Of a stretch of DNA of 64,000 nt, positions 1 through 64,000 are shown piece after piece; position 1 is the stretch's first letter, and each line of letters begins with the position of its first letter. The stretch comes from Clostridiales bacterium (lineage in GTDB: Bacteria > Bacillota > Clostridia > Oscillospirales > Oscillospiraceae): positions 1 through 64,000 of the forward strand of contig DUOX01000023.1 in NCBI GenBank assembly GCA_012838665.1. Reading direction: 5' to 3'. Made by a program: the position numbers and the translations under genes. Below the pieces are notes generated by a model that was not told the origin of the DNA, ran no database searches, and saw only the letters and a program-made list of their open reading frames with translations.

Positions 1-105
1 ACACAACTGGCACAGCAACAGGACGAGCTCAGTGAACTCCGCAGAAGGATCGCTGACCTGGAAGAGGAAAATTACATATTAAAAAAAGCGTCGGATCAGA
101 AGTAA
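1..105 (+). CDS. 3' end of a coiled-coil protein, possibly IS3-type transposase OrfA
   Basis: The first 34 codons are open and end in TAA at 103-105. The peptide is rich in Gln, Glu, Leu and Arg with heptad-like spacing and ends in EEENYILKKASDQK. That resembles the leucine-zipper tail of IS3-family OrfA proteins (typically LxxENxxLKKA). No OrfB follows in any frame over the next 400 bases and no insertion-sequence end is visible. It could therefore be a degraded element or an unrelated coiled-coil protein. The 5' part lies outside the window. Confidence 0.35.
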   Translation, partial: TQLAQQQDELSELRRRIADLEEENYILKKASDQK

Positions 106-384
106 AAACAGCGGATTTCTACAACCTACATGTATAAGTCATAATGCCTTCTTCGGTGCATGTGGCATTTTTTAACAACGCCCTGGTCATATTCGTGCTC
201 GCAGCCACATGAAGACAATAATGAACAGGAGACGACAAAATGATTACCGCCGATATTCTTCGTATAGTTCTCATATCACTTATCCCTTTCTATCTATTTT
301 ATAGCCCTATATATAATATAAAAGAAAAAAGTGGTTATGAAAGATTTTATCACAAATAAAAGATTAACTCAAAGTATGCCCAAA

Positions 385-426
385 ACAGAGCCGTTGTGTC
401 TGCTTTCGCAGTCACTTCGGCTCTGT
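385..426 (-). terminator. Long imperfect hairpin downstream of the ABC exporter gene
   Basis: A 42-base near-palindrome: a 9-bp outer stem (ACAGAGCCG/CGGCTCTGT), a symmetric TT/TT internal loop, GTG/CAC, a T/T mismatch, CTGC/GCAG and a TTTC loop. On the minus strand it lies about 85 bases after the exporter stop and is followed by TTTT, so it may end that transcript. The symmetric mismatches are unusual for a plain terminator. Confidence 0.45.
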
Positions 427-510
427 CCTTTAGTCCGTTTGGCCACAGGCCAATCGCTGTTTGATGATATTTTTAAGATAACCATTTTTATGCCCTCTTG
501 TAATGATGCT

Positions 511-2238
511 TTATACTACCAGCGGCATATCTCTGAATTGCTGGCTGTACAGTTTCGCGTACATGCTCCTAGCCTGCATAAGCTCCTCGTGATTGCCCTC
601 CTCGATGATTTCGCCGCCGGATATGACAGCGATTCTGTCGGCATTTCTGATGGTAGACAAGCGGTGTGCGACCACGATAGTGGTGCGACCTTTGCAAAGC
701 TCGTCAAGGGCCTGCTGAATCATCATTTCAGTGGCGGTATCAAGAGCGCTGGTGGCCTCGTCAAGAATCAAAATGGGAGGATTCTTTAAAAATACGCGGG
801 CTATGCAAAGCCTCTGCTTCTGTCCTCCGGAAAGTTTTACGCCTCTTTCACCAATGACGGTGTCATAGCCTTCGTCGAGAGTCATTATAAAATCGTGGAT
901 GTTTGCCCTCTTCGCCGCTTCGATAACTTCCTCATCGGTGGCGTCTAGCCTTCCGTAGAGAATATTATCCTTGACGCTGGCGTTAAACAGGAAATTGTCC
1001 TGCTGCACTATGCCTATGTTTTTCCTGAGAGAGGACATGGCTATGTCTTGAATCCTCATTCCATCAATCAGGATTTCACCCGAGCGGATGTCATAGAATT
1101 TAGGAATAAGGTGGCATATGGTGGTTTTTCCTCCGCCGCTGGGGCCGACCAGAGCAAAGGTTTCTCCCTTATTGATTCTGAGATTGACGTGTTTCAGCAC
1201 GTCCGGGTCGTCATCGTAGCCGTATGAAACATTCCTAAACTCAATATTTCCTTCTAGCCTTTCCACATCTTTGGCGCCGGCATCATCCTTTTCGGGCTCG
1301 GTATCCAAAATCTCAAGAAAGCGCTCAAACCCGGTGACGCCGCTTTGATACTGCTCCATGAAGCGGATTAAGCTGTTTATGGGACCTATAAACAGGTTTA
1401 TTGAAACTATGAAAGCAGAATAGTCGGCAAAATTAATTCTTCCGGCATACATAAAAAGACCGCCGGCTATTAAAACAACCACATTGAACACATCGGTAAT
1501 AAAGGTTGTCAGCGCGTGGTATTCGCCCATTGCCTTGTAGGCGTCGCGCCTGGCTTCCTTAAACAGGGTGTTTCCGGCCTCAAATTTCTCCGACTCCTTT
1601 TCGGAGTTGGTAAATGCCTTTGTAACGCGAATTCCGGATATACTGCTTTGCAGGGCTCCGTTAATCTCCGCCACCGCCCTGCGGCCTTCCCTGTATGCAG
1701 AATTCATTCTCTTCCGTGCAATTAGTGACGTGGCAATCAGCAGAGGCACACAGACAAAAATAATCAGGGAGAGCCAGATGTTGATAGTTGACAGATAGAC
1801 AAAAGAAACAATAATGGAGATTGTAGTAATTATAAGGTTTTCCGGTCCATGATGGGCCAGCTCGCTTATATCGAAGAGATCGTCTGTCAGCCTGGACATG
1901 ATCTTTCCTGTTTCATTATTATCAAAAAAGCTAAACGGCAGCTTTTGAAGGTGATTAAACAGGTCGCTTCGCATCTGCGCCTGTATATGGACACCCATAA
2001 TATGTCCCTTATACTGTATAAAGTAGTTAAGTAACATTCTGATTATATATAGGGACAGCAGAACCAGGCCGAAGATAACTATCATTTTATATCTTCTGTT
2101 AGGTATAATACTATTAAGCATGGTTCTGGTAATCATTGGATATACGACTGTTATTAGTGAAACCATCAGGGATGCGAGCATATCCAATGAAAATAAAACT
2201 TTATGCGGTTTATAGTATTTCGCAAATCGTTTAAGCAT
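511..2238 (-). CDS. ABC exporter, fused membrane and ATPase half-transporter
   Basis: A 575-residue half-transporter. The N-terminal half has about six hydrophobic segments of the type I exporter fold. The C-terminal ATPase has Walker A GPSGGGKTT, signature LSGGQKQR, Walker B ILILDEATSALD and the H-loop AHRLSTI. It probably works as a homodimer in the membrane, exporting lipids, drugs or peptides; the substrate cannot be read from sequence. The start is the ATG at 2238, preceded by GAGGAGGGAACT; a longer open frame upstream lacks a comparable ribosome site. It lies 13 bases after the MarR gene and is co-transcribed from the promoter at 2717-2745, as in many MarR-controlled multidrug exporters. 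Confidence 0.9.
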   Translation of the reverse strand: MLKRFAKYYKPHKVLFSLDMLASLMVSLITVVYPMITRTMLNSIIPNRRYKMIVIFGLVLLSLYIIRMLLNYFIQYKGHIMGVHIQAQMRSDLFNHLQKLPFSFFDNNETGKIMSRLTDDLFDISELAHHGPENLIITTISIIVSFVYLSTINIWLSLIIFVCVPLLIATSLIARKRMNSAYREGRRAVAEINGALQSSISGIRVTKAFTNSEKESEKFEAGNTLFKEARRDAYKAMGEYHALTTFITDVFNVVVLIAGGLFMYAGRINFADYSAFIVSINLFIGPINSLIRFMEQYQSGVTGFERFLEILDTEPEKDDAGAKDVERLEGNIEFRNVSYGYDDDPDVLKHVNLRINKGETFALVGPSGGGKTTICHLIPKFYDIRSGEILIDGMRIQDIAMSSLRKNIGIVQQDNFLFNASVKDNILYGRLDATDEEVIEAAKRANIHDFIMTLDEGYDTVIGERGVKLSGGQKQRLCIARVFLKNPPILILDEATSALDTATEMMIQQALDELCKGRTTIVVAHRLSTIRNADRIAVISGGEIIEEGNHEELMQARSMYAKLYSQQFRDMPLVV

Positions 2239-2251
2239 AGTTCCCTCCTCG

Positions 2252-2671
2252 TTAATTGTTTGTTGGGGGAAGACCTTCCCAGTTTTCAAGAAGTTTACTC
2301 ATAATTGCCCTGAGTTCTTGTTTCTGCTTTTGGTCAAGCGGCTCAAACAGGCTTCTTGCCATCTCGCTTTGCTGCTCTTCAAAAAGCTCTGCCTGCGCCT
2401 TACCCTTATCTGTCAGGGATAATTCAAAATTGCGCTTATCGTCACTTGCCCGGCGTTTTTCAATATAGCCATTGGCTTCCACCTTCGAGACTACTTCGCT
2501 GAGGCTTCCCGCTTTAATTCTCATCTTTTTCATTAATTCTTTCTGGCTCATGGGGCCGTTTTTATATAATAAGAAAAGAATTTTATTCTGAGATTGTTTT
2601 ATAATGCTCCGATGACGTATAAAATGTCCGCAATGACGCATTAACCTTAAAAGCTCCAGGTTTTCGTCCAC
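2252..2671 (-). CDS. MarR-family transcriptional regulator
   Basis: A 139-residue winged-helix protein. The recognition region reads GPMSQKELMKKMRIKAGSLSEVVSK, followed by the wing (GYIEKRRASDDKRNFELSLTDKG) typical of MarR. The start is GTG at 2671 with AAGGAGGTGAC just upstream; an ATG overlapping it is out of frame. It is the first gene of a two-gene operon with the ABC exporter and probably represses its own promoter, where two inverted AGGTACCT sites flank the -35 and -10 boxes. The ligand is unknown; exporter substrates are the usual inducers in such pairs. Confidence 0.88.
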   Translation of the reverse strand: MDENLELLRLMRHCGHFIRHRSIIKQSQNKILFLLYKNGPMSQKELMKKMRIKAGSLSEVVSKVEANGYIEKRRASDDKRNFELSLTDKGKAQAELFEEQQSEMARSLFEPLDQKQKQELRAIMSKLLENWEGLPPTNN

Positions 2672-2701
2672 ATCGTCACCTCCTTAACTGGTAGCGGTAA
2701 T

Positions 2702-2754
2702 TTAGGTACCTTAGCAATTTTAGCATAACGCGAATGATAAGTCAAGGTACCTAA
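2702..2754 (-). promoter_or_regulatory. marR-exporter promoter with paired operators
   Basis: On the minus strand TTGACT (2740-2745) and TAAAAT (2717-2722) are separated by exactly 17 bases. Two inverted 11-base sites, TTAGGTACCTT at 2702-2712 and AAGGTACCTAA at 2744-2754, enclose the promoter. Each contains the palindrome AGGTACCT, and their centres are 42 bp apart, about four helical turns. This layout fits cooperative repression by the adjacent MarR protein. Confidence 0.82.
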
Positions 2755-3140
2755 CAAATTTTTTCATTGTCGGAAAATGTTTATAATATCCGGCGTGTTT
2801 AAGGCTTTCGCCCGTTAATTCCGCATTGGGCGCACAAAATTTACAATTCATTCAAGAAAAAATTACAGACAGGGGATAAAGTAATAAATACTATCACATA
2901 AGTTGTGGATTTTAAGTCATATGCGCCGTTGACAGGGATTTTTCGATTCGGCTGCCAGAGATAACAGACAACAGCGAAGGAATGTCATCTTTCAGGAACT
3001 GCCTATTCCGCGGAACCCGTGTGTATTCCGGTTGTTGTTGATGTAATCCCGCCGGCAGTGTTATCCGAAAATACCGGAGATCAGGCACAGGGTCAATTTG
3101 TTGTGCTATTAGCCGCAAAGCACTAAAACATGGAGGAATT
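2755..3140. other. Intergenic stretch, no gene seen
   Basis: About 385 bases between divergent units. No frame shows a recognisable protein and I see no RNA gene. The right end carries the ribosome site GGAGG for the membrane protein at 3141. Confidence 0.5.
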
Positions 3141-3641
3141 ATGAGAGTTCAAACAAAACGCATGGCCGCATGCGCCATGACGACCGCGCTATGCGTTGTT
3201 TTAATGTGGCTTGGCTTTGTTTTGCAAATAGGAATGTATGCGGCTCCTATAGTTTCAGGCCTTTTCCTAATTCCTGTCGGGAAACGGTACGGATATAAAT
3301 ACCAGCTTGCAGTTTGGATAGCATCGGGATTGCTTAGTCTGATTCTGGTCCCGGACATAGAACAGAATTTATTATATATAGGGTTGTTCGGATGGTATCC
3401 CACGTTAAGAAACTATTTGCAAAAACTGCCCAGGTTATTGAGAACCGTAATAAAACTTCTCATTTTCAACGTGATTGTTGTTCTGATAGAAGCTCTGGTT
3501 ATAACCGTATTGGCGCCGGAAGCCCTGCCCTTGTGGATGATTATACTGCTCCTGGTTTTAGCCAGTATTACTTTTCTTCTCTATGATTACCTGCTGCCGA
3601 GAATCGAAGCTCTGCTGAGCAGGGTCGCGGAATTTTATTAA
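3141..3641 (+). CDS. Small multi-pass membrane protein of unknown function
   Basis: A 166-residue, very hydrophobic protein with about five predicted membrane segments. The N-terminus is basic (MRVQTKRMAACAMTTALC), followed by the Ala-rich first helix common in small integral proteins and in S-components of ECF vitamin transporters. No transporter-specific motif is clear enough to assign a substrate. ATG at 3141 follows CATGGAGGAATT, a good ribosome site. It stands alone between a divergent exporter operon and the acyltransferase gene. Confidence 0.7.
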   Translation: MRVQTKRMAACAMTTALCVVLMWLGFVLQIGMYAAPIVSGLFLIPVGKRYGYKYQLAVWIASGLLSLILVPDIEQNLLYIGLFGWYPTLRNYLQKLPRLLRTVIKLLIFNVIVVLIEALVITVLAPEALPLWMIILLLVLASITFLLYDYLLPRIEALLSRVAEFY

Positions 3642-3802
3642 CAGTATGAGATGTCAATAAGCGTTTACCGGTGGTTTTTCAACCAATTTAATAATAAACT
3701 TTATGTGAAAACATATATAATAATTAAATGTAGCGCCTTTTCGGCTATCCTTCAGGCGCCGGAACTTTTGCATTGTTTTTCCTTATAAAACACGGATGAG
3801 GG

Positions 3803-5251
3803 ATGACACTTATGGAGCAAAAGAAAACTTCAATAATGTATAAAATTATTAGATTTTTTATCTTGCTATTCTACCCGAGGCCCCAGGTGGAAGGGATAGA
3901 AAACCTGCCGGAGGAACCGACTATTATTGTGGGCAACCATGCCCAGATACATGGTCCTATTGCCTGTGAACTGTACTTTCCCGGCGAACACTACATCTGG
4001 TGCGCGGGGGAAATGATGCATTTGAAAGATGTTCCGGCTTATGCCTATCGGGATTTCTGGTCCGGCAAGCCCAAATATATCCGCTGGTTTTATAAGCTGG
4101 TGTCTTACATAATCGCGCCTCTTTCCGTATGCGTCTTTGGTAACGCCAATACCATTGCTGTTTACAGGGACAGAAGGATAATCACGACCTTTAAAGAAAC
4201 CGCCAATGCCCTTGCCAATGGTGCCAACGTAATCATTTTCCCGGAGTGCTACGAGCCTTACAATCATATCGTTCACAATTTTCAGGAAGGCTTTGTGGAT
4301 ATAGCAAGAATTTACTATAAGAAAACGGGAAAAGAAGTCTCCTTCGTGCCTTTGTACATGGCTCCCAATCTGAGGAAAATGGTAATCGGCAAGCCTATAC
4401 GCTATTGCGTGGAGGCGGATAAGCAGGAAGAACGCACGCGGATTTGCGGCTACCTTATGGATGAAATTACGAAAATTGCCTGCAATCTGCCTAAACACAC
4501 CGTAATCCCGTATCCCAATGTTCCCAAGAAGGAATATCCCAGCAATATTCCCGGCGAGGTAAAAAGGAAAAAGCGCACCCCTGTTGTAGACTACCGCAAG
4601 CTTAGGCCGTCGAATTTGAATACTCCGGAATTTTCTCATCTAAAGCTGCTGCTTGGCTGGGTGGGATATTTCGTGATGTATGTACTGACCGAGAATTTAA
4701 TCCCCGTGGAGCGCTGTTACCCGGTCCACTGCTGGCTGGATGATGTGATTCCCTTCTGCGAATGGTTTGTAATTCCCTATGTGCTCTGGTATGTACTGAT
4801 AGTAGTATCTCTCCTTTATTTTCTTCTGTACAATGTAGAAAACTTCAAGAACCTTCAAAAGTACATTATCATCACGCAAGTTGTTGCCATGGCAGTTTAC
4901 ATTATCTTTCCCAACCGGCAGGACCTTCGTCCCGCCGTGTTTCCCAGGGATAATATTCTGACGCAGCTGATTGGATTTATATACAGTGTCGATACCAATA
5001 CCGGGGTATGCCCCTCCCTTCATGTTGCCTATTCCATCGGAATAGCCTCCACATGGCTGAGAGAGAAAAGCGTCTCCGGCTGGTGGCGCGGGTTTGTTGT
5101 CGTTCTGGCGGCAATAATTAGCATGTCCGTGGCGTTTGTAAAGCAACATTCAGTTGTGGATATCATCGCCGCCATTCCTCTGTGTCTGCTTGCGGAATGG
5201 ATTGTATTCGGAAAGCCCCGGAAACACAGGGAATTGGGCGCCGAGACATAG
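3803..5251 (+). CDS. Acyltransferase-PAP2 phosphatase fusion protein
   Basis: A 482-residue two-domain protein. Residues about 1-230 resemble PlsC-type glycerolphosphate acyltransferases: the block NHAQIHGPI sits where NHxxxxDP is expected, and FPECYEPYNH where FPEG is expected. After about residue 280, membrane segments precede a PAP2-type block: CPSLHVAYSIG is the second signature and KQHSVVDIIAAIPLC the third (H-x3-D). Such C-terminal domains occur in lipid phosphatases and inositol-phosphate transferases. The expected Asp of HX4D reads Gly, so acyl transfer is uncertain. It probably acts on membrane lipids. A strong terminator lies downstream. Confidence 0.78.
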   Translation: MTLMEQKKTSIMYKIIRFFILLFYPRPQVEGIENLPEEPTIIVGNHAQIHGPIACELYFPGEHYIWCAGEMMHLKDVPAYAYRDFWSGKPKYIRWFYKLVSYIIAPLSVCVFGNANTIAVYRDRRIITTFKETANALANGANVIIFPECYEPYNHIVHNFQEGFVDIARIYYKKTGKEVSFVPLYMAPNLRKMVIGKPIRYCVEADKQEERTRICGYLMDEITKIACNLPKHTVIPYPNVPKKEYPSNIPGEVKRKKRTPVVDYRKLRPSNLNTPEFSHLKLLLGWVGYFVMYVLTENLIPVERCYPVHCWLDDVIPFCEWFVIPYVLWYVLIVVSLLYFLLYNVENFKNLQKYIIITQVVAMAVYIIFPNRQDLRPAVFPRDNILTQLIGFIYSVDTNTGVCPSLHVAYSIGIASTWLREKSVSGWWRGFVVVLAAIISMSVAFVKQHSVVDIIAAIPLCLLAEWIVFGKPRKHRELGAET

Positions 5252-5414
5252 ATATGCGGCTTTTAAAGAGCGGGTTGTCATGAATGCAGGAAACGGTATT
5301 TCAGCCTGTGGCGTATACAGGCCATTCAGAAGAAAACCTGATGTCGGAAGCAACGGGTTCTTTATAGTCCGAGGTTGCCTGTTCAATCCGGACAATTTTT
5401 CCGTGAAACAAGAA

Positions 5415-5470
5415 CAGAGCATATTCGAAAACCCTGTTTGCAGATTTTCGAATATGCTCTGCTTTTATTT
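5415..5470 (+). terminator. Rho-independent terminator after the acyltransferase-PAP2 gene
   Basis: AGAGCATATTCGAAAA pairs perfectly with TTTTCGAATATGCTCT across a 13-base loop, followed by GCTTTTATTT. It may also serve the convergent gene ending at 5516. Confidence 0.85.
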
Positions 5471-5515
5471 ACTTAAGGCTCCGTTTGATACCCCGGTTTT
5501 AGTATAGAGACGCTG

Positions 5516-5947
5516 TTAATTGATATTTATATCATAACCGTGCTCATTAAAAAACTCCACGAAAGCATCATACATGGATTGGGTGGTTTGTGTGCTTTCA
5601 TAACTAATGACATAGATATCCTCCGTAGTGTCAAAAACCAAGCATTTTTTTGATTTCTCCGCAATACAAAGGGTATATTCGCCCCACTGCCGGTTATGCC
5701 GCTTGCCGTAATGGATGCCGCGTTTTGAGCCGCCGGAAATGATTTCCCCTTCCTCCGGCATATCCTGAATAGTCATGGATTTAATAGAGTCGTAAGATAT
5801 TTCACAGGAAAAAACATCAGATACCTCAACCCTGAACTTATCCGGCTGAACATCAACGATAGAGGTTTTTGTAAAACCGAATAAGGACCAGATAGCAATT
5901 ATAATAATTAGAAAAACAGGGTATTTAAACTTTTCAAATTTATTCAT
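5516..5947 (-). CDS. Membrane-anchored small protein, unknown function
   Basis: A 143-residue protein with one hydrophobic segment near residues 13-28 (FLIIIIAIWSLFGF), followed by a soluble beta-rich domain of about 110 residues. The domain contains the pattern FSCEISYDSIKSMTI, reminiscent of bacterial PH-like domains, but the match is loose. ATG at 5947 is preferred, with GGAGCGGAAA upstream; an upstream in-frame TTG gives four more residues. No neighbour suggests a role. Confidence 0.6.
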   Translation of the reverse strand: MNKFEKFKYPVFLIIIIAIWSLFGFTKTSIVDVQPDKFRVEVSDVFSCEISYDSIKSMTIQDMPEEGEIISGGSKRGIHYGKRHNRQWGEYTLCIAEKSKKCLVFDTTEDIYVISYESTQTTQSMYDAFVEFFNEHGYDININ

Positions 5948-6080
5948 TTTCCGCTCCAACTACAGTTTTTTAATTTGTGTTGAAAATAATGACAATTATG
6001 GTAGTATGCTTATAGCTAAATATACTACAAGCTGGATGGCTTTCGCAATACCGATTTGCAAAACGCGGGGGATATTTTAA

Positions 6081-6725
6081 ATGAAGGCTGTAATTTTTGA
6101 TCTTGACGGGGTATTGTGCACAACCGATAAATATCACTATTATGCTTGGAAGAATATTGCCGATGGGCTCGGGATATATTTTGACGAAGAGATTAACAAC
6201 AGACTCCGGGGCGTGTCCCGTATGGAATCCTTAAACATTATCCTTGAATGCGGAAAACTTGAGGTTTCCGAGGAGGAAAAGCTGGAGCTGGCGAAAAGGA
6301 AAAACAAGATTTACCGCAGGCTGCTTGAAAATTTAACTCCTCGAGACATCAGTGAAGGCGCTGTGGAAACGATAGATAAGCTTCGAGCGGCAGGGTTAAA
6401 ACTGGCCGTTGGCTCATCCAGTAAAAATACGCCTTTCATACTGGAGCGTCTGGGGCTGGCCAATTATTTTGACGCAATCTCCGATGGGAACAATATCAGC
6501 CGCTCCAAGCCGTACCCGGAGGTTTTTCTAAAGGCTGCGCAAATGCTGGGGCTGGAGTCCGGCGAATGTCTGGTGGTTGAGGATGCGTTGTCGGGTGTTG
6601 TGGCTGCCCATGAAGCTGGCATGCTATGCGCCTGCGTGGGAGACGCTGCAAAGGCAGGCGCAGGCGATTACAATATGAGGAGCATATCGGAGCTTCTTGA
6701 CATTGTGTTAAAACGGGGTGAGTAA
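6081..6725 (+). CDS. HAD-family sugar phosphatase / beta-phosphoglucomutase-like
   Basis: A 214-residue HAD hydrolase. Motif I is FDLDGVLCTT, the cap domain follows, motif II is VGSSSKN, and the end shows SRSKPYPEVFLKAA then VVEDALSGVVAA. The DxD nucleophile pair, the SSSK segment and the EDA motif are those of beta-phosphoglucomutases, which interconvert beta-glucose 1-phosphate and glucose 6-phosphate. Related phosphatases share them. The stop overlaps the start region of the glycosidase gene, so the two are co-translated and probably act together on oligosaccharides. Confidence 0.82.
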   Translation: MKAVIFDLDGVLCTTDKYHYYAWKNIADGLGIYFDEEINNRLRGVSRMESLNIILECGKLEVSEEEKLELAKRKNKIYRRLLENLTPRDISEGAVETIDKLRAAGLKLAVGSSSKNTPFILERLGLANYFDAISDGNNISRSKPYPEVFLKAAQMLGLESGECLVVEDALSGVVAAHEAGMLCACVGDAAKAGAGDYNMRSISELLDIVLKRGE

Positions 6726-6726
6726 T

Positions 6727-8358
6727 ATGGATCTTTGCGCCAAGCCCTTTTACCTGCCTCGGGAACAAGTCCGATGGGTAGAGGAGAACCTTGCCCAAAT
6801 GAGTGTGCGCGATAAGGCTGGCCAGCTGTTTTGCCTTTTGGGTACTGCTTACAGCTTTGAAGAACTCAAAAAGCTGGTCAGGGACTATAACATAGGCGGC
6901 ATACTCTTTAGACCGGCGCCCACCCGGGATATTTGCAGCTGGTTTGCCGCCCTCGATGAAGAGGCCAGAATTCCGCTGTTAAAGGCCGCGAACCTGGAGG
7001 AAGGCGGTTCGGGAGCGGCCACCGATGCCACATTTTTCGGCTGGCCTATGATGGTATCCGCAACCGGCGATGTCATTGATATGCGGCGTTTTTCCGAGGT
7101 CTGCGCCAGAGAGGGGAGCCAGTGTGGAGTTAACTGGACTTTTTCGCCCGTTTGTGATTTGGACCTGAATTTCAATAACCCCATTACAAACGTAAGAAGC
7201 TGCGGTTCCGACGCCGCATGGGTAAAGGAGCTTTGCTCCGTATATGTGAAAACCCTGCAGGGCTTCGGCATGGCGGCCTGCGCAAAGCACTTCCCCGGGG
7301 ACGGGGTAGACTATCGCGACCAGCATCTGCATCCTACATACAACTCCCTTTCGGCCAAAGAATGGTACGACAGCTACGGCACGATTTACAAAAGACTTAT
7401 AGATGACGGACTGTTAAGCATAATGGCGGGTCATATTGTACAGCCCCATGTCGAGATGGAGCTTGAGCCGGAAAAGACCTTTGCCGACTGTCTTCCAGCT
7501 TCTCTGAATAAAACACTGCTGAACGGCGTGCTCCGTGGGGAATTTGGATTTAACGGAGTAATAACCACCGATGCGACCATTATGGCCGGCTTTACCCAGG
7601 CCATGGAGAGAAAGAAGGCCATCCCCGCCGCCATTGCGGCAGGCTGTGACATGCTGGTGTTTTCAACCGATATTTATGAAGACTACGATTATATGCTGTC
7701 CGGCATAGAAAGCGGCATTTTAAGCATTGAGCGCCTTGACGAAGCCGTGGGCAGAATACTTGCCCTGAAAGCAAAAGTATGCTTTTCGGAAAGAGTTGAA
7801 AATGCCCTTAACGCATTGAAATGGCGTGACGAATGCGCAGATAAAAGCGTTACGCTGGTTAAAAATATCGGAAACGCAATCCCTATTAGTAAGGAAAAAT
7901 ACGATAAGATAAAAATTATTACCCTTGGAAACGATAATACCCCTGAGGGCAGCATGACCGGCTTTGTGGAAAAGCTGCTACATGAAGAAGGGTTTGTCAC
8001 CGAGCGTTTCCGCATTGATAACGAGGACCTTCATGGCACAAGGAATATTGGCAGAACCCTGACTTTATATCTTGCCAATTTGGAACATGCCTCGAACCTG
8101 ACCGCCGTTCGCATTTTCTGGGCAAAGAAACACGCGCTTGACTCGCCACGCTATGTCCGGGAAGAGGACAGCATATTTGTGTCTTTTGCAAATCCTTATC
8201 ATCTTCAGGACGTTCCCAGAATAAAAACTTATATTAATGCCTATTCCTGCAATAAATCTACCATAAAAGCGGTTGTGGATAAGCTTTTGGGCAAAAGCCC
8301 GTTCAGGGGCAAATCCCCTGTTGACGCTTTTTGCGGACTGCCCGATACAAGATTATAG
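6727..8358 (+). CDS. Glycoside hydrolase family 3, N-acetylhexosaminidase-like
   Basis: A 543-residue GH3 enzyme. The block KHFPGDGVDYRDQHLHPT is the signature of beta-N-acetylglucosaminidases (NagZ type) and GVITTDATIMAGF carries the probable Asp nucleophile. No signal peptide is seen, so it acts in the cytoplasm, perhaps in cell-wall recycling or on imported oligosaccharides. The start is set at the ATG at 6727; an in-frame GTG at 6718 overlaps the previous gene's end. Paired with the HAD sugar phosphatase/mutase, it suggests breakdown of a phosphorylated or phosphorolysed glycan. Confidence 0.85.
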   Translation: MDLCAKPFYLPREQVRWVEENLAQMSVRDKAGQLFCLLGTAYSFEELKKLVRDYNIGGILFRPAPTRDICSWFAALDEEARIPLLKAANLEEGGSGAATDATFFGWPMMVSATGDVIDMRRFSEVCAREGSQCGVNWTFSPVCDLDLNFNNPITNVRSCGSDAAWVKELCSVYVKTLQGFGMAACAKHFPGDGVDYRDQHLHPTYNSLSAKEWYDSYGTIYKRLIDDGLLSIMAGHIVQPHVEMELEPEKTFADCLPASLNKTLLNGVLRGEFGFNGVITTDATIMAGFTQAMERKKAIPAAIAAGCDMLVFSTDIYEDYDYMLSGIESGILSIERLDEAVGRILALKAKVCFSERVENALNALKWRDECADKSVTLVKNIGNAIPISKEKYDKIKIITLGNDNTPEGSMTGFVEKLLHEEGFVTERFRIDNEDLHGTRNIGRTLTLYLANLEHASNLTAVRIFWAKKHALDSPRYVREEDSIFVSFANPYHLQDVPRIKTYINAYSCNKSTIKAVVDKLLGKSPFRGKSPVDAFCGLPDTRL

Positions 8359-8364
8359 GATTAA

Positions 8365-8411
8365 AAAACTGCCTTTAAATTCGCGAATGATTTAAAGGCA
8401 GTTTTATTTTA
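8365..8411 (+). terminator. Rho-independent terminator after the GH3 gene
   Basis: AAACTGCCTTTAAAT pairs with ATTTAAAGGCAGTTT around a short loop, followed by TATTTTAT. It begins seven bases after the stop codon. Confidence 0.9.
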
Positions 8412-8460
8412 TCAAAAACCCAAGCCCCGGCGACACGGGGAAAAGATAAGAAAAAGCAAA

Positions 8461-8490
8461 CGGCGGGTACGGAGACCCGCCGCTTTATAG
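8461..8490 (-). terminator. Hairpin, likely terminator of the broken TetR gene
   Basis: CGGCGGGT and ACCCGCCG form a perfect 8-bp stem with a six-base loop (8461-8482). On the minus strand it is followed by TTTGCTTTTTC, which suits termination downstream of the regulator remnant. Confidence 0.6.
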
Positions 8491-8549
8491 CTTTATATTT
8501 ATACGGATAAGGTACACTTCGATGAAAGCTTGGAATAAAACCCCGAAAG

Positions 8550-9350
8550 CTAATCTTCGGACAGGAGCCCCCTGAGGAAGATCTCCGTAGCCGTATCTAC
8601 TACTTCATCAATATTAAATACGTCTTTATTAACGCCTACCACGTTGTGCAGAATCGAGAAAGAGAGCAGGGAACCGACGTAGACTTTGGAAGCAAGCAGA
8701 AGATCTACTTTATACTGTTTATCATCGCCGAGGAACCTTTTCAGGCATTGCGCTACTTGCTGGGCTACATAACCAAAACCGTTTTTATTATACATTTCGG
8801 CAAGCTCCGGAAAACTGCGCTAATCGCACAGAATTGTTCTCGTAAAGGAAACGCGTTCCGGCTGCATTTTCATATAGGATTTTCCTATATGATTTATTGA
8901 AGATTCCAAGGTCTGGTGCTCGCCGCTGCCTTTCGTTACGTCAAGGTAAAAAGAAGTCTCCATAATTACTGCGGAAAACAAGGATTCCTTATTTTTAAAA
9001 TACTGATACAATACAGATTTTGAATACCCGGCTCTCCTGGCAATTTCCTCCACAGTAGCACACTGAAAACCTTTTTCACCAAATACAGCGAGAGCATGTT
9101 TTATGATGTGGCTGCGTTTTCGGTCCATTTCGGGACGCAGCAATTCGGCGCTATCAATTTCTTCTATAGCTTCAAATAAATCTCTTTTTCCGGAAAAAAC
9201 TTATAGATTGTTGCGGTAGCAACACCCGCTTCCCGATGCGATCTCAGACATTCGGGTCTCTACATAGCCTTTTTTGGGGAACAGAGAAGCGGCTGCTTCT
9301 AAAACGCGTTGTCGCACATCGCTGTTTTTATTATTCTTTTTATTATTCAA
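8550..9350 (-). pseudogene. Broken TetR-type regulator with two tandem HTH domains
   Basis: Reading down from a TTG at 9350, a first TetR-type N-terminus (VLEAAASLFPKKGYVETRMSEIAS) is seen. A stretch of about 17 codons then makes TetR sense only in the +1 frame (EAGVATATIYKFFPEK), and the first frame hits TAA. The original frame resumes as KRDLFEAIEEIDSAELL and runs into a second full TetR HTH (HIIKHALAVFGEKGF, then VEEIARRAGYSKSVLYQYF). At 8820-8822 an in-frame TAG interrupts the ligand domain, which continues in the same frame to 8550. The gene thus has two compensating frameshifts and one amber stop. Sequencing error is possible but unlikely for all three. Confidence 0.7.
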
Positions 9351-9398
9351 TTTTGCCTTCTAATCTTTACGCCATGAAAAACGCATTTAATTGTCCCC

Positions 9399-10010
9399 AT
9401 GAATCTTCTGGTCAGCACCATGGTGGGACGTGATGTTGAGAACACTTTCCCCGAGCGCAAGTTGAAGGAGCGCGGCGAAGAGGTTCTGCGTGTGGAAAAC
9501 CTTACCGGCGACGGTTTCAGGAATATAAGCTTTACCCTGCATAGGGGAGAAATACTGGGTCTGGCCGGCCTCGTAGGTGCGGGAAGAACGGAGGTCTGCA
9601 AAGCTGTTTTTGGCGAGCATCCTCTTAAATCCGGAAAAATCTTTTTTGAAAACAAAGAAGTAAGGATCAAGAATTCCAAAGCGGCTATAGAACTCGGCAT
9701 TGCCTATGCGACTGAGGACCGCAAATATGATGGCCTGATGCTGGGGCGGTCAATACGTGAGAACTCAAGTCTTGCAAATCTGAAAAGATTTACTAATAAG
9801 TTCGGCCTTCTGAATAAAAAGGAAGAATGCAGAACGGTGGATGAAATGTCCAAGAGCCTTTCGCTTAAAACTCCCGGCATCGAACAGCTCGCGAAAAACC
9901 TTTCCGGAGGCAATCAGCAGAAGGTATGCCTTATTAAGTGGCTTTTAACGGATCCAAAGGTCATTATTATTGAGATGCTTCGCCGCGCTCAAAAAATATC
10001 TATCTGCTGA
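9399..10010 (+). pseudogene. Fragment of a sugar ABC transporter ATPase (RbsA/MglA type)
   Basis: The peptide matches the start of the second ATPase half of RbsA-type proteins: [16 protein letters not shown], then Walker A-like [18 protein letters not shown], then [11 protein letters not shown] and the signature [16 protein letters not shown]. Family members carry a preceding ATPase half of about 240 residues, which is absent here. The protein also ends abruptly where the Walker B DEPTRGIDV should come, running into an unrelated tail. Both ends are therefore lost and no permease or binding protein is adjacent. With the broken TetR gene it marks 8.5-10 kb as a decaying region. Confidence 0.75.
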
Positions 10011-10224
10011 CTGGTCATAGGCGTCTCACCCGCATAACTTTTTTGCTATTATATGCCAATATTTATTAAATGCCTCGGGGTAGTTATAACAATACATTTG
10101 ACAGGCTGATTATTGAATATAAACAAAAATTCAAAAACCACGAATAATAATATATGAAAAGATGTTAGCTTATGATAAAATAACATTCTAACAAATATTA
10201 GAGTTTTGAATATATACGGAAGCG

Positions 10225-11568
10225 GTGACGTTTTTGACTAACAAAATCCAGCCAAAATACTGCCAACGCTCGATTCAAGTAACAGAAAAAAACTCCATAG
10301 CGCCGGAAAGATTAAAATACGGGTTTTTATTATGTTTTGCGGCAGTTCTAGGGATTTCCGCATTTTTCTTTAACAGCCCGGAGGAAATCCTAGAGGGCAG
10401 CAAAATTATTATATCCTCGTCAGCAAATCTGCTGACAGACTATTTCCAGCTGGCCAATATTGGAGCAACACTTATAAATGCTTCCCTGATGTCCTTTTTA
10501 ACCATTGGCATCATGGTCTTCGCGCGGGTACCTATAACGGGAACCCTTATTGCTGCCACATTCACTGTGGCGGGTTTCTCCATGTTCGGGAAAAACCTGT
10601 ACAACTCTATTCCGATAATGCTTGGGGTTATTTTATACAGCAGGATTAGCCGGGTGCCTTTTAAAAACAATCTGTCGCCGGCCTTTTTTGGAACCGCCCT
10701 TGCCCCCCTCGTCAGCGAAATTACATTCAATCTGGATTTGCCCCTGTATACAGGCATACCTCTGGGTGTCCTTGCCGGCATTGTCGTTGGACTGATTATT
10801 CCCCCTATGGCATGTCATTTTGTTAAGTTTCACCAGGGCTGCAATCTGTACAATATTGGATTTACAACCGGGATAATAGGCACTTCCTTTATTGCGCTGT
10901 TTAGGACCTTTGCGGTAAAAATAGAGGTGATTTCTCTGGTTTCCGGCGGAAACAACCATAGATTTGTTTTCCTGCTGTACGGCGGATTCCTGGCAATGTT
11001 TCTTGTCGGGTTGCAGTGCAACAAATGGAGTTTTAAAGGTTTTGTCGAGCTATTAAGAGAATCGGGCAGGGGGGCGCCTGACTTTATATCAATTGCCGGT
11101 TTTGGACTAACGCTTATAAACATGGCTTTTTTGGGGATAATCACCACTACATATGTCCTTGTGACAGGCGGGGAGATTAACGGCCCTACAATCGGGGGAA
11201 TTTTAACGGTTGTTGGTTTTGGCGCCTGCGGCAAGCATATCAAAAATGTGCCTCCGGTTATGTTGGGGGTATACATTATGGGCAGGCTGAACATATACGA
11301 TCACAGTGCAACACCTGCGCAACTGGCAGCCCTGTTCGGGACTACGCTGGCCCCCATAAGCGGACGCTACGGCCCCGTGGCGGGTGTTATTGCGGGAGCC
11401 TTACATATGGCGCTGGTTACAAACATCACCGATTTGCATGCGGGAATGAACCTTTACCACAACGGCTTTTCGGGAGGCCTTGTGGCCGGAGTCCTGGTTC
11501 CGATTTTTAACCACGTCAAAGCCCTGAGAGAGGCGGCGGCAAGTAAGAAAAAGGTTGCACAAGAGTAG
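10225..11568 (+). CDS. Multi-pass membrane protein, DUF1576-like
   Basis: A 447-residue integral membrane protein with about ten hydrophobic segments, built from two similar halves. Segments in the first half (CNLYNIGFTTGIIGTSF) and the second (MNLYHNGFSGGLVAGVLVP) echo each other, which points to internal duplication. The layout recalls the uncharacterised DUF1576 family of clostridia; I cannot verify this here. The start is uncertain: GTG at 10225, or TTG at 10234 with GGAAGCGGTG better spaced. It probably transports a small molecule. The next gene is convergent. Confidence 0.68.
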   Translation: MTFLTNKIQPKYCQRSIQVTEKNSIAPERLKYGFLLCFAAVLGISAFFFNSPEEILEGSKIIISSSANLLTDYFQLANIGATLINASLMSFLTIGIMVFARVPITGTLIAATFTVAGFSMFGKNLYNSIPIMLGVILYSRISRVPFKNNLSPAFFGTALAPLVSEITFNLDLPLYTGIPLGVLAGIVVGLIIPPMACHFVKFHQGCNLYNIGFTTGIIGTSFIALFRTFAVKIEVISLVSGGNNHRFVFLLYGGFLAMFLVGLQCNKWSFKGFVELLRESGRGAPDFISIAGFGLTLINMAFLGIITTTYVLVTGGEINGPTIGGILTVVGFGACGKHIKNVPPVMLGVYIMGRLNIYDHSATPAQLAALFGTTLAPISGRYGPVAGVIAGALHMALVTNITDLHAGMNLYHNGFSGGLVAGVLVPIFNHVKALREAAASKKKVAQE

Positions 11569-11602
11569 TCTTACAATTAAATATTCCCGTAAAGGCAAAA
11601 GA

Positions 11603-11637
11603 GAGCGGGCCGACCCGGTAGATGAGTCGGCCCGCTC
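11603..11637. terminator. Bidirectional terminator hairpin
   Basis: GAGCGGGCCGAC and GTCGGCCCGCTC form a perfect 12-bp stem between two convergent genes. The T-run is modest on both sides (TCTTTTG on the minus strand). Confidence 0.75.
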
Positions 11638-11663
11638 CTATATTAAATTGGGTTAGGGGGGGT

Positions 11664-12119
11664 CTATAATGTCCAGTCGTGTTCTGACATAATATTGTCC
11701 AGCACATCCAGTATTCGTATTAATGCCTGAATATCGCTTTCGTCCAGGCGGTCAAGGAGCAGTTGGATGTTTTCCCTTTGCCGGGATAGCTTTTCCAGAA
11801 AAAGTTTCCTGCCCTTGTCGCTGAGAGTTACATAGATATTTCGTCTGTTTTCCGGCGAGATGGAACGCCTAATAAGGCCTTGATCTTCCATTTCGTTAAG
11901 AATTGCCGTTACCCTGGGGGTTGATACGTCCATTTTATGGCCAAGCTCGCTGGGTTGAACTTTATCACCGTTATAATACAGGTAAGCAAGTATAAATCCA
12001 TGGCCTTTGCCCCCGTGCTTCATACCCCTGCCATGTCTTGGGCTTTCATAACGGCGGTGCATTTTCAGATGATTGACTTTTTTTAAAATATCCTCAATAA
12101 GATGGCTGTATTCCATCAT
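11664..12119 (-). CDS. MarR-family regulator closing the nitrogenase-like operon
   Basis: A 151-residue MarR protein. The HTH and wing read VQPSELGHKMDVSTPRVT, then IRRSISPENRRNIYVTLSDKG. A run of basic and His residues (YESPRHGRGMKHGGKGHG) near residues 23-40 is unusual for the family and could bind metal or contact DNA. Start ATG 12119 follows GAAAGGAAACAGC. It begins 32 bases after the NifH-like gene, so it is the last gene of that operon. It is the obvious candidate to bind the inverted repeat at 14686-14715. Confidence 0.85.
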   Translation of the reverse strand: MMEYSHLIEDILKKVNHLKMHRRYESPRHGRGMKHGGKGHGFILAYLYYNGDKVQPSELGHKMDVSTPRVTAILNEMEDQGLIRRSISPENRRNIYVTLSDKGRKLFLEKLSRQRENIQLLLDRLDESDIQALIRILDVLDNIMSEHDWTL

Positions 12120-12151
12120 GCTGTTTCCTTTCAAAATGCAAATTAATCGTT

Positions 12152-14237
<2,086 letters not shown>

Positions 14238-14241
<4 letters not shown>

Positions 14242-14666
14242 CTCCTAACCTCCGCTCCATGATGTATATCGCAAAGGTGGCAGTGCTCGTGAACAATCAG
14301 GTTGATATCATGGGTTGCCAGTTCGTCCCTGATAAGGTCAAAATCCGTGGACAGCAACGCGCACTGGCAACCGTATATTAGAACAAAATTCTTTGCGTTT
14401 CGCCCCCGGGCAAGCTCGATTATGGCGTCACTTATTTGATTGATATATTTTCCCGTTGAAAAATCCGTTGCAGACGGGCATAAAACCGCCATCCTCTTTT
14501 CTCTCATGAGCTTGCCCATTTCAAAGCCCCTATGGCGCGTGCAGGCCAATGAGCCAACATATATAAGCTGGGCATTATCCGCCAACTCGAGCAGAGGCTC
14601 AAGATGAAATCCGCCCCTAGGCTTTGACGGCATATAATTATCGTTATCATGGTATCTTGGAACCAC
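14238..14666 (-). CDS. Small Cys-rich component-1-like partner subunit
   Basis: A 142-residue protein with features of the N-terminal cluster-binding domain of NifD/K-like proteins: LIYVGSLACTRHRGFEMG around C42, resembling GPxGCxR, and LIYGCQCALLSTDFDLIRD around C100/C102, resembling the C-x-IGDD region. Further cysteines lie at 63, 129 and 132. Family members normally exceed 400 residues, so this is either a split subunit or a minimal partner. GTG at 14666 follows GGGGGATTCATCTA. It is first in the operon, directly behind the promoter at 14719-14747. Confidence 0.65.
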
Positions 14667-14685
14667 TAGATGAATCCCCCTTTGG

Positions 14686-14747
14686 GTTAATAATTAACAA
14701 ATGTGAATTATTAACTGTAGTATAAGCTCTCTTTTGAGTTTTGTCAA
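14686..14747 (-). promoter_or_regulatory. Promoter and operator of the nitrogenase-like operon
   Basis: On the minus strand TTGACA (14742-14747) and TATACT (14719-14724) are 17 bases apart. Right behind the -10, covering the expected start point, GTTAATAATT (14686-14695) and AATTATTAAC (14706-14715) form a perfect 10-bp inverted repeat with a 10-base spacer. A repressor bound here would block transcription; the operon's own MarR is the likely protein. Confidence 0.85.
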
Positions 14748-14916
14748 TAGCCTTTAATTTTTGTAAATTTTTCAATTTTCGTTGGACATTCGCAGGCTTG
14801 ACAAGACTTCAGTTGTGCCGCATACTTAATGCGAATGATGGAGAGAGCAAGGTAGAACTCAATATTAAGACTGCGGCGGCCGGCAAAATTTGATTTAGAT
14901 AATCGGGAGGCCCGAA

Positions 14917-15186
14917 ATGGATAATACGCCCAAGAAAGCATATTTTTTCAGACATACGGAGTGCGAATATTTCCCCTGCCACGAAACGGATAATCCGGAG
15001 GATTTTAATTGCCTATTTTGCTTTTGCCCCCTTTATGCCCTGGGGGATGGCTGCGACGGTAATTTCTTTTACACAGACCAAGGGATTAAAGATTGCAGCA
15101 ACTGCCTGTTTCCACATATTAGAGACAATTATTTTGACATAATGGATCGCATGGCAGAAGTTGCCGAAATTGCCAAGAAAAAATAG
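14917..15186 (+). CDS. Cysteine-rich small domain protein
   Basis: An 89-residue protein whose cysteines fall in CEYFPCHE, CLFCFCPLYALGDGC and DCSNCLFPH. This fits the small Cys-rich domain family found in anaerobic bacteria and archaea, often near cobalamin or metal-cofactor genes, which probably binds zinc or a cluster. Its role is unknown. ATG 14917 follows ATCGGGAGGCCCGAA. It is divergent from the nitrogenase-like operon and ends at a strong terminator, so it is a single-gene unit. A link to the operon's metallocluster is only suggested by proximity. Confidence 0.78.
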   Translation: MDNTPKKAYFFRHTECEYFPCHETDNPEDFNCLFCFCPLYALGDGCDGNFFYTDQGIKDCSNCLFPHIRDNYFDIMDRMAEVAEIAKKK

Positions 15187-15189
15187 AGT

Positions 15190-15233
15190 AACCAACGAGG
15201 TTATCCCTTGAGGGATGCCCCGTTGGTTTTTTT
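15190..15233 (+). terminator. Rho-independent terminator
   Basis: AACCAACGAGG pairs with CCCCGTTGGTT (one mismatch) and is followed by TTTTT, five bases after the stop of the Cys-rich protein. Confidence 0.88.
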
Positions 15234-15549
15234 AATCAAACCGTACAAATATTGACGTAATAAATTTACCTGCGGATATTTGACAAGTTGGAAAAACTGT
15301 GTTAACCTGCAAATAGTCAGGTACTTGACCGACTGTGTGGTTTCAGGGATGTACATGGAGTCAATTCCCGACAATAAGTATAGTTTTACAGAAGCCCGCC
15401 CGGGGGCCGTAAATCTGAATTAATAACCGCCGCACACAGCAATTTGACAAGAAGTGGGGTGAAATATGGTTGTAAATTACGGCTGCGGTGCGTGCAAATA
15501 AATGAGAATAAATTTTAAATACACTATAATTTCAAGGAGGAAATGAAAG
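15234..15549 (+). promoter_or_regulatory. Leader region of the amidohydrolase gene with candidate promoter
   Basis: No gene is visible. TTGACA at about 15282 lies 17 bases before TAACCT, a moderate promoter candidate. A second TTGACA near 15443 lacks a clear -10. A TATAAT at 15523-15528 sits too close to the AAGGAGG ribosome site to be an ordinary promoter. The leader would be about 240 bases long if the first promoter is used. Confidence 0.4.
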
Positions 15550-16593
15550 ATGATTATTGATGTCAATATGCATCATCTCCCGGAAGACTTGTTTGATAAT
15601 GAAAAAGTGCTTAGGGGCTTTTTGTCAACGGCTCCCCGCGGCTATGGTGAAATTGCCTACATGGGCATGACCGAGAGCGGAAAGCGCCAGATTATTGTGG
15701 AAAAGCCCAAGGGACACCAGAACCTTAACTATGTTGAGGGCGACTATTCCCTGGAAATGAAACTGAAAGCCATGGACGAAAACGGCGTTGATATGGCCAT
15801 TATGCGCGTGCCCGTATGGCAGGAATGGCTGGATTTGGAAACCTGTAAGATAGTCAACGATAATGCGGCTGACATATGCAGGCGCTCCAACGGGCGTATT
15901 TTTGCAACCGCCTGCGTTCCCCCTTGGGGCGACAAGGAAAGCATTTATGAGCTTGAGCGCTGCGTTAAGGAACTGGGCATGGTGGGCGTTCAGCTTGCCT
16001 GCCATTATGGCCAGCTTTATCTGGATGACGAAGCCTTTGAGCCCTATCTTAAGGTCATCAACGATATGAACATACCTGTTGTTGTGCACCATACTCCCGG
16101 CCCCGTGCACTGGCAGTCCCTTTATGAATACACCAACGTACGCCGTGAGCTGGGCCGCATCACAGACCAGGCAACGGCCGTTGCCCGTGAGCTCTTCAGC
16201 GGAATGTTTGATAAATTCCCCAACCTGAAATTCATCCACACCATGTTCGGCGGCAACTGGTTTGCAAACTACAACCTCTTGATTCCCAAAATGGGCAAGA
16301 AGCAGGAGGCCATGCAGCGTCTGAGCATAAGCGACAGGGAGCGTATCCTGGGCTACCTGAAAAACAACCTCTACTTCGATACAACCCACCCTGCTTCCTG
16401 GGGCAAGGAACAAGTGGAATGCGCTATCAAGGTTTGCGGTGCTGACCATATCCTGTTCAGCACTTCCTTCCCCGTATTCTACAACTGGATGTCAGAGGGC
16501 GTCGAGTTCATGAAGACTCTCGACATAACCGAGGAAGAACGCGAACTTGTTATGAGCGGCAACGCCATCCGTCTGTTCAATCTGAAGGTCTAA
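15550..16593 (+). CDS. Amidohydrolase-2 family protein, decarboxylase-like, altered metal site
   Basis: A 347-residue TIM-barrel protein of the ACMSD / gamma-resorcylate decarboxylase type. Candidate metal ligands are H8 (in IDVNMHHLP), H180 (VVVHHTPGP) and H230 (KFIHTMFGGNW). Two usual ligands differ: the first His of HxH is N6, and the Asp of the GSDxP-type motif is S306 (ILFSTSFPVF). Family members remove carboxyl groups from aromatic or muconate acids, so gallate or trihydroxybenzoate decarboxylation would fit the transhydroxylases downstream. The odd metal site makes that unproven; a hydratase or hydrolase role is possible. ATG follows CAAGGAGGAAATGAAAG. Confidence 0.75.
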   Translation: MIIDVNMHHLPEDLFDNEKVLRGFLSTAPRGYGEIAYMGMTESGKRQIIVEKPKGHQNLNYVEGDYSLEMKLKAMDENGVDMAIMRVPVWQEWLDLETCKIVNDNAADICRRSNGRIFATACVPPWGDKESIYELERCVKELGMVGVQLACHYGQLYLDDEAFEPYLKVINDMNIPVVVHHTPGPVHWQSLYEYTNVRRELGRITDQATAVARELFSGMFDKFPNLKFIHTMFGGNWFANYNLLIPKMGKKQEAMQRLSISDRERILGYLKNNLYFDTTHPASWGKEQVECAIKVCGADHILFSTSFPVFYNWMSEGVEFMKTLDITEEERELVMSGNAIRLFNLKV

Positions 16594-16613
16594 GGGCCTA
16601 ATAATGAGTCGGA

Positions 16614-16639
16614 GGAGCTGCGGTCACGGCCGCAGCTCC
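16614..16639 (+). terminator. Hairpin terminator after the amidohydrolase
   Basis: GGAGCTGCGG and CCGCAGCTCC form a perfect 10-bp stem with a six-base loop, followed by CTTTGA. The short T-run makes termination partial. Confidence 0.6.
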
Positions 16640-16670
16640 CTTTGATATGGGCGCAGTTTATTATACATTT

Positions 16671-16690
16671 CATATGCATAAGTGCATATG
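16671..16690. promoter_or_regulatory. Inverted repeat, likely MarR operator
   Basis: CATATGCA-TAAG-TGCATATG is a perfect 8-bp inverted repeat 52 bases before the MarR start, the usual place for an autoregulatory operator. A clean -35 box could not be placed with confidence. Confidence 0.6.
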
Positions 16691-16742
16691 TGAGTTATTA
16701 TCAGGGGATAGTCATATAAATATACCAATCAGGAGAATAAAA

Positions 16743-17222
16743 ATGGATGAAACTAAGTCATTAATTACACAGCAGCTCCGGCAGCTTCAAATACTGATGC
16801 ACCGCGCTTATCATAATTTCATGAGTGCCGGAAAAACAGCGCATAGTCCGTATATAGGCCAGGGAAGAGTGCTTTATATTCTTAAGAAGAAGCGGGAAAT
16901 CAGCCAAAAGGAGCTTACCCACCTGCTTGCCATGAGCAAGCAGTCCCTTGCTGAACTTCTGTCAAAGCTGGAGAAAAACGGATACATTGCCAGAAAGCCC
17001 TCGGAGAAAGACAAGCGCTCCATAACAATCAACCTGACGGAGGAAGGTTTGAAAGCCGCCGACGAAATGGAAGACAATTCGGTAGACGAATTCCACTGCC
17101 AGGTGCTGGATTGTTTAAACAGCCGGGAACTTCTGCAATTCAGTGAATATTTGGGCAGAATTATCAAGAGGCATGAACAGCTTCTCCAAATTGAAAACTC
17201 CGGAGAATATCATGGCAAATGA
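16743..17222 (+). CDS. MarR-family regulator of the transhydroxylase region
   Basis: A 159-residue MarR protein. The HTH reads ISQKELTHLLAMSKQSLAELLS and the wing KLEKNGYIARKPSEKDKRSITINLTEEG. A longer open frame starts at 16647, but ATG 16743 has CAGGAGAATAAAA just upstream and gives the usual MarR length. MarR proteins often sense phenolic acids, and this one sits between a decarboxylase-like gene and the transhydroxylase operon. It is thus a good candidate sensor of the aromatic substrate, with the palindrome at 16671-16690 as its site. Confidence 0.85.
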   Translation: MDETKSLITQQLRQLQILMHRAYHNFMSAGKTAHSPYIGQGRVLYILKKKREISQKELTHLLAMSKQSLAELLSKLEKNGYIARKPSEKDKRSITINLTEEGLKAADEMEDNSVDEFHCQVLDCLNSRELLQFSEYLGRIIKRHEQLLQIENSGEYHGK

Positions 17223-17637
17223 CAGACTTATGTTTTGAAAGGCTGGCTGCTACGGTAAACACTTGCCATATTAAAGTGCATGCCGATGCGCGGGCATTTA
17301 TAAAAATTCTTTTAAGAAATTTTTAAAAAATGCAATAAGAATTTCAAGGCTGGCGGCAAAAAAGGTTCAAAGGTTCTCTTAGTTGTTTTATGTAAAATGC
17401 TGATTTTGTCTTATATCGCCGTAAAATGGTCCGTTCTAAAAACAACCATACTAATTCCAAAGATTTTCTACTTGTTATTTTTCATGAGTAATGTTATTTA
17501 TTAAACAAGCTTTCCAAACATGTTTTTTAGTGATTTCATGGTTTAGCCATGGCTGGGAATCATTAAAATATAAAAATAATAAAATTTCACAATTTGATTA
17601 TGTCATGGCGGGATTAGTAAAACAAGGAGGGAGCTAA
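17223..17637 (+). promoter_or_regulatory. AT-rich upstream region of the transhydroxylase operon
   Basis: 415 bases with no gene in any frame. The short inverted repeat CATGG-TTTAG-CCATG (17537-17551) and T-rich runs are present. I could not place a convincing -35/-10 pair, though a promoter is expected here. The last bases hold AAGGAGGGAGCTA, a strong ribosome site for the first large subunit. Confidence 0.4.
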
Positions 17638-20175
17638 ATGACGGAACAGGTTTTTATCCAATGTGCAGTTGGAGGACCGGTTCGTGTTTATGTAAAGGAC
17701 GGGGTAATCACTCGAATACGGCCTCTGGTACTCGATGATAAAGAAGATGCCCCTTCATGGACTATCAATGCTCGGGGAAGAAGATTCTCACCCCCGCGCA
17801 AGACCACTTTGCAAACTTTCACAGTAACAGAACGCCAAAGGATTTATGAAAATCGCATCAAATACCCCATGAAGCGCAAACACTTCGATCCCAATGGCGA
17901 GCGTCATCCCGAGCTGAGGGGTAAGGACGAATTTGTCCGTATCTCCTGGGACGAGGCATTGGACATTGTCGCTTCGGAGATTAAGCGAATTAGAGAAGAG
18001 TATGGCCAGGCGGCAATTACTGCCATGACTTCTTCTCACCACAACTGGGGATTCCTCCATTACAAGATGGGTCCCATGGCACGTTTCTATAACATTCTGG
18101 GCTATAGCCAGTGCCTTGATAATCCCGACAGCTGGGAAGGCTGGCACTGGGGAACATCTCACGTTTGGGGTCATTGGTGGCGCCTGGGTTTCGCAGAGCA
18201 GTCAGAACTTCTGCAGGATGCCTTAAAGCACACCGAGCAGATAGTCTACTGGTCAGTTGACCCCAACAGCACTTCTTACATGTACAGCGGTCAGGAAAAC
18301 CTGATTTGGCGTGTATGGATGAAGGAGCTGGGGATTAAGTTTATAGTTATCGATCCCTACTGCAACTGCACTGCGTCCACTATGGGCGACAAGTGGATAG
18401 CCCCCCGCCCGGGTACCGACGCGGCTCTGGCGGAAGCCATTGCTTACGTCTGGTTCCAGGAAGATACATACGATCATTTCTTCGTTGAAAACCGTACATA
18501 TGGTTTTGATGAGTGGAAGAAGATAATTCTTGGCGAGGAGGACGGCCAGCCCAGGACTCCCCAGTGGGCATCCGAAATCACCGGCATACCCGCGCATACC
18601 ATTATTGCCCTGGCCAGGGAATGGGCTTCAAAGAAGACCATGCTGGCTGCCGGCAGCATCTTTGGCGCTACCGGCGCATGCAGAACCGCTTACGGAACAG
18701 AGTGGCCTCGTCTCTGCATCTACCTCATGTCCATGCAGGGCTTCGGCAAACCCGGCGTTAACTTCTGGGGCGGCTCCGGCGGCGCGGCGCCCATTGACTA
18801 CCGCTTTAAGTTCCCCGGATATTCTGACAACGGTTGGGATGCCATGGGCCTTGTGGCGGAAAAGTGCTATTTCCCGGATGGCAACCCTGTAACCCAAAAG
18901 ACTTATCGTATCCTGCTTCCGGAAATTGTTATGAATCCCCCGGTAAAATGGACGGGAGAAGGTTTCTGCGGAAACAACATTGAGCAGCAGTTTAGAGAAT
19001 TCACCTGCCCGGAAGAGGGCCCCAACGGCGCGCCCATTAAGATGATACATCGTCACGGCGGTTCCTTTATCAGTACCATGACGGAAACCAACCGCTGGGT
19101 ACGTATGTATCAGCATCCCAACCTTGAGTTTGTCGTTATGCAGGACTGCCACTGGCAGAGTGAGACCATGTTTGGCGATATTATACTGCCTGCGTCGACT
19201 AACTTTGAACACACGGATATTTCTGAATGGGGTTCAGCCGGCGGTTACGGCAAGAACGATATGAACGGCAACCACCGTATCATTATCTATCAGCAGAAAT
19301 GCATTGAGCCTCTATGGGAATCCAAGCCTGACTACGAGATTTACCGTCTGCTGGCGGCTCGCCTGGGCATTGAGGATAAATACACGGAAGGCAACAGCAT
19401 GGAAGATTGGGAGCGCAAGGTTTTCGAATATTCCGACCTGCCCAAATATACCACCTTTGAAGAATTCAAGAAGAAGGGCTATTTCGTTGTTCCCGCTATG
19501 CCTGAGGATGAAGAACCCAGGGTGTCCTTCCGCTGGTTCTACGAAGGCCGCCCCAATGATCTGTACTCAGAGGTTCTCAATCCCAATCATGGCACGGATA
19601 GAGCGCATCTCCTGGCTACTCCCAGCGGTAAAGTCGAGTTCGTCTCCCAGACCCTGCAGAAGTATGCTCCGGAAGACGACGAGCGTCTGCCCACAGCTCG
19701 TTACATACCCAGCTGGGAAGGCCATGCAACGAAGGAACTGACCGAAAAATTCCCCTTGCAGATGATAAGCCCCCATCCTCGCTTCTCTTATCACACACAT
19801 TATGATAATAAGAGCTACTGGCTGGATGACATTCCTCAGCACAGGGTTAAAAAGGATGGTTACGCTTACTGGCCTGTACGTATTCATCCCATTGACGCCG
19901 AAGAAAGAGGCATAAAAGAAGGCGATCTTGTTAAGCTGTACAACGACAGGGCAACGGTCATCTGCATAGCCCATGTCACTGAGCGCATACGCCCGGGTAC
20001 TGTGCATTCTTACGAGGCAGCGGCTAAATACGATCCTCTGGAGCCTGGAAAACCCGGAAGCCCTGACCGTGGTGGTCTGGTGAATATGTTAACACCCTCT
20101 AGAACCCTTTCGAAGCGTGTACCTGGAGAAGCTAACAACTCATGCTTGGTTGAAATTGCGAAATGGCAGGAATAA
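17638..20175 (+). CDS. Pyrogallol-phloroglucinol transhydroxylase-like large subunit 1
   Basis: An 845-residue DMSO-reductase-family molybdopterin protein with no N-terminal Fe-S motif and no Tat signal, both features of the cytoplasmic Pelobacter acidigallici transhydroxylase large subunit (about 875 residues). H134 (TSSHHNWG) and D164-S165 (NPDSWEGWHWG) are 30 and 31 residues apart. That matches the His144, Asp174 and Mo-ligand Ser175 I recall for that enzyme. The known reaction moves a hydroxyl group to turn pyrogallol into phloroglucinol. It is followed 31 bases later by a close paralogue and then by two Fe-S subunits. Which small subunit pairs with it is unclear. Confidence 0.88.
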   Translation: MTEQVFIQCAVGGPVRVYVKDGVITRIRPLVLDDKEDAPSWTINARGRRFSPPRKTTLQTFTVTERQRIYENRIKYPMKRKHFDPNGERHPELRGKDEFVRISWDEALDIVASEIKRIREEYGQAAITAMTSSHHNWGFLHYKMGPMARFYNILGYSQCLDNPDSWEGWHWGTSHVWGHWWRLGFAEQSELLQDALKHTEQIVYWSVDPNSTSYMYSGQENLIWRVWMKELGIKFIVIDPYCNCTASTMGDKWIAPRPGTDAALAEAIAYVWFQEDTYDHFFVENRTYGFDEWKKIILGEEDGQPRTPQWASEITGIPAHTIIALAREWASKKTMLAAGSIFGATGACRTAYGTEWPRLCIYLMSMQGFGKPGVNFWGGSGGAAPIDYRFKFPGYSDNGWDAMGLVAEKCYFPDGNPVTQKTYRILLPEIVMNPPVKWTGEGFCGNNIEQQFREFTCPEEGPNGAPIKMIHRHGGSFISTMTETNRWVRMYQHPNLEFVVMQDCHWQSETMFGDIILPASTNFEHTDISEWGSAGGYGKNDMNGNHRIIIYQQKCIEPLWESKPDYEIYRLLAARLGIEDKYTEGNSMEDWERKVFEYSDLPKYTTFEEFKKKGYFVVPAMPEDEEPRVSFRWFYEGRPNDLYSEVLNPNHGTDRAHLLATPSGKVEFVSQTLQKYAPEDDERLPTARYIPSWEGHATKELTEKFPLQMISPHPRFSYHTHYDNKSYWLDDIPQHRVKKDGYAYWPVRIHPIDAEERGIKEGDLVKLYNDRATVICIAHVTERIRPGTVHSYEAAAKYDPLEPGKPGSPDRGGLVNMLTPSRTLSKRVPGEANNSCLVEIAKWQE

Positions 20176-20206
20176 AAACAAATACGTAAGAGCATTGGAG
20201 GACATT

Positions 20207-22735
20207 ATGGCGGAAAAGATTTTAACAAGTTGTGCGATTGGCGGGCCTGTATTCGTGCACGTTGATGACGGCAGGATTACAAAAATCCGTCCCATAGTTT
20301 TTGATGAGAACGATCCTCAACCTTGGACCATCGAGGCCCGGGGAAAGAAGTTTACCCCTCCACGCCAGTTCTCGCTAGGTTCCTACGTCGTAACCCAGAA
20401 GTCACGTATCTATTCTGAGAACCGTATTAAGTATCCGATGAAGCGCGTGGACTTTGACCCCAATGGCGAGCGTAACCCCCAGAACCGAGGCAAGTCCGGT
20501 TATGCCCGTATAAGCTGGGACGAAGCATTTGATATTCTGGAATCCGAAATCAGACGCATTCATGCGACCTACGGCAAGGCAGCCATTGCCGCATGCACCA
20601 GTTCACATGCTGATTTCGGCCTGCTCCAGTACAAGATGGGTCCCTTCGGACGTTTCTGGAACATGCTGGGGTACACACAGATTTTAGATAATCCGGACTC
20701 CTGGGAAGGCTGGCATTGGGGCGCCACCCATGCTTGGGGCTACTACTGGAAGCTGGGTATTAGTGACAACTTTGGCATGCTGGAAGAGGCATTGAAGCAC
20801 ACCGAGCTGCTGGTCATGTGGGGCGTTGACCCCAACACCTCCGCCGGTGGCTACAACGGCCAAGACGGCTGCCGCTGGCGCTGGTGGTGCAAGGAACTGG
20901 GAATGAAGATGGTCTTCATCGATCCCTGGTGCAACTTCACCGCGGCAACATGGGCAGACAAGTGGATTGCTCCCTATCCCGCCACCGACGCTGCTATGGC
21001 CGAAGCCATAGCCTATGTGTGGATTACCGAGGATACATACGATCACTGGTTTGTTGAAAACAAGACCTTAGGATTTGAAGAGTTTAAGAAGCATATACTC
21101 GGCGAAGAAGAGGGCGGCTTCCCCCGCACTCCCGAATGGGCTGCAGAGATATGCGGCGTAAACGCCCGCGACATCTATGTCCTGGCCCGTGAGTGGGCAT
21201 CTAAGAAAACCATGCTTTGCACCGGTTCAATTTACGGTGTGTCCGGCGCCTGCCGCCAGCCCTATGCGACAGAGTGGGCAAGACTTATGGTTTACCTGCT
21301 GGCGATGAGAGGACTTGGCGCTGACGGCTGCAACACATGGGGCGGCGCTTCCATGGCACCTCCCATGGACATGGACTTCCGTTTCTTCGGCTATTCCGAC
21401 AACGGCTGGGACGCCTTCGGTATCGTCGCGGAGGAGACTGCGCAGAACTCCGTGAAGCAAAAGGCCTACCGTCTGCTCCTGCCCGAGTGCATTATGAACG
21501 AAAAGACCGAGTGGATAGGCGAAGGTTTCTGCGGAAACTCCCTGGAGCAGCAGCTCACCAGACAGGTATGCCCGCTGCCTCCGGAAGAGGGCGGAGCTCC
21601 CATCAAGATGCTTTACCGTCAGGGCGGCTCCTTCATATCCACCATGACGGACACCAACCGCTGGCCGAGAATGTTCCAGCATCCCAACCTCGAGTTCTTT
21701 GTCACGGCCGATATCCACTGGCAGAGCGAAACCAAGTTTGCCGATCTGATTCTGCCTATCTGCAGCGGCTTTGAGAAGAAAGATATTTGCGAGCTGGGCG
21801 CTCCGGGCGGTTACGGTGCAAATGACATGGGCGCCAACTACCGTGTCATCATCTACATGAACAAGTGCATTGAGCCTCTGTGGGAATCCAAGTCCGACTA
21901 CGACATTTACTGCGAGCTTGCAAAACGCTTGGGCTTCTATGATCGCTACACAGAGGGCAACACCATTGAGGACTGGATTAGGAAGGTCTACAACAAGTCT
22001 TCCATGCCCGAATACATGTCATTTGAGGAATTCAAGGAGAAGGGTTACTTCGTTGTACCGCCTCCGCCGCCGGGCACAAAGGCAGCTGTCTCCAATAAGT
22101 GGTACTATGAAGACCGCGAGTGCGACGTGCCTGACCACAAGAACCCCCTGAAGGGCACAGAGCGTGCCAAGATGATGGGCACGCCCAGCGGTAAGATCGA
22201 GTTCGTCTCCACCTTCCTGCAAGAGCACTTCCCCGATGACAAGGAGCGTCCCGTAATGGGTCAGTTCTTACCTCCTTGGGAAGGCAAGGGCTCGCCTCTG
22301 GAGGAGAAGTATCCCCTGGTTCTCATGACTCCGCACATGCGCTTCTCTTATCACACCCACTTCGACAATAAATCCCCGTGGTTGGATGAAATTCCGGCCC
22401 ACCGTGTCGTTAAGGATGGTTACGCATACTGGATTGTCCGTTTGCATAAAGTTGACGCCGAAGCCCGCGGAATCAAAAACGGCGACCTAGTAAAGCTCTA
22501 CAATGACCGCGGCGCAGTTCTGTGCGTTGCCCATGTCACCGAGCGTATGAAGCCGGGTGTGCTAATGTCATACCAGGCCGGCGCAAAGTACGACCCGCTG
22601 GAGCCTGGCAAGCCTGGAAGTATCGACCGCGGCGGCTGCGTGAACCTGCTTTCACCGGCCCGCATGGTTTCCAAGAATGCACCTGGTATGGTATCCAACT
22701 CGATCAACGTTGAAATCGAGCGGTGGGAGGTTTAA
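20207..22735 (+). CDS. Pyrogallol-phloroglucinol transhydroxylase-like large subunit 2
   Basis: An 842-residue paralogue of the preceding protein, colinear along its length. H134 (TSSHADFG) and D164-S165 (DNPDSWEGWHWG) keep the catalytic spacing. The N-terminus (KILTSCAIGGPVFVHVDDG) again lacks a cluster motif. The open frame extends upstream into the previous gene, but ATG 20207 with TTGGAGGACATT is the clear start. Differences from copy 1 around the catalytic His (HADFGLLQ against HHNWGFLH) suggest a different hydroxyaromatic substrate. It lies four bases before the first small-subunit gene, so these two are the likeliest pair. Confidence 0.88.
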   Translation: MAEKILTSCAIGGPVFVHVDDGRITKIRPIVFDENDPQPWTIEARGKKFTPPRQFSLGSYVVTQKSRIYSENRIKYPMKRVDFDPNGERNPQNRGKSGYARISWDEAFDILESEIRRIHATYGKAAIAACTSSHADFGLLQYKMGPFGRFWNMLGYTQILDNPDSWEGWHWGATHAWGYYWKLGISDNFGMLEEALKHTELLVMWGVDPNTSAGGYNGQDGCRWRWWCKELGMKMVFIDPWCNFTAATWADKWIAPYPATDAAMAEAIAYVWITEDTYDHWFVENKTLGFEEFKKHILGEEEGGFPRTPEWAAEICGVNARDIYVLAREWASKKTMLCTGSIYGVSGACRQPYATEWARLMVYLLAMRGLGADGCNTWGGASMAPPMDMDFRFFGYSDNGWDAFGIVAEETAQNSVKQKAYRLLLPECIMNEKTEWIGEGFCGNSLEQQLTRQVCPLPPEEGGAPIKMLYRQGGSFISTMTDTNRWPRMFQHPNLEFFVTADIHWQSETKFADLILPICSGFEKKDICELGAPGGYGANDMGANYRVIIYMNKCIEPLWESKSDYDIYCELAKRLGFYDRYTEGNTIEDWIRKVYNKSSMPEYMSFEEFKEKGYFVVPPPPPGTKAAVSNKWYYEDRECDVPDHKNPLKGTERAKMMGTPSGKIEFVSTFLQEHFPDDKERPVMGQFLPPWEGKGSPLEEKYPLVLMTPHMRFSYHTHFDNKSPWLDEIPAHRVVKDGYAYWIVRLHKVDAEARGIKNGDLVKLYNDRGAVLCVAHVTERMKPGVLMSYQAGAKYDPLEPGKPGSIDRGGCVNLLSPARMVSKNAPGMVSNSINVEIERWEV

Positions 22736-22739
22736 TTAA

Positions 22740-23573
22740 ATGAGTAAAAAGTATGGTATTGTAATAGATGTGGCCAAGTGCACCGGATGTTACGCCTGTT
22801 TCTTGGCTTGTAAGGATGAAAACTGCGGAGAGGCGCACCCCGGTTATACCGAGGCACAGCCCATGACCGGCCAGTACTGGCTCAACATTACCGAGGTAGA
22901 GCGCGGCACATTCCCCAAGGTTAAGATTAGCCACATTCCAAAGCTTTGCAACCATTGCGATAATCCCGGCTGCATGCAGATGGCAGAAAACGGCGCAGTT
23001 TACAAGAGAGACGACGGAATTGTCATAATTGACCCCGAAAAGGCTGTCGGCCAAAAGCAGATAGTCAATACCTGCCCGTACCGCGTAATCTTTTGGAACG
23101 AGGAGAAGCAGCTCCCCCAGAAATGCGACCTGTGCGCCCATTTCCTGGATCAAGGCTTTGAAAAGCCCCGCTGCGTAGAAATGTGTCCTACCGGCGCCCT
23201 CGTTTTCGGGGATTTGAACGATCCCAACAGCGAAATTTCCAAGCTAGTGGCCGAAAAGAAACCCTATCCCCTGCGCCCCGAATTTGAATTGGGTGACAAT
23301 GTCCTTTACCTGAACGTCCCGAAGAAATTTATAACCGGTACAGTTATTTATAAAGATACTGACCAGTGCGCCAAGGATGTGAAGGTTACCTTGAAGGGCA
23401 ACGGCGTTGAGCAAAGCCTTGAAACAGACGTATTCGGCGACTTCTGGTTCGAGGGTCTGGAGAGTAAAACGGATTACACCGTTGAAATCGAGGCAGAGGG
23501 ATACAAGAAGGTCTGCCTGCAGGCCAGAACCATGAAAGACGTCGACCTCGGCGAAATTTTCCTTGAGAAATAA
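22740..23573 (+). CDS. Transhydroxylase-like Fe-S small subunit 1
   Basis: A 277-residue electron-transfer subunit. Cluster motif I is CTGCYACFLAC and motif II is CNHCDNPGCMQMA, whose fourth Cys is Ala. Motif III is reduced to one Cys in IVNTCPYR, and motif IV is CDLCAH followed by CVEMCP. Under the cross-ligation rule of this fold exactly one cluster is lost, leaving three [4Fe-4S], the number known for the Pelobacter enzyme. Residues about 195-277 form a beta-sandwich resembling carboxypeptidase-regulatory or Cna-B domains (FGDFWFEGL), also present in that enzyme. It should partner the molybdenum subunit encoded four bases upstream. Confidence 0.9.
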   Translation: MSKKYGIVIDVAKCTGCYACFLACKDENCGEAHPGYTEAQPMTGQYWLNITEVERGTFPKVKISHIPKLCNHCDNPGCMQMAENGAVYKRDDGIVIIDPEKAVGQKQIVNTCPYRVIFWNEEKQLPQKCDLCAHFLDQGFEKPRCVEMCPTGALVFGDLNDPNSEISKLVAEKKPYPLRPEFELGDNVLYLNVPKKFITGTVIYKDTDQCAKDVKVTLKGNGVEQSLETDVFGDFWFEGLESKTDYTVEIEAEGYKKVCLQARTMKDVDLGEIFLEK

Positions 23574-23621
23574 CCATCCGGGAAAGAAACATAAATCGAC
23601 CAAACGGAAAGCGCCCAAAAA

Positions 23622-23656
23622 TCGAAATGGATGCCCTTCGGGGCATACCATTTCGA
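23622..23656 (+). other. Intercistronic UUCG hairpin
   Basis: TCGAAATGG-ATGCCC pairs with GGGCAT-A-CCATTTCGA around a TTCG tetraloop, a 15-bp stem with a single one-base bulge. It has no T-run and ends 17 bases before the next start, so it looks like an mRNA-stabilising element between the two small-subunit genes rather than a terminator. Confidence 0.65.
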
Positions 23657-23673
23657 AAGCGGAGGAGTAACAA

Positions 23674-24504
23674 ATGTCCAGGTATGCAATAGCTATTGAT
23701 GTTAACAAATGTGTAGGATGCTATAACTGTTTCCTCACATGCCGCGACGAGTTCGCCGGCAATAATTACCCTGGTTATTCAGCTCCGCAGCCTATGAGCG
23801 GCGGAAACTGGATAACAATAAAAGAAATTGAGCGCGGATCATTCCCACATGTCAAAGTAAATTATGTGCCGCTGACCTGCAGTCACTGTGATTCGGCCAA
23901 CTGCGTGAAGCTGGACCAGACAGGGGCAGTCTATCGTCGTCCCGATGGCATCGTTATGATTGATCCCGAAAAGGCTAAGGGCAATAAGGCAATCGTCAAC
24001 ACTTGCCCCTATCGCCGTATCGAATGGAACGAGGAGCTTCAGCTTCCACAGAAATGTACAATGTGTGCACACCTTCTGGACAAGGGTGAGCGTGAGCCCC
24101 GTTGCGTAGAGACCTGCCCCAGCGGCGCTCTTGTCTTCGGTGACTTGGACGATCCCGAAAGCGAAATCTCCAAGTTGTATGCTTCAGGCAATTATGCTCC
24201 CCTTAACCCTGATTACGACATGGGTGAAAAGGTTCTCTACAAGGATGTTCCCAAGAAGTTTGTAGCCGGAACAGTTATTTACAGCGACATAGACGAAGTA
24301 GCTTCCGGCGCAAAAGTGACACTCACAGGACCCGACGGCGAAATGACAACCGTTGCCAACGGATTTGGCGACTTTGAATTTGAAGGTTTGCCTGATAATG
24401 TTACATACACTGTGCAGATTGAAGCTCCAGGCTATCAAAAAGTAACACTTACCGCAAAAACTTCAAAGGATGTTTATCTCGGAGAAATTATGCTATTCAA
24501 ATAG
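23674..24504 (+). CDS. Transhydroxylase-like Fe-S small subunit 2
   Basis: A 276-residue paralogue of the preceding subunit. Motif I is CVGCYNCFLTC, motif II CSHCDSANCVKLD (fourth Cys replaced by Asp), motif III only IVNTCPYR, and motif IV CTMCAH followed by CVETCP. Three clusters are therefore expected, as in copy 1. A C-terminal beta-sandwich is present (FGDFEFEGL). Its partner could be large subunit 1, giving two separate enzymes encoded in large-large-small-small order. ATG 23674 follows GCGGAGGAGTAACAA. Confidence 0.9.
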   Translation: MSRYAIAIDVNKCVGCYNCFLTCRDEFAGNNYPGYSAPQPMSGGNWITIKEIERGSFPHVKVNYVPLTCSHCDSANCVKLDQTGAVYRRPDGIVMIDPEKAKGNKAIVNTCPYRRIEWNEELQLPQKCTMCAHLLDKGEREPRCVETCPSGALVFGDLDDPESEISKLYASGNYAPLNPDYDMGEKVLYKDVPKKFVAGTVIYSDIDEVASGAKVTLTGPDGEMTTVANGFGDFEFEGLPDNVTYTVQIEAPGYQKVTLTAKTSKDVYLGEIMLFK

Positions 24505-24575
24505 GCTTAGAGTAGTTTGCAAAAATCCGGGAATTTTGGGCTTACAGTTGATGCAGACATTCCTGCTGACTGATT

Positions 24576-24635
24576 ATAACAAGCGGCGCAAAACGGCCGA
24601 CGGAATACCTACTATCTGTTTTGTTCCGCTTGTTA
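24576..24635 (+). other. Intercistronic hairpin before the ABC importer genes
   Basis: AACAAGCGG and CCGCTTGTT enclose a second paired segment, CAAAAC/GTTTTG, giving a 9+6 bp stem with a two-base internal loop. It may limit read-through from the transhydroxylase genes into the binding-protein gene or protect mRNA ends. Confidence 0.5.
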
Positions 24636-24762
24636 ATCGGTAAGCAGCAAAAGTCCGGGGTGAATGAAGGTGTCAGCTTGGCTATAAGGAGTTAAAGTCA
24701 TAGCAAACCATAGTATCCCAGCGTTAATTACAAAATAACTTAATGAAAGGAAGGGACAAACT

Positions 24763-26049
24763 ATGAAAAAGACATTTGCACTGATTCTTGTTCTACTGTT
24801 GCTTTTCTCCTTAGCTGCATGCGGTGGCAAAGATCCTGAAACGAAAACTACCCCAACACCTCCACCAGCTACTCCCACTTCCGCACCCGACGAGCAAGAG
24901 CCATCCGAGGAGACGGAAGAGCCTCTTGGCGAAGTCATCAAAATAGGTCATATTGTTGACTTGACCGGTGTCGAGTCAATGACGGGTGAGGAAGCCAGAT
25001 TATCCCTCGAATTTGCTGTCGAATGGATAGGCGGCAAGATTGGCAACCGTCCTGTGGAGATTATTGTAGGCGACTCCCAGAGCCAACCCTCAGTGGCTGT
25101 TGACGTGGCCAAGAAGATGGTTGAGCAGGACGGTGTCGTCGCAATCTTCGGCCCCACCCAGATCGGCCATAAGTCTGCGGTTGCAGATTACATTGCTAAC
25201 GCAGGAATTCCTCTGATTTTCTACAACCCCACCCCGGCAAGACTTCTGGGCGGCAACGAATGGGTTATCGGCGCAGCCGGCGCTACCCCGCAAATGCCCA
25301 CTGTTATGGCTACCTATCTCTATAACGAATTGGGTTACAGAAAGGTCCACACCCTCGCACAGGATAACACAGGCGGACGTTCTTTCATAGATCCCTTCGC
25401 CGAGACTTTCCAGGCTCTGGGCGGAACCATTGACCAGCAGGTCTGGGCTCCCGTTGCCACACCTGACTTTGGACCTTATCTCGTTAACCTGGGCGAAGCA
25501 GATGCTTTGGTAGCCTGGATGTCCGGTAGTGACGCAATAGCCCTGTGGACTGCATGGTACGAAATGGGCATTAACGAGAAGATGCCCATGGTTACCCCCA
25601 TGCATGGCGGCTTTACCGACTACTACATTTGTGACGCCCTTGCCAATACCAAGCCTGAGGTTGCCGAAGCTATGCTGGGCGCCCTTGCTCCCATTACCTA
25701 CGCTGTGACCTCCGAGACCCCTGAGAACCAGGATTTTGTTGACGCTTGGATTGAGAAGTTTGGTTACCTGCCCAAGGGCGGCAACCTGCCCGGTGGCTGT
25801 TCACAGGCAATCCTGCTCTTTAAAACCGCAGTTGAAGCCACAGGTCTCGACACCTCTCCTGAAAAACTGCGCGAGGCTATCCTTGCGGCCGATATTAAAG
25901 GACCTGAGGGCCATACCTACTTTGCTGAAGACTCACATGCATCAACCAGAGACGTGTACATCGTCAAACTTGTTAAGTTGGAGGACGGTTCCTACAACTA
26001 CGAGATGCTGAAAGAATACAACGATGTACCGCCCAGCGGTCTGAAATAA
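24763..26049 (+). CDS. ABC importer substrate-binding lipoprotein, Leu/Ile/Val-type
   Basis: A 428-residue lipoprotein. The signal peptide ends at the lipobox LAACGG, and a Pro/Thr/Glu-rich linker (residues about 27-58) tethers the type I periplasmic-binding domain that begins EVIKIGHIVDLTG. This family binds amino acids but also aromatic acids, for example p-coumarate and benzoate derivatives in other bacteria. Its place between transhydroxylase genes suggests a hydroxylated aromatic acid. ATG 24763 follows GAAAGGAAGGGACAAACT. A hairpin downstream separates it from the permease gene, consistent with higher expression of the binding protein. Confidence 0.88.
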   Translation: MKKTFALILVLLLLFSLAACGGKDPETKTTPTPPPATPTSAPDEQEPSEETEEPLGEVIKIGHIVDLTGVESMTGEEARLSLEFAVEWIGGKIGNRPVEIIVGDSQSQPSVAVDVAKKMVEQDGVVAIFGPTQIGHKSAVADYIANAGIPLIFYNPTPARLLGGNEWVIGAAGATPQMPTVMATYLYNELGYRKVHTLAQDNTGGRSFIDPFAETFQALGGTIDQQVWAPVATPDFGPYLVNLGEADALVAWMSGSDAIALWTAWYEMGINEKMPMVTPMHGGFTDYYICDALANTKPEVAEAMLGALAPITYAVTSETPENQDFVDAWIEKFGYLPKGGNLPGGCSQAILLFKTAVEATGLDTSPEKLREAILAADIKGPEGHTYFAEDSHASTRDVYIVKLVKLEDGSYNYEMLKEYNDVPPSGLK

Positions 26050-26106
26050 GGGCGACGGGTATATAAGGCATATATCCTTGTCCATAGATCTTCCATGAGG
26101 CAAGGG

Positions 26107-26138
26107 TGTTGGGCATCCATAGTCTTGGATGCCCAACA
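26107..26138 (+). other. Hairpin between binding protein and permease
   Basis: TGTTGGGCATCCA and TGGATGCCCAACA form a perfect 13-bp stem with a six-base loop and no T-run. Such elements commonly stabilise the upstream binding-protein message and lower permease expression. Confidence 0.7.
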
Positions 26139-26221
26139 TCCCCTCTAATGATATCTATTAATTTACTGCGTTAGTGCAGTAAAATGAAATTAGCCACAGG
26201 GTTAAGGGGGCAAACTGTCTA

Positions 26222-28198
26222 ATGAGCAATGTTCTTTCAATATTTGTACTCGGAGTTTCATACGGTCTAATCTTATTCTTATTAGCGACCGGTTTAACAT
26301 TGACCATGGGACTCATGCGTGTTGTAAACATGTCCCATGGTGCAATGTACATGATTGCAGGATACCTCGGCGTAACGGTATTTAAATATACTGGTAGCTG
26401 GATATTGGGCATTCTTGCCGGTTTTGCCTTGGCAGCAGTGCTTGGTTTGCTGCTGGAGGTTGGTTTTCTGCGCCGTTTATACAATAAACCAACCAATCAG
26501 GTTTTGCTGACCATAGGATTTATCAACATTATTAATAACGTGACGCAGTGGATTTGGGGCGGTTTCCCTCTTAGCACACCGGTTCCAAAGATTTTAAATC
26601 ACTCAGTAGCGGTTGGAAGCGTAAATATACCCGTATTCCGCTTTTTCATAATTGGCTTTGGAATCGTGATGGCTATTCTGCTGTGGTTGCTTCAGGATAA
26701 GACAAAAATTGGCGCCATGGTACGCGCGGGCATGGATAACGGCGAAATTGCCTCAACCTTAGGATTGAACAATAAGGTTCTGTTTACGGCTGTTTTTGTG
26801 CTTGGCTCAGCAATTGCCGGTTTCAGCAGCATGATAGGCGGTGTATTGACGGGCCTGCATATGGCCACCAGCTGGGAAGTACTGCTCAACTCGATTATTG
26901 TTGTGGTTGTAGGCGGTACAGGTTCCATACAGGGCGCCTTGTTGGGCGGTATAATTATCGGTCTTGTAAACGCTTTCGGAACCGCTTACTTCCCCTCAAT
27001 AGCGTCCTTTATCATCTACCTTGTTATGATTGTTATCCTTGTTCTTAGGCCCACAGGTCTGTTGGGCAGGAAGATGGATATCAACAGGGCTTCAGATGAC
27101 GGAATTAAGAAAACAGGAACTGTCAGCAGCAGTACTTTATACCTGGCGGAAAGATTGTCTGCGGCCGGCGGGAAAGCGAAATTTACACTCACAGCATATC
27201 GTGGCGTACCCTATTTGTTTGCTGCTATCGTTCTCTTTGTACTTCCTGCCTTTATGGGCACCTATTCGGAAAGCATGATGATCAGGGTTCTCATCTTTGC
27301 CCTTTTTGCAATGAGCCTCGATGTGATCATGGGTTACACTGGACTGCGTTCTTTTGGACATGCCGCATACTTCGGCATGGGCGGATATGTGGTGGGACTT
27401 CTTGCCAAACACGCTAACATAACCTCCTTTTGGGCAGTGCTTCCCATAACTCTGATTATCTGCGCCATTCTTGCAGCTATTATTGGTTACTTCACTCTCA
27501 GAACAACCGGTACCTACTTCCTTATGGTCACTATGGCCTTTGGCCAGCTGCTTTATGTTATAGCTACCAAGTGGTATACCTTCACGGGAGGTACCGATGG
27601 ATTGACTGGAATTCCGCGTCCCAATCTCGGTTTTGCGATTGAGTGGAATTCAACGAAGCTGTATTACTTTGTTCTCATAATATTCCTTATTTGTTACTAC
27701 ATATTGCACCGCTTCATGAACTCCTCTTGGGGCCGTGCAATGGTTGGTATACGTGAAAATGAAGGACGTATGAGAAGTATTGGTTTCAATACATGGGCTC
27801 TTAAATATATGGGAGTTATAGTTGCCGGTGCTTTTGGCGGAATATCAGGACTTCTTTATGCATACGCATACGGAACAATGGTTCCGGGCAACTTTGCGCT
27901 TGAGACATCTGCAATGCCTATGCTTATGGTAATTATGGGCGGCGGTGCGACTCTGTGGGGGCCTGCACTGGGAGCCATGGTAATAGTTCTAGTACAAAAC
28001 TACTCAGGTATCCTTATGCCTGACAGATGGCCTCTGATCCTGGGTATTATGTATGTCCTTTGCGTCATGTTCCTCCGTGGTGGATTCTCCCATTATTTGA
28101 GGAAACTCTGGGACAAGGTTGGCAGCCGCGTATTAGGAAAATATGCAAAGGCTGAGCCTGATGCCGTGAAAAATGTAGGGGAGGAGTTAGTGTCATGA
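26222..28198 (+). CDS. Fused LivH-LivM-type ABC importer permease
   Basis: A 658-residue membrane protein joining both permeases of a branched-chain-amino-acid-type importer. Residues about 1-285 are LivH-like (GLTLTMGLMRVVNMSHGAMY near the start and VVVVGGTGSIQGALLGG later). A hydrophilic linker follows (about 286-325). The rest is LivM-like (MGYTGLRSFGHAAYFGMGGY, then GGTDGLTGIPRP). In most operons these are separate genes. The start at 26222 follows AAGGGGGCAAACTGTCTA, a rather long spacing. Its stop overlaps the ATPase gene by four bases (ATGA). Confidence 0.9.
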   Translation: MSNVLSIFVLGVSYGLILFLLATGLTLTMGLMRVVNMSHGAMYMIAGYLGVTVFKYTGSWILGILAGFALAAVLGLLLEVGFLRRLYNKPTNQVLLTIGFINIINNVTQWIWGGFPLSTPVPKILNHSVAVGSVNIPVFRFFIIGFGIVMAILLWLLQDKTKIGAMVRAGMDNGEIASTLGLNNKVLFTAVFVLGSAIAGFSSMIGGVLTGLHMATSWEVLLNSIIVVVVGGTGSIQGALLGGIIIGLVNAFGTAYFPSIASFIIYLVMIVILVLRPTGLLGRKMDINRASDDGIKKTGTVSSSTLYLAERLSAAGGKAKFTLTAYRGVPYLFAAIVLFVLPAFMGTYSESMMIRVLIFALFAMSLDVIMGYTGLRSFGHAAYFGMGGYVVGLLAKHANITSFWAVLPITLIICAILAAIIGYFTLRTTGTYFLMVTMAFGQLLYVIATKWYTFTGGTDGLTGIPRPNLGFAIEWNSTKLYYFVLIIFLICYYILHRFMNSSWGRAMVGIRENEGRMRSIGFNTWALKYMGVIVAGAFGGISGLLYAYAYGTMVPGNFALETSAMPMLMVIMGGGATLWGPALGAMVIVLVQNYSGILMPDRWPLILGIMYVLCVMFLRGGFSHYLRKLWDKVGSRVLGKYAKAEPDAVKNVGEELVS

Positions 28199-28950
28199 CC
28201 ATCTTGAAAGTTGAAAACCTGACCAAGAGTTTTGGCGGACTTCAGGTCCTGACCGGAGTAACATTTGACGTCAAAAAAGGAGAGAAGCTGGCTCTCATCG
28301 GTCCCAACGGTGCAGGTAAAAGTACGCTTCTCAACGCGATTGGCGGTCAAGGTCTTGCCAAAAGCGGCAATATAGAATTTAACGGTAAAACGATTACTTA
28401 CCTAAGTCCCAATAAGCGACTGAAGCTTGGTCTGGGCCGTTCATACCAGGCTAATAACCTGTTCTGGCAGCTGTCAATTCTGGAAAATGTCCTTCTTGCT
28501 CTTCACGGTTCAGACAAATCACATTTCCAAATGTTCAGGGTGCTGGAAAAACGTAAGGATTTGCGGGCTGAAGCGGAAAGATTGCTGAGTCTGGTTAACT
28601 TGTGGGAAAAGCGGCATGAGTATCCGCCGATCCTGTCATACGGCGAACAGCGTCTTCTGGAACTTCTGCTGGCGTTCACATCCAAACCCGACCTGGTGTT
28701 GCTGGATGAGCCTAGCGCAGGATTGCCGACCGCACAGGTGGGCGAGTTTACGGAAACTCTGCGTGAGCTGGCTAAGGACACCACCCTGTTGTTCTGTGCT
28801 CATGATATGGATCTGGTTTTCAATCTGTCCGACAATATCATGGTGCTTTATTATGGTACGATTATGGCCAAAGGCACACCTCAGGAAATAGCGGCAAACC
28901 CCAAGGTTAGGGAGATTTATCTCGGCAGCGAGGCCGTAAGCAATATTTAA
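28195..28950 (+). CDS. ABC importer ATPase, LivG-type
   Basis: A 251-residue ATPase with Walker A GPNGAGKST, a Q-loop region, signature LSYGEQRLLELLLAF (a YGEQ variant of SGGQ common in LivG), Walker B LVLLDEPSAGL and switch His in CAHDMD. It couples ATP hydrolysis to uptake through the fused permease and pairs with the LivF-type ATPase encoded about 1 kb downstream. The translation start overlaps the permease stop. A third Fe-S subunit gene is inserted between the two ATPase genes, tying transport and catabolism into one transcript. Confidence 0.9.
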   Translation: MTILKVENLTKSFGGLQVLTGVTFDVKKGEKLALIGPNGAGKSTLLNAIGGQGLAKSGNIEFNGKTITYLSPNKRLKLGLGRSYQANNLFWQLSILENVLLALHGSDKSHFQMFRVLEKRKDLRAEAERLLSLVNLWEKRHEYPPILSYGEQRLLELLLAFTSKPDLVLLDEPSAGLPTAQVGEFTETLRELAKDTTLLFCAHDMDLVFNLSDNIMVLYYGTIMAKGTPQEIAANPKVREIYLGSEAVSNI

Positions 28951-29077
28951 CATTATTTAACATGGCGACATGCTATAATTTTACATAGTTTAAATGTAAG
29001 TCGGGACCCTGCGGTCTCTGGCTTTCCAGGGAAGGTATATAGGCAAAGAACAAAGATAAGAGCAAAGGGTTAATTCT

Positions 29078-29899
29078 ATGAAAGTACTTTTGATAGACAT
29101 AAATAAGTGTAACGGATGCTATAACTGCCAGATTGCCTGTAAAGATGAGCATGTGGGCAACGACTGGTCTCCTATAGCTAAACCGCAGCCTGACACGGGG
29201 CACTTCTGGATGAAGGTAACGGATATTGTGCAAGGCAGTGTACCCAAGGTGCGTGTGCGCTACATGCATGATATATGTCAGCACTGCGATGACGCTCCGT
29301 GCATAAAGGCATGCAAGTCAAATGCTGTCTACAAGCGGGAAGATGGCATAGTTATTATTGACCCGAACAAATGTACGGGAAATCGTAACTGTGTTGATGC
29401 TTGTCCATATAAGACTATTTACTTTAACTTCGACCTTAACATAGCTCAGAAGTGCACTATGTGCGCTCACCTTCTGGATGAAGGGTGGAAAGAGCCCCGT
29501 TGTGTGGATGCCTGTCCTACCGGCGCTCTTAGATTTGGCGAAGAAGAGGAATTGAAAGAATTAATTGCGGATGCCGAAATACTGTTTCCCGAATATGGTG
29601 CGCGTCCAAGGGTTTACTATAAAGGCTTGCCTAATAAGTACTTTGTTGCCGGCTCGGTATATGACCCGGATGATGATGAAGTTTTAGAGGGGGCCACCAT
29701 AACTCTGACTAATCAACAGACTGGCGCAACTTCCACCATAGTTACGGATTTGTTTGGGGATTTCTGGTTTGAAAGGCAGGAACCCGGCGTCTATCAGCTT
29801 AAGATGGAGATTGACGGATATATCCCCTTGATTATAAATGACATTGAGGTAACTAAAGATATTAACGTGGGGGATTTTGAGCTGCGAAAAGGACGTTGA
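29078..29899 (+). CDS. Transhydroxylase-like Fe-S small subunit 3, extra cluster
   Basis: A 273-residue subunit differing from copies 1 and 2 in its ligands. Motif I is CNGCYNCQIAC, motif II is complete (CQHCDDAPCIKAC), motif III is CTGNRNCVDAC with Asn at the second Cys position, and motif IV is CTMCAH followed by CVDACP. Three full [4Fe-4S] sites are predicted, plus a fourth site with three cysteines, which may hold [3Fe-4S] as in NarH, where a Trp replaces the same Cys. The C-terminal beta-sandwich is kept (LFGDFWFE). It probably serves large subunit 3 and could carry electrons from or to an external donor, unlike a redox-neutral transhydroxylase. Confidence 0.88.
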   Translation: MKVLLIDINKCNGCYNCQIACKDEHVGNDWSPIAKPQPDTGHFWMKVTDIVQGSVPKVRVRYMHDICQHCDDAPCIKACKSNAVYKREDGIVIIDPNKCTGNRNCVDACPYKTIYFNFDLNIAQKCTMCAHLLDEGWKEPRCVDACPTGALRFGEEEELKELIADAEILFPEYGARPRVYYKGLPNKYFVAGSVYDPDDDEVLEGATITLTNQQTGATSTIVTDLFGDFWFERQEPGVYQLKMEIDGYIPLIINDIEVTKDINVGDFELRKGR

Positions 29900-29966
29900 C
29901 CTGTTAGCTTGTCGCCTATCTTTAATTCCACAACTCGGAAATTAATTTGAGAGCGAGGGACAGCAA

Positions 29967-30665
29967 TTGTTAAAACTGGACAAAATCAATACATATTATT
30001 TTACCAGGCATGTTCTTTGGGATCTTTCTATGGAAGTTCCCAAGGGCAGCGTAGTGGCTATGCTGGGCAGGAATGGCATGGGCAAGACCACCATTATGCG
30101 TTCAATTCTAGGGCTAACCCCACCCCGCGATGGTGCAATCTATTTTGAGGGGGAGCAGATTAACGGTCTGGAGCCCCATAAGATATCTCACAAGGGCATT
30201 GCATATGTGCCTCAGGGAAGAGGAATTTTCGCTTCTCTAACCGTCAAGGAAAACCTGACTGTGGGCGCCAGAGGTCAGAATGCCCCAAATGCATGGACTC
30301 TGGAACGTGTCTATGAGCTTTTCCCCATATTAAAAGAGAGGGAAAACTTCCACGCCAACTTGCTTAGCGGCGGCGAGCAGCAGATGCTGGCCATAGGCAG
30401 GGCGCTAATGACCAACCCCAAACTGCTTATCATGGATGAGCCCTCGGAGGGAATAGCCCCGCTGGTTATTAAGCAGATAGGTGAAGTAATCTGCCAGTTG
30501 AAAGATAATTTTACGGTATTTCTGGCGGAGCAAAACTTCAATATGGCCTTATCTGTGGCAGACTATATATATATAATAAGCAACGGAACAATTGTTCATC
30601 AGTGTACTCCTGATGAGCTGCGTTGTGATGAAGAAACAAAACAAAAATGGCTAGGCGTATCGTAA
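29967..30665 (+). CDS. ABC importer ATPase, LivF-type
   Basis: A 232-residue ATPase with Walker A GRNGMGKTT, the LivF-typical GIAYVPQGRGIFASLTV, signature LSGGEQQMLAIGRAL and Walker B LLIMDEPSEGIAPL. It completes the importer with the binding protein, fused permease and LivG-type ATPase upstream. The start is TTG at 29967 behind GAGCGAGGGACAGCAA; no ATG gives the conserved N-terminus. The end of the gene is followed by about 130 bases before large subunit 3. Confidence 0.9.
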   Translation: MLKLDKINTYYFTRHVLWDLSMEVPKGSVVAMLGRNGMGKTTIMRSILGLTPPRDGAIYFEGEQINGLEPHKISHKGIAYVPQGRGIFASLTVKENLTVGARGQNAPNAWTLERVYELFPILKERENFHANLLSGGEQQMLAIGRALMTNPKLLIMDEPSEGIAPLVIKQIGEVICQLKDNFTVFLAEQNFNMALSVADYIYIISNGTIVHQCTPDELRCDEETKQKWLGVS

Positions 30666-30792
30666 GCGAGTTTGCTTATTAATGCCTAAGCGGCCCTTAT
30701 GTGGCGAAGCTTTTGCGCAAAACTGAAAACTATTAGCAATTCCTTTGCAATAACGCCTGTAGAGCCGTAGAGAAAGGCTTGGTGAGCTTATA

Positions 30793-33432
30793 TTGAGTAA
30801 TTCTTTGCAGAAGAAAGGAAACACTGTACAAACCGGAACGGATAAAAAGACAGAAAAAACCGTAGTAAAAGGGTTGTCTTTTTTGGGAGTTAATATTGAC
30901 TCCAACATGGTCAGTGTAGACGTTAAGGACAATAAGATTATTAGGATTCGGCCTTTCCACTACGACTGGAAATACGACGTTGAGCCTTGGAGTATTGAAG
31001 CAAGAGGAAAGACTTTTAAAGCCGGCACAAAGGCGTTAATTCCGCCGTTTACTCTTGCTTACAAGAATCGAGTCAATTCACCCAACAGGGTATTGTATCC
31101 CTTAAAACGTGTGGATTGGGACCCCAACGGTGAACGCAATCCACAAAATCGCGGCATAAGCAAGTATGAGCGAATTAGCTGGGATGAGGCTACAGATATA
31201 ATCGCTGCCGAGATTAGGCGGATTATAGATAAATATGGGCCTACCGCTATATTGACTCAAGCAGATGGGCATGCCGAAACCAAAGTAGTGCATGCCCCTC
31301 ACGGCTGCTGCTGCAGGCTGCTGGACCTTTTAGGGGGATTTACCATGCAGTCCCGCAACCCGGACAGCTGGGAAGGCTGGTACTGGGGAGCCAAGCACGT
31401 CTGGGGCAATGAGCCTTTGGGCAAGGCTGCCTATCAATCCAACATCGTGCCGGACATGGCTGAACATACACAGATGATGCTCTATCCCGGCTGTGATCCG
31501 GAGACAACCACATGGGGCTGGGGAGGGCAAACAGTCAGCCAGCTTTGCTATTGGTTCAGCGAGCTGGGCATAAAACAGGTTTACATCTGCCCCGACCTTA
31601 ACTACGGGGCGGCTGTCCATGCGGATAAATGGATTCCCATTCTGCCCAATACCGACGCGGCTTTGTATCTGGGTATAGCTTATTACTGGATAGAAAAAGG
31701 CACTTATGACAAAGAGTATGTGGATACCCACGTTGTAGGCTTTGATAAGTTTAAAGCTTACGTTATGGGTGATGAGGACGGCATTCCCAAAACCCCCAAG
31801 TGGGCCAGCGAAAAGACCGGAATACCAAGCCGAATAATCAAGGCTTTGGCCAGGGCCTGGGCTTCCATGCCGACCTCAACCGCTCACGCCAACGGCGGCG
31901 GCCTGATAAGAGGGCCTTACGCCACGGAAAATGCCCGCCTTGAAGTATGTCTTCTCGGTATGCAGGGGCTGGGCAAGCCGGGCCGCCACATGTGGTCCAC
32001 TATTGAGTGGGGAATGATGGGAGACGAGACGCCTCCCCATAAATTTGGCAAATCCATACCGATACCGCGCCGTAAAAGGTACCCGAACCTGGATCCGGCA
32101 AGCAGGGGACCCTCTTTGATAAACCCCGAGTGTCCTCAGATAATCCCCAAGGACAAGTTCCATCAGGCAATTCTTGAACACAGCGCAGAGAATCCCATGA
32201 CCTGGTACGGCACCGTGCATTGCAGGGAGCTGACGGAAAACCAGTTTGTCAAGTATCAATATCCTGAGCCCGGCTGCTCCGAAATTCATATGATTTGGAC
32301 CGACTCTCCGTCCCTTATGACCTGCTGGAATGACTCCAACTACATAGCAAAAGCGTTCCAAAGCCCAAAAATTGAGTTCATTCTGGCGCAGCACCCGTGG
32401 CTGGAAAACGACTGCCTGTTTGCGGACATAATTCTTCCGGTTGCCACCAAGTTCGAGCTGGATGACATCGGCGTGGACAACCTTACCGCAGAATTCGGCG
32501 CTGTATTCCTGGATCCCAAGTGTGTAGAGCCCAAGGGCGAGTCTTTAAGCGATTACGAGGTAGTCTGCGCTATTGCCGAGAAGCTTGGCCTTCTGGAGGA
32601 GCTAACCCAGGGTAAAACCGTTGAAGATTGGATTAAAGTTGGTTTTGATGCCTCTGGTATTGAGGATGTTATTAGCTGGGATGAGTTCCAGGAGAAGGGG
32701 CACTATGTAATTGGCCACGATCCTGACTGGTACAAGTATGAAGTCGCACTGCGCAGTTTTGCCGAAGACCCCGAGAATAACCCGCTTACGACCCCTACGG
32801 GCAAGTTGGAGTTTTATTCACAACGGCTGGCGGAGCACTTCCCGGACGATGAAGAACGCCCACCGATACCCAAATGGGTAGAAAAGGGCGAAAGCCATGA
32901 TGAACGCCTGAGCGGGGACAGAGCCAAGAAATATCCGTATCTTGTGGTTTCCAACCACCCCCGCTGGAGAGTTCACTCCCAGCATGACGATATGCAATGG
33001 CTTCGTGAGATTGTAACATGCAAGATGATCGGTCCCGACGGATATGCCTATCAAACGATATGGATAAACCCCAAGGATGCGGAAAAGCACGGGATACGCA
33101 ATGGTGATGTAGTTGAGGCCTTCAATGAGCGGGGCAGCGTCCTTGTAGGTGCGTATGTAACCGAACGCATCATGCCCGGCGTTGTTTCCATAGACCACGG
33201 GGCGAGATATGACCCCATTGTCCCCGGCTGTCTTGATAGAGGAGGAGCCATCAACACCATTACCCCCCGAAACACCACATCTAAGAACGCTACCGGAATG
33301 GTATCCCAGGGTTTCCTGGTGGATATTAAACGTGCGGATTTGGACGCTCTCCGCCGGGAGTATCCGGAAGCGTTTTCCAGGCCCTACGACAGGGGTTCCG
33401 GACTTATGAGGGAACGGGTAATTAAAGACTAA
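30793..33432 (+). CDS. Transhydroxylase-like molybdenum large subunit 3
   Basis: An 879-residue DMSO-reductase-family protein, the most divergent of the three. It has an N-terminal extension of about 28 charged residues, no Fe-S motif and no Tat signal. H160 (ADGHAET) and D191-S192 (NPDSWEGWYWG) match the catalytic His, Asp and Mo-ligand Ser of the other copies. An unusual CCC run (GCCCRLLDLL) follows the His. TTG start at 30793 with a weak ribosome site. Together with small subunit 3 it could be a hydroxylase or dehydroxylase of the resorcinol-hydroxylase kind rather than a true transhydroxylase; the related resorcinol hydroxylase of denitrifiers belongs to the same group. Confidence 0.85.
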   Translation: MSNSLQKKGNTVQTGTDKKTEKTVVKGLSFLGVNIDSNMVSVDVKDNKIIRIRPFHYDWKYDVEPWSIEARGKTFKAGTKALIPPFTLAYKNRVNSPNRVLYPLKRVDWDPNGERNPQNRGISKYERISWDEATDIIAAEIRRIIDKYGPTAILTQADGHAETKVVHAPHGCCCRLLDLLGGFTMQSRNPDSWEGWYWGAKHVWGNEPLGKAAYQSNIVPDMAEHTQMMLYPGCDPETTTWGWGGQTVSQLCYWFSELGIKQVYICPDLNYGAAVHADKWIPILPNTDAALYLGIAYYWIEKGTYDKEYVDTHVVGFDKFKAYVMGDEDGIPKTPKWASEKTGIPSRIIKALARAWASMPTSTAHANGGGLIRGPYATENARLEVCLLGMQGLGKPGRHMWSTIEWGMMGDETPPHKFGKSIPIPRRKRYPNLDPASRGPSLINPECPQIIPKDKFHQAILEHSAENPMTWYGTVHCRELTENQFVKYQYPEPGCSEIHMIWTDSPSLMTCWNDSNYIAKAFQSPKIEFILAQHPWLENDCLFADIILPVATKFELDDIGVDNLTAEFGAVFLDPKCVEPKGESLSDYEVVCAIAEKLGLLEELTQGKTVEDWIKVGFDASGIEDVISWDEFQEKGHYVIGHDPDWYKYEVALRSFAEDPENNPLTTPTGKLEFYSQRLAEHFPDDEERPPIPKWVEKGESHDERLSGDRAKKYPYLVVSNHPRWRVHSQHDDMQWLREIVTCKMIGPDGYAYQTIWINPKDAEKHGIRNGDVVEAFNERGSVLVGAYVTERIMPGVVSIDHGARYDPIVPGCLDRGGAINTITPRNTTSKNATGMVSQGFLVDIKRADLDALRREYPEAFSRPYDRGSGLMRERVIKD

Positions 33433-33560
33433 AACGGGGTCAACCCGAGATGCCGTTATGAAGCCCGGCTAAACACAAGCGGCATGGCCCTCGCATTAAA
33501 TTTGTGAATAATTTTTACTTAACTTTTATAAGTTGAGCAATTTTTAAAGGAGGAAAAAAT

Positions 33561-34772
33561 ATGGCTATTCAAGTTGGCATTCCAGAGGCAGCAATGCGTG
33601 TTCTTACCGATCTGGTGGACAATTGCTGCGGAGTGGACGAGTATGCAGGGGCATTCAACCCCAAACTGAAAGAGCCCCTTATCGGACCTGGTAAGGAAGT
33701 CCTTATCATTGCCCATAAGGACGGCCTCTACGGCGGCGAAAACCTGATTGACGAAGAGGCAGTTGCCTGGTTGTCTTCCGTAATTACATCACGCGGCGCC
33801 CGCTGCTCAATTCTCTGGGTTGACGATCCTCAGAAGCCCCACGAGTGGCGTTATCCCCCGGTAGTTAAGGGCGCCATTGCCGGCGCTGACCTGATTATCA
33901 ACACATCCTTCCAGATGGCTGTGGAAGAGATCGCCGAGTTCCGCCATCACATTGAAGAAGCTGACACATGGATGGTCCGTCTGTTCCCCGTAACAAAGGA
34001 ACTGCTCATGACCGAATGGGCTCAGACTCCTTATGAGCTTACCAAGATTATGCGTCACGCTGCTTCTAAGGCTTTCCAGGGCAAAGAGGGCGACGAGTTC
34101 AAGTTCGTTATGACCGATCCCAACGGCACCCACCTTGAAGGTTTCACGACTCAGCCTAAGCCGCGCCCCGGCATCCCCGGACACGGTTATGCTTCCTGGC
34201 GTAGAGACGCAAGTCACTATCTGCCCTTCCCCGAGTGGGTACATCCTCCCATCAACTGCAAAAACGTCAACGGCGTATTTGTATTCAATTCCATGCTGAG
34301 CTGGTGGTCACCTGTTATCGGCATCGATCCCGAGTGGGAAACCCCCATTAAGATTGAAGTTGAAAACTGCAAGATGGTTGACATCACCGGTGGTTATGAG
34401 GCCAGAAAGCTCAAGAGGTTCCTGGAAGTCATGGTGGAAAAAGTTGGCGAAGGCATCTACAACTTTGATACCTTCCACTTTGGTATCCACCCCAACGCAC
34501 ATGTTTCCAAGTATCAGTGCCCGCATGATCTTTACAGACGCATTATTGACCATATGCATACTTCCAACGTCCACTGGCATATCGGCTCTGCCCCTGCCAA
34601 CCCCAACTACAACTTCTATCCCCATGTAACCGGCGACATACAGAATGCCACACTTACCGTCAACGACAGGCAGGTCTATGACAATGGCTGGCTCTGCTGC
34701 CAGGATGATCCTGAGGTTAGAGCTGTAGCGGCTAAGTATCCCGATCGTCCCGGTATCCCCGAGAGAGTCTAA
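33561..34772 (+). CDS. M29-aminopeptidase/NicX-like protein, possible ring-opening enzyme
   Basis: A 403-residue protein that I place only loosely with the M29 aminopeptidase-like family, which includes 2,5-dihydroxypyridine dioxygenase NicX. Clues are the N-terminal Rossmann-like half (EVLIIAHKDGLYGGENLIDEEA), EVENCKMVDITGGYEARKL and a late HFGIHPNAHVS block that could supply metal ligands. Many His and Asp residues cluster in the last third (HMHTSNVHWHIGSAP). It follows a strong AAAGGAGGAAAAAAT ribosome site and sits between the third molybdenum enzyme and a lactonase. An activity on a ring or ring-opened product is therefore likely, but the reaction is unknown. Confidence 0.6.
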   Translation: MAIQVGIPEAAMRVLTDLVDNCCGVDEYAGAFNPKLKEPLIGPGKEVLIIAHKDGLYGGENLIDEEAVAWLSSVITSRGARCSILWVDDPQKPHEWRYPPVVKGAIAGADLIINTSFQMAVEEIAEFRHHIEEADTWMVRLFPVTKELLMTEWAQTPYELTKIMRHAASKAFQGKEGDEFKFVMTDPNGTHLEGFTTQPKPRPGIPGHGYASWRRDASHYLPFPEWVHPPINCKNVNGVFVFNSMLSWWSPVIGIDPEWETPIKIEVENCKMVDITGGYEARKLKRFLEVMVEKVGEGIYNFDTFHFGIHPNAHVSKYQCPHDLYRRIIDHMHTSNVHWHIGSAPANPNYNFYPHVTGDIQNATLTVNDRQVYDNGWLCCQDDPEVRAVAAKYPDRPGIPERV

Positions 34773-34793
34773 GCATAGAACAGGAGAATAGAC

Positions 34794-35981
34794 ATGAGTA
34801 GATTAATTGCCTATGTCGGACGCAGCCATGTTGCTGGTTTTAAGGGCGGCGGTATTGATGTTTTTGAAATAAGCAACGACGGAACAAAAATTACTCCCCT
34901 GGGAAATGGAAGCAAGGATGAGCCGAAGTACGCAGGATATCTTGCTTATGGTCCCAAAGCCGGCGTTCTCTACGCAGTCGACGAAAGAAAGGACGATGGA
35001 CGCGGACCGGTTATGCCTGCTGCTACCATCATGTCCTTCAAGGTTGATCCCGAGACTGCGGGACTAAGCCTTATCAACAAGCAGCCTGCCATTGGCGCCA
35101 ATCCTGCTTCCGTCTGCGTCAGCCCTGATGAGAAGTATCTGTTTACTGCAAACCATGGTAAATTTGATGTTGTTATCAAGGCAGTTGAGACCTCCGACGG
35201 AAGATGGGTCAACCAATTCGTGTATGACGACTCAACAGTAGTTCAGTACCCCCTGAACGCTGATGGTTCCATAGAGCCGGCATGCGATTGCTTTGTCCTC
35301 ACCGGCCACGGTAAGGACCCCAACAGTTCTCCCCAGGGAGGCGGACACTCTCAGGCAAGTCCCCATGCACATATTGTTGTGGTTGATCCTTCGGGCAAAT
35401 TCCTTGCTGTCTGCGAAAAGGCCAGCGAAAAAGTCTATATTTTCCGCCTTGGCGAAGACAGGCTTGTCCTTGCGTCAATTTACCAGTTCCCGCTGGGAAC
35501 CGGTCCGAGACACTGCGCCTTTGATAATAAGGGACGCATGTTCATGACCTGCGAGTTCTCATCCGAGATTTGGGTCTTTGATCTGGATACCGAGACTGGC
35601 GTTCTGAAGTATATTGACAAGCAGTCCACAATCGAACCCAGCTTTAAGGGCCGCAATGAGCTTGCTACCGTTCAGATTCATCCCAATGGCAAGTTCGTAT
35701 ATGTGAACAACCGCGGCGAGGATACGATTGTCTGCTTCCACATCGCAGAGGATGGCAAGCTGACCAAGGCATCTACGATTTCTGTGGGCAAATGCCCTGC
35801 GGATCCCAGGGATGCGGTTCGCGATATGCAGCTCGCGAAGGACGGCTCATTCCTGCTGGTGCCTGTACGGCCCGATGATGTGCTTCGTTCATACAAGGTG
35901 GATCAGGAAACAGGCGCTCTGACACCCCTTACCGAAGTTCCTGTTGAGAACCCTGTATTCATCTGCCTTGTTGAGCTTTAA
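34794..35981 (+). CDS. Beta-propeller lactonase, YbhE/6-phosphogluconolactonase type
   Basis: A 395-residue seven-bladed propeller protein. Repeated blade motifs include NPASVCVSPDEKYLFTAN, SPHAHIVVVDPSGKFLAVCE and GTGPRHCAFDNKGRMFMTCE; the last is the hallmark of this lactonase family, which also contains carboxymuconate cyclases. It probably opens a lactone or enol-lactone ring formed during aromatic breakdown. ATG 34794 follows ACAGGAGAATAGAC, 22 bases after the M29-like gene, and a strong terminator lies 19 bases after the stop. It therefore closes the transhydroxylase operon. Confidence 0.83.
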   Translation: MSRLIAYVGRSHVAGFKGGGIDVFEISNDGTKITPLGNGSKDEPKYAGYLAYGPKAGVLYAVDERKDDGRGPVMPAATIMSFKVDPETAGLSLINKQPAIGANPASVCVSPDEKYLFTANHGKFDVVIKAVETSDGRWVNQFVYDDSTVVQYPLNADGSIEPACDCFVLTGHGKDPNSSPQGGGHSQASPHAHIVVVDPSGKFLAVCEKASEKVYIFRLGEDRLVLASIYQFPLGTGPRHCAFDNKGRMFMTCEFSSEIWVFDLDTETGVLKYIDKQSTIEPSFKGRNELATVQIHPNGKFVYVNNRGEDTIVCFHIAEDGKLTKASTISVGKCPADPRDAVRDMQLAKDGSFLLVPVRPDDVLRSYKVDQETGALTPLTEVPVENPVFICLVEL

Positions 35982-35999
35982 TCTAATCACTTAATTACA

Positions 36000-36043
36000 A
36001 AATTTGCTCCCGGCCTTAGGCAGGGAGCAAATTTACTCCTTTT
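36000..36043 (+). terminator. Terminator at the end of the transhydroxylase operon
   Basis: AAATTTGCTCCC and GGGAGCAAATTT form a perfect 12-bp stem with an 11-base loop, followed by ACTCCTTTT. Confidence 0.88.
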
Positions 36044-36102
36044 ATCTCCATATGGAAAAGAAAATACTGTGCAGGCCGCAAGAGCCTGCTCAGTACTATT
36101 CG

Positions 36103-37677
36103 CTACCCGTGAAGAGAACGGTATATAGAGGGTTTAATGCCAACAGATTTTGTAAAAATCCTGCTGAAATGCTTGCTATCCGTATAACCTACGGCGGCGC
36201 ATATTTGCGAAATGTTCATCGTGCTTTCCCTTAGCAGGCGCTTTGCCTCTTCAATTCGACAATCTGTAAGGTATTCCAAAAAGTTTTTACCCGTCTCCTT
36301 TTTAAAGACTGTGCTGAAATAAGAGGCATTAAGATGCACATGCTCTGCTACCCGCTCGAGAGTCAGTACCTGGGTGCAGTTTTTCTCAATGAACGCCTTG
36401 GCATCCCTGACGGGACGGGTATACTCGCGCTCTTTTAAACAACGGTCAAATATCTGCTTTGCCTGATTGAGCAGGGAGGAGACCAAATCCTTCAGGCTTG
36501 TTGCGCTACTGAGGTTGTCTAAAATATTTTTACAGTCCTGAGCTGATAGGATGTTCTCATCGAAGTTCTTGCAAACATTTGACATTGTTTCCACCGCGGC
36601 CCAGCAAATGTCCATGATTACCGCGGGGTCGGTTCTGGAGGAAATGGGACTAAATGCGCTTCTGACGGTTTTTTCAAACTTGTCGAAATCCATGGCCTCT
36701 GTACTTGCAATCAGGTCGCTCATAAGGGTCTGAGTCAGGATATCCACGCTTGTAAGCGAGTCAAATTTAAGTTGTTCATAAAAATACTGTTTATTTTGCT
36801 CCCGAAGGATACCGCAACGCACGGCGCGCTCCGCAGTCTCCAAAGCCCACTTTAGCTTGCTAACATCATCCTCGGGGAGCCCAAAACCTATGGAGTATTT
36901 TGCGCCCTCGCAGTTACGCTTGTGGAGATGCTCCTTTATTATATCTTCCAGCTCCGGCAGGCGTTCGCGGGCTATACCGCCCTTATCGTAATTGAAGACC
37001 AGGGTCATCCGGCCCGGCCCCTGCACATAGGGAATCATCTCATGGCAAACAGGGTCAAATCTTGCCCGGACGTTTTCCACCACAGCAGGCAAAAATACGG
37101 CTTCCTCCTCACGGGGAAGGCCATTTATTACAGTCACTGCACATTGGAATATTCCTTCCCGGAACACGAAATGGTACTTTTTGTTAAGGGCGTCAATGGA
37201 AAAATCCTGCGCTGCGTCTATAGCCGTAAAGATGTCCATAAAAGAGTCTCTCAGCAGGCGCCTTGTCTGCAGGAAATGTTCGTTGATTTCCTGGCCATTC
37301 AAGGCGCGGCGACGCTCCATATATTTATTGAGGACGCGCGTAAGCTCGTTTTCGTCTACGGGTTTAATGAGATATTCCTGCACTCCTAGCCGCATGGCGG
37401 CCTGGGCAATTTCAAACTCCCCCGTTTCCTCAACAATAACGAAATCACTGGACAAACCGTGTACCTGTGCATGATCAATTATTGCGAGTCCACTCATTTT
37501 GGGAAGGTTGTTGTTTGTAATAACTAAGTCAGGCCAGTATCTGAAGATATTCTCCAGGGCAGTAAGGCCATCGCTGTATACTCCGATAAGCTCGTAACCC
37601 AATCTTCCCCAATCAACCAGATTTTGCAAGTGGTCTCTGTGCCAGTCGTTTGTCTCAACAACCATAACAGTCAGCAT
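36103..37677 (-). CDS. AraC-type response regulator with degenerate receiver
   Basis: A 524-residue regulator. Residues 1-120 have the receiver fold, but the phosphoacceptor reads PDLVITNNNLPKMSG, Asn55 replacing Asp. The acidic pair after the first strand is VETN instead of DDE; the Lys of LIKPVDENEL remains. A middle region of about 280 residues follows, and the C-terminus is an AraC DNA-binding domain (LERVAEHVHLNASYFSTVF and ISQICAAVGYTDSKHFSRIF). It is built like YesN-type regulators, but phosphorylation is unlikely and no histidine kinase is adjacent. It probably senses a ligand or partner. It is divergent from the phloroglucinol-type operon and likely controls it. Start ATG 37677 follows AAGGAAGGAGTACCTT. 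Confidence 0.85.
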   Translation of the reverse strand: MLTVMVVETNDWHRDHLQNLVDWGRLGYELIGVYSDGLTALENIFRYWPDLVITNNNLPKMSGLAIIDHAQVHGLSSDFVIVEETGEFEIAQAAMRLGVQEYLIKPVDENELTRVLNKYMERRRALNGQEINEHFLQTRRLLRDSFMDIFTAIDAAQDFSIDALNKKYHFVFREGIFQCAVTVINGLPREEEAVFLPAVVENVRARFDPVCHEMIPYVQGPGRMTLVFNYDKGGIARERLPELEDIIKEHLHKRNCEGAKYSIGFGLPEDDVSKLKWALETAERAVRCGILREQNKQYFYEQLKFDSLTSVDILTQTLMSDLIASTEAMDFDKFEKTVRSAFSPISSRTDPAVIMDICWAAVETMSNVCKNFDENILSAQDCKNILDNLSSATSLKDLVSSLLNQAKQIFDRCLKEREYTRPVRDAKAFIEKNCTQVLTLERVAEHVHLNASYFSTVFKKETGKNFLEYLTDCRIEEAKRLLRESTMNISQICAAVGYTDSKHFSRIFTKSVGIKPSIYRSLHG

Positions 37678-37843
37678 AAGGTACTCCTTCCTTGGAATAG
37701 CCAAGTTACCAGTGCGATGTTATATATATCTCCTATTTATATACTTATTTTAGACCATTTATACAATAAATTCAAGATTAATGTTTTTTTACGAAACGTT
37801 GTAAAACCTAAAAAATCTCCCCCCTTATCCAAACCGAGCCTAC

Positions 37844-37872
37844 TTGAATGGCTATATATTGAATGCTATTCT
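37844..37872 (+). promoter_or_regulatory. Candidate promoter of the SDR-crotonase-BKACE operon
   Basis: TTGAAT (37844-37849) and TATTCT (37867-37872) are 17 bases apart in the 313-base divergent region between the AraC regulator and the SDR gene. The leader would be about 110 bases. No clear operator repeat was found. Confidence 0.45.
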
Positions 37873-37990
37873 AAATTAGGATTAATAAAGAATTTTTGTT
37901 ATACATTGCCTCGGAAAATCTCGTCACATTGCACCCCGTTTAACGCTATTTCTTGTATGGCGTAATCTCAGAAAATGAAAGGAAGTCATA

Positions 37991-38776
37991 ATGGTGGATT
38001 ATAGAAAAATGTTCGATTTAAAGGGCAAGCGCGCTGTAGTCATTGGCGGCGGCGGCGGAATCGGCGGTGCAATTGCCGAGGGCTTTGCAGCTGTAGGCGC
38101 CAGAGTGGCAATTGTTGGCCGCCGCCTTGAAAAACTTCAAAAACAAGCTGAAAAAATTAAAACCAATATCGGTGCACATGTGGAATGCTTCTCAGCTGAC
38201 TGCAGCAAAGAGGAATCTGTCGCAAAACTGTATGAGGATGTATGTGCGGTATTTGGCGGAGTGGACATTCTGGTTAACTCCCAGGGCGTTAACAAAAAGT
38301 TTTCTGCTCTTGAACATCCTGTAGATGAATGGGACGAAATGTTCGCTGCAAACGTCAGAAGCGTTATGCTGACCTGCAAATACTTCGCGCGCGGCATGAA
38401 GGAACGCAAATACGGAAGAATTATCAACGTTAGCTCAATAGGCGCTGTACGCTCAAAACAGAGCGATATCTCGGTTTGCTACAGCTCCACAAAGGGAGCA
38501 GTTAATGCATATTCCTTAAACTTGGCGGCAGGGCTGGCCGAGTTTGGCATAACAGTTAACTGCATTGGACCCATCATGACAGAAACCGAGATGATGAAAC
38601 CCATCTTTGAAAAGAATCCGGAGCTTCTGACGGGAACTATCGCCAGAGTTCCAGCCGGCCGTGTCTGCAAACCCGAAGACTGTGCCGCAATTGCCATTTT
38701 CTTTGCCACGGATGCGGCAGAATTCATTACCGGCCAGATTCTATATCCTGACGGCGGTTTATCCATACTTCAGTAA
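37991..38776 (+). CDS. Short-chain dehydrogenase, phloroglucinol reductase candidate
   Basis: A 261-residue classical SDR with cofactor motif GGGGGIGGAIAEG, NSQG, catalytic Ser in INVSSIG and YSSTK. The C-terminus ends YPDGG as in many SDRs. In anaerobes phloroglucinol is reduced by an NADPH-dependent SDR to dihydrophloroglucinol, and this gene stands first in an operon whose next genes match the following steps. Arg residues follow the second strand (IVGRRLEKL), which would suit NADPH. It shares the QGxNKKF block with the second SDR at 61263. ATG follows GAAAGGAAGTCATA. Confidence 0.85.
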   Translation: MVDYRKMFDLKGKRAVVIGGGGGIGGAIAEGFAAVGARVAIVGRRLEKLQKQAEKIKTNIGAHVECFSADCSKEESVAKLYEDVCAVFGGVDILVNSQGVNKKFSALEHPVDEWDEMFAANVRSVMLTCKYFARGMKERKYGRIINVSSIGAVRSKQSDISVCYSSTKGAVNAYSLNLAAGLAEFGITVNCIGPIMTETEMMKPIFEKNPELLTGTIARVPAGRVCKPEDCAAIAIFFATDAAEFITGQILYPDGGLSILQ

Positions 38777-38839
38777 TATTGTCTATTGCATTAATTGTAT
38801 AATACATATAAAACATAACAATAGGAGGATGACTACAGA

Positions 38840-39688
38840 ATGGGCAACAAACCAAAGGCTAGGTATCCTTATGTAAAGATGCCGACACTTGAAGATCTTC
38901 AGGAAAAGTACAAGGACTTTTTCATCTTTAAGTTTAAAGATGGCATCCTTGAAATGAGAATGCATTCAGATGGTGGCCCGGTAAAGTGGAGCTACCAGAT
39001 GCACCATGCACTTGCAGAGGTTTACACGGACATTGGACACGCAAGATGGGTTGAATGCCTGATTATCACCTGCACCGGTGACAAGTGGATTCACGAAAAC
39101 GACGCGGACTCCTTCAAGGAAATCGAACAGGGCAACGATGATGACGCTCGCTTCAACGTTCAGATTTATGACACTCTGAAGGTCTGTGAAAACTTCCTCA
39201 ACGACATTGAGATTCCCACAATTGCGGCTATCAACGGCCGTGGCTTCCATTGGGAGATGGCCCTGATGTGCGACATTACCCTCTGCACTCCCGACTTTAT
39301 CCTTCAGGACGACCACTTCGGTATGGCGAATGGACATGTTCCCGGCGACGGCATGACCATGATACTCCAGAAGGTCTGCGGCCTGAAACGTGGCGCTTAT
39401 ATGTCCCTGATGTGCCAGGGCATTGACGCGGAAGAGTGCCTGCGTATCGGCGCCGTCAATGAGATAGTAGAGCGCGACAAGATTGTAGATCGTGCATGGG
39501 AAATCGCCGAGTATATCATGACGCGCAGCCGTTCCTGCCGCCGCATGACTCACTACAACCTGATTCGTGAGTGGAAGGCCCTCTTTGAGCGTGATTTCCG
39601 TATCAATGTGTATTCCGAGATGTATTCCTTTAACCTCTCCAAGAGCAATCACGACTTTGACTACATAAAGTACGAGGGCGAGGAATAA
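38840..39688 (+). CDS. 6-oxocamphor-hydrolase-like crotonase, cyclic beta-diketone hydrolase candidate
   Basis: A 282-residue crotonase-fold protein that resembles 6-oxocamphor hydrolase more than CoA-ester hydratases. H137 (INGRGFHWEMALMCDI), H159 (LQDDHFGMANG) and D170 (HVPGDGM) correspond in order and near spacing to His122, His145 and Asp154 of that enzyme. The two catalytic glutamates of enoyl-CoA hydratases are absent. 6-Oxocamphor hydrolase cleaves a C-C bond in a cyclic 1,3-diketone (retro-Claisen). Dihydrophloroglucinol is a 1,3-diketone, so this protein may hydrolyse it to 3-hydroxy-5-oxohexanoate. It lies directly between the reductase candidate and the thiolase. Confidence 0.82.
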   Translation: MGNKPKARYPYVKMPTLEDLQEKYKDFFIFKFKDGILEMRMHSDGGPVKWSYQMHHALAEVYTDIGHARWVECLIITCTGDKWIHENDADSFKEIEQGNDDDARFNVQIYDTLKVCENFLNDIEIPTIAAINGRGFHWEMALMCDITLCTPDFILQDDHFGMANGHVPGDGMTMILQKVCGLKRGAYMSLMCQGIDAEECLRIGAVNEIVERDKIVDRAWEIAEYIMTRSRSCRRMTHYNLIREWKALFERDFRINVYSEMYSFNLSKSNHDFDYIKYEGEE

Positions 39689-39692
39689 GAGA

Positions 39693-40865
39693 ATGAAGCA
39701 AGCAGTGATAGTTTCCGCTGTGCGCTTACCTGTAGGCCGGGTAGGGGGTGCCCTATCTGGCTTCAGGCCTGAAAAGCTAGGCGGAATGATAGTTCGCGAA
39801 GCAATTAAGCGTGCAGGGATTGAAGACGAGATAATTGACGAGGTTATTTTCTGCTCCTGCGACAATGAAGATTTAAAGGTCGCTGCCCGTGTAGTCGCAC
39901 TCGAAGCCGGACTGCCTGTCTCAATACCGGCCTATCAAATTCAACGCGGTTGCGCATCATCTCTGACCGCAGTGTGGGACGGGGCAATGATGATTCAAAC
40001 CGGCTATGCCGAGACAATTGTCTGTGGCGGCTGTGAAAGCACCACAATGGCGCCCTATTTGATGAATAAGCCCACCCGGGCCTACAACGCCGCGCCTCCG
40101 GCATGGTGCGAGCCCATTTTCTCCCCGAAGGAGCCCTATGGCAACCTGCCTAACGGACTCACTGCCGAGGAGATTGCCCGCAGGTATAACATCACCCGCG
40201 AGCAGTGTGACGCCTTTGCTGTGGAAAGCCATCGCAAGGCGGCAGTTGCGTATGAAAACGGATACTTTGATAGCCAGATCCTGCCTGTGGAAGTACCCCT
40301 AAAGGGCGGCAAGATCATGATTTTTAAGCAGGATGAGCCCCTCCGGCCGGATACCAATATGGAGATCCTGTCAAAGCTCAGGCCGGCTTTTGAAAAGAAT
40401 GGAGTTTGTACCGCTGGAAACAGCTCACCTCTCACGGACGGCGCCTCCTGTGTAATTCTCATGGAGCGTGAAAAGGCCGAGAGAATGGGTCTCGATATTC
40501 TGGCAGTCGTTACCGGTTTTGCCGATGCGGGCTGCGAACCCCGCGTAATGGGCGAAGGCCCCATCTATGCCACAAGAAAGCTTCTGGCAAAAACCGGTCT
40601 TACCCTTGATGACTTTGACCTTATAGAAATGAATGAAGCTTTTGCGTCTCAGTCGATTCGCTGCTCCGATGTACTCGGCATGGATCCTGCGAAGCTCAAC
40701 GTCAACGGAGGAGCTATAGCCCTTGGCCATCCCTTTGCAGCCACGGGAACCATCCTTGTAACAAAGCTGGTTTATGAAATGCGCCGCCGTAACGCAAAGC
40801 GCGGGCTTGTCACCTTCTGCGTGGGCGGAGGATTAGGCGTTTCCGCCATGTTTGAAAGACCCTAG
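39693..40865 (+). CDS. Thiolase (acetyl-CoA acetyltransferase) 1
   Basis: A 390-residue thiolase. The nucleophile Cys lies in [13 protein letters not shown], the His in [17 protein letters not shown] and the second Cys in [11 protein letters not shown]. Family members cleave acetoacetyl-CoA with CoA to two acetyl-CoA, or run the reverse. In this operon it should process acetoacetyl-CoA from triacetate cleavage. It starts four bases after the crotonase stop, so the two are tightly coupled. Confidence 0.9.
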
Positions 40866-40885
40866 AAAACTTCCTTATTTCCTTG

Positions 40886-40984
40886 TATAATAGAAATAGA
40901 ATGAATCGACACAAATTAAAAAGTTCGCACCCAACTTAAAGCAGACTTTGGCTTAGCTACGGTCGCTTTTTAGAGGTGCGAACT
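40886..40984 (+). promoter_or_regulatory. Internal promoter candidate and leader hairpin before BKACE 1
   Basis: An extended -10 TGTATAAT (TATAAT at 40886-40891) lies after the thiolase gene without a good -35. Downstream AGTTCGCACC (40922-40931) and GGTGCGAACT (40975-40984) pair perfectly around a 43-base loop, 29 bases before the BKACE start. A secondary promoter with a structured leader is likely. The string TGTATAATAGAAA recurs before BKACE 2. Confidence 0.45.
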
Positions 40985-41012
40985 AAGCTATTAATTGAAG
41001 GGGGAAAAAGAA

Positions 41013-41831
41013 ATGAAAACTATTATTACAGCTGCCTTAACAGGCGCAGTAACATCCAAATCAAAGGCACCTGCTCTTCCCGTTACGCCGAAGGAAATTG
41101 CGGAAGACGGTATTCGCTGCTGGAAAGCCGGCGCTTCCATTCTCCACCTGCATATGCGCGACGAAAATGGCCGCGGAACAATGGATAAGGAGCGTTTTAG
41201 GGAAACCGTCAACATACTGCGCAACGAGTGCGACGCCATTTTGAATCTCACCTCCTCCGGCGAGCTGGGAGTTTCCTATGAGCGTCGTATGGAGCACATT
41301 ATAGAACTTAAGCCTGAAATGGCAACCTTCGACGCCGGCTCCATCAATGCCGGAGATGGTATCTTTGACAACACCATCGAGTTTTTGACCATGCTTGGAA
41401 AGTGCCTCATCGAAAACGGCGTAAAGCCCGAAGTTGAGGTTATGGACCTTGGCTTTATCTCCGCTGCCGAGCACTATACCAAAGTTGGCGTTTTAATTCC
41501 TCCTGTTCACTATCAGTTTGTTCTTGGTTTCGGCTTCCACGGCGCTCCGGCCACCCCCGAAAATCTTTGCTACATGAAGACCAAGCTGCCCGAAGGCTCC
41601 ACATGGTCTGCTTTCGGCGTAGGCGCTGCCCATATGCCCATTCTTTACACCACAGTTGCCCTTGGCGGCCACGTTCGTGTAGGCCTTGAGGACAACATTT
41701 GGTACAGCAAGGGCGTACTGGCAACCAACGTTATGCTTGTTGAGCGCGCGGGCAGAGTTATCCGTGAGTTTGGCAATGAGGTTGCGACTCCTGCCGAGGC
41801 ACGTGAAATTCTTGGTCTGAGCAAAAAATAG
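41013..41831 (+). CDS. BKACE-family beta-keto acid cleavage enzyme 1, triacetate lyase candidate
   Basis: A 272-residue DUF849 (BKACE) enzyme. The zinc motif is ILHLHMRDENG near the N-terminus and GLEDN near the C-terminus. BKACE enzymes transfer the acyl part of a beta-keto acid to CoA using acetyl-CoA and release acetoacetate. With 3,5-dioxohexanoate (triacetate) the products would be acetoacetyl-CoA and acetoacetate, the known step of the phloroglucinol route. ATG 41013 with GGGGGAAAAAGAA is chosen over an in-frame TTG at 40995. It is 11 bases before the dehydrogenase that would make its substrate. Confidence 0.88.
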   Translation: MKTIITAALTGAVTSKSKAPALPVTPKEIAEDGIRCWKAGASILHLHMRDENGRGTMDKERFRETVNILRNECDAILNLTSSGELGVSYERRMEHIIELKPEMATFDAGSINAGDGIFDNTIEFLTMLGKCLIENGVKPEVEVMDLGFISAAEHYTKVGVLIPPVHYQFVLGFGFHGAPATPENLCYMKTKLPEGSTWSAFGVGAAHMPILYTTVALGGHVRVGLEDNIWYSKGVLATNVMLVERAGRVIREFGNEVATPAEAREILGLSKK

Positions 41832-41842
41832 GGGAGCAGTAT

Positions 41843-42802
41843 ATGAATACAGGTAAAATTGCCTTTGTTGGCGCTGGTCTTATTGGCAGTGGACTTGCCC
41901 TTAACTGCATTACAAATGGTATTCCTGTTGTTCTGCAGACAAGAAGGCAGGTTGACCTTTGCGCAAGTCGCATTGATTCAGGTCTGGCATTTTTCGTTGA
42001 GAACGGCATTATTACCCGTGAAAAGGCTGAGGAGGCAAGAAAGCTTGCAACCATTACCACCTCCATTCAGGAGGCTGTAACCGACGCCATAATGGTCCAG
42101 GAGTCAGGGCCTGACAGTATTGAGCTTAAGCATCAGCTTATTGAGCAGATTGAGACATATGCTCCCGCGGACGCGATTATTGCATCCAGTACTTCCAGCC
42201 GCTCCATAACTCAGGTTTTTGAAAAAGCCCGGCACCCTGAGCGCTGCATGGGCGGCCACCCCTACAATCCCGCATACCTTATTCCTCTGGTTGAGATAAC
42301 CAAGGGTGAAAAAACTTCAGATGAGTACGTTGCAAAGGCCAAGGAAATCTATGAAAAAATGGGCAAGGTTCCCGTTGTTCTGAACAAAGAGGTTATTGGC
42401 TTTATTGCTAACCGCTACCAGAGCGCCATTCACCGTGAAGCAGTTGACCTTGTTGAAAACGGCGTCTGCTCTGTTGAGGATGCGGACAAGGCCCTTGTTT
42501 ATAGTGTTGGCCTGCGCTGGAGCGTAGTGGGCCAGTTCCTGACCATGCATCTCGGTGCAGCTCCTGAAGGCCTTGGCGGATTTAATGAGAAGTATCACAT
42601 TAACCCCGATGCTCCGGACCCGCGCCTCAGCAACATGCCCACATGGACCACTTTCCCCAAGGACTGGGACAAACACGCTGCTGTGGGTTTGGAAGAAGCC
42701 ATTGCCAATCGTCCGCCTGAGACAGGCAATGACATGGCCTCCATCGAAAAATGGAGAGACAAAATGCTTGTGGAAACCCTTCGCCTGCACGGACTGCTTT
42801 AA
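41843..42802 (+). CDS. 3-hydroxyacid dehydrogenase, carnitine/gulonate-dehydrogenase type
   Basis: A 319-residue protein of the 3-hydroxyacyl-CoA dehydrogenase superfamily. The NAD motif is FVGAGLIGSGLALN and the catalytic block MGGHPYNPAYLIPLVEI. The C-terminal half (REAVDLVENGVCSVEDADKA, then GLRWSVVGQFLTMHLG) follows the free-acid branch containing L-carnitine and L-gulonate 3-dehydrogenases, which do not need a CoA ester. Oxidation of 3-hydroxy-5-oxohexanoate to 3,5-dioxohexanoate would fit the neighbouring BKACE, much as carnitine dehydrogenase is paired with a BKACE elsewhere. Confidence 0.85.
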   Translation: MNTGKIAFVGAGLIGSGLALNCITNGIPVVLQTRRQVDLCASRIDSGLAFFVENGIITREKAEEARKLATITTSIQEAVTDAIMVQESGPDSIELKHQLIEQIETYAPADAIIASSTSSRSITQVFEKARHPERCMGGHPYNPAYLIPLVEITKGEKTSDEYVAKAKEIYEKMGKVPVVLNKEVIGFIANRYQSAIHREAVDLVENGVCSVEDADKALVYSVGLRWSVVGQFLTMHLGAAPEGLGGFNEKYHINPDAPDPRLSNMPTWTTFPKDWDKHAAVGLEEAIANRPPETGNDMASIEKWRDKMLVETLRLHGLL

Positions 42803-42826
42803 ATAACAGCTTACAGGAGGTAAGAT

Positions 42827-43885
42827 ATGTATACTCTCGTTATTAACCCTGGCTCTACATCCACAAAAGTTGCTATTTTTGAAGATGCAAAAGAGTTGCA
42901 CAAAAAAACAATTACCCACACCAAAGAGGAACTGGCAGGATTTCTTGACATCCCTTCCCAGCTTGATTTCCGCTATAATCTGGTGATGAAGTTTCTGAAT
43001 GAGGCGAGTTATCCTCCCTCAAAGCTTGACTGCATAATTTCCCGCGGCGGTTCACCCCCTAACGCACGTTCCGGCGCGACGGAGATTAACGAAGCTCTGG
43101 TGACAGCTCTTAAGGAAAGGCCAAAGGAGCCCCATCCCGCATGCCTGGGTCCCATTATCGCCTACAAGCTGGCTAAGGAGGCCAACCTCCCGGCCTATAT
43201 GTACGACCCAATCACCGCCGACGAGCTGAACCCCTACGCCAGGGTTTTTGGCATGAAGGGTATTGAGCACGACAGCATGTGCCACGTCCTCAACACCCGG
43301 GCCATGGGCATAGCCGTTGCAAAAGAACTTGGACGTCCCTTTGAGGAGTCGACCTTTATTGTCGCGCACTTTGGCGGCGGCAACTCCATTGCCTGCTGGC
43401 ACAAAGGCCTCCTTCACGACGTGGTACCAGGCGATGCCGGAACATTCTCCGCCGAGCGCTGCGGCCCCATCCGTGCTGAGCGTCTTATTGAGCTTTGCCA
43501 GATTTATGATAAAAAGACTCTTATCGGCTGGTATCACGGCAAGGGCGGCATGGTATCTCTCCTGGGTACAAATGACCTGAGAGAAGTCAGGAAAATGGTT
43601 GAAGCCGGCGACGAATACGCCACCCTCGTTCAGGAAGCCATGGCATATCAGCTTGCCAGATCCATAGCATTCCTTTTTCCTACTGTTTTCGGCAAGGTGG
43701 ACGGAATTATCCTTACCGGCGGCGGCGCATACTGGGATAAGCTGGCAAACGACGTATCCGAACGTCTTGCTTTCCTGAATGTGCCCGTATTTGTCCGCCC
43801 CGGCGAAAACGAAATGCAGGCTTTGGCAGAAGGTGCGTTGCGTGTTATGGCCGGCGAGGAAAAAGCTTACATATACGAAGGATAA
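42827..43885 (+). CDS. buk: Butyrate kinase
   Basis: A 352-residue acetokinase-family enzyme. The N-terminal phosphate block is VINPGSTSTKVAIF, followed by FIVAHFGGGNSIACWHKGLLHDV and ILTGGGAYWDK. It makes ATP from butyryl phosphate, which needs a phosphate butyryltransferase; one is encoded at 54105. It is the last gene of the SDR-crotonase-thiolase-BKACE operon and suggests that the carbon ends partly as butyrate, with other acyl phosphates possible. ATG 42827 follows ACAGGAGGTAAGAT, and a terminator begins ten bases after the stop. Confidence 0.92.
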   Translation: MYTLVINPGSTSTKVAIFEDAKELHKKTITHTKEELAGFLDIPSQLDFRYNLVMKFLNEASYPPSKLDCIISRGGSPPNARSGATEINEALVTALKERPKEPHPACLGPIIAYKLAKEANLPAYMYDPITADELNPYARVFGMKGIEHDSMCHVLNTRAMGIAVAKELGRPFEESTFIVAHFGGGNSIACWHKGLLHDVVPGDAGTFSAERCGPIRAERLIELCQIYDKKTLIGWYHGKGGMVSLLGTNDLREVRKMVEAGDEYATLVQEAMAYQLARSIAFLFPTVFGKVDGIILTGGGAYWDKLANDVSERLAFLNVPVFVRPGENEMQALAEGALRVMAGEEKAYIYEG

Positions 43886-43894
43886 ATTACATAA

Positions 43895-43933
43895 AGCATC
43901 CTGAAGCCCTTGCGGCTGCAGGATGCTCTTTTT
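43895..43933 (+). terminator. Terminator of the butyrate-kinase operon
   Basis: AGCATCCTG and CAGGATGCT pair around a 15-base loop that can itself fold, followed by CTTTTTAT. Confidence 0.88.
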
Positions 43934-43962
43934 ATGCCTGCAAGGTTTGTGCCTTCGTAGTA

Positions 43963-44007
43963 TAAAAAGTACCCCTTGATGTAAGTCAGCTTACATCAAG
44001 GGGTACT
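43963..44007 (-). terminator. Terminator of the methylmalonyl operon
   Basis: An 18-bp perfect stem (AGTACCCCTTGATGTAAG and its complement, TCAG loop in the plus strand) is followed on the minus strand by TTTTTATA, 16 bases after the biotin-carrier stop. Confidence 0.93.
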
Positions 44008-44023
44008 CCCATCAATTATCTGG

Positions 44024-44233
44024 TTATTCGATTACAAAAAGAACCTGACCGGATTTAACCTTGTCTCCGACGGCAATCTTGATTTCCTTAACGGTTCCGG
44101 CCTTGGGGCAGGGGATAGGCTGCTCCATTTTCATTGCCTCGATGGTGCCAAGCACATCCTTTGCGTTTACTGCATCTCCCACAGCCACGTTAATGGCCAT
44201 GACCTGACCGGGCATTCTTGCTTTTACTTCCAT
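44024..44233 (-). CDS. mmdC: Biotin carrier subunit of methylmalonyl-CoA decarboxylase
   Basis: A 69-residue biotinyl domain with the biotinylation motif EAMKMEQP (Lys is the attachment site) and the usual hammerhead repeats (PGQVMAINVAVGDAV and AGTVKEIKIAVGDKV). It carries the CO2 unit between the carboxyltransferase and the membrane subunit. Most gamma subunits have an extra Pro/Ala-rich linker of some 50 residues; here only the domain is present. Last gene of the operon, 53 bases after the beta subunit. Confidence 0.9.
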   Translation of the reverse strand: MEVKARMPGQVMAINVAVGDAVNAKDVLGTIEAMKMEQPIPCPKAGTVKEIKIAVGDKVKSGQVLFVIE

Positions 44234-44286
44234 TTTTATTCCTCCTAAATGGCAAATAATTTATAAATGATTATATCCAGATGAAA

Positions 44287-45510
44287 TTATTTAACTACCA
44301 TGCTTATTGTGGTTATAAATACGCCTGTGGCTATTGCTGAAGTAATAACGCCGGAGATGTTGGCCCCCATGGCTACGGGAAGAATCATTGCGAAGGGGTT
44401 TTCCTCCTGCGCGGCATGCTGGGCGAGTTTAGCTGTCGTAGGTACACAGGAGACGCCGGCAATACCAACCGTGGGGTTGAAGTCCTCGCCCTTTCTCTTG
44501 TGTATCAGATACATGACCCAGCCGCCCGCAAGTCCGCCTACTGCGGAGATTGCCAGGGCCAGAATGCCAAGGATGAGTATTCTGATAACCTGGGGATCAA
44601 GTATGGTCTGCGCTTCGCACAATGCGCCGAGAATTAAGCCCAGCAGCAGCGTAGCCAGATAACTCAGGGATTTTTCCAAAAGCTCGGTGTAGTGGCCCAT
44701 ATTCGCCTCTTTGACTGCCATGCCCAGGAAGAATGATACGAATAGAGGCGCGGCAACGGGCAGCAGCAGGCATAGGAACGCGCAGGCAATGATTATAAAT
44801 GTAAACTTAGTCTTCTGGGATACCTCGGGCACCTCCACATACATGTCAATACCGCGGTATTTTTTTGGAACAAGAGCCTTTATGATAAAGGGGTATCCGC
44901 CATATGTAAGACTCAGGTACAGATAAGCGATAATTGAAATCGGCACGAACAGCTCGGGGGCCATCATCAGGGAGCCAACCAGCACCATGGGGCCGTCGGC
45001 GCCGCCGATTGTAGCTATAGCAGCTGCGATGGGGGCATCAAGGCCGAAGAGCTTAACGCCAAGGATAAGGGTTACAAAGGTTCCAAGCTCCGCGAAAAGG
45101 GCCACCGCAATTGATGACCAGGGCTTGGCCAAAAGGAAGCTGATTTCACTACGGGCACCGATACCCATGAACACAAGACAGGCTATCAGACCGTTTGAGA
45201 AAGTCAGGTTATAAATCGGTTGGAGGAAATTAACCTGCATTACATCCACGATTGCGGAGGGGTCCGAAACCAGAGGATCTATAATTATGTTGCCAATGGC
45301 GCCGCCGGCTAGGAACATTGTGCCAGCGTTTACAGCAATCATGCCCAATCCCATGGGGATCATGATAAGCGGCTCAAGAGTGCCCTTGAATCCCAGGTAG
45401 GCAAGCACGAACCCGAAAACTATTAACAGAATCCGGACTATGGAAGTTACCGGGTCCATTACAAAAAGTGTTCCTATGCCCGGAAACAGGTAAGAAAGAA
45501 ATTCGAGCAT
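44287..45510 (-). CDS. mmdB: Na+-translocating decarboxylase beta subunit
   Basis: A 407-residue membrane protein with about nine to eleven hydrophobic segments of the OadB/MmdB/GcdB family. Diagnostic parts are GLIACLVFMGIGARSEISFLL, TIGGADGPMVLVGSLM and the C-terminal GIAGVSCVPTTAKLAQ. It couples decarboxylation of carboxybiotin to outward Na+ pumping, thus conserving the energy of methylmalonyl-CoA decarboxylation. It follows the 42-residue delta subunit immediately (AAAAGGAGGAATAAGC ribosome site). Confidence 0.92.
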   Translation of the reverse strand: MLEFLSYLFPGIGTLFVMDPVTSIVRILLIVFGFVLAYLGFKGTLEPLIMIPMGLGMIAVNAGTMFLAGGAIGNIIIDPLVSDPSAIVDVMQVNFLQPIYNLTFSNGLIACLVFMGIGARSEISFLLAKPWSSIAVALFAELGTFVTLILGVKLFGLDAPIAAAIATIGGADGPMVLVGSLMMAPELFVPISIIAYLYLSLTYGGYPFIIKALVPKKYRGIDMYVEVPEVSQKTKFTFIIIACAFLCLLLPVAAPLFVSFFLGMAVKEANMGHYTELLEKSLSYLATLLLGLILGALCEAQTILDPQVIRILILGILALAISAVGGLAGGWVMYLIHKRKGEDFNPTVGIAGVSCVPTTAKLAQHAAQEENPFAMILPVAMGANISGVITSAIATGVFITTISMVVK

Positions 45511-45512
45511 GC

Positions 45513-45641
45513 TTATTCCTCCTTTTCCAGGTCGGCGGGCTTGCTAGTAATCTTGCCCACAAGAACGATAATGCCAACAACGGCAAAGGATATTACAGCC
45601 GTCAGGGCATATGTCAGAATTGTATACGTATATATATTCAT
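45513..45641 (-). CDS. mmdD: Small delta subunit of the Na+-pumping decarboxylase
   Basis: A 42-residue protein with one N-terminal membrane helix (about residues 7-30, LTYALTAVISFAVVGIIVLV) and a short charged tail ending DLEKEE. This is the topology of OadG/MmdD, which holds the complex together, but at the very short end of the family. The start follows GGGAGGAAATA and the stop lies two bases before the beta-subunit start. Position between alpha and beta genes supports the call. Confidence 0.8.
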   Translation of the reverse strand: MNIYTYTILTYALTAVISFAVVGIIVLVGKITSKPADLEKEE

Positions 45642-45697
45642 TATTTCCTCCCACAAATGATTTGAGTACTTTTCAGCGCGGGATTTACGCCTGAGAA

Positions 45698-47239
45698 TCA
45701 GAGGGGCATATTTCCTCTTACCCGCCCTTGGCGCTCCTTGGTTTCCAGTACCTCCAAGGCGCTGATGATTTGCTTGCGGGTTTCAGAGGGTTTAATTACC
45801 ATATCTACATATCCACGGCTGGCCGCAATGTAGGGATTGGCAAAGCGGGAACCGTACAGCTCTATCATCTCTTCGCGTTTTGCCTGCTTGTCTTCGGCAG
45901 CTTCGATCTCCTTACGGAAGATGATGCTGGTAGCTCCCTCGGCACCCATTACGGCGATGGCCGCGGTGGGCCATGCCAGAACGCAGTCGGCGCCCAGGTC
46001 CTTTGAGCACATTGCAAGATAGCTTCCGCCATAGGCCTTGCGCAGGATTACAGTAATTTTGGGAACTTCGGCCACGGAATAGGTGTACAGCATTTTTGCG
46101 CCGTGGCGGATGATGCCCGCGTGTTCCTGATCGACTCCGGGTAAAAATCCAGGTACGTCAACCAGGTTTAACAGGGGAACATTAAAGGAATCGCACATCT
46201 GGATAAATCTTGCGGCCTTGTCGGAGGCGTTTATATCCAGGCAGCCGCCCAGCGAATAGGGCTGGTTTGCTATAATTCCCACGCTGCGCCCTGCGACTCT
46301 GGCAAAACCGGTAATGATATTGTCGGCAAACAAAGGCTGCAGCTCAAAGAAGCTCCCCTCGTCAACAATTTGCTCAATAACATCCTTCATGTCGTAGGGG
46401 AAACGGTCGTTATCGGGGATTATTTCATCCAAGGCCTCGCGCAGCTCGTCACCGGGAGCATAGTCCCTGACGGGAGGCAGCTCATCGGCTGAGGATGGGA
46501 GATAGGAAAGGATTTTCCGAGCAAACTCCAAAGCCTCATCTTCGCTTTCCGCCACCAGATGCGCAACTCCGCTTGTGGATGCGTGGGTGTAAGCACCGCC
46601 GAGCTCCTCTGCGCTTATTACTTCACCTGTGGTGGACTCCACAACGGCGGGGCCGGTAATGAACATCTGGCTTATTCTGTCCACCATGATTACGAAGTCA
46701 GTAAGTGCGGGGGAATAGGATGCGCCGCCGGCACAGGGACCCATTATAACGGAGATTTGCGGGATTATCCCCGAGCACAGGGAGTTTCTGTAGAAAATCT
46801 GGCCGTAGCCGGACAGGGAATCAACGCCTTCCTGAATACGGGCTCCGCCGGAGTCGTTAAGTCCGATAACGGGGGCGCCGACGCTTTTTGCCATGTCCAT
46901 TATCTTGCAGATTTTTTTAGCGTTCATTTCGCTCATAGTGCCGCCTTGGGAGGTGAAATCCTGAGCAAAAACAAATACCGTTCTGCCATCAATTTTTCCG
47001 TAGCCGCAGACCGCGCCGTCAGCGACTATTTCTTTTTCGGCCATGCCGAATTCCGCACAGCGGTGGGTAACGAAGCGGTCGGTCTCCACAAAGCTGTCTT
47101 CGTCCAGCAGCCTGGCAATGCGCCGGCGGGCTGTGAGTTTACCGAGAGCATGCTGCTTTTTAACGGCTTTTTCGCCGCCGTGAGCCAATATCTTCTCAGT
47201 CTTTACCGATAAATCCTTAATTTTATCTGAGGTTGTCAT
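45698..47239 (-). CDS. mmdA: Methylmalonyl-CoA decarboxylase alpha (carboxyltransferase)
   Basis: A 513-residue acyl-CoA carboxyltransferase. It shows GKLTARRRIARLLDEDSF, the oxyanion segment SGGARIQEG, MGPCAGGASYSPALTDF and the C-terminal half with VPGFLPGVDQEHAGIIRHGA. In an operon with beta, delta and biotin subunits and with mutase genes it is the alpha subunit that moves CO2 from methylmalonyl-CoA to biotin, giving propionyl-CoA. ATG 47239 is chosen, with GAGAGGAAGTGAGCCTA upstream; the frame continues to a TTG at 47260 inside the previous gene. Confidence 0.92.
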   Translation of the reverse strand: MTTSDKIKDLSVKTEKILAHGGEKAVKKQHALGKLTARRRIARLLDEDSFVETDRFVTHRCAEFGMAEKEIVADGAVCGYGKIDGRTVFVFAQDFTSQGGTMSEMNAKKICKIMDMAKSVGAPVIGLNDSGGARIQEGVDSLSGYGQIFYRNSLCSGIIPQISVIMGPCAGGASYSPALTDFVIMVDRISQMFITGPAVVESTTGEVISAEELGGAYTHASTSGVAHLVAESEDEALEFARKILSYLPSSADELPPVRDYAPGDELREALDEIIPDNDRFPYDMKDVIEQIVDEGSFFELQPLFADNIITGFARVAGRSVGIIANQPYSLGGCLDINASDKAARFIQMCDSFNVPLLNLVDVPGFLPGVDQEHAGIIRHGAKMLYTYSVAEVPKITVILRKAYGGSYLAMCSKDLGADCVLAWPTAAIAVMGAEGATSIIFRKEIEAAEDKQAKREEMIELYGSRFANPYIAASRGYVDMVIKPSETRKQIISALEVLETKERQGRVRGNMPL

Positions 47240-47244
47240 TAGGC

Positions 47245-48477
47245 TCACTTCCTCTCGCAAAGTTCCAGAAGCACGCCGTTCGTTGCCTTGGGATGAATAA
47301 AGATGATTCTTGCGCCGCCTGCGCCGTAACGGGGTGTTTCGTCAATGAGACGAATGCCTTTTTCCTTCAGCTCCGCAAGAGCCGCGTCAATATCATCGAC
47401 GCGTATCGCTATATGCTGCACGCCCTCGCCGTATTTCTCAATAAAGCGGGCAACGGGGCCGTCCGGGGAGGTGCTTTCCAGGAGCTCGAACTCGCAGTCT
47501 CCGCAGGGCATAAACATGACCTTGACCTTCTGTTCCTCCACCTCTTCAATTCCGGTGGGCTTTATTCCCAGAACCGCTTCATAAAACTTTGCGGCATCTT
47601 CAAGATTCTTCACGGCAACGCCAATATGATCAAAATGCAGACACTTCATTTTACTCTCTCCTTTATTCACTTGTAGTCCTAAACGGCTTCCGCCGGATAA
47701 CCTAAGGGCCCGGCGCAGAAGTATTTCTCCTGAATCGTTTAGTTTTTCAAAAACATTATCTATCGAATCGAGAAGCTTGTCTAAACCCATTCCGGTTTCG
47801 GCGCTTACCATAATTATTGGTATTTGCTCATATTTTTCACCGGCTGAAAGGCTAATCCCTGCTCGGAGTTCCACGGCCACCCTGTCGGCGCCCGGGAGAT
47901 CGCTTTTATTGACAACGAAAATATCGCCGATTTCGAGAAGTCCTGCCTTTATGGCCTGAATATCGTCTCCCAGACCGGGGACCGCCAGCACCATCACAAG
48001 GTCGGCGTGGTTTATGATTTCGACCTCGCCTTGCCCCACGCCCACAGTTTCAATAATTATGACGTCATAACCGCAGGCGTCCAGCACATTAATGGCGCCT
48101 CTTGTGGCGACGGAAAGGCCTCCATAGGCCCCACGGGTACCCATGGAGCGGAAAAACACGCCCTCATCCGGGTCAGAGTTTAAACGTACCCGGTCGCCGA
48201 GGATGGCCCCACCGGTAAAGGGACTTGTGGGGTCAATCGCCACAACGCCGACAGTTTCCCTGCGCTGGCGGAATAAGGAAATCAAGGCGTTTGTAAGTGT
48301 ACTCTTGCCCGCTCCCGGTGGGCCTGTTATGCCGATTACCTTTGCCTTGCCCAGCTTTCCGGCAAGTTTTCTAATAACCTCGGACGAGGACCCCTGCTCC
48401 ACGCGGCTGATGAGTTTTGATATTGCTCTTTTGTTTCCTTCCAGCGCGGAAGCGATAAGCAGGTCCAGCTCTTCCAT
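47245..48477 (-). CDS. MeaB G-protein fused in frame to methylmalonyl-CoA epimerase
   Basis: A 410-residue open frame. Residues 1-276 are MeaB/ArgK, the GTPase that protects and loads methylmalonyl-CoA mutase: P-loop [43 protein letters not shown]. Residues 277-410 are a complete methylmalonyl-CoA epimerase ([34 protein letters not shown] end) that interconverts (R)- and (S)-methylmalonyl-CoA. The epimerase keeps its own ATG (47649) with AAAGGAGAGAGTAAA upstream, and these bases are translated as linker. MeaB lacks its usual C-terminal arm of some 40 residues. A recent stop-codon loss or frameshift is likely; the epimerase may also be made separately. Confidence 0.88.
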
Positions 48478-48478
48478 A

Positions 48479-48871
48479 TCAGCCGAACCTTTCATTCAGG
48501 AACTGGACAATTGCGGAGGTGGGGGTGCCGGGGGTGAATATGGCAGCAACGCCCTTCTCCAAAAGACCGGGGATGTCCTCTTCCGGGATAACGCCGCCGC
48601 CAAAAACCATTATGTCCTCGGCGTTGTTTTCCTTAAGCAGTTCAATAACCCTGGGGAAAAGGTGATTGTGCGCTCCGGAGAGAAGGGACAGACCGATTGC
48701 GTCCACGTCCTCCTCGATGGCGGCGGTGACAATCTGCTCGGGAGATTGACGGAGACCGGTGTAAATAACCTCAAATCCGGCATCGCGCAGGGCGCGGGAC
48801 ACAACTTTAACGCCGCGGTCGTGGCCGTCAAGCCCGGGCTTTGCCATAAGAATTCTAATTTTCTTTTCCAT
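48479..48871 (-). CDS. Methylmalonyl-CoA mutase small (B12-binding) subunit
   Basis: A 130-residue cobalamin-binding domain: [19 protein letters not shown] carries the DxHxxG His that binds cobalt from below, followed by [14 protein letters not shown] and [10 protein letters not shown]. It completes the mutase with the large subunit encoded directly upstream, the split form common in archaea and clostridia. Its stop overlaps the spacing of the MeaB start, so translation is coupled. Confidence 0.93.
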
Positions 48872-50521
48872 TTAGATTACCTCCATTGGGCGGTATTCGC
48901 CAAACGCACGGCGCAGCACATCGCACATTTCGCCGATGGTGCAGTACTCTCTTGCGCAGTCGAGTATATAGGGCATGAGGTTTTCGTTTTCAGATCCGGC
49001 AGCTTTTTCAAGAGCGGCAAGGCAAGCCTCAGCGGCCGCGTTGTTGCGGGTTTCCCTCAGTTTCCTGAGTTTTTCGGACTGACGGATTCCAACCTCCGGA
49101 TCAATGCGCATGAGCTGGGGCGGTTTCTCGTTGTCTATCTTGAAGCTGTTCATGCCCACGACTATCTTTTCGCCGGACTCAACCTGCATCTGGTAGTTAT
49201 ATGCGCTGTCGGCAATCTCACGCTGCATATAGCCCTGTTCGATTGCTTTTACGGCGCCGCCCATCTCGTCAATTTTCGCTATATACTCAAGGGCCTGCTT
49301 TTCAAGGCTGTCTGTCAGGCTTTCTATATAGTAGCTTCCCGCCAGGGGGTCTATTGTGTCTGCCACGCCGCTTTCGTAAGCAACTATCTGCTGTGTGCGC
49401 AGCGCAATGCGGACGCTGTCCTCCGTGGGTAGCGCAAGCGCCTCGTCACGGCTGTTCGTGTGCAAAGACTGGGTTCCGCCCAAAACCGCCGCAAGGGTCT
49501 GGATGGTAACACGGATAATGTTGTTGTCAGGCTGCTGGGCTGTAAGGGTGGAGCCGGCAGTCTGAGTATGGAAACGCAGCATCATGGAGCGTTCCTTCTT
49601 TGCGCCGAAACGCTCCTTCATAATGCGGGCCCACAAGCGGCGGGCTGCGCGGAATTTTGCAACTTCTTCAAACAGGTCGTTGTGTGCATTAAAGAAGAAG
49701 GAGAGTCTTCCGGCAAAATCGTCAACGTCCAACCCCGCCTTAATAGCAGCCTCAACATAGGCAATGCCGTTAGCCAGTGTAAAGGCTATTTCCTGTGCGG
49801 CGGTGCTTCCGGCCTCACGGATATGGTAGCCCGATATCGAAATGGTGTTCCAGCCTGGAATTTCTTTGGAGCAGTATTCAAAAATATTGGTAATAAGACG
49901 CATTGAAGGAGCGGGAGGGAATATATATGTTCCCCTTGCGGCGTATTCCTTCAGAATGTCGTTCTGGATGGTGCCGCGAAGCTTGTCCGGGGAAACCCCC
50001 TGCTTCTCCGCCGCCACAATGTAAAAAGCCAGGAGTATGGCGGCAGTGGCATTGATTGTCATTGAAGTGGATACCTTGTCCAGGGGGATACCGTCAAAGA
50101 GTGTCTCAATGTCAGCCAGTGAATCTATTGCGACGCCAACCTTGCCTACTTCTCCTGCGGCCATGGAGTCATCGGAATCATAGCCAATCTGGGTAGGCAG
50201 GTCGAATGCGACGGAAAGTCCTGTCTGACCCTGCTCAAGCAGGTATTTGTAACGCTTGTTGGACTCCTCCGCTGTGGCAAAACCGGCGTACTGGCGCATA
50301 GTCCAGAACCTGCCGCGATACATGGTAGGCTGGATGCCGCGGGTAAAGGGATATTCGCCCGGGTAGCCCAGCTTTTCCTCGTAATCAAAATTCTCCAGTT
50401 CCTCCGGGGTGTACAGGCGCTCTATGGTGGTGCCGGAGGAAGTCTTAAATTCAGGCTTGCGCTCGGCTCTTTTAGCCAGAGCTTTTGCTAGCACAGAGCT
50501 TTCCCATTCTTTCTTACTCAT
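48872..50521 (-). CDS. Methylmalonyl-CoA mutase large subunit
   Basis: A 549-residue catalytic subunit: [21 protein letters not shown] at the substrate site, [15 protein letters not shown], and [20 protein letters not shown]. It interconverts succinyl-CoA and (R)-methylmalonyl-CoA with adenosylcobalamin. ATG 50521 follows GGAGAGAGAAT. Its operon begins with BKACE, dehydrogenase and thiolase genes, suggesting that succinyl-CoA arises from the upstream reactions and leaves as propionyl-CoA. Confidence 0.95.
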
Positions 50522-50596
50522 ATTCTCTCTCCATTTCAACGCACTTTTGTTAGTGTTGTTATGAAATTATTGTCCTTGCTGCCTTAAATAAGGGGG

Positions 50597-51796
50597 TTAA
50601 ACTGCCTCTACGACAGCTGCCATGCCCATACCGCCGCCTACACACAAAGTTGCAAGGCCGTATCTTGCAGCGCGTTTTTTCATTTCATGTACCAGTGTAA
50701 CGATTATACGTGAGCCGGAGGACCCAATGGGATGACCAAGAGCAATAGCTCCGCCATTTACGTTGATAATGTCCATGCGGTCGGTTAAGCCCAGTTCATG
50801 GATACAGCCCAGGGACTGAGCCGCAAAGGCCTCGTTAAGCTCGATAAGATCAATGTCATCCAGCGAAAGCCCGGTCATCTTCAATACTTTTTGGGTAGCG
50901 GGAATGGGGCCTAGTCCCATATAACGGGGGTCAACGCCTGCCGAACTTATGCCACGGATTACAGCAAGGGGTTTCAAATTAAGGCTGGCGGCCTTTTCCG
51001 CGGACATGAGCAGCAGGGCGGAGGCTCCGTCGTTTCTGCCGGAAGAGTTTCCTGCGGTAACAGTACCGCCTTCCTTGAACACGGGTTTTAGCGCAGCAAG
51101 CTTTTCAGGGCTGGTCTGGCGGGGAAATTCGTCCGTATCAAAAGTTATGGGAGGAAGTTTTTTGCCCTGAGGGACTGTCAGCGGGACAATTTCGTCCTTG
51201 AACTTGCCCTCGGCTATTGCCGCCGCGGCCTTAAGCTGTGAGCTGTAGGCGAAAGCGTCCTGGTCCTCCCGTGATATGTCCATTCTTTCCGCTATATTCT
51301 CGGCGGTCATGCCCATGTTGAAGCGTCCGTAGATATCAATGGGCTGGGAACGGAATTGAGCCTCGGTAAGGGAATCGCGAAGTTCCGTTGTGCCGGTTCC
51401 AACACCCCAGCGGGCGTTGGGGAGATAAAATGGCGCGTTTGACATGCTCTCGGTGCCGCCGGCAATGCCAATCTCAATCTCCCCGGTCCGGATAAGGTTA
51501 AAAATGTCGCGGGTGGCCAGCATGCCAGAAGCGCAGGCGCACATAACCGTGCTGGCCGGAATTTCCTCGGGGAAGCCTGCCATTAAAGCCGCATAGCGGG
51601 CGGTGTTTGAAAAATCCGAGGATTGGCGGCAGTGCCCCATGGAGATTTCTTCAACCAGCTCCTTTTCGATTCCCGTGCGCTCCACAGCCGCTTTCATTAC
51701 CTCGGCTGCAAGAGTGTCGGCGTTTAACGGCTTAAGGCTGCCACCAAACTTGCCTACGGCGGTGCGAACCGCTTCGACTATTACTACATCCTTCAT
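50597..51796 (-). CDS. Thiolase (acetyl-CoA acetyltransferase) 2
   Basis: A 399-residue thiolase with nucleophile Cys in [13 protein letters not shown], His in [17 protein letters not shown] and Cys in [11 protein letters not shown]. It is closer to the classical acetoacetyl-CoA thiolase than copy 1 (GHPIGSSG rather than GHPFAATG). ATG 51796 has AAAGGATGGTGTGAA upstream; a longer frame to 51826 is unlikely. It would cleave acetoacetyl-CoA derived from the acetoacetate that BKACE enzymes release, after activation. Confidence 0.93.
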
Positions 51797-51833
51797 TTCA
51801 CACCATCCTTTAAATACAGGGGGCACTTTTTAA

Positions 51834-52793
51834 CTAGATTTTCTCCTTAATCAAGTGCCTGGTAGTTCTTAATACTTCCATCAGTTTCTTGTCGCGCTCT
51901 TTTGAAAGCTCGGCTGCGCTGCGGCCGCTGTAGTCGTAAAAGCCCTTTCCGGTCTTTACGCCCAGCTCGCCTTTATCCACATGGTCGAACAGAACCTTGG
52001 GGCGCTTGCTGGTTTCCGGCATTACATAGCTGGCGTTTATAATATTGTTGGCGCTGATGTCAAGGCCGGTGAAATCATAACGCTGGACAAGTCCCAGCAC
52101 CATGCCTCTGGGCATCAATGAAGCCTTTACTGCCAGGTCAAGCTGCTCGGGAGTGCAGATGCCGTTGTCAAGGAGATAGAAAATCTCGGTGTTGAGCAGT
52201 ATCTGGATGCGGTTGATTATGTATCCGGGCACAAATTTCTCCAGACGCACGGGGGTCTTTCCGCATTTCTCCAAAAGGTCGATTGCAAGCTGCATTGTTT
52301 CTTCACTGGTCTTTTCGCCCTTTGCCACTTCAACCAGAGGGAGAATATGAGGAGGCGCAAACCAGTGGGCGGTTGTGAAGTTTGGAAGTCTTCTCTCAGG
52401 AACATACAGAAAGGGATTAAGGGAGGAAGCGTTGGACACTATGACCGCGTCCTCGGGAAGAAGCTCGTCCAGTTGTTTAAAAATCTCGGTCTTAATGTCG
52501 GGCTTCTCGGCCACCGTTTCCTGAACAAACTGTGCTCCCTCGACTGTTTCCTCAACACTTCTGTGGAAGGAAATCCGGGATTTGATGTCGTCGGCCTGGG
52601 CCTGCGTCAGCTCGCCTTCCTCAACGAAGGTTCCCAGATTGGTCTCAAGCATGACTTTTGCTTTGTCGAGGGTTTCCTGCCTGCGTGTGTATACGGAAAC
52701 CTCATATCCGCCGGAAGCATAGGACTGGGCAATGCCCGGGCCCATGGTTCCCGCGCCAAGTACCGCAATCTTTTTTATATCTTTCAGTTCCAT
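51834..52793 (-). CDS. 3-hydroxyacyl-CoA / 3-hydroxyacid dehydrogenase 2
   Basis: A 319-residue dehydrogenase with NAD motif AVLGAGTMGPGIAQSYAS and catalytic block TTAHWFAPPHILPLVEV, where 3-hydroxybutyryl-CoA dehydrogenases have HFFNPxPxMxLVE. The replacement of FN by FA and the length (319 against about 282) point to the free-acid branch, as with the copy at 41843. It sits 12 bases from BKACE 2, repeating the dehydrogenase-BKACE pairing. Its substrate may be a 3-hydroxy-dicarboxylate, given the mutase genes downstream; this is inference. Confidence 0.82.
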   Translation of the reverse strand: MELKDIKKIAVLGAGTMGPGIAQSYASGGYEVSVYTRRQETLDKAKVMLETNLGTFVEEGELTQAQADDIKSRISFHRSVEETVEGAQFVQETVAEKPDIKTEIFKQLDELLPEDAVIVSNASSLNPFLYVPERRLPNFTTAHWFAPPHILPLVEVAKGEKTSEETMQLAIDLLEKCGKTPVRLEKFVPGYIINRIQILLNTEIFYLLDNGICTPEQLDLAVKASLMPRGMVLGLVQRYDFTGLDISANNIINASYVMPETSKRPKVLFDHVDKGELGVKTGKGFYDYSGRSAAELSKERDKKLMEVLRTTRHLIKEKI

Positions 52794-52805
52794 TTTTACA
52801 ACCTC

Positions 52806-53648
52806 TTATACGTGTTTTACAAGGCCCAAAATCTCGCGAGCCTCGGCTGCTGTGGCAATCTCGCGTCCTGCCAGCTCGGAAATCTTTACCGTGCGCTCAA
52901 CAAGGGATGCGTTAGTTGCCAATACGCCTTTATCCATGTAAATGTTGTCTTCAAGACCTATGCGCAGACCGTCGCAGCCGGCGGAAAGGGCAGCCAGCAA
53001 AACGGGCAGGTGTGAGCGTCCGATACCGGTTGCGGACCAGGTTGAACCGGGCTGCATTTTGGGGAGAAGGAAGTTCAGGCTGTCGATATTGCCGTCCATA
53101 CCGCCGGAAACGCCGAGAACGAACTGATAGTGCAGAGGAGCCTTGAGGAAGCCCTTCTTCAGGTAGTAGTCTACGTTGCCCATCATGCCGCCGTCGAAAA
53201 TCTCAAGCTCGGGCTTGATTTGAAGTTCCTGTGCCACAAGTCCCAGTCTCTCCAGGAATTGAGGGGTGTTGAGAAATACGTAGCTGTTTGCCCAGTTCAT
53301 TGTACCGGGGTCGTAGGAGCACATTTCGGGCTTCAGAATAGGCAGGTGTGCCAAGCGCATATCTTCGGGGAACTTTGCGCCGGAGGTGGTCAGGTTAAGA
53401 ACTATGTCCACGTTGGCCTTGGCGCACTCTTCGCGCACCAGCTCGATAACCTGCACAAAGCGTTCGGTTTCCATGGTGTTCTTGCCTTCCTCGTCACGGA
53501 CGTGGAAGTGTACTATTGCCGCACCTGCTTTGGCGCAGGCCACTGCGTCTTTTGCGATTTCTTCAGGAGTGATAGGAACGTACGGAGTTTGTTTCTTAGT
53601 GGTTCCGGCACCGCATAGTGCTGCTGTGATGATTATTTTCTTTCCCAT
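52806..53648 (-). CDS. BKACE-family beta-keto acid cleavage enzyme 2
   Basis: A 280-residue BKACE with zinc motif IVHFHVRDEEGKN, NLTTSGAKFPEDMRLAH in the substrate region and GLRIGLEDNIYMDKG near the end. First gene of the long minus-strand operon that ends with the Na+-pumping decarboxylase. BKACE members are known to use several beta-keto acids; cleavage of 3-oxoadipate would give succinyl-CoA plus acetoacetate and feed the mutase encoded in the same operon. Residues differ from copy 1 in the loop after the zinc motif, consistent with another substrate. Confidence 0.87.
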   Translation of the reverse strand: MGKKIIITAALCGAGTTKKQTPYVPITPEEIAKDAVACAKAGAAIVHFHVRDEEGKNTMETERFVQVIELVREECAKANVDIVLNLTTSGAKFPEDMRLAHLPILKPEMCSYDPGTMNWANSYVFLNTPQFLERLGLVAQELQIKPELEIFDGGMMGNVDYYLKKGFLKAPLHYQFVLGVSGGMDGNIDSLNFLLPKMQPGSTWSATGIGRSHLPVLLAALSAGCDGLRIGLEDNIYMDKGVLATNASLVERTVKISELAGREIATAAEAREILGLVKHV

Positions 53649-54104
53649 ATTGACAACATCCTTTACAATTAATTTTTTTATTTAAAAAGGTACTCTTGCA
53701 GTTTCTATTATACATAAGACATTATTAAATAGGAAATGCCGATATCATATGTCTGTAATACACTTTCATATAATAAAATTAATAAAAAAATAGCCCAATA
53801 ATCTCTTTATATTATAAAAAAAGCTAATTATATTATAAATAAAAACTAAAGGGTATCACACAAAATCCAAAGCCAGACTACTTGAGACAAAAACGGCCTT
53901 GTGATAACCTTAACAGGAGTAAGTATGCTTAATGGGAATAAGTATGTTTTCGATTAGGCGAAATAGATAATTAATGCGTTTTTAGTCACAATGGGGTTGA
54001 AAAGGATGAATCAATTCCACTATAATATATAGCAAATATTATGTCTATCCTTTATTGGTAATGGGTGGCTAAGAACAAAAAATGACGAGTAAGGAGTGTT
54101 TTAT
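53649..54104. promoter_or_regulatory. Divergent promoter region between BKACE 2 and phosphate butyryltransferase
   Basis: 456 AT-rich bases without a gene. Minus strand: extended -10 TGTATAAT (TATAAT at 53707-53712), -35 weak. Plus strand: TTGAAA (53997-54002) and TATAAT (54021-54026) 18 bases apart, a good promoter. The direct repeat TAAGTATG occurs at 53920 and 53939, a possible activator site. GGGTATCACA and TGTGATAACC at about 53850-53910 are nearly inverted. Confidence 0.6.
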
Positions 54105-55025
54105 GTGGAACTGAAAAGTTTTGCGGAAATGCTGGCCCTGTCAGGAAGCGGAGTCAAGAGGAAAAGCATTATGGCCGTTGCCGGAGCCGGCAAGGCGGCA
54201 GCCATAGACGCGGTACTGGAGGCAATAGACGAGGGTGTAGCGGATGCTGTACTAGTTGGCCCGACCGAGGATATTAAGCAGCTTTTGCGTGAACGAGGCA
54301 GAAATGTTTCAGACTTTAACATAGTGGAAACATTGCCTGGACAAACTCCGGCGGACACCGCCGTGGAAATCATCAAACAGGGCGAGGCCGACTTTCTTAT
54401 GAAAGGCTCGGTGGAAACCTCGGAATTGATGCGTCCGGTAGTAAAGAGAGAAAACGGGCTCCGCACCGGCCGCACAATTTCCCACGTAGCGTTTTACCAT
54501 TTACCGTTTTACCACAAGCTAATCATTACCACCGACGGCGGCGTATGCGCCTATCCGGACCTGAACAAGAAGCGTGACATACTCCTTAACGCAGTTGAAA
54601 CGCTACATACACTTGGCTATGAAACTCCAAAAGTAGCTGTTCTGGCCTGCAAGGAAACAGTTGACAACAATATGATAGAGACCCTTGACGCTTATGAGCT
54701 GAAGCAAATGTGCGAACGCGGCGAGCTGGGCAACTGCTTTGTGGAGGGCCCCATCTCCTACGACCTGGCCATGAGCGCGGATCGTGCCAAGCTGAAAAAG
54801 TATGCTTGCCCACATTCTGGCAACTTTGACGTATTCCTTTTGCCCAACATACACGCCGGCAATATACTCGGCAAGTGCTGGGAACTGATGCCGGGTGTTG
54901 AGATGGCAAGCTATGTTGCCGGCGCAAGAATACCCATCGTACTTACATCCCGTGCCGCACCGGCCGAGGAACGCATAAGATGCGTTACACTGGCTGGTAT
55001 TGTTGCAAGCGGAAAGGAAGGCTAA
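54105..55025 (+). CDS. ptb: Phosphate butyryltransferase / acetyltransferase family
   Basis: A 306-residue enzyme of the Pta/Ptb family: MAVAGAGKAAAIDAVLEAID, VGPTEDIKQLL, ADFLMKGSVETSELMRPVV and the final LTSRAAPAEERIRC. It converts an acyl-CoA, most likely butyryl-CoA, to acyl phosphate for the butyrate kinase at 42827. The start is GTG at 54105, seven bases after AAGGAGTG; an ATG two bases earlier is out of frame. It opens the third catabolic operon. Confidence 0.88.
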   Translation: MELKSFAEMLALSGSGVKRKSIMAVAGAGKAAAIDAVLEAIDEGVADAVLVGPTEDIKQLLRERGRNVSDFNIVETLPGQTPADTAVEIIKQGEADFLMKGSVETSELMRPVVKRENGLRTGRTISHVAFYHLPFYHKLIITTDGGVCAYPDLNKKRDILLNAVETLHTLGYETPKVAVLACKETVDNNMIETLDAYELKQMCERGELGNCFVEGPISYDLAMSADRAKLKKYACPHSGNFDVFLLPNIHAGNILGKCWELMPGVEMASYVAGARIPIVLTSRAAPAEERIRCVTLAGIVASGKEG

Positions 55026-55088
55026 GCTCAAAGCGGAATACCGCGCTGTGAGCCGCCCTGCACTTGTGTATGTTGAACCATAGACAGC

Positions 55089-55117
55089 GGAGCTGTTATC
55101 GCGCCGATAGCAGCTCC
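55089..55117 (+). other. Intercistronic hairpin after ptb
   Basis: GGAGCTG and CAGCTCC with inner TATC/GATA around GCGCC form a stem with one mismatch. No T-run follows, so it probably shapes mRNA stability between ptb and the Fe-S subunit gene. Confidence 0.5.
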
Positions 55118-55176
55118 CGCAGCCATAGCTCAACTCAAACTGCGGGCAATGAATTGAGAATCGAAGGAGAATTCTT

Positions 55177-55503
55177 ATGAGTAAACGCGCAATGCTTATA
55201 GATGTTTATTATTGTACCGGATGCCATTCATGCGAGGTTGCCTGCCAGCAGGAAAACGGATATGAGGCAAAACAGTTTGGCATTTTAGTAACCGAACATA
55301 TTTTGAACAAAAAGAATGGACTTACCATTGACTACGTCCCATACATGACCGATTTGTGTAACTTCTGCGCGGCAAGAGTTGCGGACGGCGGAAAGCCCTC
55401 TTGCGTAAAGCACTGCCAGGCAAGATGTATTACTTACGGAACATTAGAGGAAGTCATGGAAGAGGCAAAAAACTGCAAAAAGCCCATGATTTTTGTTAAA
55501 TGA
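55177..55503 (+). CDS. Two-cluster Fe-S subunit of a Mo/W oxidoreductase
   Basis: A 108-residue electron carrier with CTGCHSCEVAC near the N-terminus and CNFC then CVKHC later. These are motifs I and IV of the four-cluster DmsB fold, which cross-ligate two [4Fe-4S] clusters; the two middle motifs are absent. The stop overlaps the longer frame of the next gene, and the ribosome site of the molybdenum subunit follows at once. It is thus the small partner of the enzyme at 55518. No signal peptide, so cytoplasmic. Confidence 0.87.
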   Translation: MSKRAMLIDVYYCTGCHSCEVACQQENGYEAKQFGILVTEHILNKKNGLTIDYVPYMTDLCNFCAARVADGGKPSCVKHCQARCITYGTLEEVMEEAKNCKKPMIFVK

Positions 55504-55517
55504 TTTGGAGGAAGCAA

Positions 55518-57848
55518 ATGGGATACAAAGACGATGTTAAAATAGTCAGAACCGGCGCATGGTCCGGCGGTCCTGGATGTCACGGCGGTTGCGGCGTTGA
55601 GCTGCACATTAAAGACGGCAAGCTGATAAAAGTTGAAGGCGATGAGAGCCATCCCTTTATGCAGGGACGGCTTTGCCCCAGGGCCTTGGCGTTAACTCAA
55701 TATGCCTACCACCCCAACCGTTTGCAGCGTCCTCTGAAAAGAGTCGGTGCGAGGGGCGAGGGGAAATGGGCGGAAATTTCCTGGGAAGAGGCGCTTGACG
55801 AAGTCGAGTACAACATGAACAAGATAAGGAAGGAATATGGCCCCGAGGCCATGGTGTTCGGCCAGGGTACAGGCCGTGACGCCGGCGGCTCCCTCATATT
55901 CCTTGCCTATGCCTACGGAAGCCCCAACTGGACTCTGTTTGGGCTTTCCGGCATTTCCTGTTTCACACCCCGTCTCGCGGGCATGCATATGGTTTGCGGA
56001 GACATAGTTTTCGAGGATGCTGCCCAGTTCTCGCCCCTGCGCTATGACGATCCGGATTTCGTAGTACCGGAATTAATGATAGTATGGGCCCGCGGTATGC
56101 GCGGAAGCCAGTGCGCAGACCACTATTTCACCAGCCACTGGGTAATCGACCTTATGAAGCGCGGCACCAAGATTATTTGCATTGACCCGCGTATGTCATG
56201 GACGGCTACACGCTCTGAAAAGTGGCTGCGTCCCCGTCCCGGCACCGACGGCGCTCTTGCTCTTGGTTTCCTGCATGTGATTATCAACGAAGGACTGTAT
56301 GACAAGGAATTCGTCGAAAAGTGGTGCCATGGCTTTGACGAATTAAAGAAGCGTGTTCAGGAATATCCCCCCGAGCGCGTTGAGGAAATCACATGGGTTC
56401 CCAAAGAGGACATCGTTCAGGTCGCACGCATGTATGCCAAGGCAAAGCCCGCATCCATCCGTTTCGGACAGCCCCTTGACTGCAACGCAAACTCCATCGG
56501 AACCATGCAGGCTTTAAATGCCCTTTGGGCAATTACCGGCAACCTGGATGTTCCCGGCGGAAATGTAATCGCCAGGCCTCCCTACGGAGTCACCATCTAC
56601 CCCTATTCCACCCATGAGGTTGTCCAGCTTTACGGACAGGAATTTGTGGATAACATGAACAAGAGAAGAATCGGCGCGGACAAGTTCCCGTTGGTTAAGA
56701 ACTTCCGTTCATGGGCGCTTTCCGACAGCGTCATCGAGCAGATGGAAACAGGGAATCCATATCCCATTAAGGGCCTGTATCTGTATACCAATAACTTCCT
56801 GGCCTGCACCGCGCAGGACCCCAAACGCCACTACGAGGCAGTCAGAAAGCTGGACTTCAACGTAGTCGCGGACATATTTATGACTCCTACCGCACAGGCC
56901 ATAGCGGATATCGTGCTTCCGGGAACCACCTTTGCCGAAAAGGATTCCGTATTCACCACCGGAATACCCCTCAACGCCATACGCAAGCACATACAGGTGG
57001 GCGAATGCAGAAGCCATTGGGACGTCGCATTCGAGCTTGCAAAGCGCTTTAACCCGTCGTCGGTGCCCTGGAACAACCTTAACGAGCTGTTTACCGAGCG
57101 TATTGGCAACAGCGGCCTGACCTACGATGAGCTTTCCAAAAAGGTTTGGGAGCTTGCCCCGAAGGATCACCCCTCCGGCACCTGCGGTTACAGAAGGCAT
57201 GAAAAGGGTCTCCTGCGTCCCGACGGAAAGCCCGGTTTCCGCACACCCACCGGCAAGGTGGAGCTGTATTCCACCAGCTTGGAATCCTACGGGCTTGACC
57301 CCCTGCCCTCCCACATGGAGCCGGTTGAAAGCCCCGTCAGCACACCAGAGATTTACAAGGAATACCCGTTAATCCTTATTACCGGACGCCGTATGCCCAC
57401 CATGTTCCACAGTGAGCACAGGCAGGTTCCCTGGCTGCGCCAGTTTGAGAACGAGCCCATAGTCGAGCTGCACCCCGATACAGCTGCGGAACTGGGACTT
57501 AACGACGGACAATGGGTATGGATTGAAGGCACTATGGGAAGATGCAAGCGCAAGCTGAAGATTACACCCGTAGTACATCCGAAGACCGCAATGGCTCCCC
57601 ACGGCTGGTGGCTGCCCGAGACTGAAGGAGCTGCGCCGAGCTTCTACAGCACCTTTGAGATTAACGTAAACAACCTGATACCCATGGGCAAAAACGGTAC
57701 AGCCGGATACGGCGGCGCGCCAATAAAGACCATGCTGTGCAAAATCTACCCGCTGTCTGAGGGAGATACGATTCCCACTGAAAACACCAAGATGAATCAG
57801 TTGGATTTCACAGATTCTTACGACATTGTAAACGCCCAGGAGGCTTAA
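55518..57848 (+). CDS. Mo/W-bisPGD oxidoreductase, acetylene-hydratase / catechol-dehydroxylase-like
   Basis: A 776-residue DMSO-reductase-family enzyme. The N-terminal cluster motif is C21-x3-C25-x27-C53 (GPGCHGGCGV to RLCPR), lacking the first of the usual four cysteines. The probable metal ligand is the Cys in GISCFTPRLAGM, aligning with the Cys ligand of acetylene hydratase. Stretches such as LYDKEFVEKWCHGFDELK, MTPTAQAIADIVLPG and TPTGKVELYSTSLESYG also match that enzyme. Characterised relatives hydrate acetylene or remove hydroxyls from catechols. Reductive dehydroxylation or a similar ring reaction is the best guess. No Tat signal. ATG 55518 follows TTTGGAGGAAGCAA. Confidence 0.83.
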   Translation: MGYKDDVKIVRTGAWSGGPGCHGGCGVELHIKDGKLIKVEGDESHPFMQGRLCPRALALTQYAYHPNRLQRPLKRVGARGEGKWAEISWEEALDEVEYNMNKIRKEYGPEAMVFGQGTGRDAGGSLIFLAYAYGSPNWTLFGLSGISCFTPRLAGMHMVCGDIVFEDAAQFSPLRYDDPDFVVPELMIVWARGMRGSQCADHYFTSHWVIDLMKRGTKIICIDPRMSWTATRSEKWLRPRPGTDGALALGFLHVIINEGLYDKEFVEKWCHGFDELKKRVQEYPPERVEEITWVPKEDIVQVARMYAKAKPASIRFGQPLDCNANSIGTMQALNALWAITGNLDVPGGNVIARPPYGVTIYPYSTHEVVQLYGQEFVDNMNKRRIGADKFPLVKNFRSWALSDSVIEQMETGNPYPIKGLYLYTNNFLACTAQDPKRHYEAVRKLDFNVVADIFMTPTAQAIADIVLPGTTFAEKDSVFTTGIPLNAIRKHIQVGECRSHWDVAFELAKRFNPSSVPWNNLNELFTERIGNSGLTYDELSKKVWELAPKDHPSGTCGYRRHEKGLLRPDGKPGFRTPTGKVELYSTSLESYGLDPLPSHMEPVESPVSTPEIYKEYPLILITGRRMPTMFHSEHRQVPWLRQFENEPIVELHPDTAAELGLNDGQWVWIEGTMGRCKRKLKITPVVHPKTAMAPHGWWLPETEGAAPSFYSTFEINVNNLIPMGKNGTAGYGGAPIKTMLCKIYPLSEGDTIPTENTKMNQLDFTDSYDIVNAQEA

Positions 57849-57882
57849 TAAAGGCCATTATTTAGAATTTGAGGTAATGCTT

Positions 57883-58611
57883 ATGTCTGGAAAAGTAAAC
57901 GAATTTTTGGAGCTTCTCGGCAGCTTTGACGTGGTTGACCTTACCCACACCATGGAAAACAATATGCCGACGTTCCCAAGCCATACCAAGTTCTTCCTCA
58001 ACAAGTGGATAAGCCCGGGAGATCCGGCGCTCTTGAACGTAATGATTATGGGCGACCATACCGGCACACACTTTGACACTCCTGCCCATTTCCTGCATGA
58101 CGAAAGCGACCCCGTAAGAAGGTTCTGCCATGAAATAGAGCCTTTTGAACTGACGGGACGTGCGGTGAAGCTCACCTTTGGTCCATTCCAAGCGGAAAAC
58201 TGCACAATCAGCGCTCAGGACATAAAGGACTGGGAGGCCAAAAATGTGGAAATCCGCGAGGGCGACATTGTGCTTATAGACTACCAGTGGGCACATAAAT
58301 GGGCGCTTGTAACCGAAAACAACGACTTTATGGACAAATGGCCCGGCATTGACGAGAGCGCCGCGGATTATCTGCTGGAGAAGAAGATTCGGGTTATCGG
58401 CACGGATTGCGCCAGCGTAGACTCCGCCGATGGGGACGGCTTTAAATTCCCCGCCCACCTGAAGCTGCTGGTCAGGGGAGTGCTGATGATTGAAAATCTC
58501 AAGAACCTGTCTTCGCTTCCCACAGAATTTATCTTTATGGGCATGCCCCTGAAGATAAAGAATGCCGGCGGTTCACCCATTAGAGCGGTTGCCCTTATCC
58601 CCAAAAACTGA
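57883..58611 (+). CDS. Cyclase-family metal hydrolase 1
   Basis: A 242-residue protein of the cyclase / kynurenine-formamidase-like family. The metal signature is GDHTGTHFDTPAHF, with DLTHTM near the start and GTDCASVD later. Family members hydrolyse amides, lactones or cyclic diketones with Mn2+ or Zn2+. It lies 34 bases after the molybdenum enzyme. ATG 57883 is preferred for its GAGG spacing, although an ATG two codons earlier is possible. It differs clearly from the two copies downstream. Confidence 0.85.
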   Translation: MSGKVNEFLELLGSFDVVDLTHTMENNMPTFPSHTKFFLNKWISPGDPALLNVMIMGDHTGTHFDTPAHFLHDESDPVRRFCHEIEPFELTGRAVKLTFGPFQAENCTISAQDIKDWEAKNVEIREGDIVLIDYQWAHKWALVTENNDFMDKWPGIDESAADYLLEKKIRVIGTDCASVDSADGDGFKFPAHLKLLVRGVLMIENLKNLSSLPTEFIFMGMPLKIKNAGGSPIRAVALIPKN

Positions 58612-58717
58612 ACTGTCCAATGTTTTTCAATTAATACCGGCATTTCCTGATTGGGCCGAAGAGGAGTATTGTTCTGGCAGGACTTTTTGCCGGACTCAAT
58701 CTTGCGGAGGTCTTGCA

Positions 58718-59611
58718 ATGACTATTCAGAGTATGGAATATATCATAGCTCTGTCAAAAATGCTCAATTTCACAAAGGCGGCCGCGGCCATGCGGACGAC
58801 GCAGCCGGCCTTTAGCAGGGTTATATCTTCAGCCGAGGAGGAACTGGGCGTAGTTCTGTTTGAACGCTCCAGAAGGCATGTACGCCTTACGCCCGCCGGA
58901 GAAGCTATGATTCCCCAGCTTGAACGTGCCCTAAAGTGCTATGCCGAGGGGCTGAGGCAGGCAAAGGACGTTTCCGTTACATACGCCGGAGAGCTGAAGG
59001 TAGGATACATTCCAGACACTATCAATCAGGATATCCGTTTGCTGGTGGAGAGGTTTTCGGAACGAAACCGACAGGTAAAAGTATCTCTGTTTGAGACGCA
59101 CTACTACGAACTTCAAAATCAGTTGCTGAGCGAAGAGTTGGACATTGTTATCTATACCAGCATGCAGTCCACTTTCCCCGAGGAATTGGACTACTACCCG
59201 TTGTTTGAGACGCCGCTGTGCGCCATAATGCACGAATCCCACCCCCTTGCCTCATGCAGCTCGATTTCGCCTCTTGAGCTGCGGGATGAGCCTTTTATCG
59301 TGTTGGAGCATGACGCGACCATGTCGGGCAGCTGGAGTTTTGTCCATCTCTTTGCCAGCGAGTATGGTTTTTCTCCCTGGATTGTTTGCCAGACCTCAAT
59401 GCTTTCAAGCGCGCTGCTTCAGGTTTCCTGCAATAAGGGAATCTGCATCGCGTCGCAGTTTGCGGGGCATCTGGCGCCGGAGAACGTAAAGATAATTCCC
59501 ATAAGCGGCAGCAGCAACTGCATCCGTTATGCCATCTGGCGGCGGAACAATCAGGAGCCTGCCCTTAGGGGCTTTGTTTACTGTGTCAAATCCAGTTTTG
59601 GCAATAACTAA
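58718..59611 (+). CDS. LysR-family transcriptional regulator
   Basis: A 297-residue LysR protein. The HTH reads MEYIIALSKMLNFTKAAAAM followed by TQPAFSRVISSAEEELG, then the usual substrate-binding domain (LKVGYIPDTINQDI). The frame is open further upstream, but ATG 58718 with GCGGAGGTCTTGCA gives the standard N-terminus. It is embedded among cyclase genes and transcribed with them rather than divergently. It probably senses an aromatic or ring-opened intermediate of this module. Confidence 0.9.
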   Translation: MTIQSMEYIIALSKMLNFTKAAAAMRTTQPAFSRVISSAEEELGVVLFERSRRHVRLTPAGEAMIPQLERALKCYAEGLRQAKDVSVTYAGELKVGYIPDTINQDIRLLVERFSERNRQVKVSLFETHYYELQNQLLSEELDIVIYTSMQSTFPEELDYYPLFETPLCAIMHESHPLASCSSISPLELRDEPFIVLEHDATMSGSWSFVHLFASEYGFSPWIVCQTSMLSSALLQVSCNKGICIASQFAGHLAPENVKIIPISGSSNCIRYAIWRRNNQEPALRGFVYCVKSSFGNN

Positions 59612-59658
59612 ATTTTGTTAATCCTAATCTTATAAATAAAGCAAGGAGGCAGAAAAAT

Positions 59659-60465
59659 ATGCCATACGTAGTTGATCCATACAGTGGGCTGAGACTGTAC
59701 GAGCTAAGTCATGTTTGGAACAGTGAAGCACCGTCTTACCCCGGTCAAGCGGACGTAATAATGAGGCGTGGAGTAAAACATGCGGAGCACGGTGTTTTAG
59801 CTTGGAGAATAAGCACCTCACTGCATACGGGAACCCACATGAACGCCCCTCTGCACATGGTGCAGCGCGGCGCGGACCTGGCATCAATCCCCGTGGAAAG
59901 GCTGTTCGGCAACGGTGTTGTTCTTGACATTCCCAAGGGAAGCTTTGAGACAATCACTGCCGAAGACTTGGAGAATGCACAGCCCGTTAAGGAGGGTGAC
60001 ATCGTTGTTATTAACACCGGATGGCACCACAAGTATTCCGATTCTCTGGAGTACTACGGAGAGGCTCCCGGTCTGACCGAGTGCGCGGCACAGTGGCTAA
60101 TCGACAAGAAGGTAAAGATTGTTGCGGTTGACACGCCTTTCGTTGATTGCCCGCTCGCAACCTCTATGGGGCCCCACCGCGGCGGACCCCAAATGAAGCG
60201 CCTGGCCAAAACCTACGTGGAAAGAACAGGCAAGGATCCCAACGCTGAGCACGGTAAGTGGTATATTGCCCACAAGCTGCTGGCCGCTGCCGGAATACCC
60301 ACAATTGAACAGGTCGGCGGAGACGTGGACGAGCTTTCCGGAAAGCGCGCTACATTTGCGGCACTGCCCTGGAAGTTTGCACATGGCGACGCTTGTCAGA
60401 TTCGCTTCGTGGCCATGACAGACCCCGAAGGCAAGGTTCGCATTGACAGTGGTAAGGAGGCATAA
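59659..60465 (+). CDS. Cyclase-family metal hydrolase 2
   Basis: A 268-residue paralogue of the cyclase family. The signature is SLHTGTHMNAPLHM, with Asn where the motif has Asp. It ends two bases before the next cyclase gene and aligns with it along its full length (INTGxHHK, and GIPxIExVGG). The Asn substitution could change metal binding or turn the pair into a heteromer with one fully equipped subunit. ATG follows AAGGAGGCAGAAAAAT. Confidence 0.82.
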   Translation: MPYVVDPYSGLRLYELSHVWNSEAPSYPGQADVIMRRGVKHAEHGVLAWRISTSLHTGTHMNAPLHMVQRGADLASIPVERLFGNGVVLDIPKGSFETITAEDLENAQPVKEGDIVVINTGWHHKYSDSLEYYGEAPGLTECAAQWLIDKKVKIVAVDTPFVDCPLATSMGPHRGGPQMKRLAKTYVERTGKDPNAEHGKWYIAHKLLAAAGIPTIEQVGGDVDELSGKRATFAALPWKFAHGDACQIRFVAMTDPEGKVRIDSGKEA

Positions 60466-60467
60466 CA

Positions 60468-61250
60468 ATGGCACTGCAATTTTTTGATTTGTCACACGTT
60501 TTCACTCAGTTTTCTCCTGAGTGGCCATCCAGTCCCAGCATAGATATTGACGTACTTAAGTTCCACGCTAAGGACGGAGTTTACGAGCTCAACTGGGAAG
60601 GCATCATGCACCGCAGCACACATATGGATGCTCCCCTGCATGTTACCGAGAATACTCCGGACATTATGGATTATCCCCTGTGGCGTCTTTGCGGAACCGG
60701 TGTCTGCATCAACGCTCCCAAGGACAAGTGGGGAATCATCACCCCCGAAGATTTGGAAGCCGCCACACCCAAAATCCAGGAGGGCGACATCGTAATCATA
60801 AACACCGGATTCCATCACAAGTTTGCCGATACCGACGAATATTTTGCATACGGCTGCGGAGCAAACGGCGCCGCTGCAAACTGGTTCGTTGAAAAGAAGG
60901 TTAAGATGGTGGGTTACGGCTGCCAGGCCAACGACCATCCCATTGCGACGAAGCTGGTGGATCACGGCCTTGGCCCCACACAACCGCATCTCATTGAAGA
61001 ATACAAGGAATATACCGGACGTGACCCCAAGGAAGACTTTCCCTACTGGGAGGATGCCCACAAGAACCTTATGGTCAAGGGCGGCATTCCCGGCATAGAG
61101 AACGTTGGCGGTCAGCTTGACGATATTACCGGCAAGCGCTGCTTCTTTATGGCCTTCCCCTGGCGCTGGAAGGGCGGAGACGGATGCATAGTCCGCGTTG
61201 TGGCCATCACCGACCCCGATGGCGACTTCCGGTTTGAAACAGGCATGTAA
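60468..61250 (+). CDS. Cyclase-family metal hydrolase 3
   Basis: A 260-residue cyclase-family protein with signature IMHRSTHMDAPLHV; the first His-x-Gly reads His-Arg-Ser. It is the tandem partner of the preceding gene. Hydrolysis of a cyclic ketone or lactone derived from a reduced aromatic ring is the most natural role next to the SDR at 61263. ATG 60468 overlaps the spacing of the upstream stop (TAAGGAGGCATAACA), a classic translational coupling. Confidence 0.82.
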   Translation: MALQFFDLSHVFTQFSPEWPSSPSIDIDVLKFHAKDGVYELNWEGIMHRSTHMDAPLHVTENTPDIMDYPLWRLCGTGVCINAPKDKWGIITPEDLEAATPKIQEGDIVIINTGFHHKFADTDEYFAYGCGANGAAANWFVEKKVKMVGYGCQANDHPIATKLVDHGLGPTQPHLIEEYKEYTGRDPKEDFPYWEDAHKNLMVKGGIPGIENVGGQLDDITGKRCFFMAFPWRWKGGDGCIVRVVAITDPDGDFRFETGM

Positions 61251-61262
61251 GGGGGACTGGTT

Positions 61263-62042
61263 ATGAATTTGTTTGATTTACACGGCAAAACCGCAGTAGT
61301 TGTGGGAGGAGCCGGCGGCTTAGGCCAGGCAATTGCCCAGGGCATTGCCGAGGCCGGCGCAAAAACCATTATTGCAAGCAGAAAAGAAGAATCCCTCAAA
61401 CGCGCACAGGAAGAAATTAAGGCATCTGGCGGCGTGGACGTGGGGTACCTGACAGTTGACGCCACTGATGAAGAGAGCGTTATCCAGCTAGCATCAAAGG
61501 CCGTGGAAGAGCTGGGCAGGGTTGACATCCTGGTTTGCGCCCAGGGCCTTAATAAAAAGTTTCCTGCTGAGGATTTCCCCATGGATACTTTCAGAATGAT
61601 GCTGGATGTAAACGTTGCGGGCGTAATGAACTGCTGCAAGCATTTTGGAAAGCATATGATGCAAAACGGCTACGGCAAGGTAATTATTCTCAGCTCCGTT
61701 CGTGGTAAGATTGCCACAAGAGGGGCAGGCAACGCGGCATACTGCGCCACAAAGGGCGCCGTGGACATGCTGACAAAGCAGCTCGCCAGCGAGTTTGGCC
61801 CCCATGGAATTACCGTAAACGCTATCGGTCCCACGGTTACCGAAACACCCATGATGACTGCTGTAATTGAGCAGCGTGGTGGTGACAAGTACCGTAAGGA
61901 ACAGGCGGCACAGCTGCCTATGCGCCGCATGGCCAAGCCCGAGGATTGCGTGGGCGCTGCCGTGTTCCTTGCAGCTCCGGCTTCCGACTTCTTGACTGGC
62001 AATATTCTTTATCCGGATGGCGGGTTGACCGCAGTAGGATAA
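61263..62042 (+). CDS. Short-chain dehydrogenase 2
   Basis: A 259-residue SDR with cofactor motif GGAGGLGQAIAQG, CAQG, ILSSVRGK and YCATK. It shares QGxNKKF and the YPDGG end with the SDR at 37991, so the two are paralogues with related substrates. It follows cyclase 3 by 12 bases (AAGGGGGACTGGTT ribosome site) and is followed by a terminator. Reduction of a polyhydroxylated ring before hydrolysis by the cyclases is a reasonable reading. Confidence 0.87.
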   Translation: MNLFDLHGKTAVVVGGAGGLGQAIAQGIAEAGAKTIIASRKEESLKRAQEEIKASGGVDVGYLTVDATDEESVIQLASKAVEELGRVDILVCAQGLNKKFPAEDFPMDTFRMMLDVNVAGVMNCCKHFGKHMMQNGYGKVIILSSVRGKIATRGAGNAAYCATKGAVDMLTKQLASEFGPHGITVNAIGPTVTETPMMTAVIEQRGGDKYRKEQAAQLPMRRMAKPEDCVGAAVFLAAPASDFLTGNILYPDGGLTAVG

Positions 62043-62087
62043 TATAAATAGTTCCGAAGGCACGGAGGCAAGTGCATATTAATACGA

Positions 62088-62128
62088 ATGCCTGCCTCAT
62101 AGCTCTATGTATGTGAGGCGGGCATTTT
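62088..62128 (+). terminator. Hairpin terminator after SDR 2
   Basis: ATGCCTGCCTCA pairs with TGAGGCGGGCAT (one G-T wobble), and TTTTGG follows. It separates the cyclase-SDR operon from the last molybdenum gene. Confidence 0.75.
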
Positions 62129-62238
62129 GGTTTATTGAAAACATATGCATGGCTTGTTTTAGCGGCTGTGGTGATGCCAAGCTGGTTTTACGGAAGTACT
62201 TGCCTTTTTTATTATCCTACTGGAAGGGTGTGACACAT

Positions 62239-64000
62239 ATGTGTGATAAATATAAGTTTGATAATGTTGTCCGCTCGACTGCATGGTCTCCTGGTCCCGG
62301 CTGTCATGGTGGCTGTGGTGTGAAGTTATATGTAAAGGACAATAAGGTTGTCCGCGTTGAAGGCGATGAAGAACATCCGTTTAACCACGGAAGAAGTTGC
62401 CCGCGAATGATGGCTCTCACACAGTACATGTATCATCCGGAGAGGTTTCTCTATCCCCTCAAGCGCGTGGGAAAAAGAGGAGAGGGGAAGTTCGAAAGAA
62501 TCAGTTGGGATGAAGCATTTGACACAATTGAACAGAGATTTAACGAGATTAAAGAAAAATATGGACCTGAGGCGGTAATTTTTGCTCAGGGCACGGGACG
62601 TGACATCGGCGGTGCCATATCCTTTTTGTGCTATTCCTTTGGCAGCCCAAACTGGGTTCAACTGGGACTTTCCGGGCAATCCTGCTACACCCCCCGCCTG
62701 GGTGCCATGACAATGGTGCAGGGAGCGCCATGTGTAGCTGACTGTGGTCAGTTTTTTGAGAAACGCTACGATGACGAGAGATACCAGCTTCCCAAATATA
62801 TAGTAATCTGGGGTCAGGACCCCTCGGCCGGATGCCCGGATGCTTTCATGGGCGCCTGGGTAGTCGACTGCATGAAGCGTGGAACAAAACTGATTTGCAT
62901 AGACCCCAGAAATACGTTTTACACCTCCCGGGCAGAGCATTTCCTTCAAATCCGCCCTGGCACTGACGGCGCCCTTGCAATGGGAATGCTGAACCTTATT
63001 ATTGAAAATAAGTGGTACGATGCCGAATTTGTCGAAAAGTGGTGCCATGGATTTGAAGAACTGGCGGAAAGATGCAAGGAATATCCTCTGCAAAAGGTTT
63101 CTCAGATAACAGGTATACCTCAGGAGGATATCTTTGCCGCAACCAAGGCTTATGCCACAAACAACCCGTCGTCAATTCACTGGGGCGTTCCCATTGACAT
63201 GTGTCCCGAAGGTACAACCGTGGCTCAGGCAATTTCCCTTTTATGGTGTCTCACGGGCAATCTAGACGTACCGGGTGGAAACGTAATAGCAAGACCTGCC
63301 TTTTTGATAACAACATACCCCTATGATACCCAGCAGATGAAAGATCTTTACGGCGAGGGTATCATGGATTTCATAAATACTAAGCGGGCGGGAGCCGACC
63401 AATACAAATATTTGGCGAACTTCCGCGGCTGGGCACAGCCGGACCTGATGGTCCAGCAAATGATATACGGTAAACCCTACCCCATAAAGGCCGCCTGGAT
63501 ACAGACTACCAACGTGCTGGGCGGTCAGGCGGCCGACCTGAACAAGCACTATGAAGCCCTTATGAACATGGAGTTTAATGTGGTAGTGGATACGTTTCAC
63601 AATCCCACTACCATGGCCGTGGCGGATATTATCCTTCCGGCGGCGACCTTTGCCGAGAAGGAGAGTTTTCGTACATGGTATACTCCTTTGCAGATTATCA
63701 ATCCTGCTGTACAGGTAGGAGAGTGCAAGTCTGACTGGGAAATCAATCTTGAGCTTGCAAGAAGATTTAACCCGTCCATACGGGAGAAGTATCCCACCTT
63801 CCAGCATCTTGTTAATGAAAGGATAGGAGCTCACGGTTTTACCTATCAGAAGCTGAGGGATGAGCATAACGGCTGGGTTTATCCCACTGAAGGTCCCTCC
63901 GTCCCGTACAAGCGATATGAAACCGGCCTGCTTCGACGGGATGGAAAACCGGGATTTGAAACCCCCACCGGAAAGGTGGAGCTATGGTCCACAAGGCACG
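62239..64000 (+). CDS. Second Mo/W-bisPGD oxidoreductase, cut by window end
   Basis: 587 codons are open from ATG 62239 to the last base with no stop. It is a paralogue of the enzyme at 55518. The cluster motif is C22-x3-C26 (GPGCHGGCGVKL) with the later Cys in RSCPRM, again missing the first Cys. The probable metal ligand is the Cys in GQSCYTPRLGAM. LDVPGGNVIARP and TPTGKVELWST are shared. C2 could in principle be an extra ligand. About 190 residues should lie beyond the window. GGAAGGGTGTGACACAT precedes the start. Its small subunit is either further downstream or the one at 55177. Confidence 0.85.
   Translation, partial: MCDKYKFDNVVRSTAWSPGPGCHGGCGVKLYVKDNKVVRVEGDEEHPFNHGRSCPRMMALTQYMYHPERFLYPLKRVGKRGEGKFERISWDEAFDTIEQRFNEIKEKYGPEAVIFAQGTGRDIGGAISFLCYSFGSPNWVQLGLSGQSCYTPRLGAMTMVQGAPCVADCGQFFEKRYDDERYQLPKYIVIWGQDPSAGCPDAFMGAWVVDCMKRGTKLICIDPRNTFYTSRAEHFLQIRPGTDGALAMGMLNLIIENKWYDAEFVEKWCHGFEELAERCKEYPLQKVSQITGIPQEDIFAATKAYATNNPSSIHWGVPIDMCPEGTTVAQAISLLWCLTGNLDVPGGNVIARPAFLITTYPYDTQQMKDLYGEGIMDFINTKRAGADQYKYLANFRGWAQPDLMVQQMIYGKPYPIKAAWIQTTNVLGGQAADLNKHYEALMNMEFNVVVDTFHNPTTMAVADIILPAATFAEKESFRTWYTPLQIINPAVQVGECKSDWEINLELARRFNPSIREKYPTFQHLVNERIGAHGFTYQKLRDEHNGWVYPTEGPSVPYKRYETGLLRRDGKPGFETPTGKVELWSTRH

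Follow-up and report, generated by a model that had tools for sequence, protein, structure and literature searches.

The phloroglucinol pathway of C. scatologenes consists of PGR, DPGC, TfD and TAL, the last of which is a triacetate-cleaving member of the BKACE (beta-keto acid cleavage enzyme) family (PMC10470551). Its dihydrophloroglucinol cyclohydrolase, CsDPGC, belongs to the Mn2+-dependent cyclase family PF04199 (PMC10470551). In the literature found, a Mn2+ cyclase was the only ring opener described for the phloroglucinol pathway. Searches covering mostly open-access papers yielded nothing on point that linked a crotonase or oxocamphor hydrolase with phloroglucinol, and likewise nothing on point on hydroxyhydroquinone reductase or on resorcinol/cyclohexanedione. 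Here, we compared these systems with a crotonase gene, CROT (P0001; 38840..39688, forward strand), in the window, the whole analyzed stretch of 64,000 nucleotides, whose host assembly comprises 61 contigs and is 98% complete with 0.2% contamination.

The CROT open reading frame is intact, with an ATG start, 282 amino acids, and an aggagg ribosome-binding site upstream of the start. Promoter and terminator scans gave chance-level scores only. The Pfam scan returned ECH_1 as the sole match and no PF04199 cyclase domain. None of the NCBIfam crotonase models listed scored above the cut-off for CROT, and the BadI and BamA models were not among the best 25 NCBIfam models. The original prediction had assigned the gene to a 6-oxocamphor hydrolase (OCH)-like enzyme because H137, H159, and D170 matched the catalytic His122, His145, and Asp154 of OCH. 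The alignment agreed with these three pairs and added W50, H55, and E260, which the prediction had not listed, as the equivalents of Trp40, His45, and Glu244; all six OCH active-site residues compared were kept in CROT. The codons of H137, H159, D170, and E260 lie at 39248..39250, 39314..39316, 39347..39349, and 39617..39619 on the forward strand, respectively. The glutamates of CoA hydratases had also been described as absent, which proved correct for the second, replaced by H159, but not for the first, which is still Glu (E139) in CROT as in OCH and the Anabaena beta-diketone hydrolase (ABDH), so that the catalytic pair is incomplete. H137, H159, and D170 were invariant in an alignment of about 110 OCH-like homologues and absent from all seven ordinary crotonases aligned, which carry Glu in the H159 column, thereby indicating that the match did not arise by chance.

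Among all PDB chains, CROT matched ABDH (2j5g, 1.2e-29) and OCH (1o8u, 1.6e-29) best, followed by a hydratase with an E value of 9e-13. The comparison of a predicted structure with OCH gave a consistent result. The model, built from 38 sequences, reached a mean pLDDT of 93.5 and retrieved OCH and ABDH best in Foldseek (1e-21, against 1e-14 for the next class); its structural Z scores were 33.5 and 32.5, respectively, against 28.7 for the best hydratase. The nearest solved relatives are ring openers or structures with a ring-derived ligand. A placement within the enoyl-CoA hydratases had been named beforehand as evidence against the assignment, and in our tree, which comprised 86 sequences with the seven ordinary crotonases as outgroup and had some long branches and a short search, the OCH-like group was separate from this outgroup (SH-aLRT 99). 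P0001 fell in a clade of 13 close orthologues (SH-aLRT 97) nested within a group of 17 (SH-aLRT 99), and OCH and ABDH branched on long branches outside 77 other OCH-like sequences, including the P0001 clade. An enoyl-CoA hydratase identity was rejected on the basis of the PDB matches, residues, tree, and fold. Altogether, sequence, residues, phylogeny, and predicted fold indicate that CROT is probably an OCH/beta-diketone hydrolase-type retro-Claisen C-C hydrolase of the crotonase superfamily, which would open a cyclic 1,3-diketone independently of CoA and metal. A second OCH-like crotonase of the same genome (L022, 9730-10746 on contig C40; 36%) has no pathway neighbours and, as read by eye, lies near topoisomerase-like genes.

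CROT had further been placed between a reductase candidate and thiolase/BKACE genes, and this arrangement was confirmed. On the forward strand, SDR_A, a candidate polyhydroxybenzene reductase (37991..38776), ends 63 bp before CROT, and thiolase A (39693..40865, from the domain scan) begins after a gap of 4 bp. BKACE_A (40995..41831), the 3-hydroxyacyl-CoA-dehydrogenase-like HCDH_A (41843..42802), which is a candidate 3-hydroxy acid dehydrogenase, and butyrate kinase (42827..43885, from domain scans) follow on the same strand. Upstream of CROT are a transhydroxylase-like beta (Fe-S) subunit (29078..29899, forward strand), an alpha subunit related to the Pelobacter pyrogallol-phloroglucinol transhydroxylase (30793..33432, forward strand), and genes reading as a branched-chain-type ABC transporter. 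The scan of the cluster genes revealed no CoA ligase, and BKACE takes a free keto acid with acetyl-CoA; both fit a CoA-free substrate for CROT. The accompanying enzymes diverged from the canonical set. In BKACE_A, the Trp found in TAL (KCE Glu14 position) is replaced by V, though the protein shares 55-56% identity with the TALs from E. ramulus and Flavonifractor; in these two, PGR, TfD, DPGC, and TAL were assigned by gene order and the motifs given in PMC10470551, not by accession. HCDH_A is just 27-28% identical to TfD homologues. In addition, a 403-amino-acid protein without a Pfam or NCBIfam match is encoded at 33561-34772, and a 50% relative of it adjoins CROT and an SDR in L028. At 47245-48495, within a methylmalonyl-CoA gene set, there is by eye an apparent fusion of a MeaB-like GTPase and a methylmalonyl-CoA-epimerase-like stretch.

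The same genome carries two more gene sets of this kind. Module B (50597-62042 in the window) contains a thiolase, HCDH_B (51834..52793, reverse strand), BKACE_B (52806..53648, reverse strand), a phosphate-butyryltransferase-like gene, an acetylene-hydratase-like molybdoenzyme (55500-57848), three PF04199 cyclases, and SDR_B (61263..62042, forward strand). The cyclases are all on the forward strand: cyclase 1 (57877..58611) is isatin-hydrolase-like and of the rival ring-opening type, and cyclases 2 (59659..60465) and 3 (60468..61250) lie in tandem. Canonical PGR, TfD, and DPGC genes are found at the end of the 11-kb contig C3 (L130, 7972-10848), with identities of 67% to E. ramulus, 54% to Flavonifractor, and 81% to Flavonifractor, respectively. 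Cyclases 1 to 3 were considered as DPGC and rejected: cyclase 3 retains Trp but not Tyr from the WPY motif, and it is 35-36% identical to DPGC, compared with 75-81% for the C3 cyclase. The molybdoenzyme upstream of the C3 genes is 35% identical to that at 55500 in the window. Because of the C3 set and the third set at 50-62 kb, the genome has three ring-opening modules in parallel, of which the CROT module (38-44 kb) is one.

The reductases beside CROT were compared in an SDR tree to which 29 background SDRs had been added. The CROT-adjacent SDRs of six loci (L028, L029, L031, L033, L034, and L035) and the PGRs of E. ramulus, a Flavonifractor, and contig C3 formed one clade of 12 rows (SH-aLRT 99), all of which carry an FRSxxTxW loop that was found in none of the 29 background SDRs. 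The CROT-associated SDRs grouping with PGR came from a Desulfobacteraceae MAG and, among the Proteobacteria, from Hyphomicrobiales, Rhodospirillales, Alteromonadaceae, and Sphingomonas. SDR_A and SDR_B of the window fell outside the PGR subclade, in a neighbouring subclade of the wider PGR-like SDR clade, and both are without the loop.

A genome scan for CROT homologues gave 79 loci, and in a phylum-wide sample they were rare (2 of 398 genomes). Orthologues at 59-83% identity were found in Pseudomonadota, Thermodesulfobacteriota, Actinomycetota, Planctomycetota, and SAR324. An SDR lay within 10 kb of CROT in 9 of 12 close-orthologue loci versus 14 of 64 distant family members, and an HCDH in 7 of 12 versus 6 of 64. 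The full order SDR-CROT-thiolase-BKACE-HCDH-buk-ptb-transhydroxylase is kept in L027, which was binned as Accumulibacter and is possibly misbinned. In L031 and L033 (Alteromonas and Aliiglaciecola), CROT forms a contiguous group with two cyclases, an SDR, and an HCDH. A fumarylacetoacetate-hydrolase-family protein occurs near CROT in L029, and proteins of the same cluster are found in L035 and L048; this protein may stand in for BKACE at these loci. Sulfatase genes are located near CROT in L029 (a Hyphomicrobiales MAG) and L031 (Alteromonas portus), where a sulfated polyphenol is a possible source. In L028 and L036, the genes next to CROT encode hydantoinase A/B-like proteins, a TRAP transporter, and an amidohydrolase with 44-78% identity to the product of the gene at 15550 in the window. 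The pyrogallol transhydroxylase family is much expanded in the genomes of L028, L030, L032, and L038 (G462, G464, G465, and G469), with up to 19 large-subunit matches per genome. Related arrangements were seen at more distant loci. In Flavonifractor and Intestinimonas (L100, L101, and L102), two OCH-like crotonases in tandem are flanked by thiolase and BKACE; this further module has an HCDH but no SDR match nearby. In Sedimentibacter and other Bacillota (L066, L074, L075, L077, and L079), a distant OCH-like crotonase of about 33% identity is found beside relatives of butyrate kinase, BKACE, phosphate butyryltransferase, and thiolase.

Co-occurrence was examined in 16 CROT-carrying genomes (the window's and 15 others), several of which are MAGs and may be incomplete: canonical DPGC (at least 67%) accompanied CROT in six, the tandem cyclase 2/3 pair in nine including the window's, and neither of the two in six. 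The genome of Sphingomonas immobilis (G467) showed zero cyclase homologues with the DPGC query, and an SDR, CROT, and HCDH were present. A simple replacement of DPGC by CROT in the window organism was rejected on the basis of the C3 set, module B, and these co-occurrence counts.

We tentatively regard dihydrophloroglucinol as the single most likely natural substrate of CROT. It is a plausible candidate because orthologues adjoin SDRs sister to the phloroglucinol reductases. The molecule has a mirror plane, and its opening would be a desymmetrization like that catalyzed by OCH. The residues around the catalytic positions are near-identical between the window CROT and the orthologues beside PGR-like SDRs, which argues for one shared substrate. 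In the window's genome, however, dihydrophloroglucinol opening is already provided for by the canonical PGR, TfD, and DPGC on C3. The original prediction of an OCH-like opener of this ring was thus supported in its enzymatic part, by sequence, residues, tree, fold, neighbours, and the lack of a CoA ligase in the cluster; the substrate is plausible but weakened by the C3 set, the six genomes with both enzymes, SDR_A without the PGR loop, and BKACE_A without the TAL Trp. It is conceivable, although short of probable, that a metal- and CoA-free OCH-like crotonase is a second, non-homologous dihydrophloroglucinol opener spread over several phyla, acting alone in some organisms, such as Sphingomonas, and stacked with two cyclase-type modules in polyphenol specialists such as the window's bacterium, which is probably a gut member of the Flavonifractor family.

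Otherwise, the substrate of CROT would be a close relative derived from another polyhydroxybenzene. A somewhat doubtful but serious alternative is that the same chemistry acts on a different reduced polyphenol, for example, dihydro-hydroxyhydroquinone or a hydroxylated dihydrophloroglucinol from 1,2,3,5-tetrahydroxybenzene, in one of three parallel reduce-open-oxidise-cleave modules for different polyphenols. The presence of CROT, cyclases 2/3, and the C3 genes in a single genome, the co-occurrence of CROT with canonical DPGC, and the divergence of SDR_A, HCDH_A, and BKACE_A from their canonical counterparts are consistent with this alternative, whereas the near-identical catalytic surroundings and the Sphingomonas genome, with its PGR-like SDR set and no match to the DPGC query, point back to dihydrophloroglucinol. 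It is improbable that CROT cleaves a later open-chain beta-diketone acid such as triacetate instead of a ring. The adjacency in L031 and L033 would allow a cyclase to open the ring and CROT to act later; however, the gene rows of the window and L027 include BKACE, whose family accounts for triacetate cleavage in C. scatologenes (PMC10470551), the fumarylacetoacetate-hydrolase-family protein near other orthologues could perform the triacetate step, and the nearest solved relatives point to rings. Finally, it is very unlikely that CROT is a common CoA-dependent hydratase/isomerase or a ring hydrolase that depends on CoA, as BadI and BamA do, since the sole ECH_1 match, the thiolase, 3HCDH, and butyrate kinase neighbours, and the retained E139 are outweighed by the exchange of the second glutamate for His, the grouping with OCH/ABDH in sequence, fold, and phylogeny, the NCBIfam results, and a cluster without a CoA ligase among the scanned genes.

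For the preferred reading, in which CROT opens a reduced polyphenol ring, we infer the reaction, its cofactor independence, and every substrate of the pathway from sequence, predicted fold, phylogeny, conservation, and gene order. The transhydroxylase-type molybdoenzyme would rearrange the hydroxyls on the polyphenol ring, and SDR_A with NAD(P)H would reduce the ring to a cyclic 1,3-diketone. The OCH mechanism is the model for the next step, in which H137 and its neighbours would hold the ring carbonyl or diketone, and water activated by H159 with D170 and E260 would attack one ring carbonyl. The C-C bond would then break with an enol(ate) leaving group to give an open-chain keto acid, with no need for metal, CoA, or other cofactors. 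HCDH_A would oxidize the 3-hydroxy group after ring opening, BKACE_A would split the beta-keto acid using acetyl-CoA, and the action of thiolase and butyrate kinase would lead to acetyl-CoA, butyrate, and ATP.

If an OCH-like crotonase opens dihydrophloroglucinol, surveys that rely on DPGC overlook this step in many organisms, and a family of biocatalysts prized for the cleavage of symmetric diketones would acquire a plausible natural function in the degradation of tannins and flavonoids. Should CROT act on another reduced polyphenol, the gene set would indicate a branch of polyphenol degradation that is so far undescribed.

Compared with known systems, CROT most closely resembles OCH (PDB 1o8u, 1szo), with which it shares the crotonase fold (Z, 33.5), 31% identity over 245 residues, and, as proposed, the CoA-free retro-Claisen opening of a cyclic 1,3-diketone. 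However, the two are only about 30% identical, the P0001 clade has residues of its own (a two-residue insert in HFGMANGHVPGDG, QMHH, and EMYSFN), and OCH belongs to a terpene context whereas CROT is in a polyphenol context. ABDH (alr4455; PDB 2j5g, 2j5s) has the fold and the His/His/Asp set in common with CROT but shows 28-29% identity and has F where CROT has W50. CsDPGC (PMC10470551) occupies a comparable place in an SDR, 3HCDH-like, and BKACE gene set and has the same proposed retro-Claisen reaction type; in contrast, it comes from a family unrelated to CROT and requires Mn2+ (PMC10470551), and the window's genome carries a DPGC relative separately. The C. scatologenes pathway (PMC10470551) has counterparts of its SDR, 3HCDH-like, BKACE, thiolase, and butyrate kinase genes in the CROT cluster, whereas in the window a crotonase stands in place of the cyclase, with diverged SDR_A, HCDH_A, and BKACE_A.
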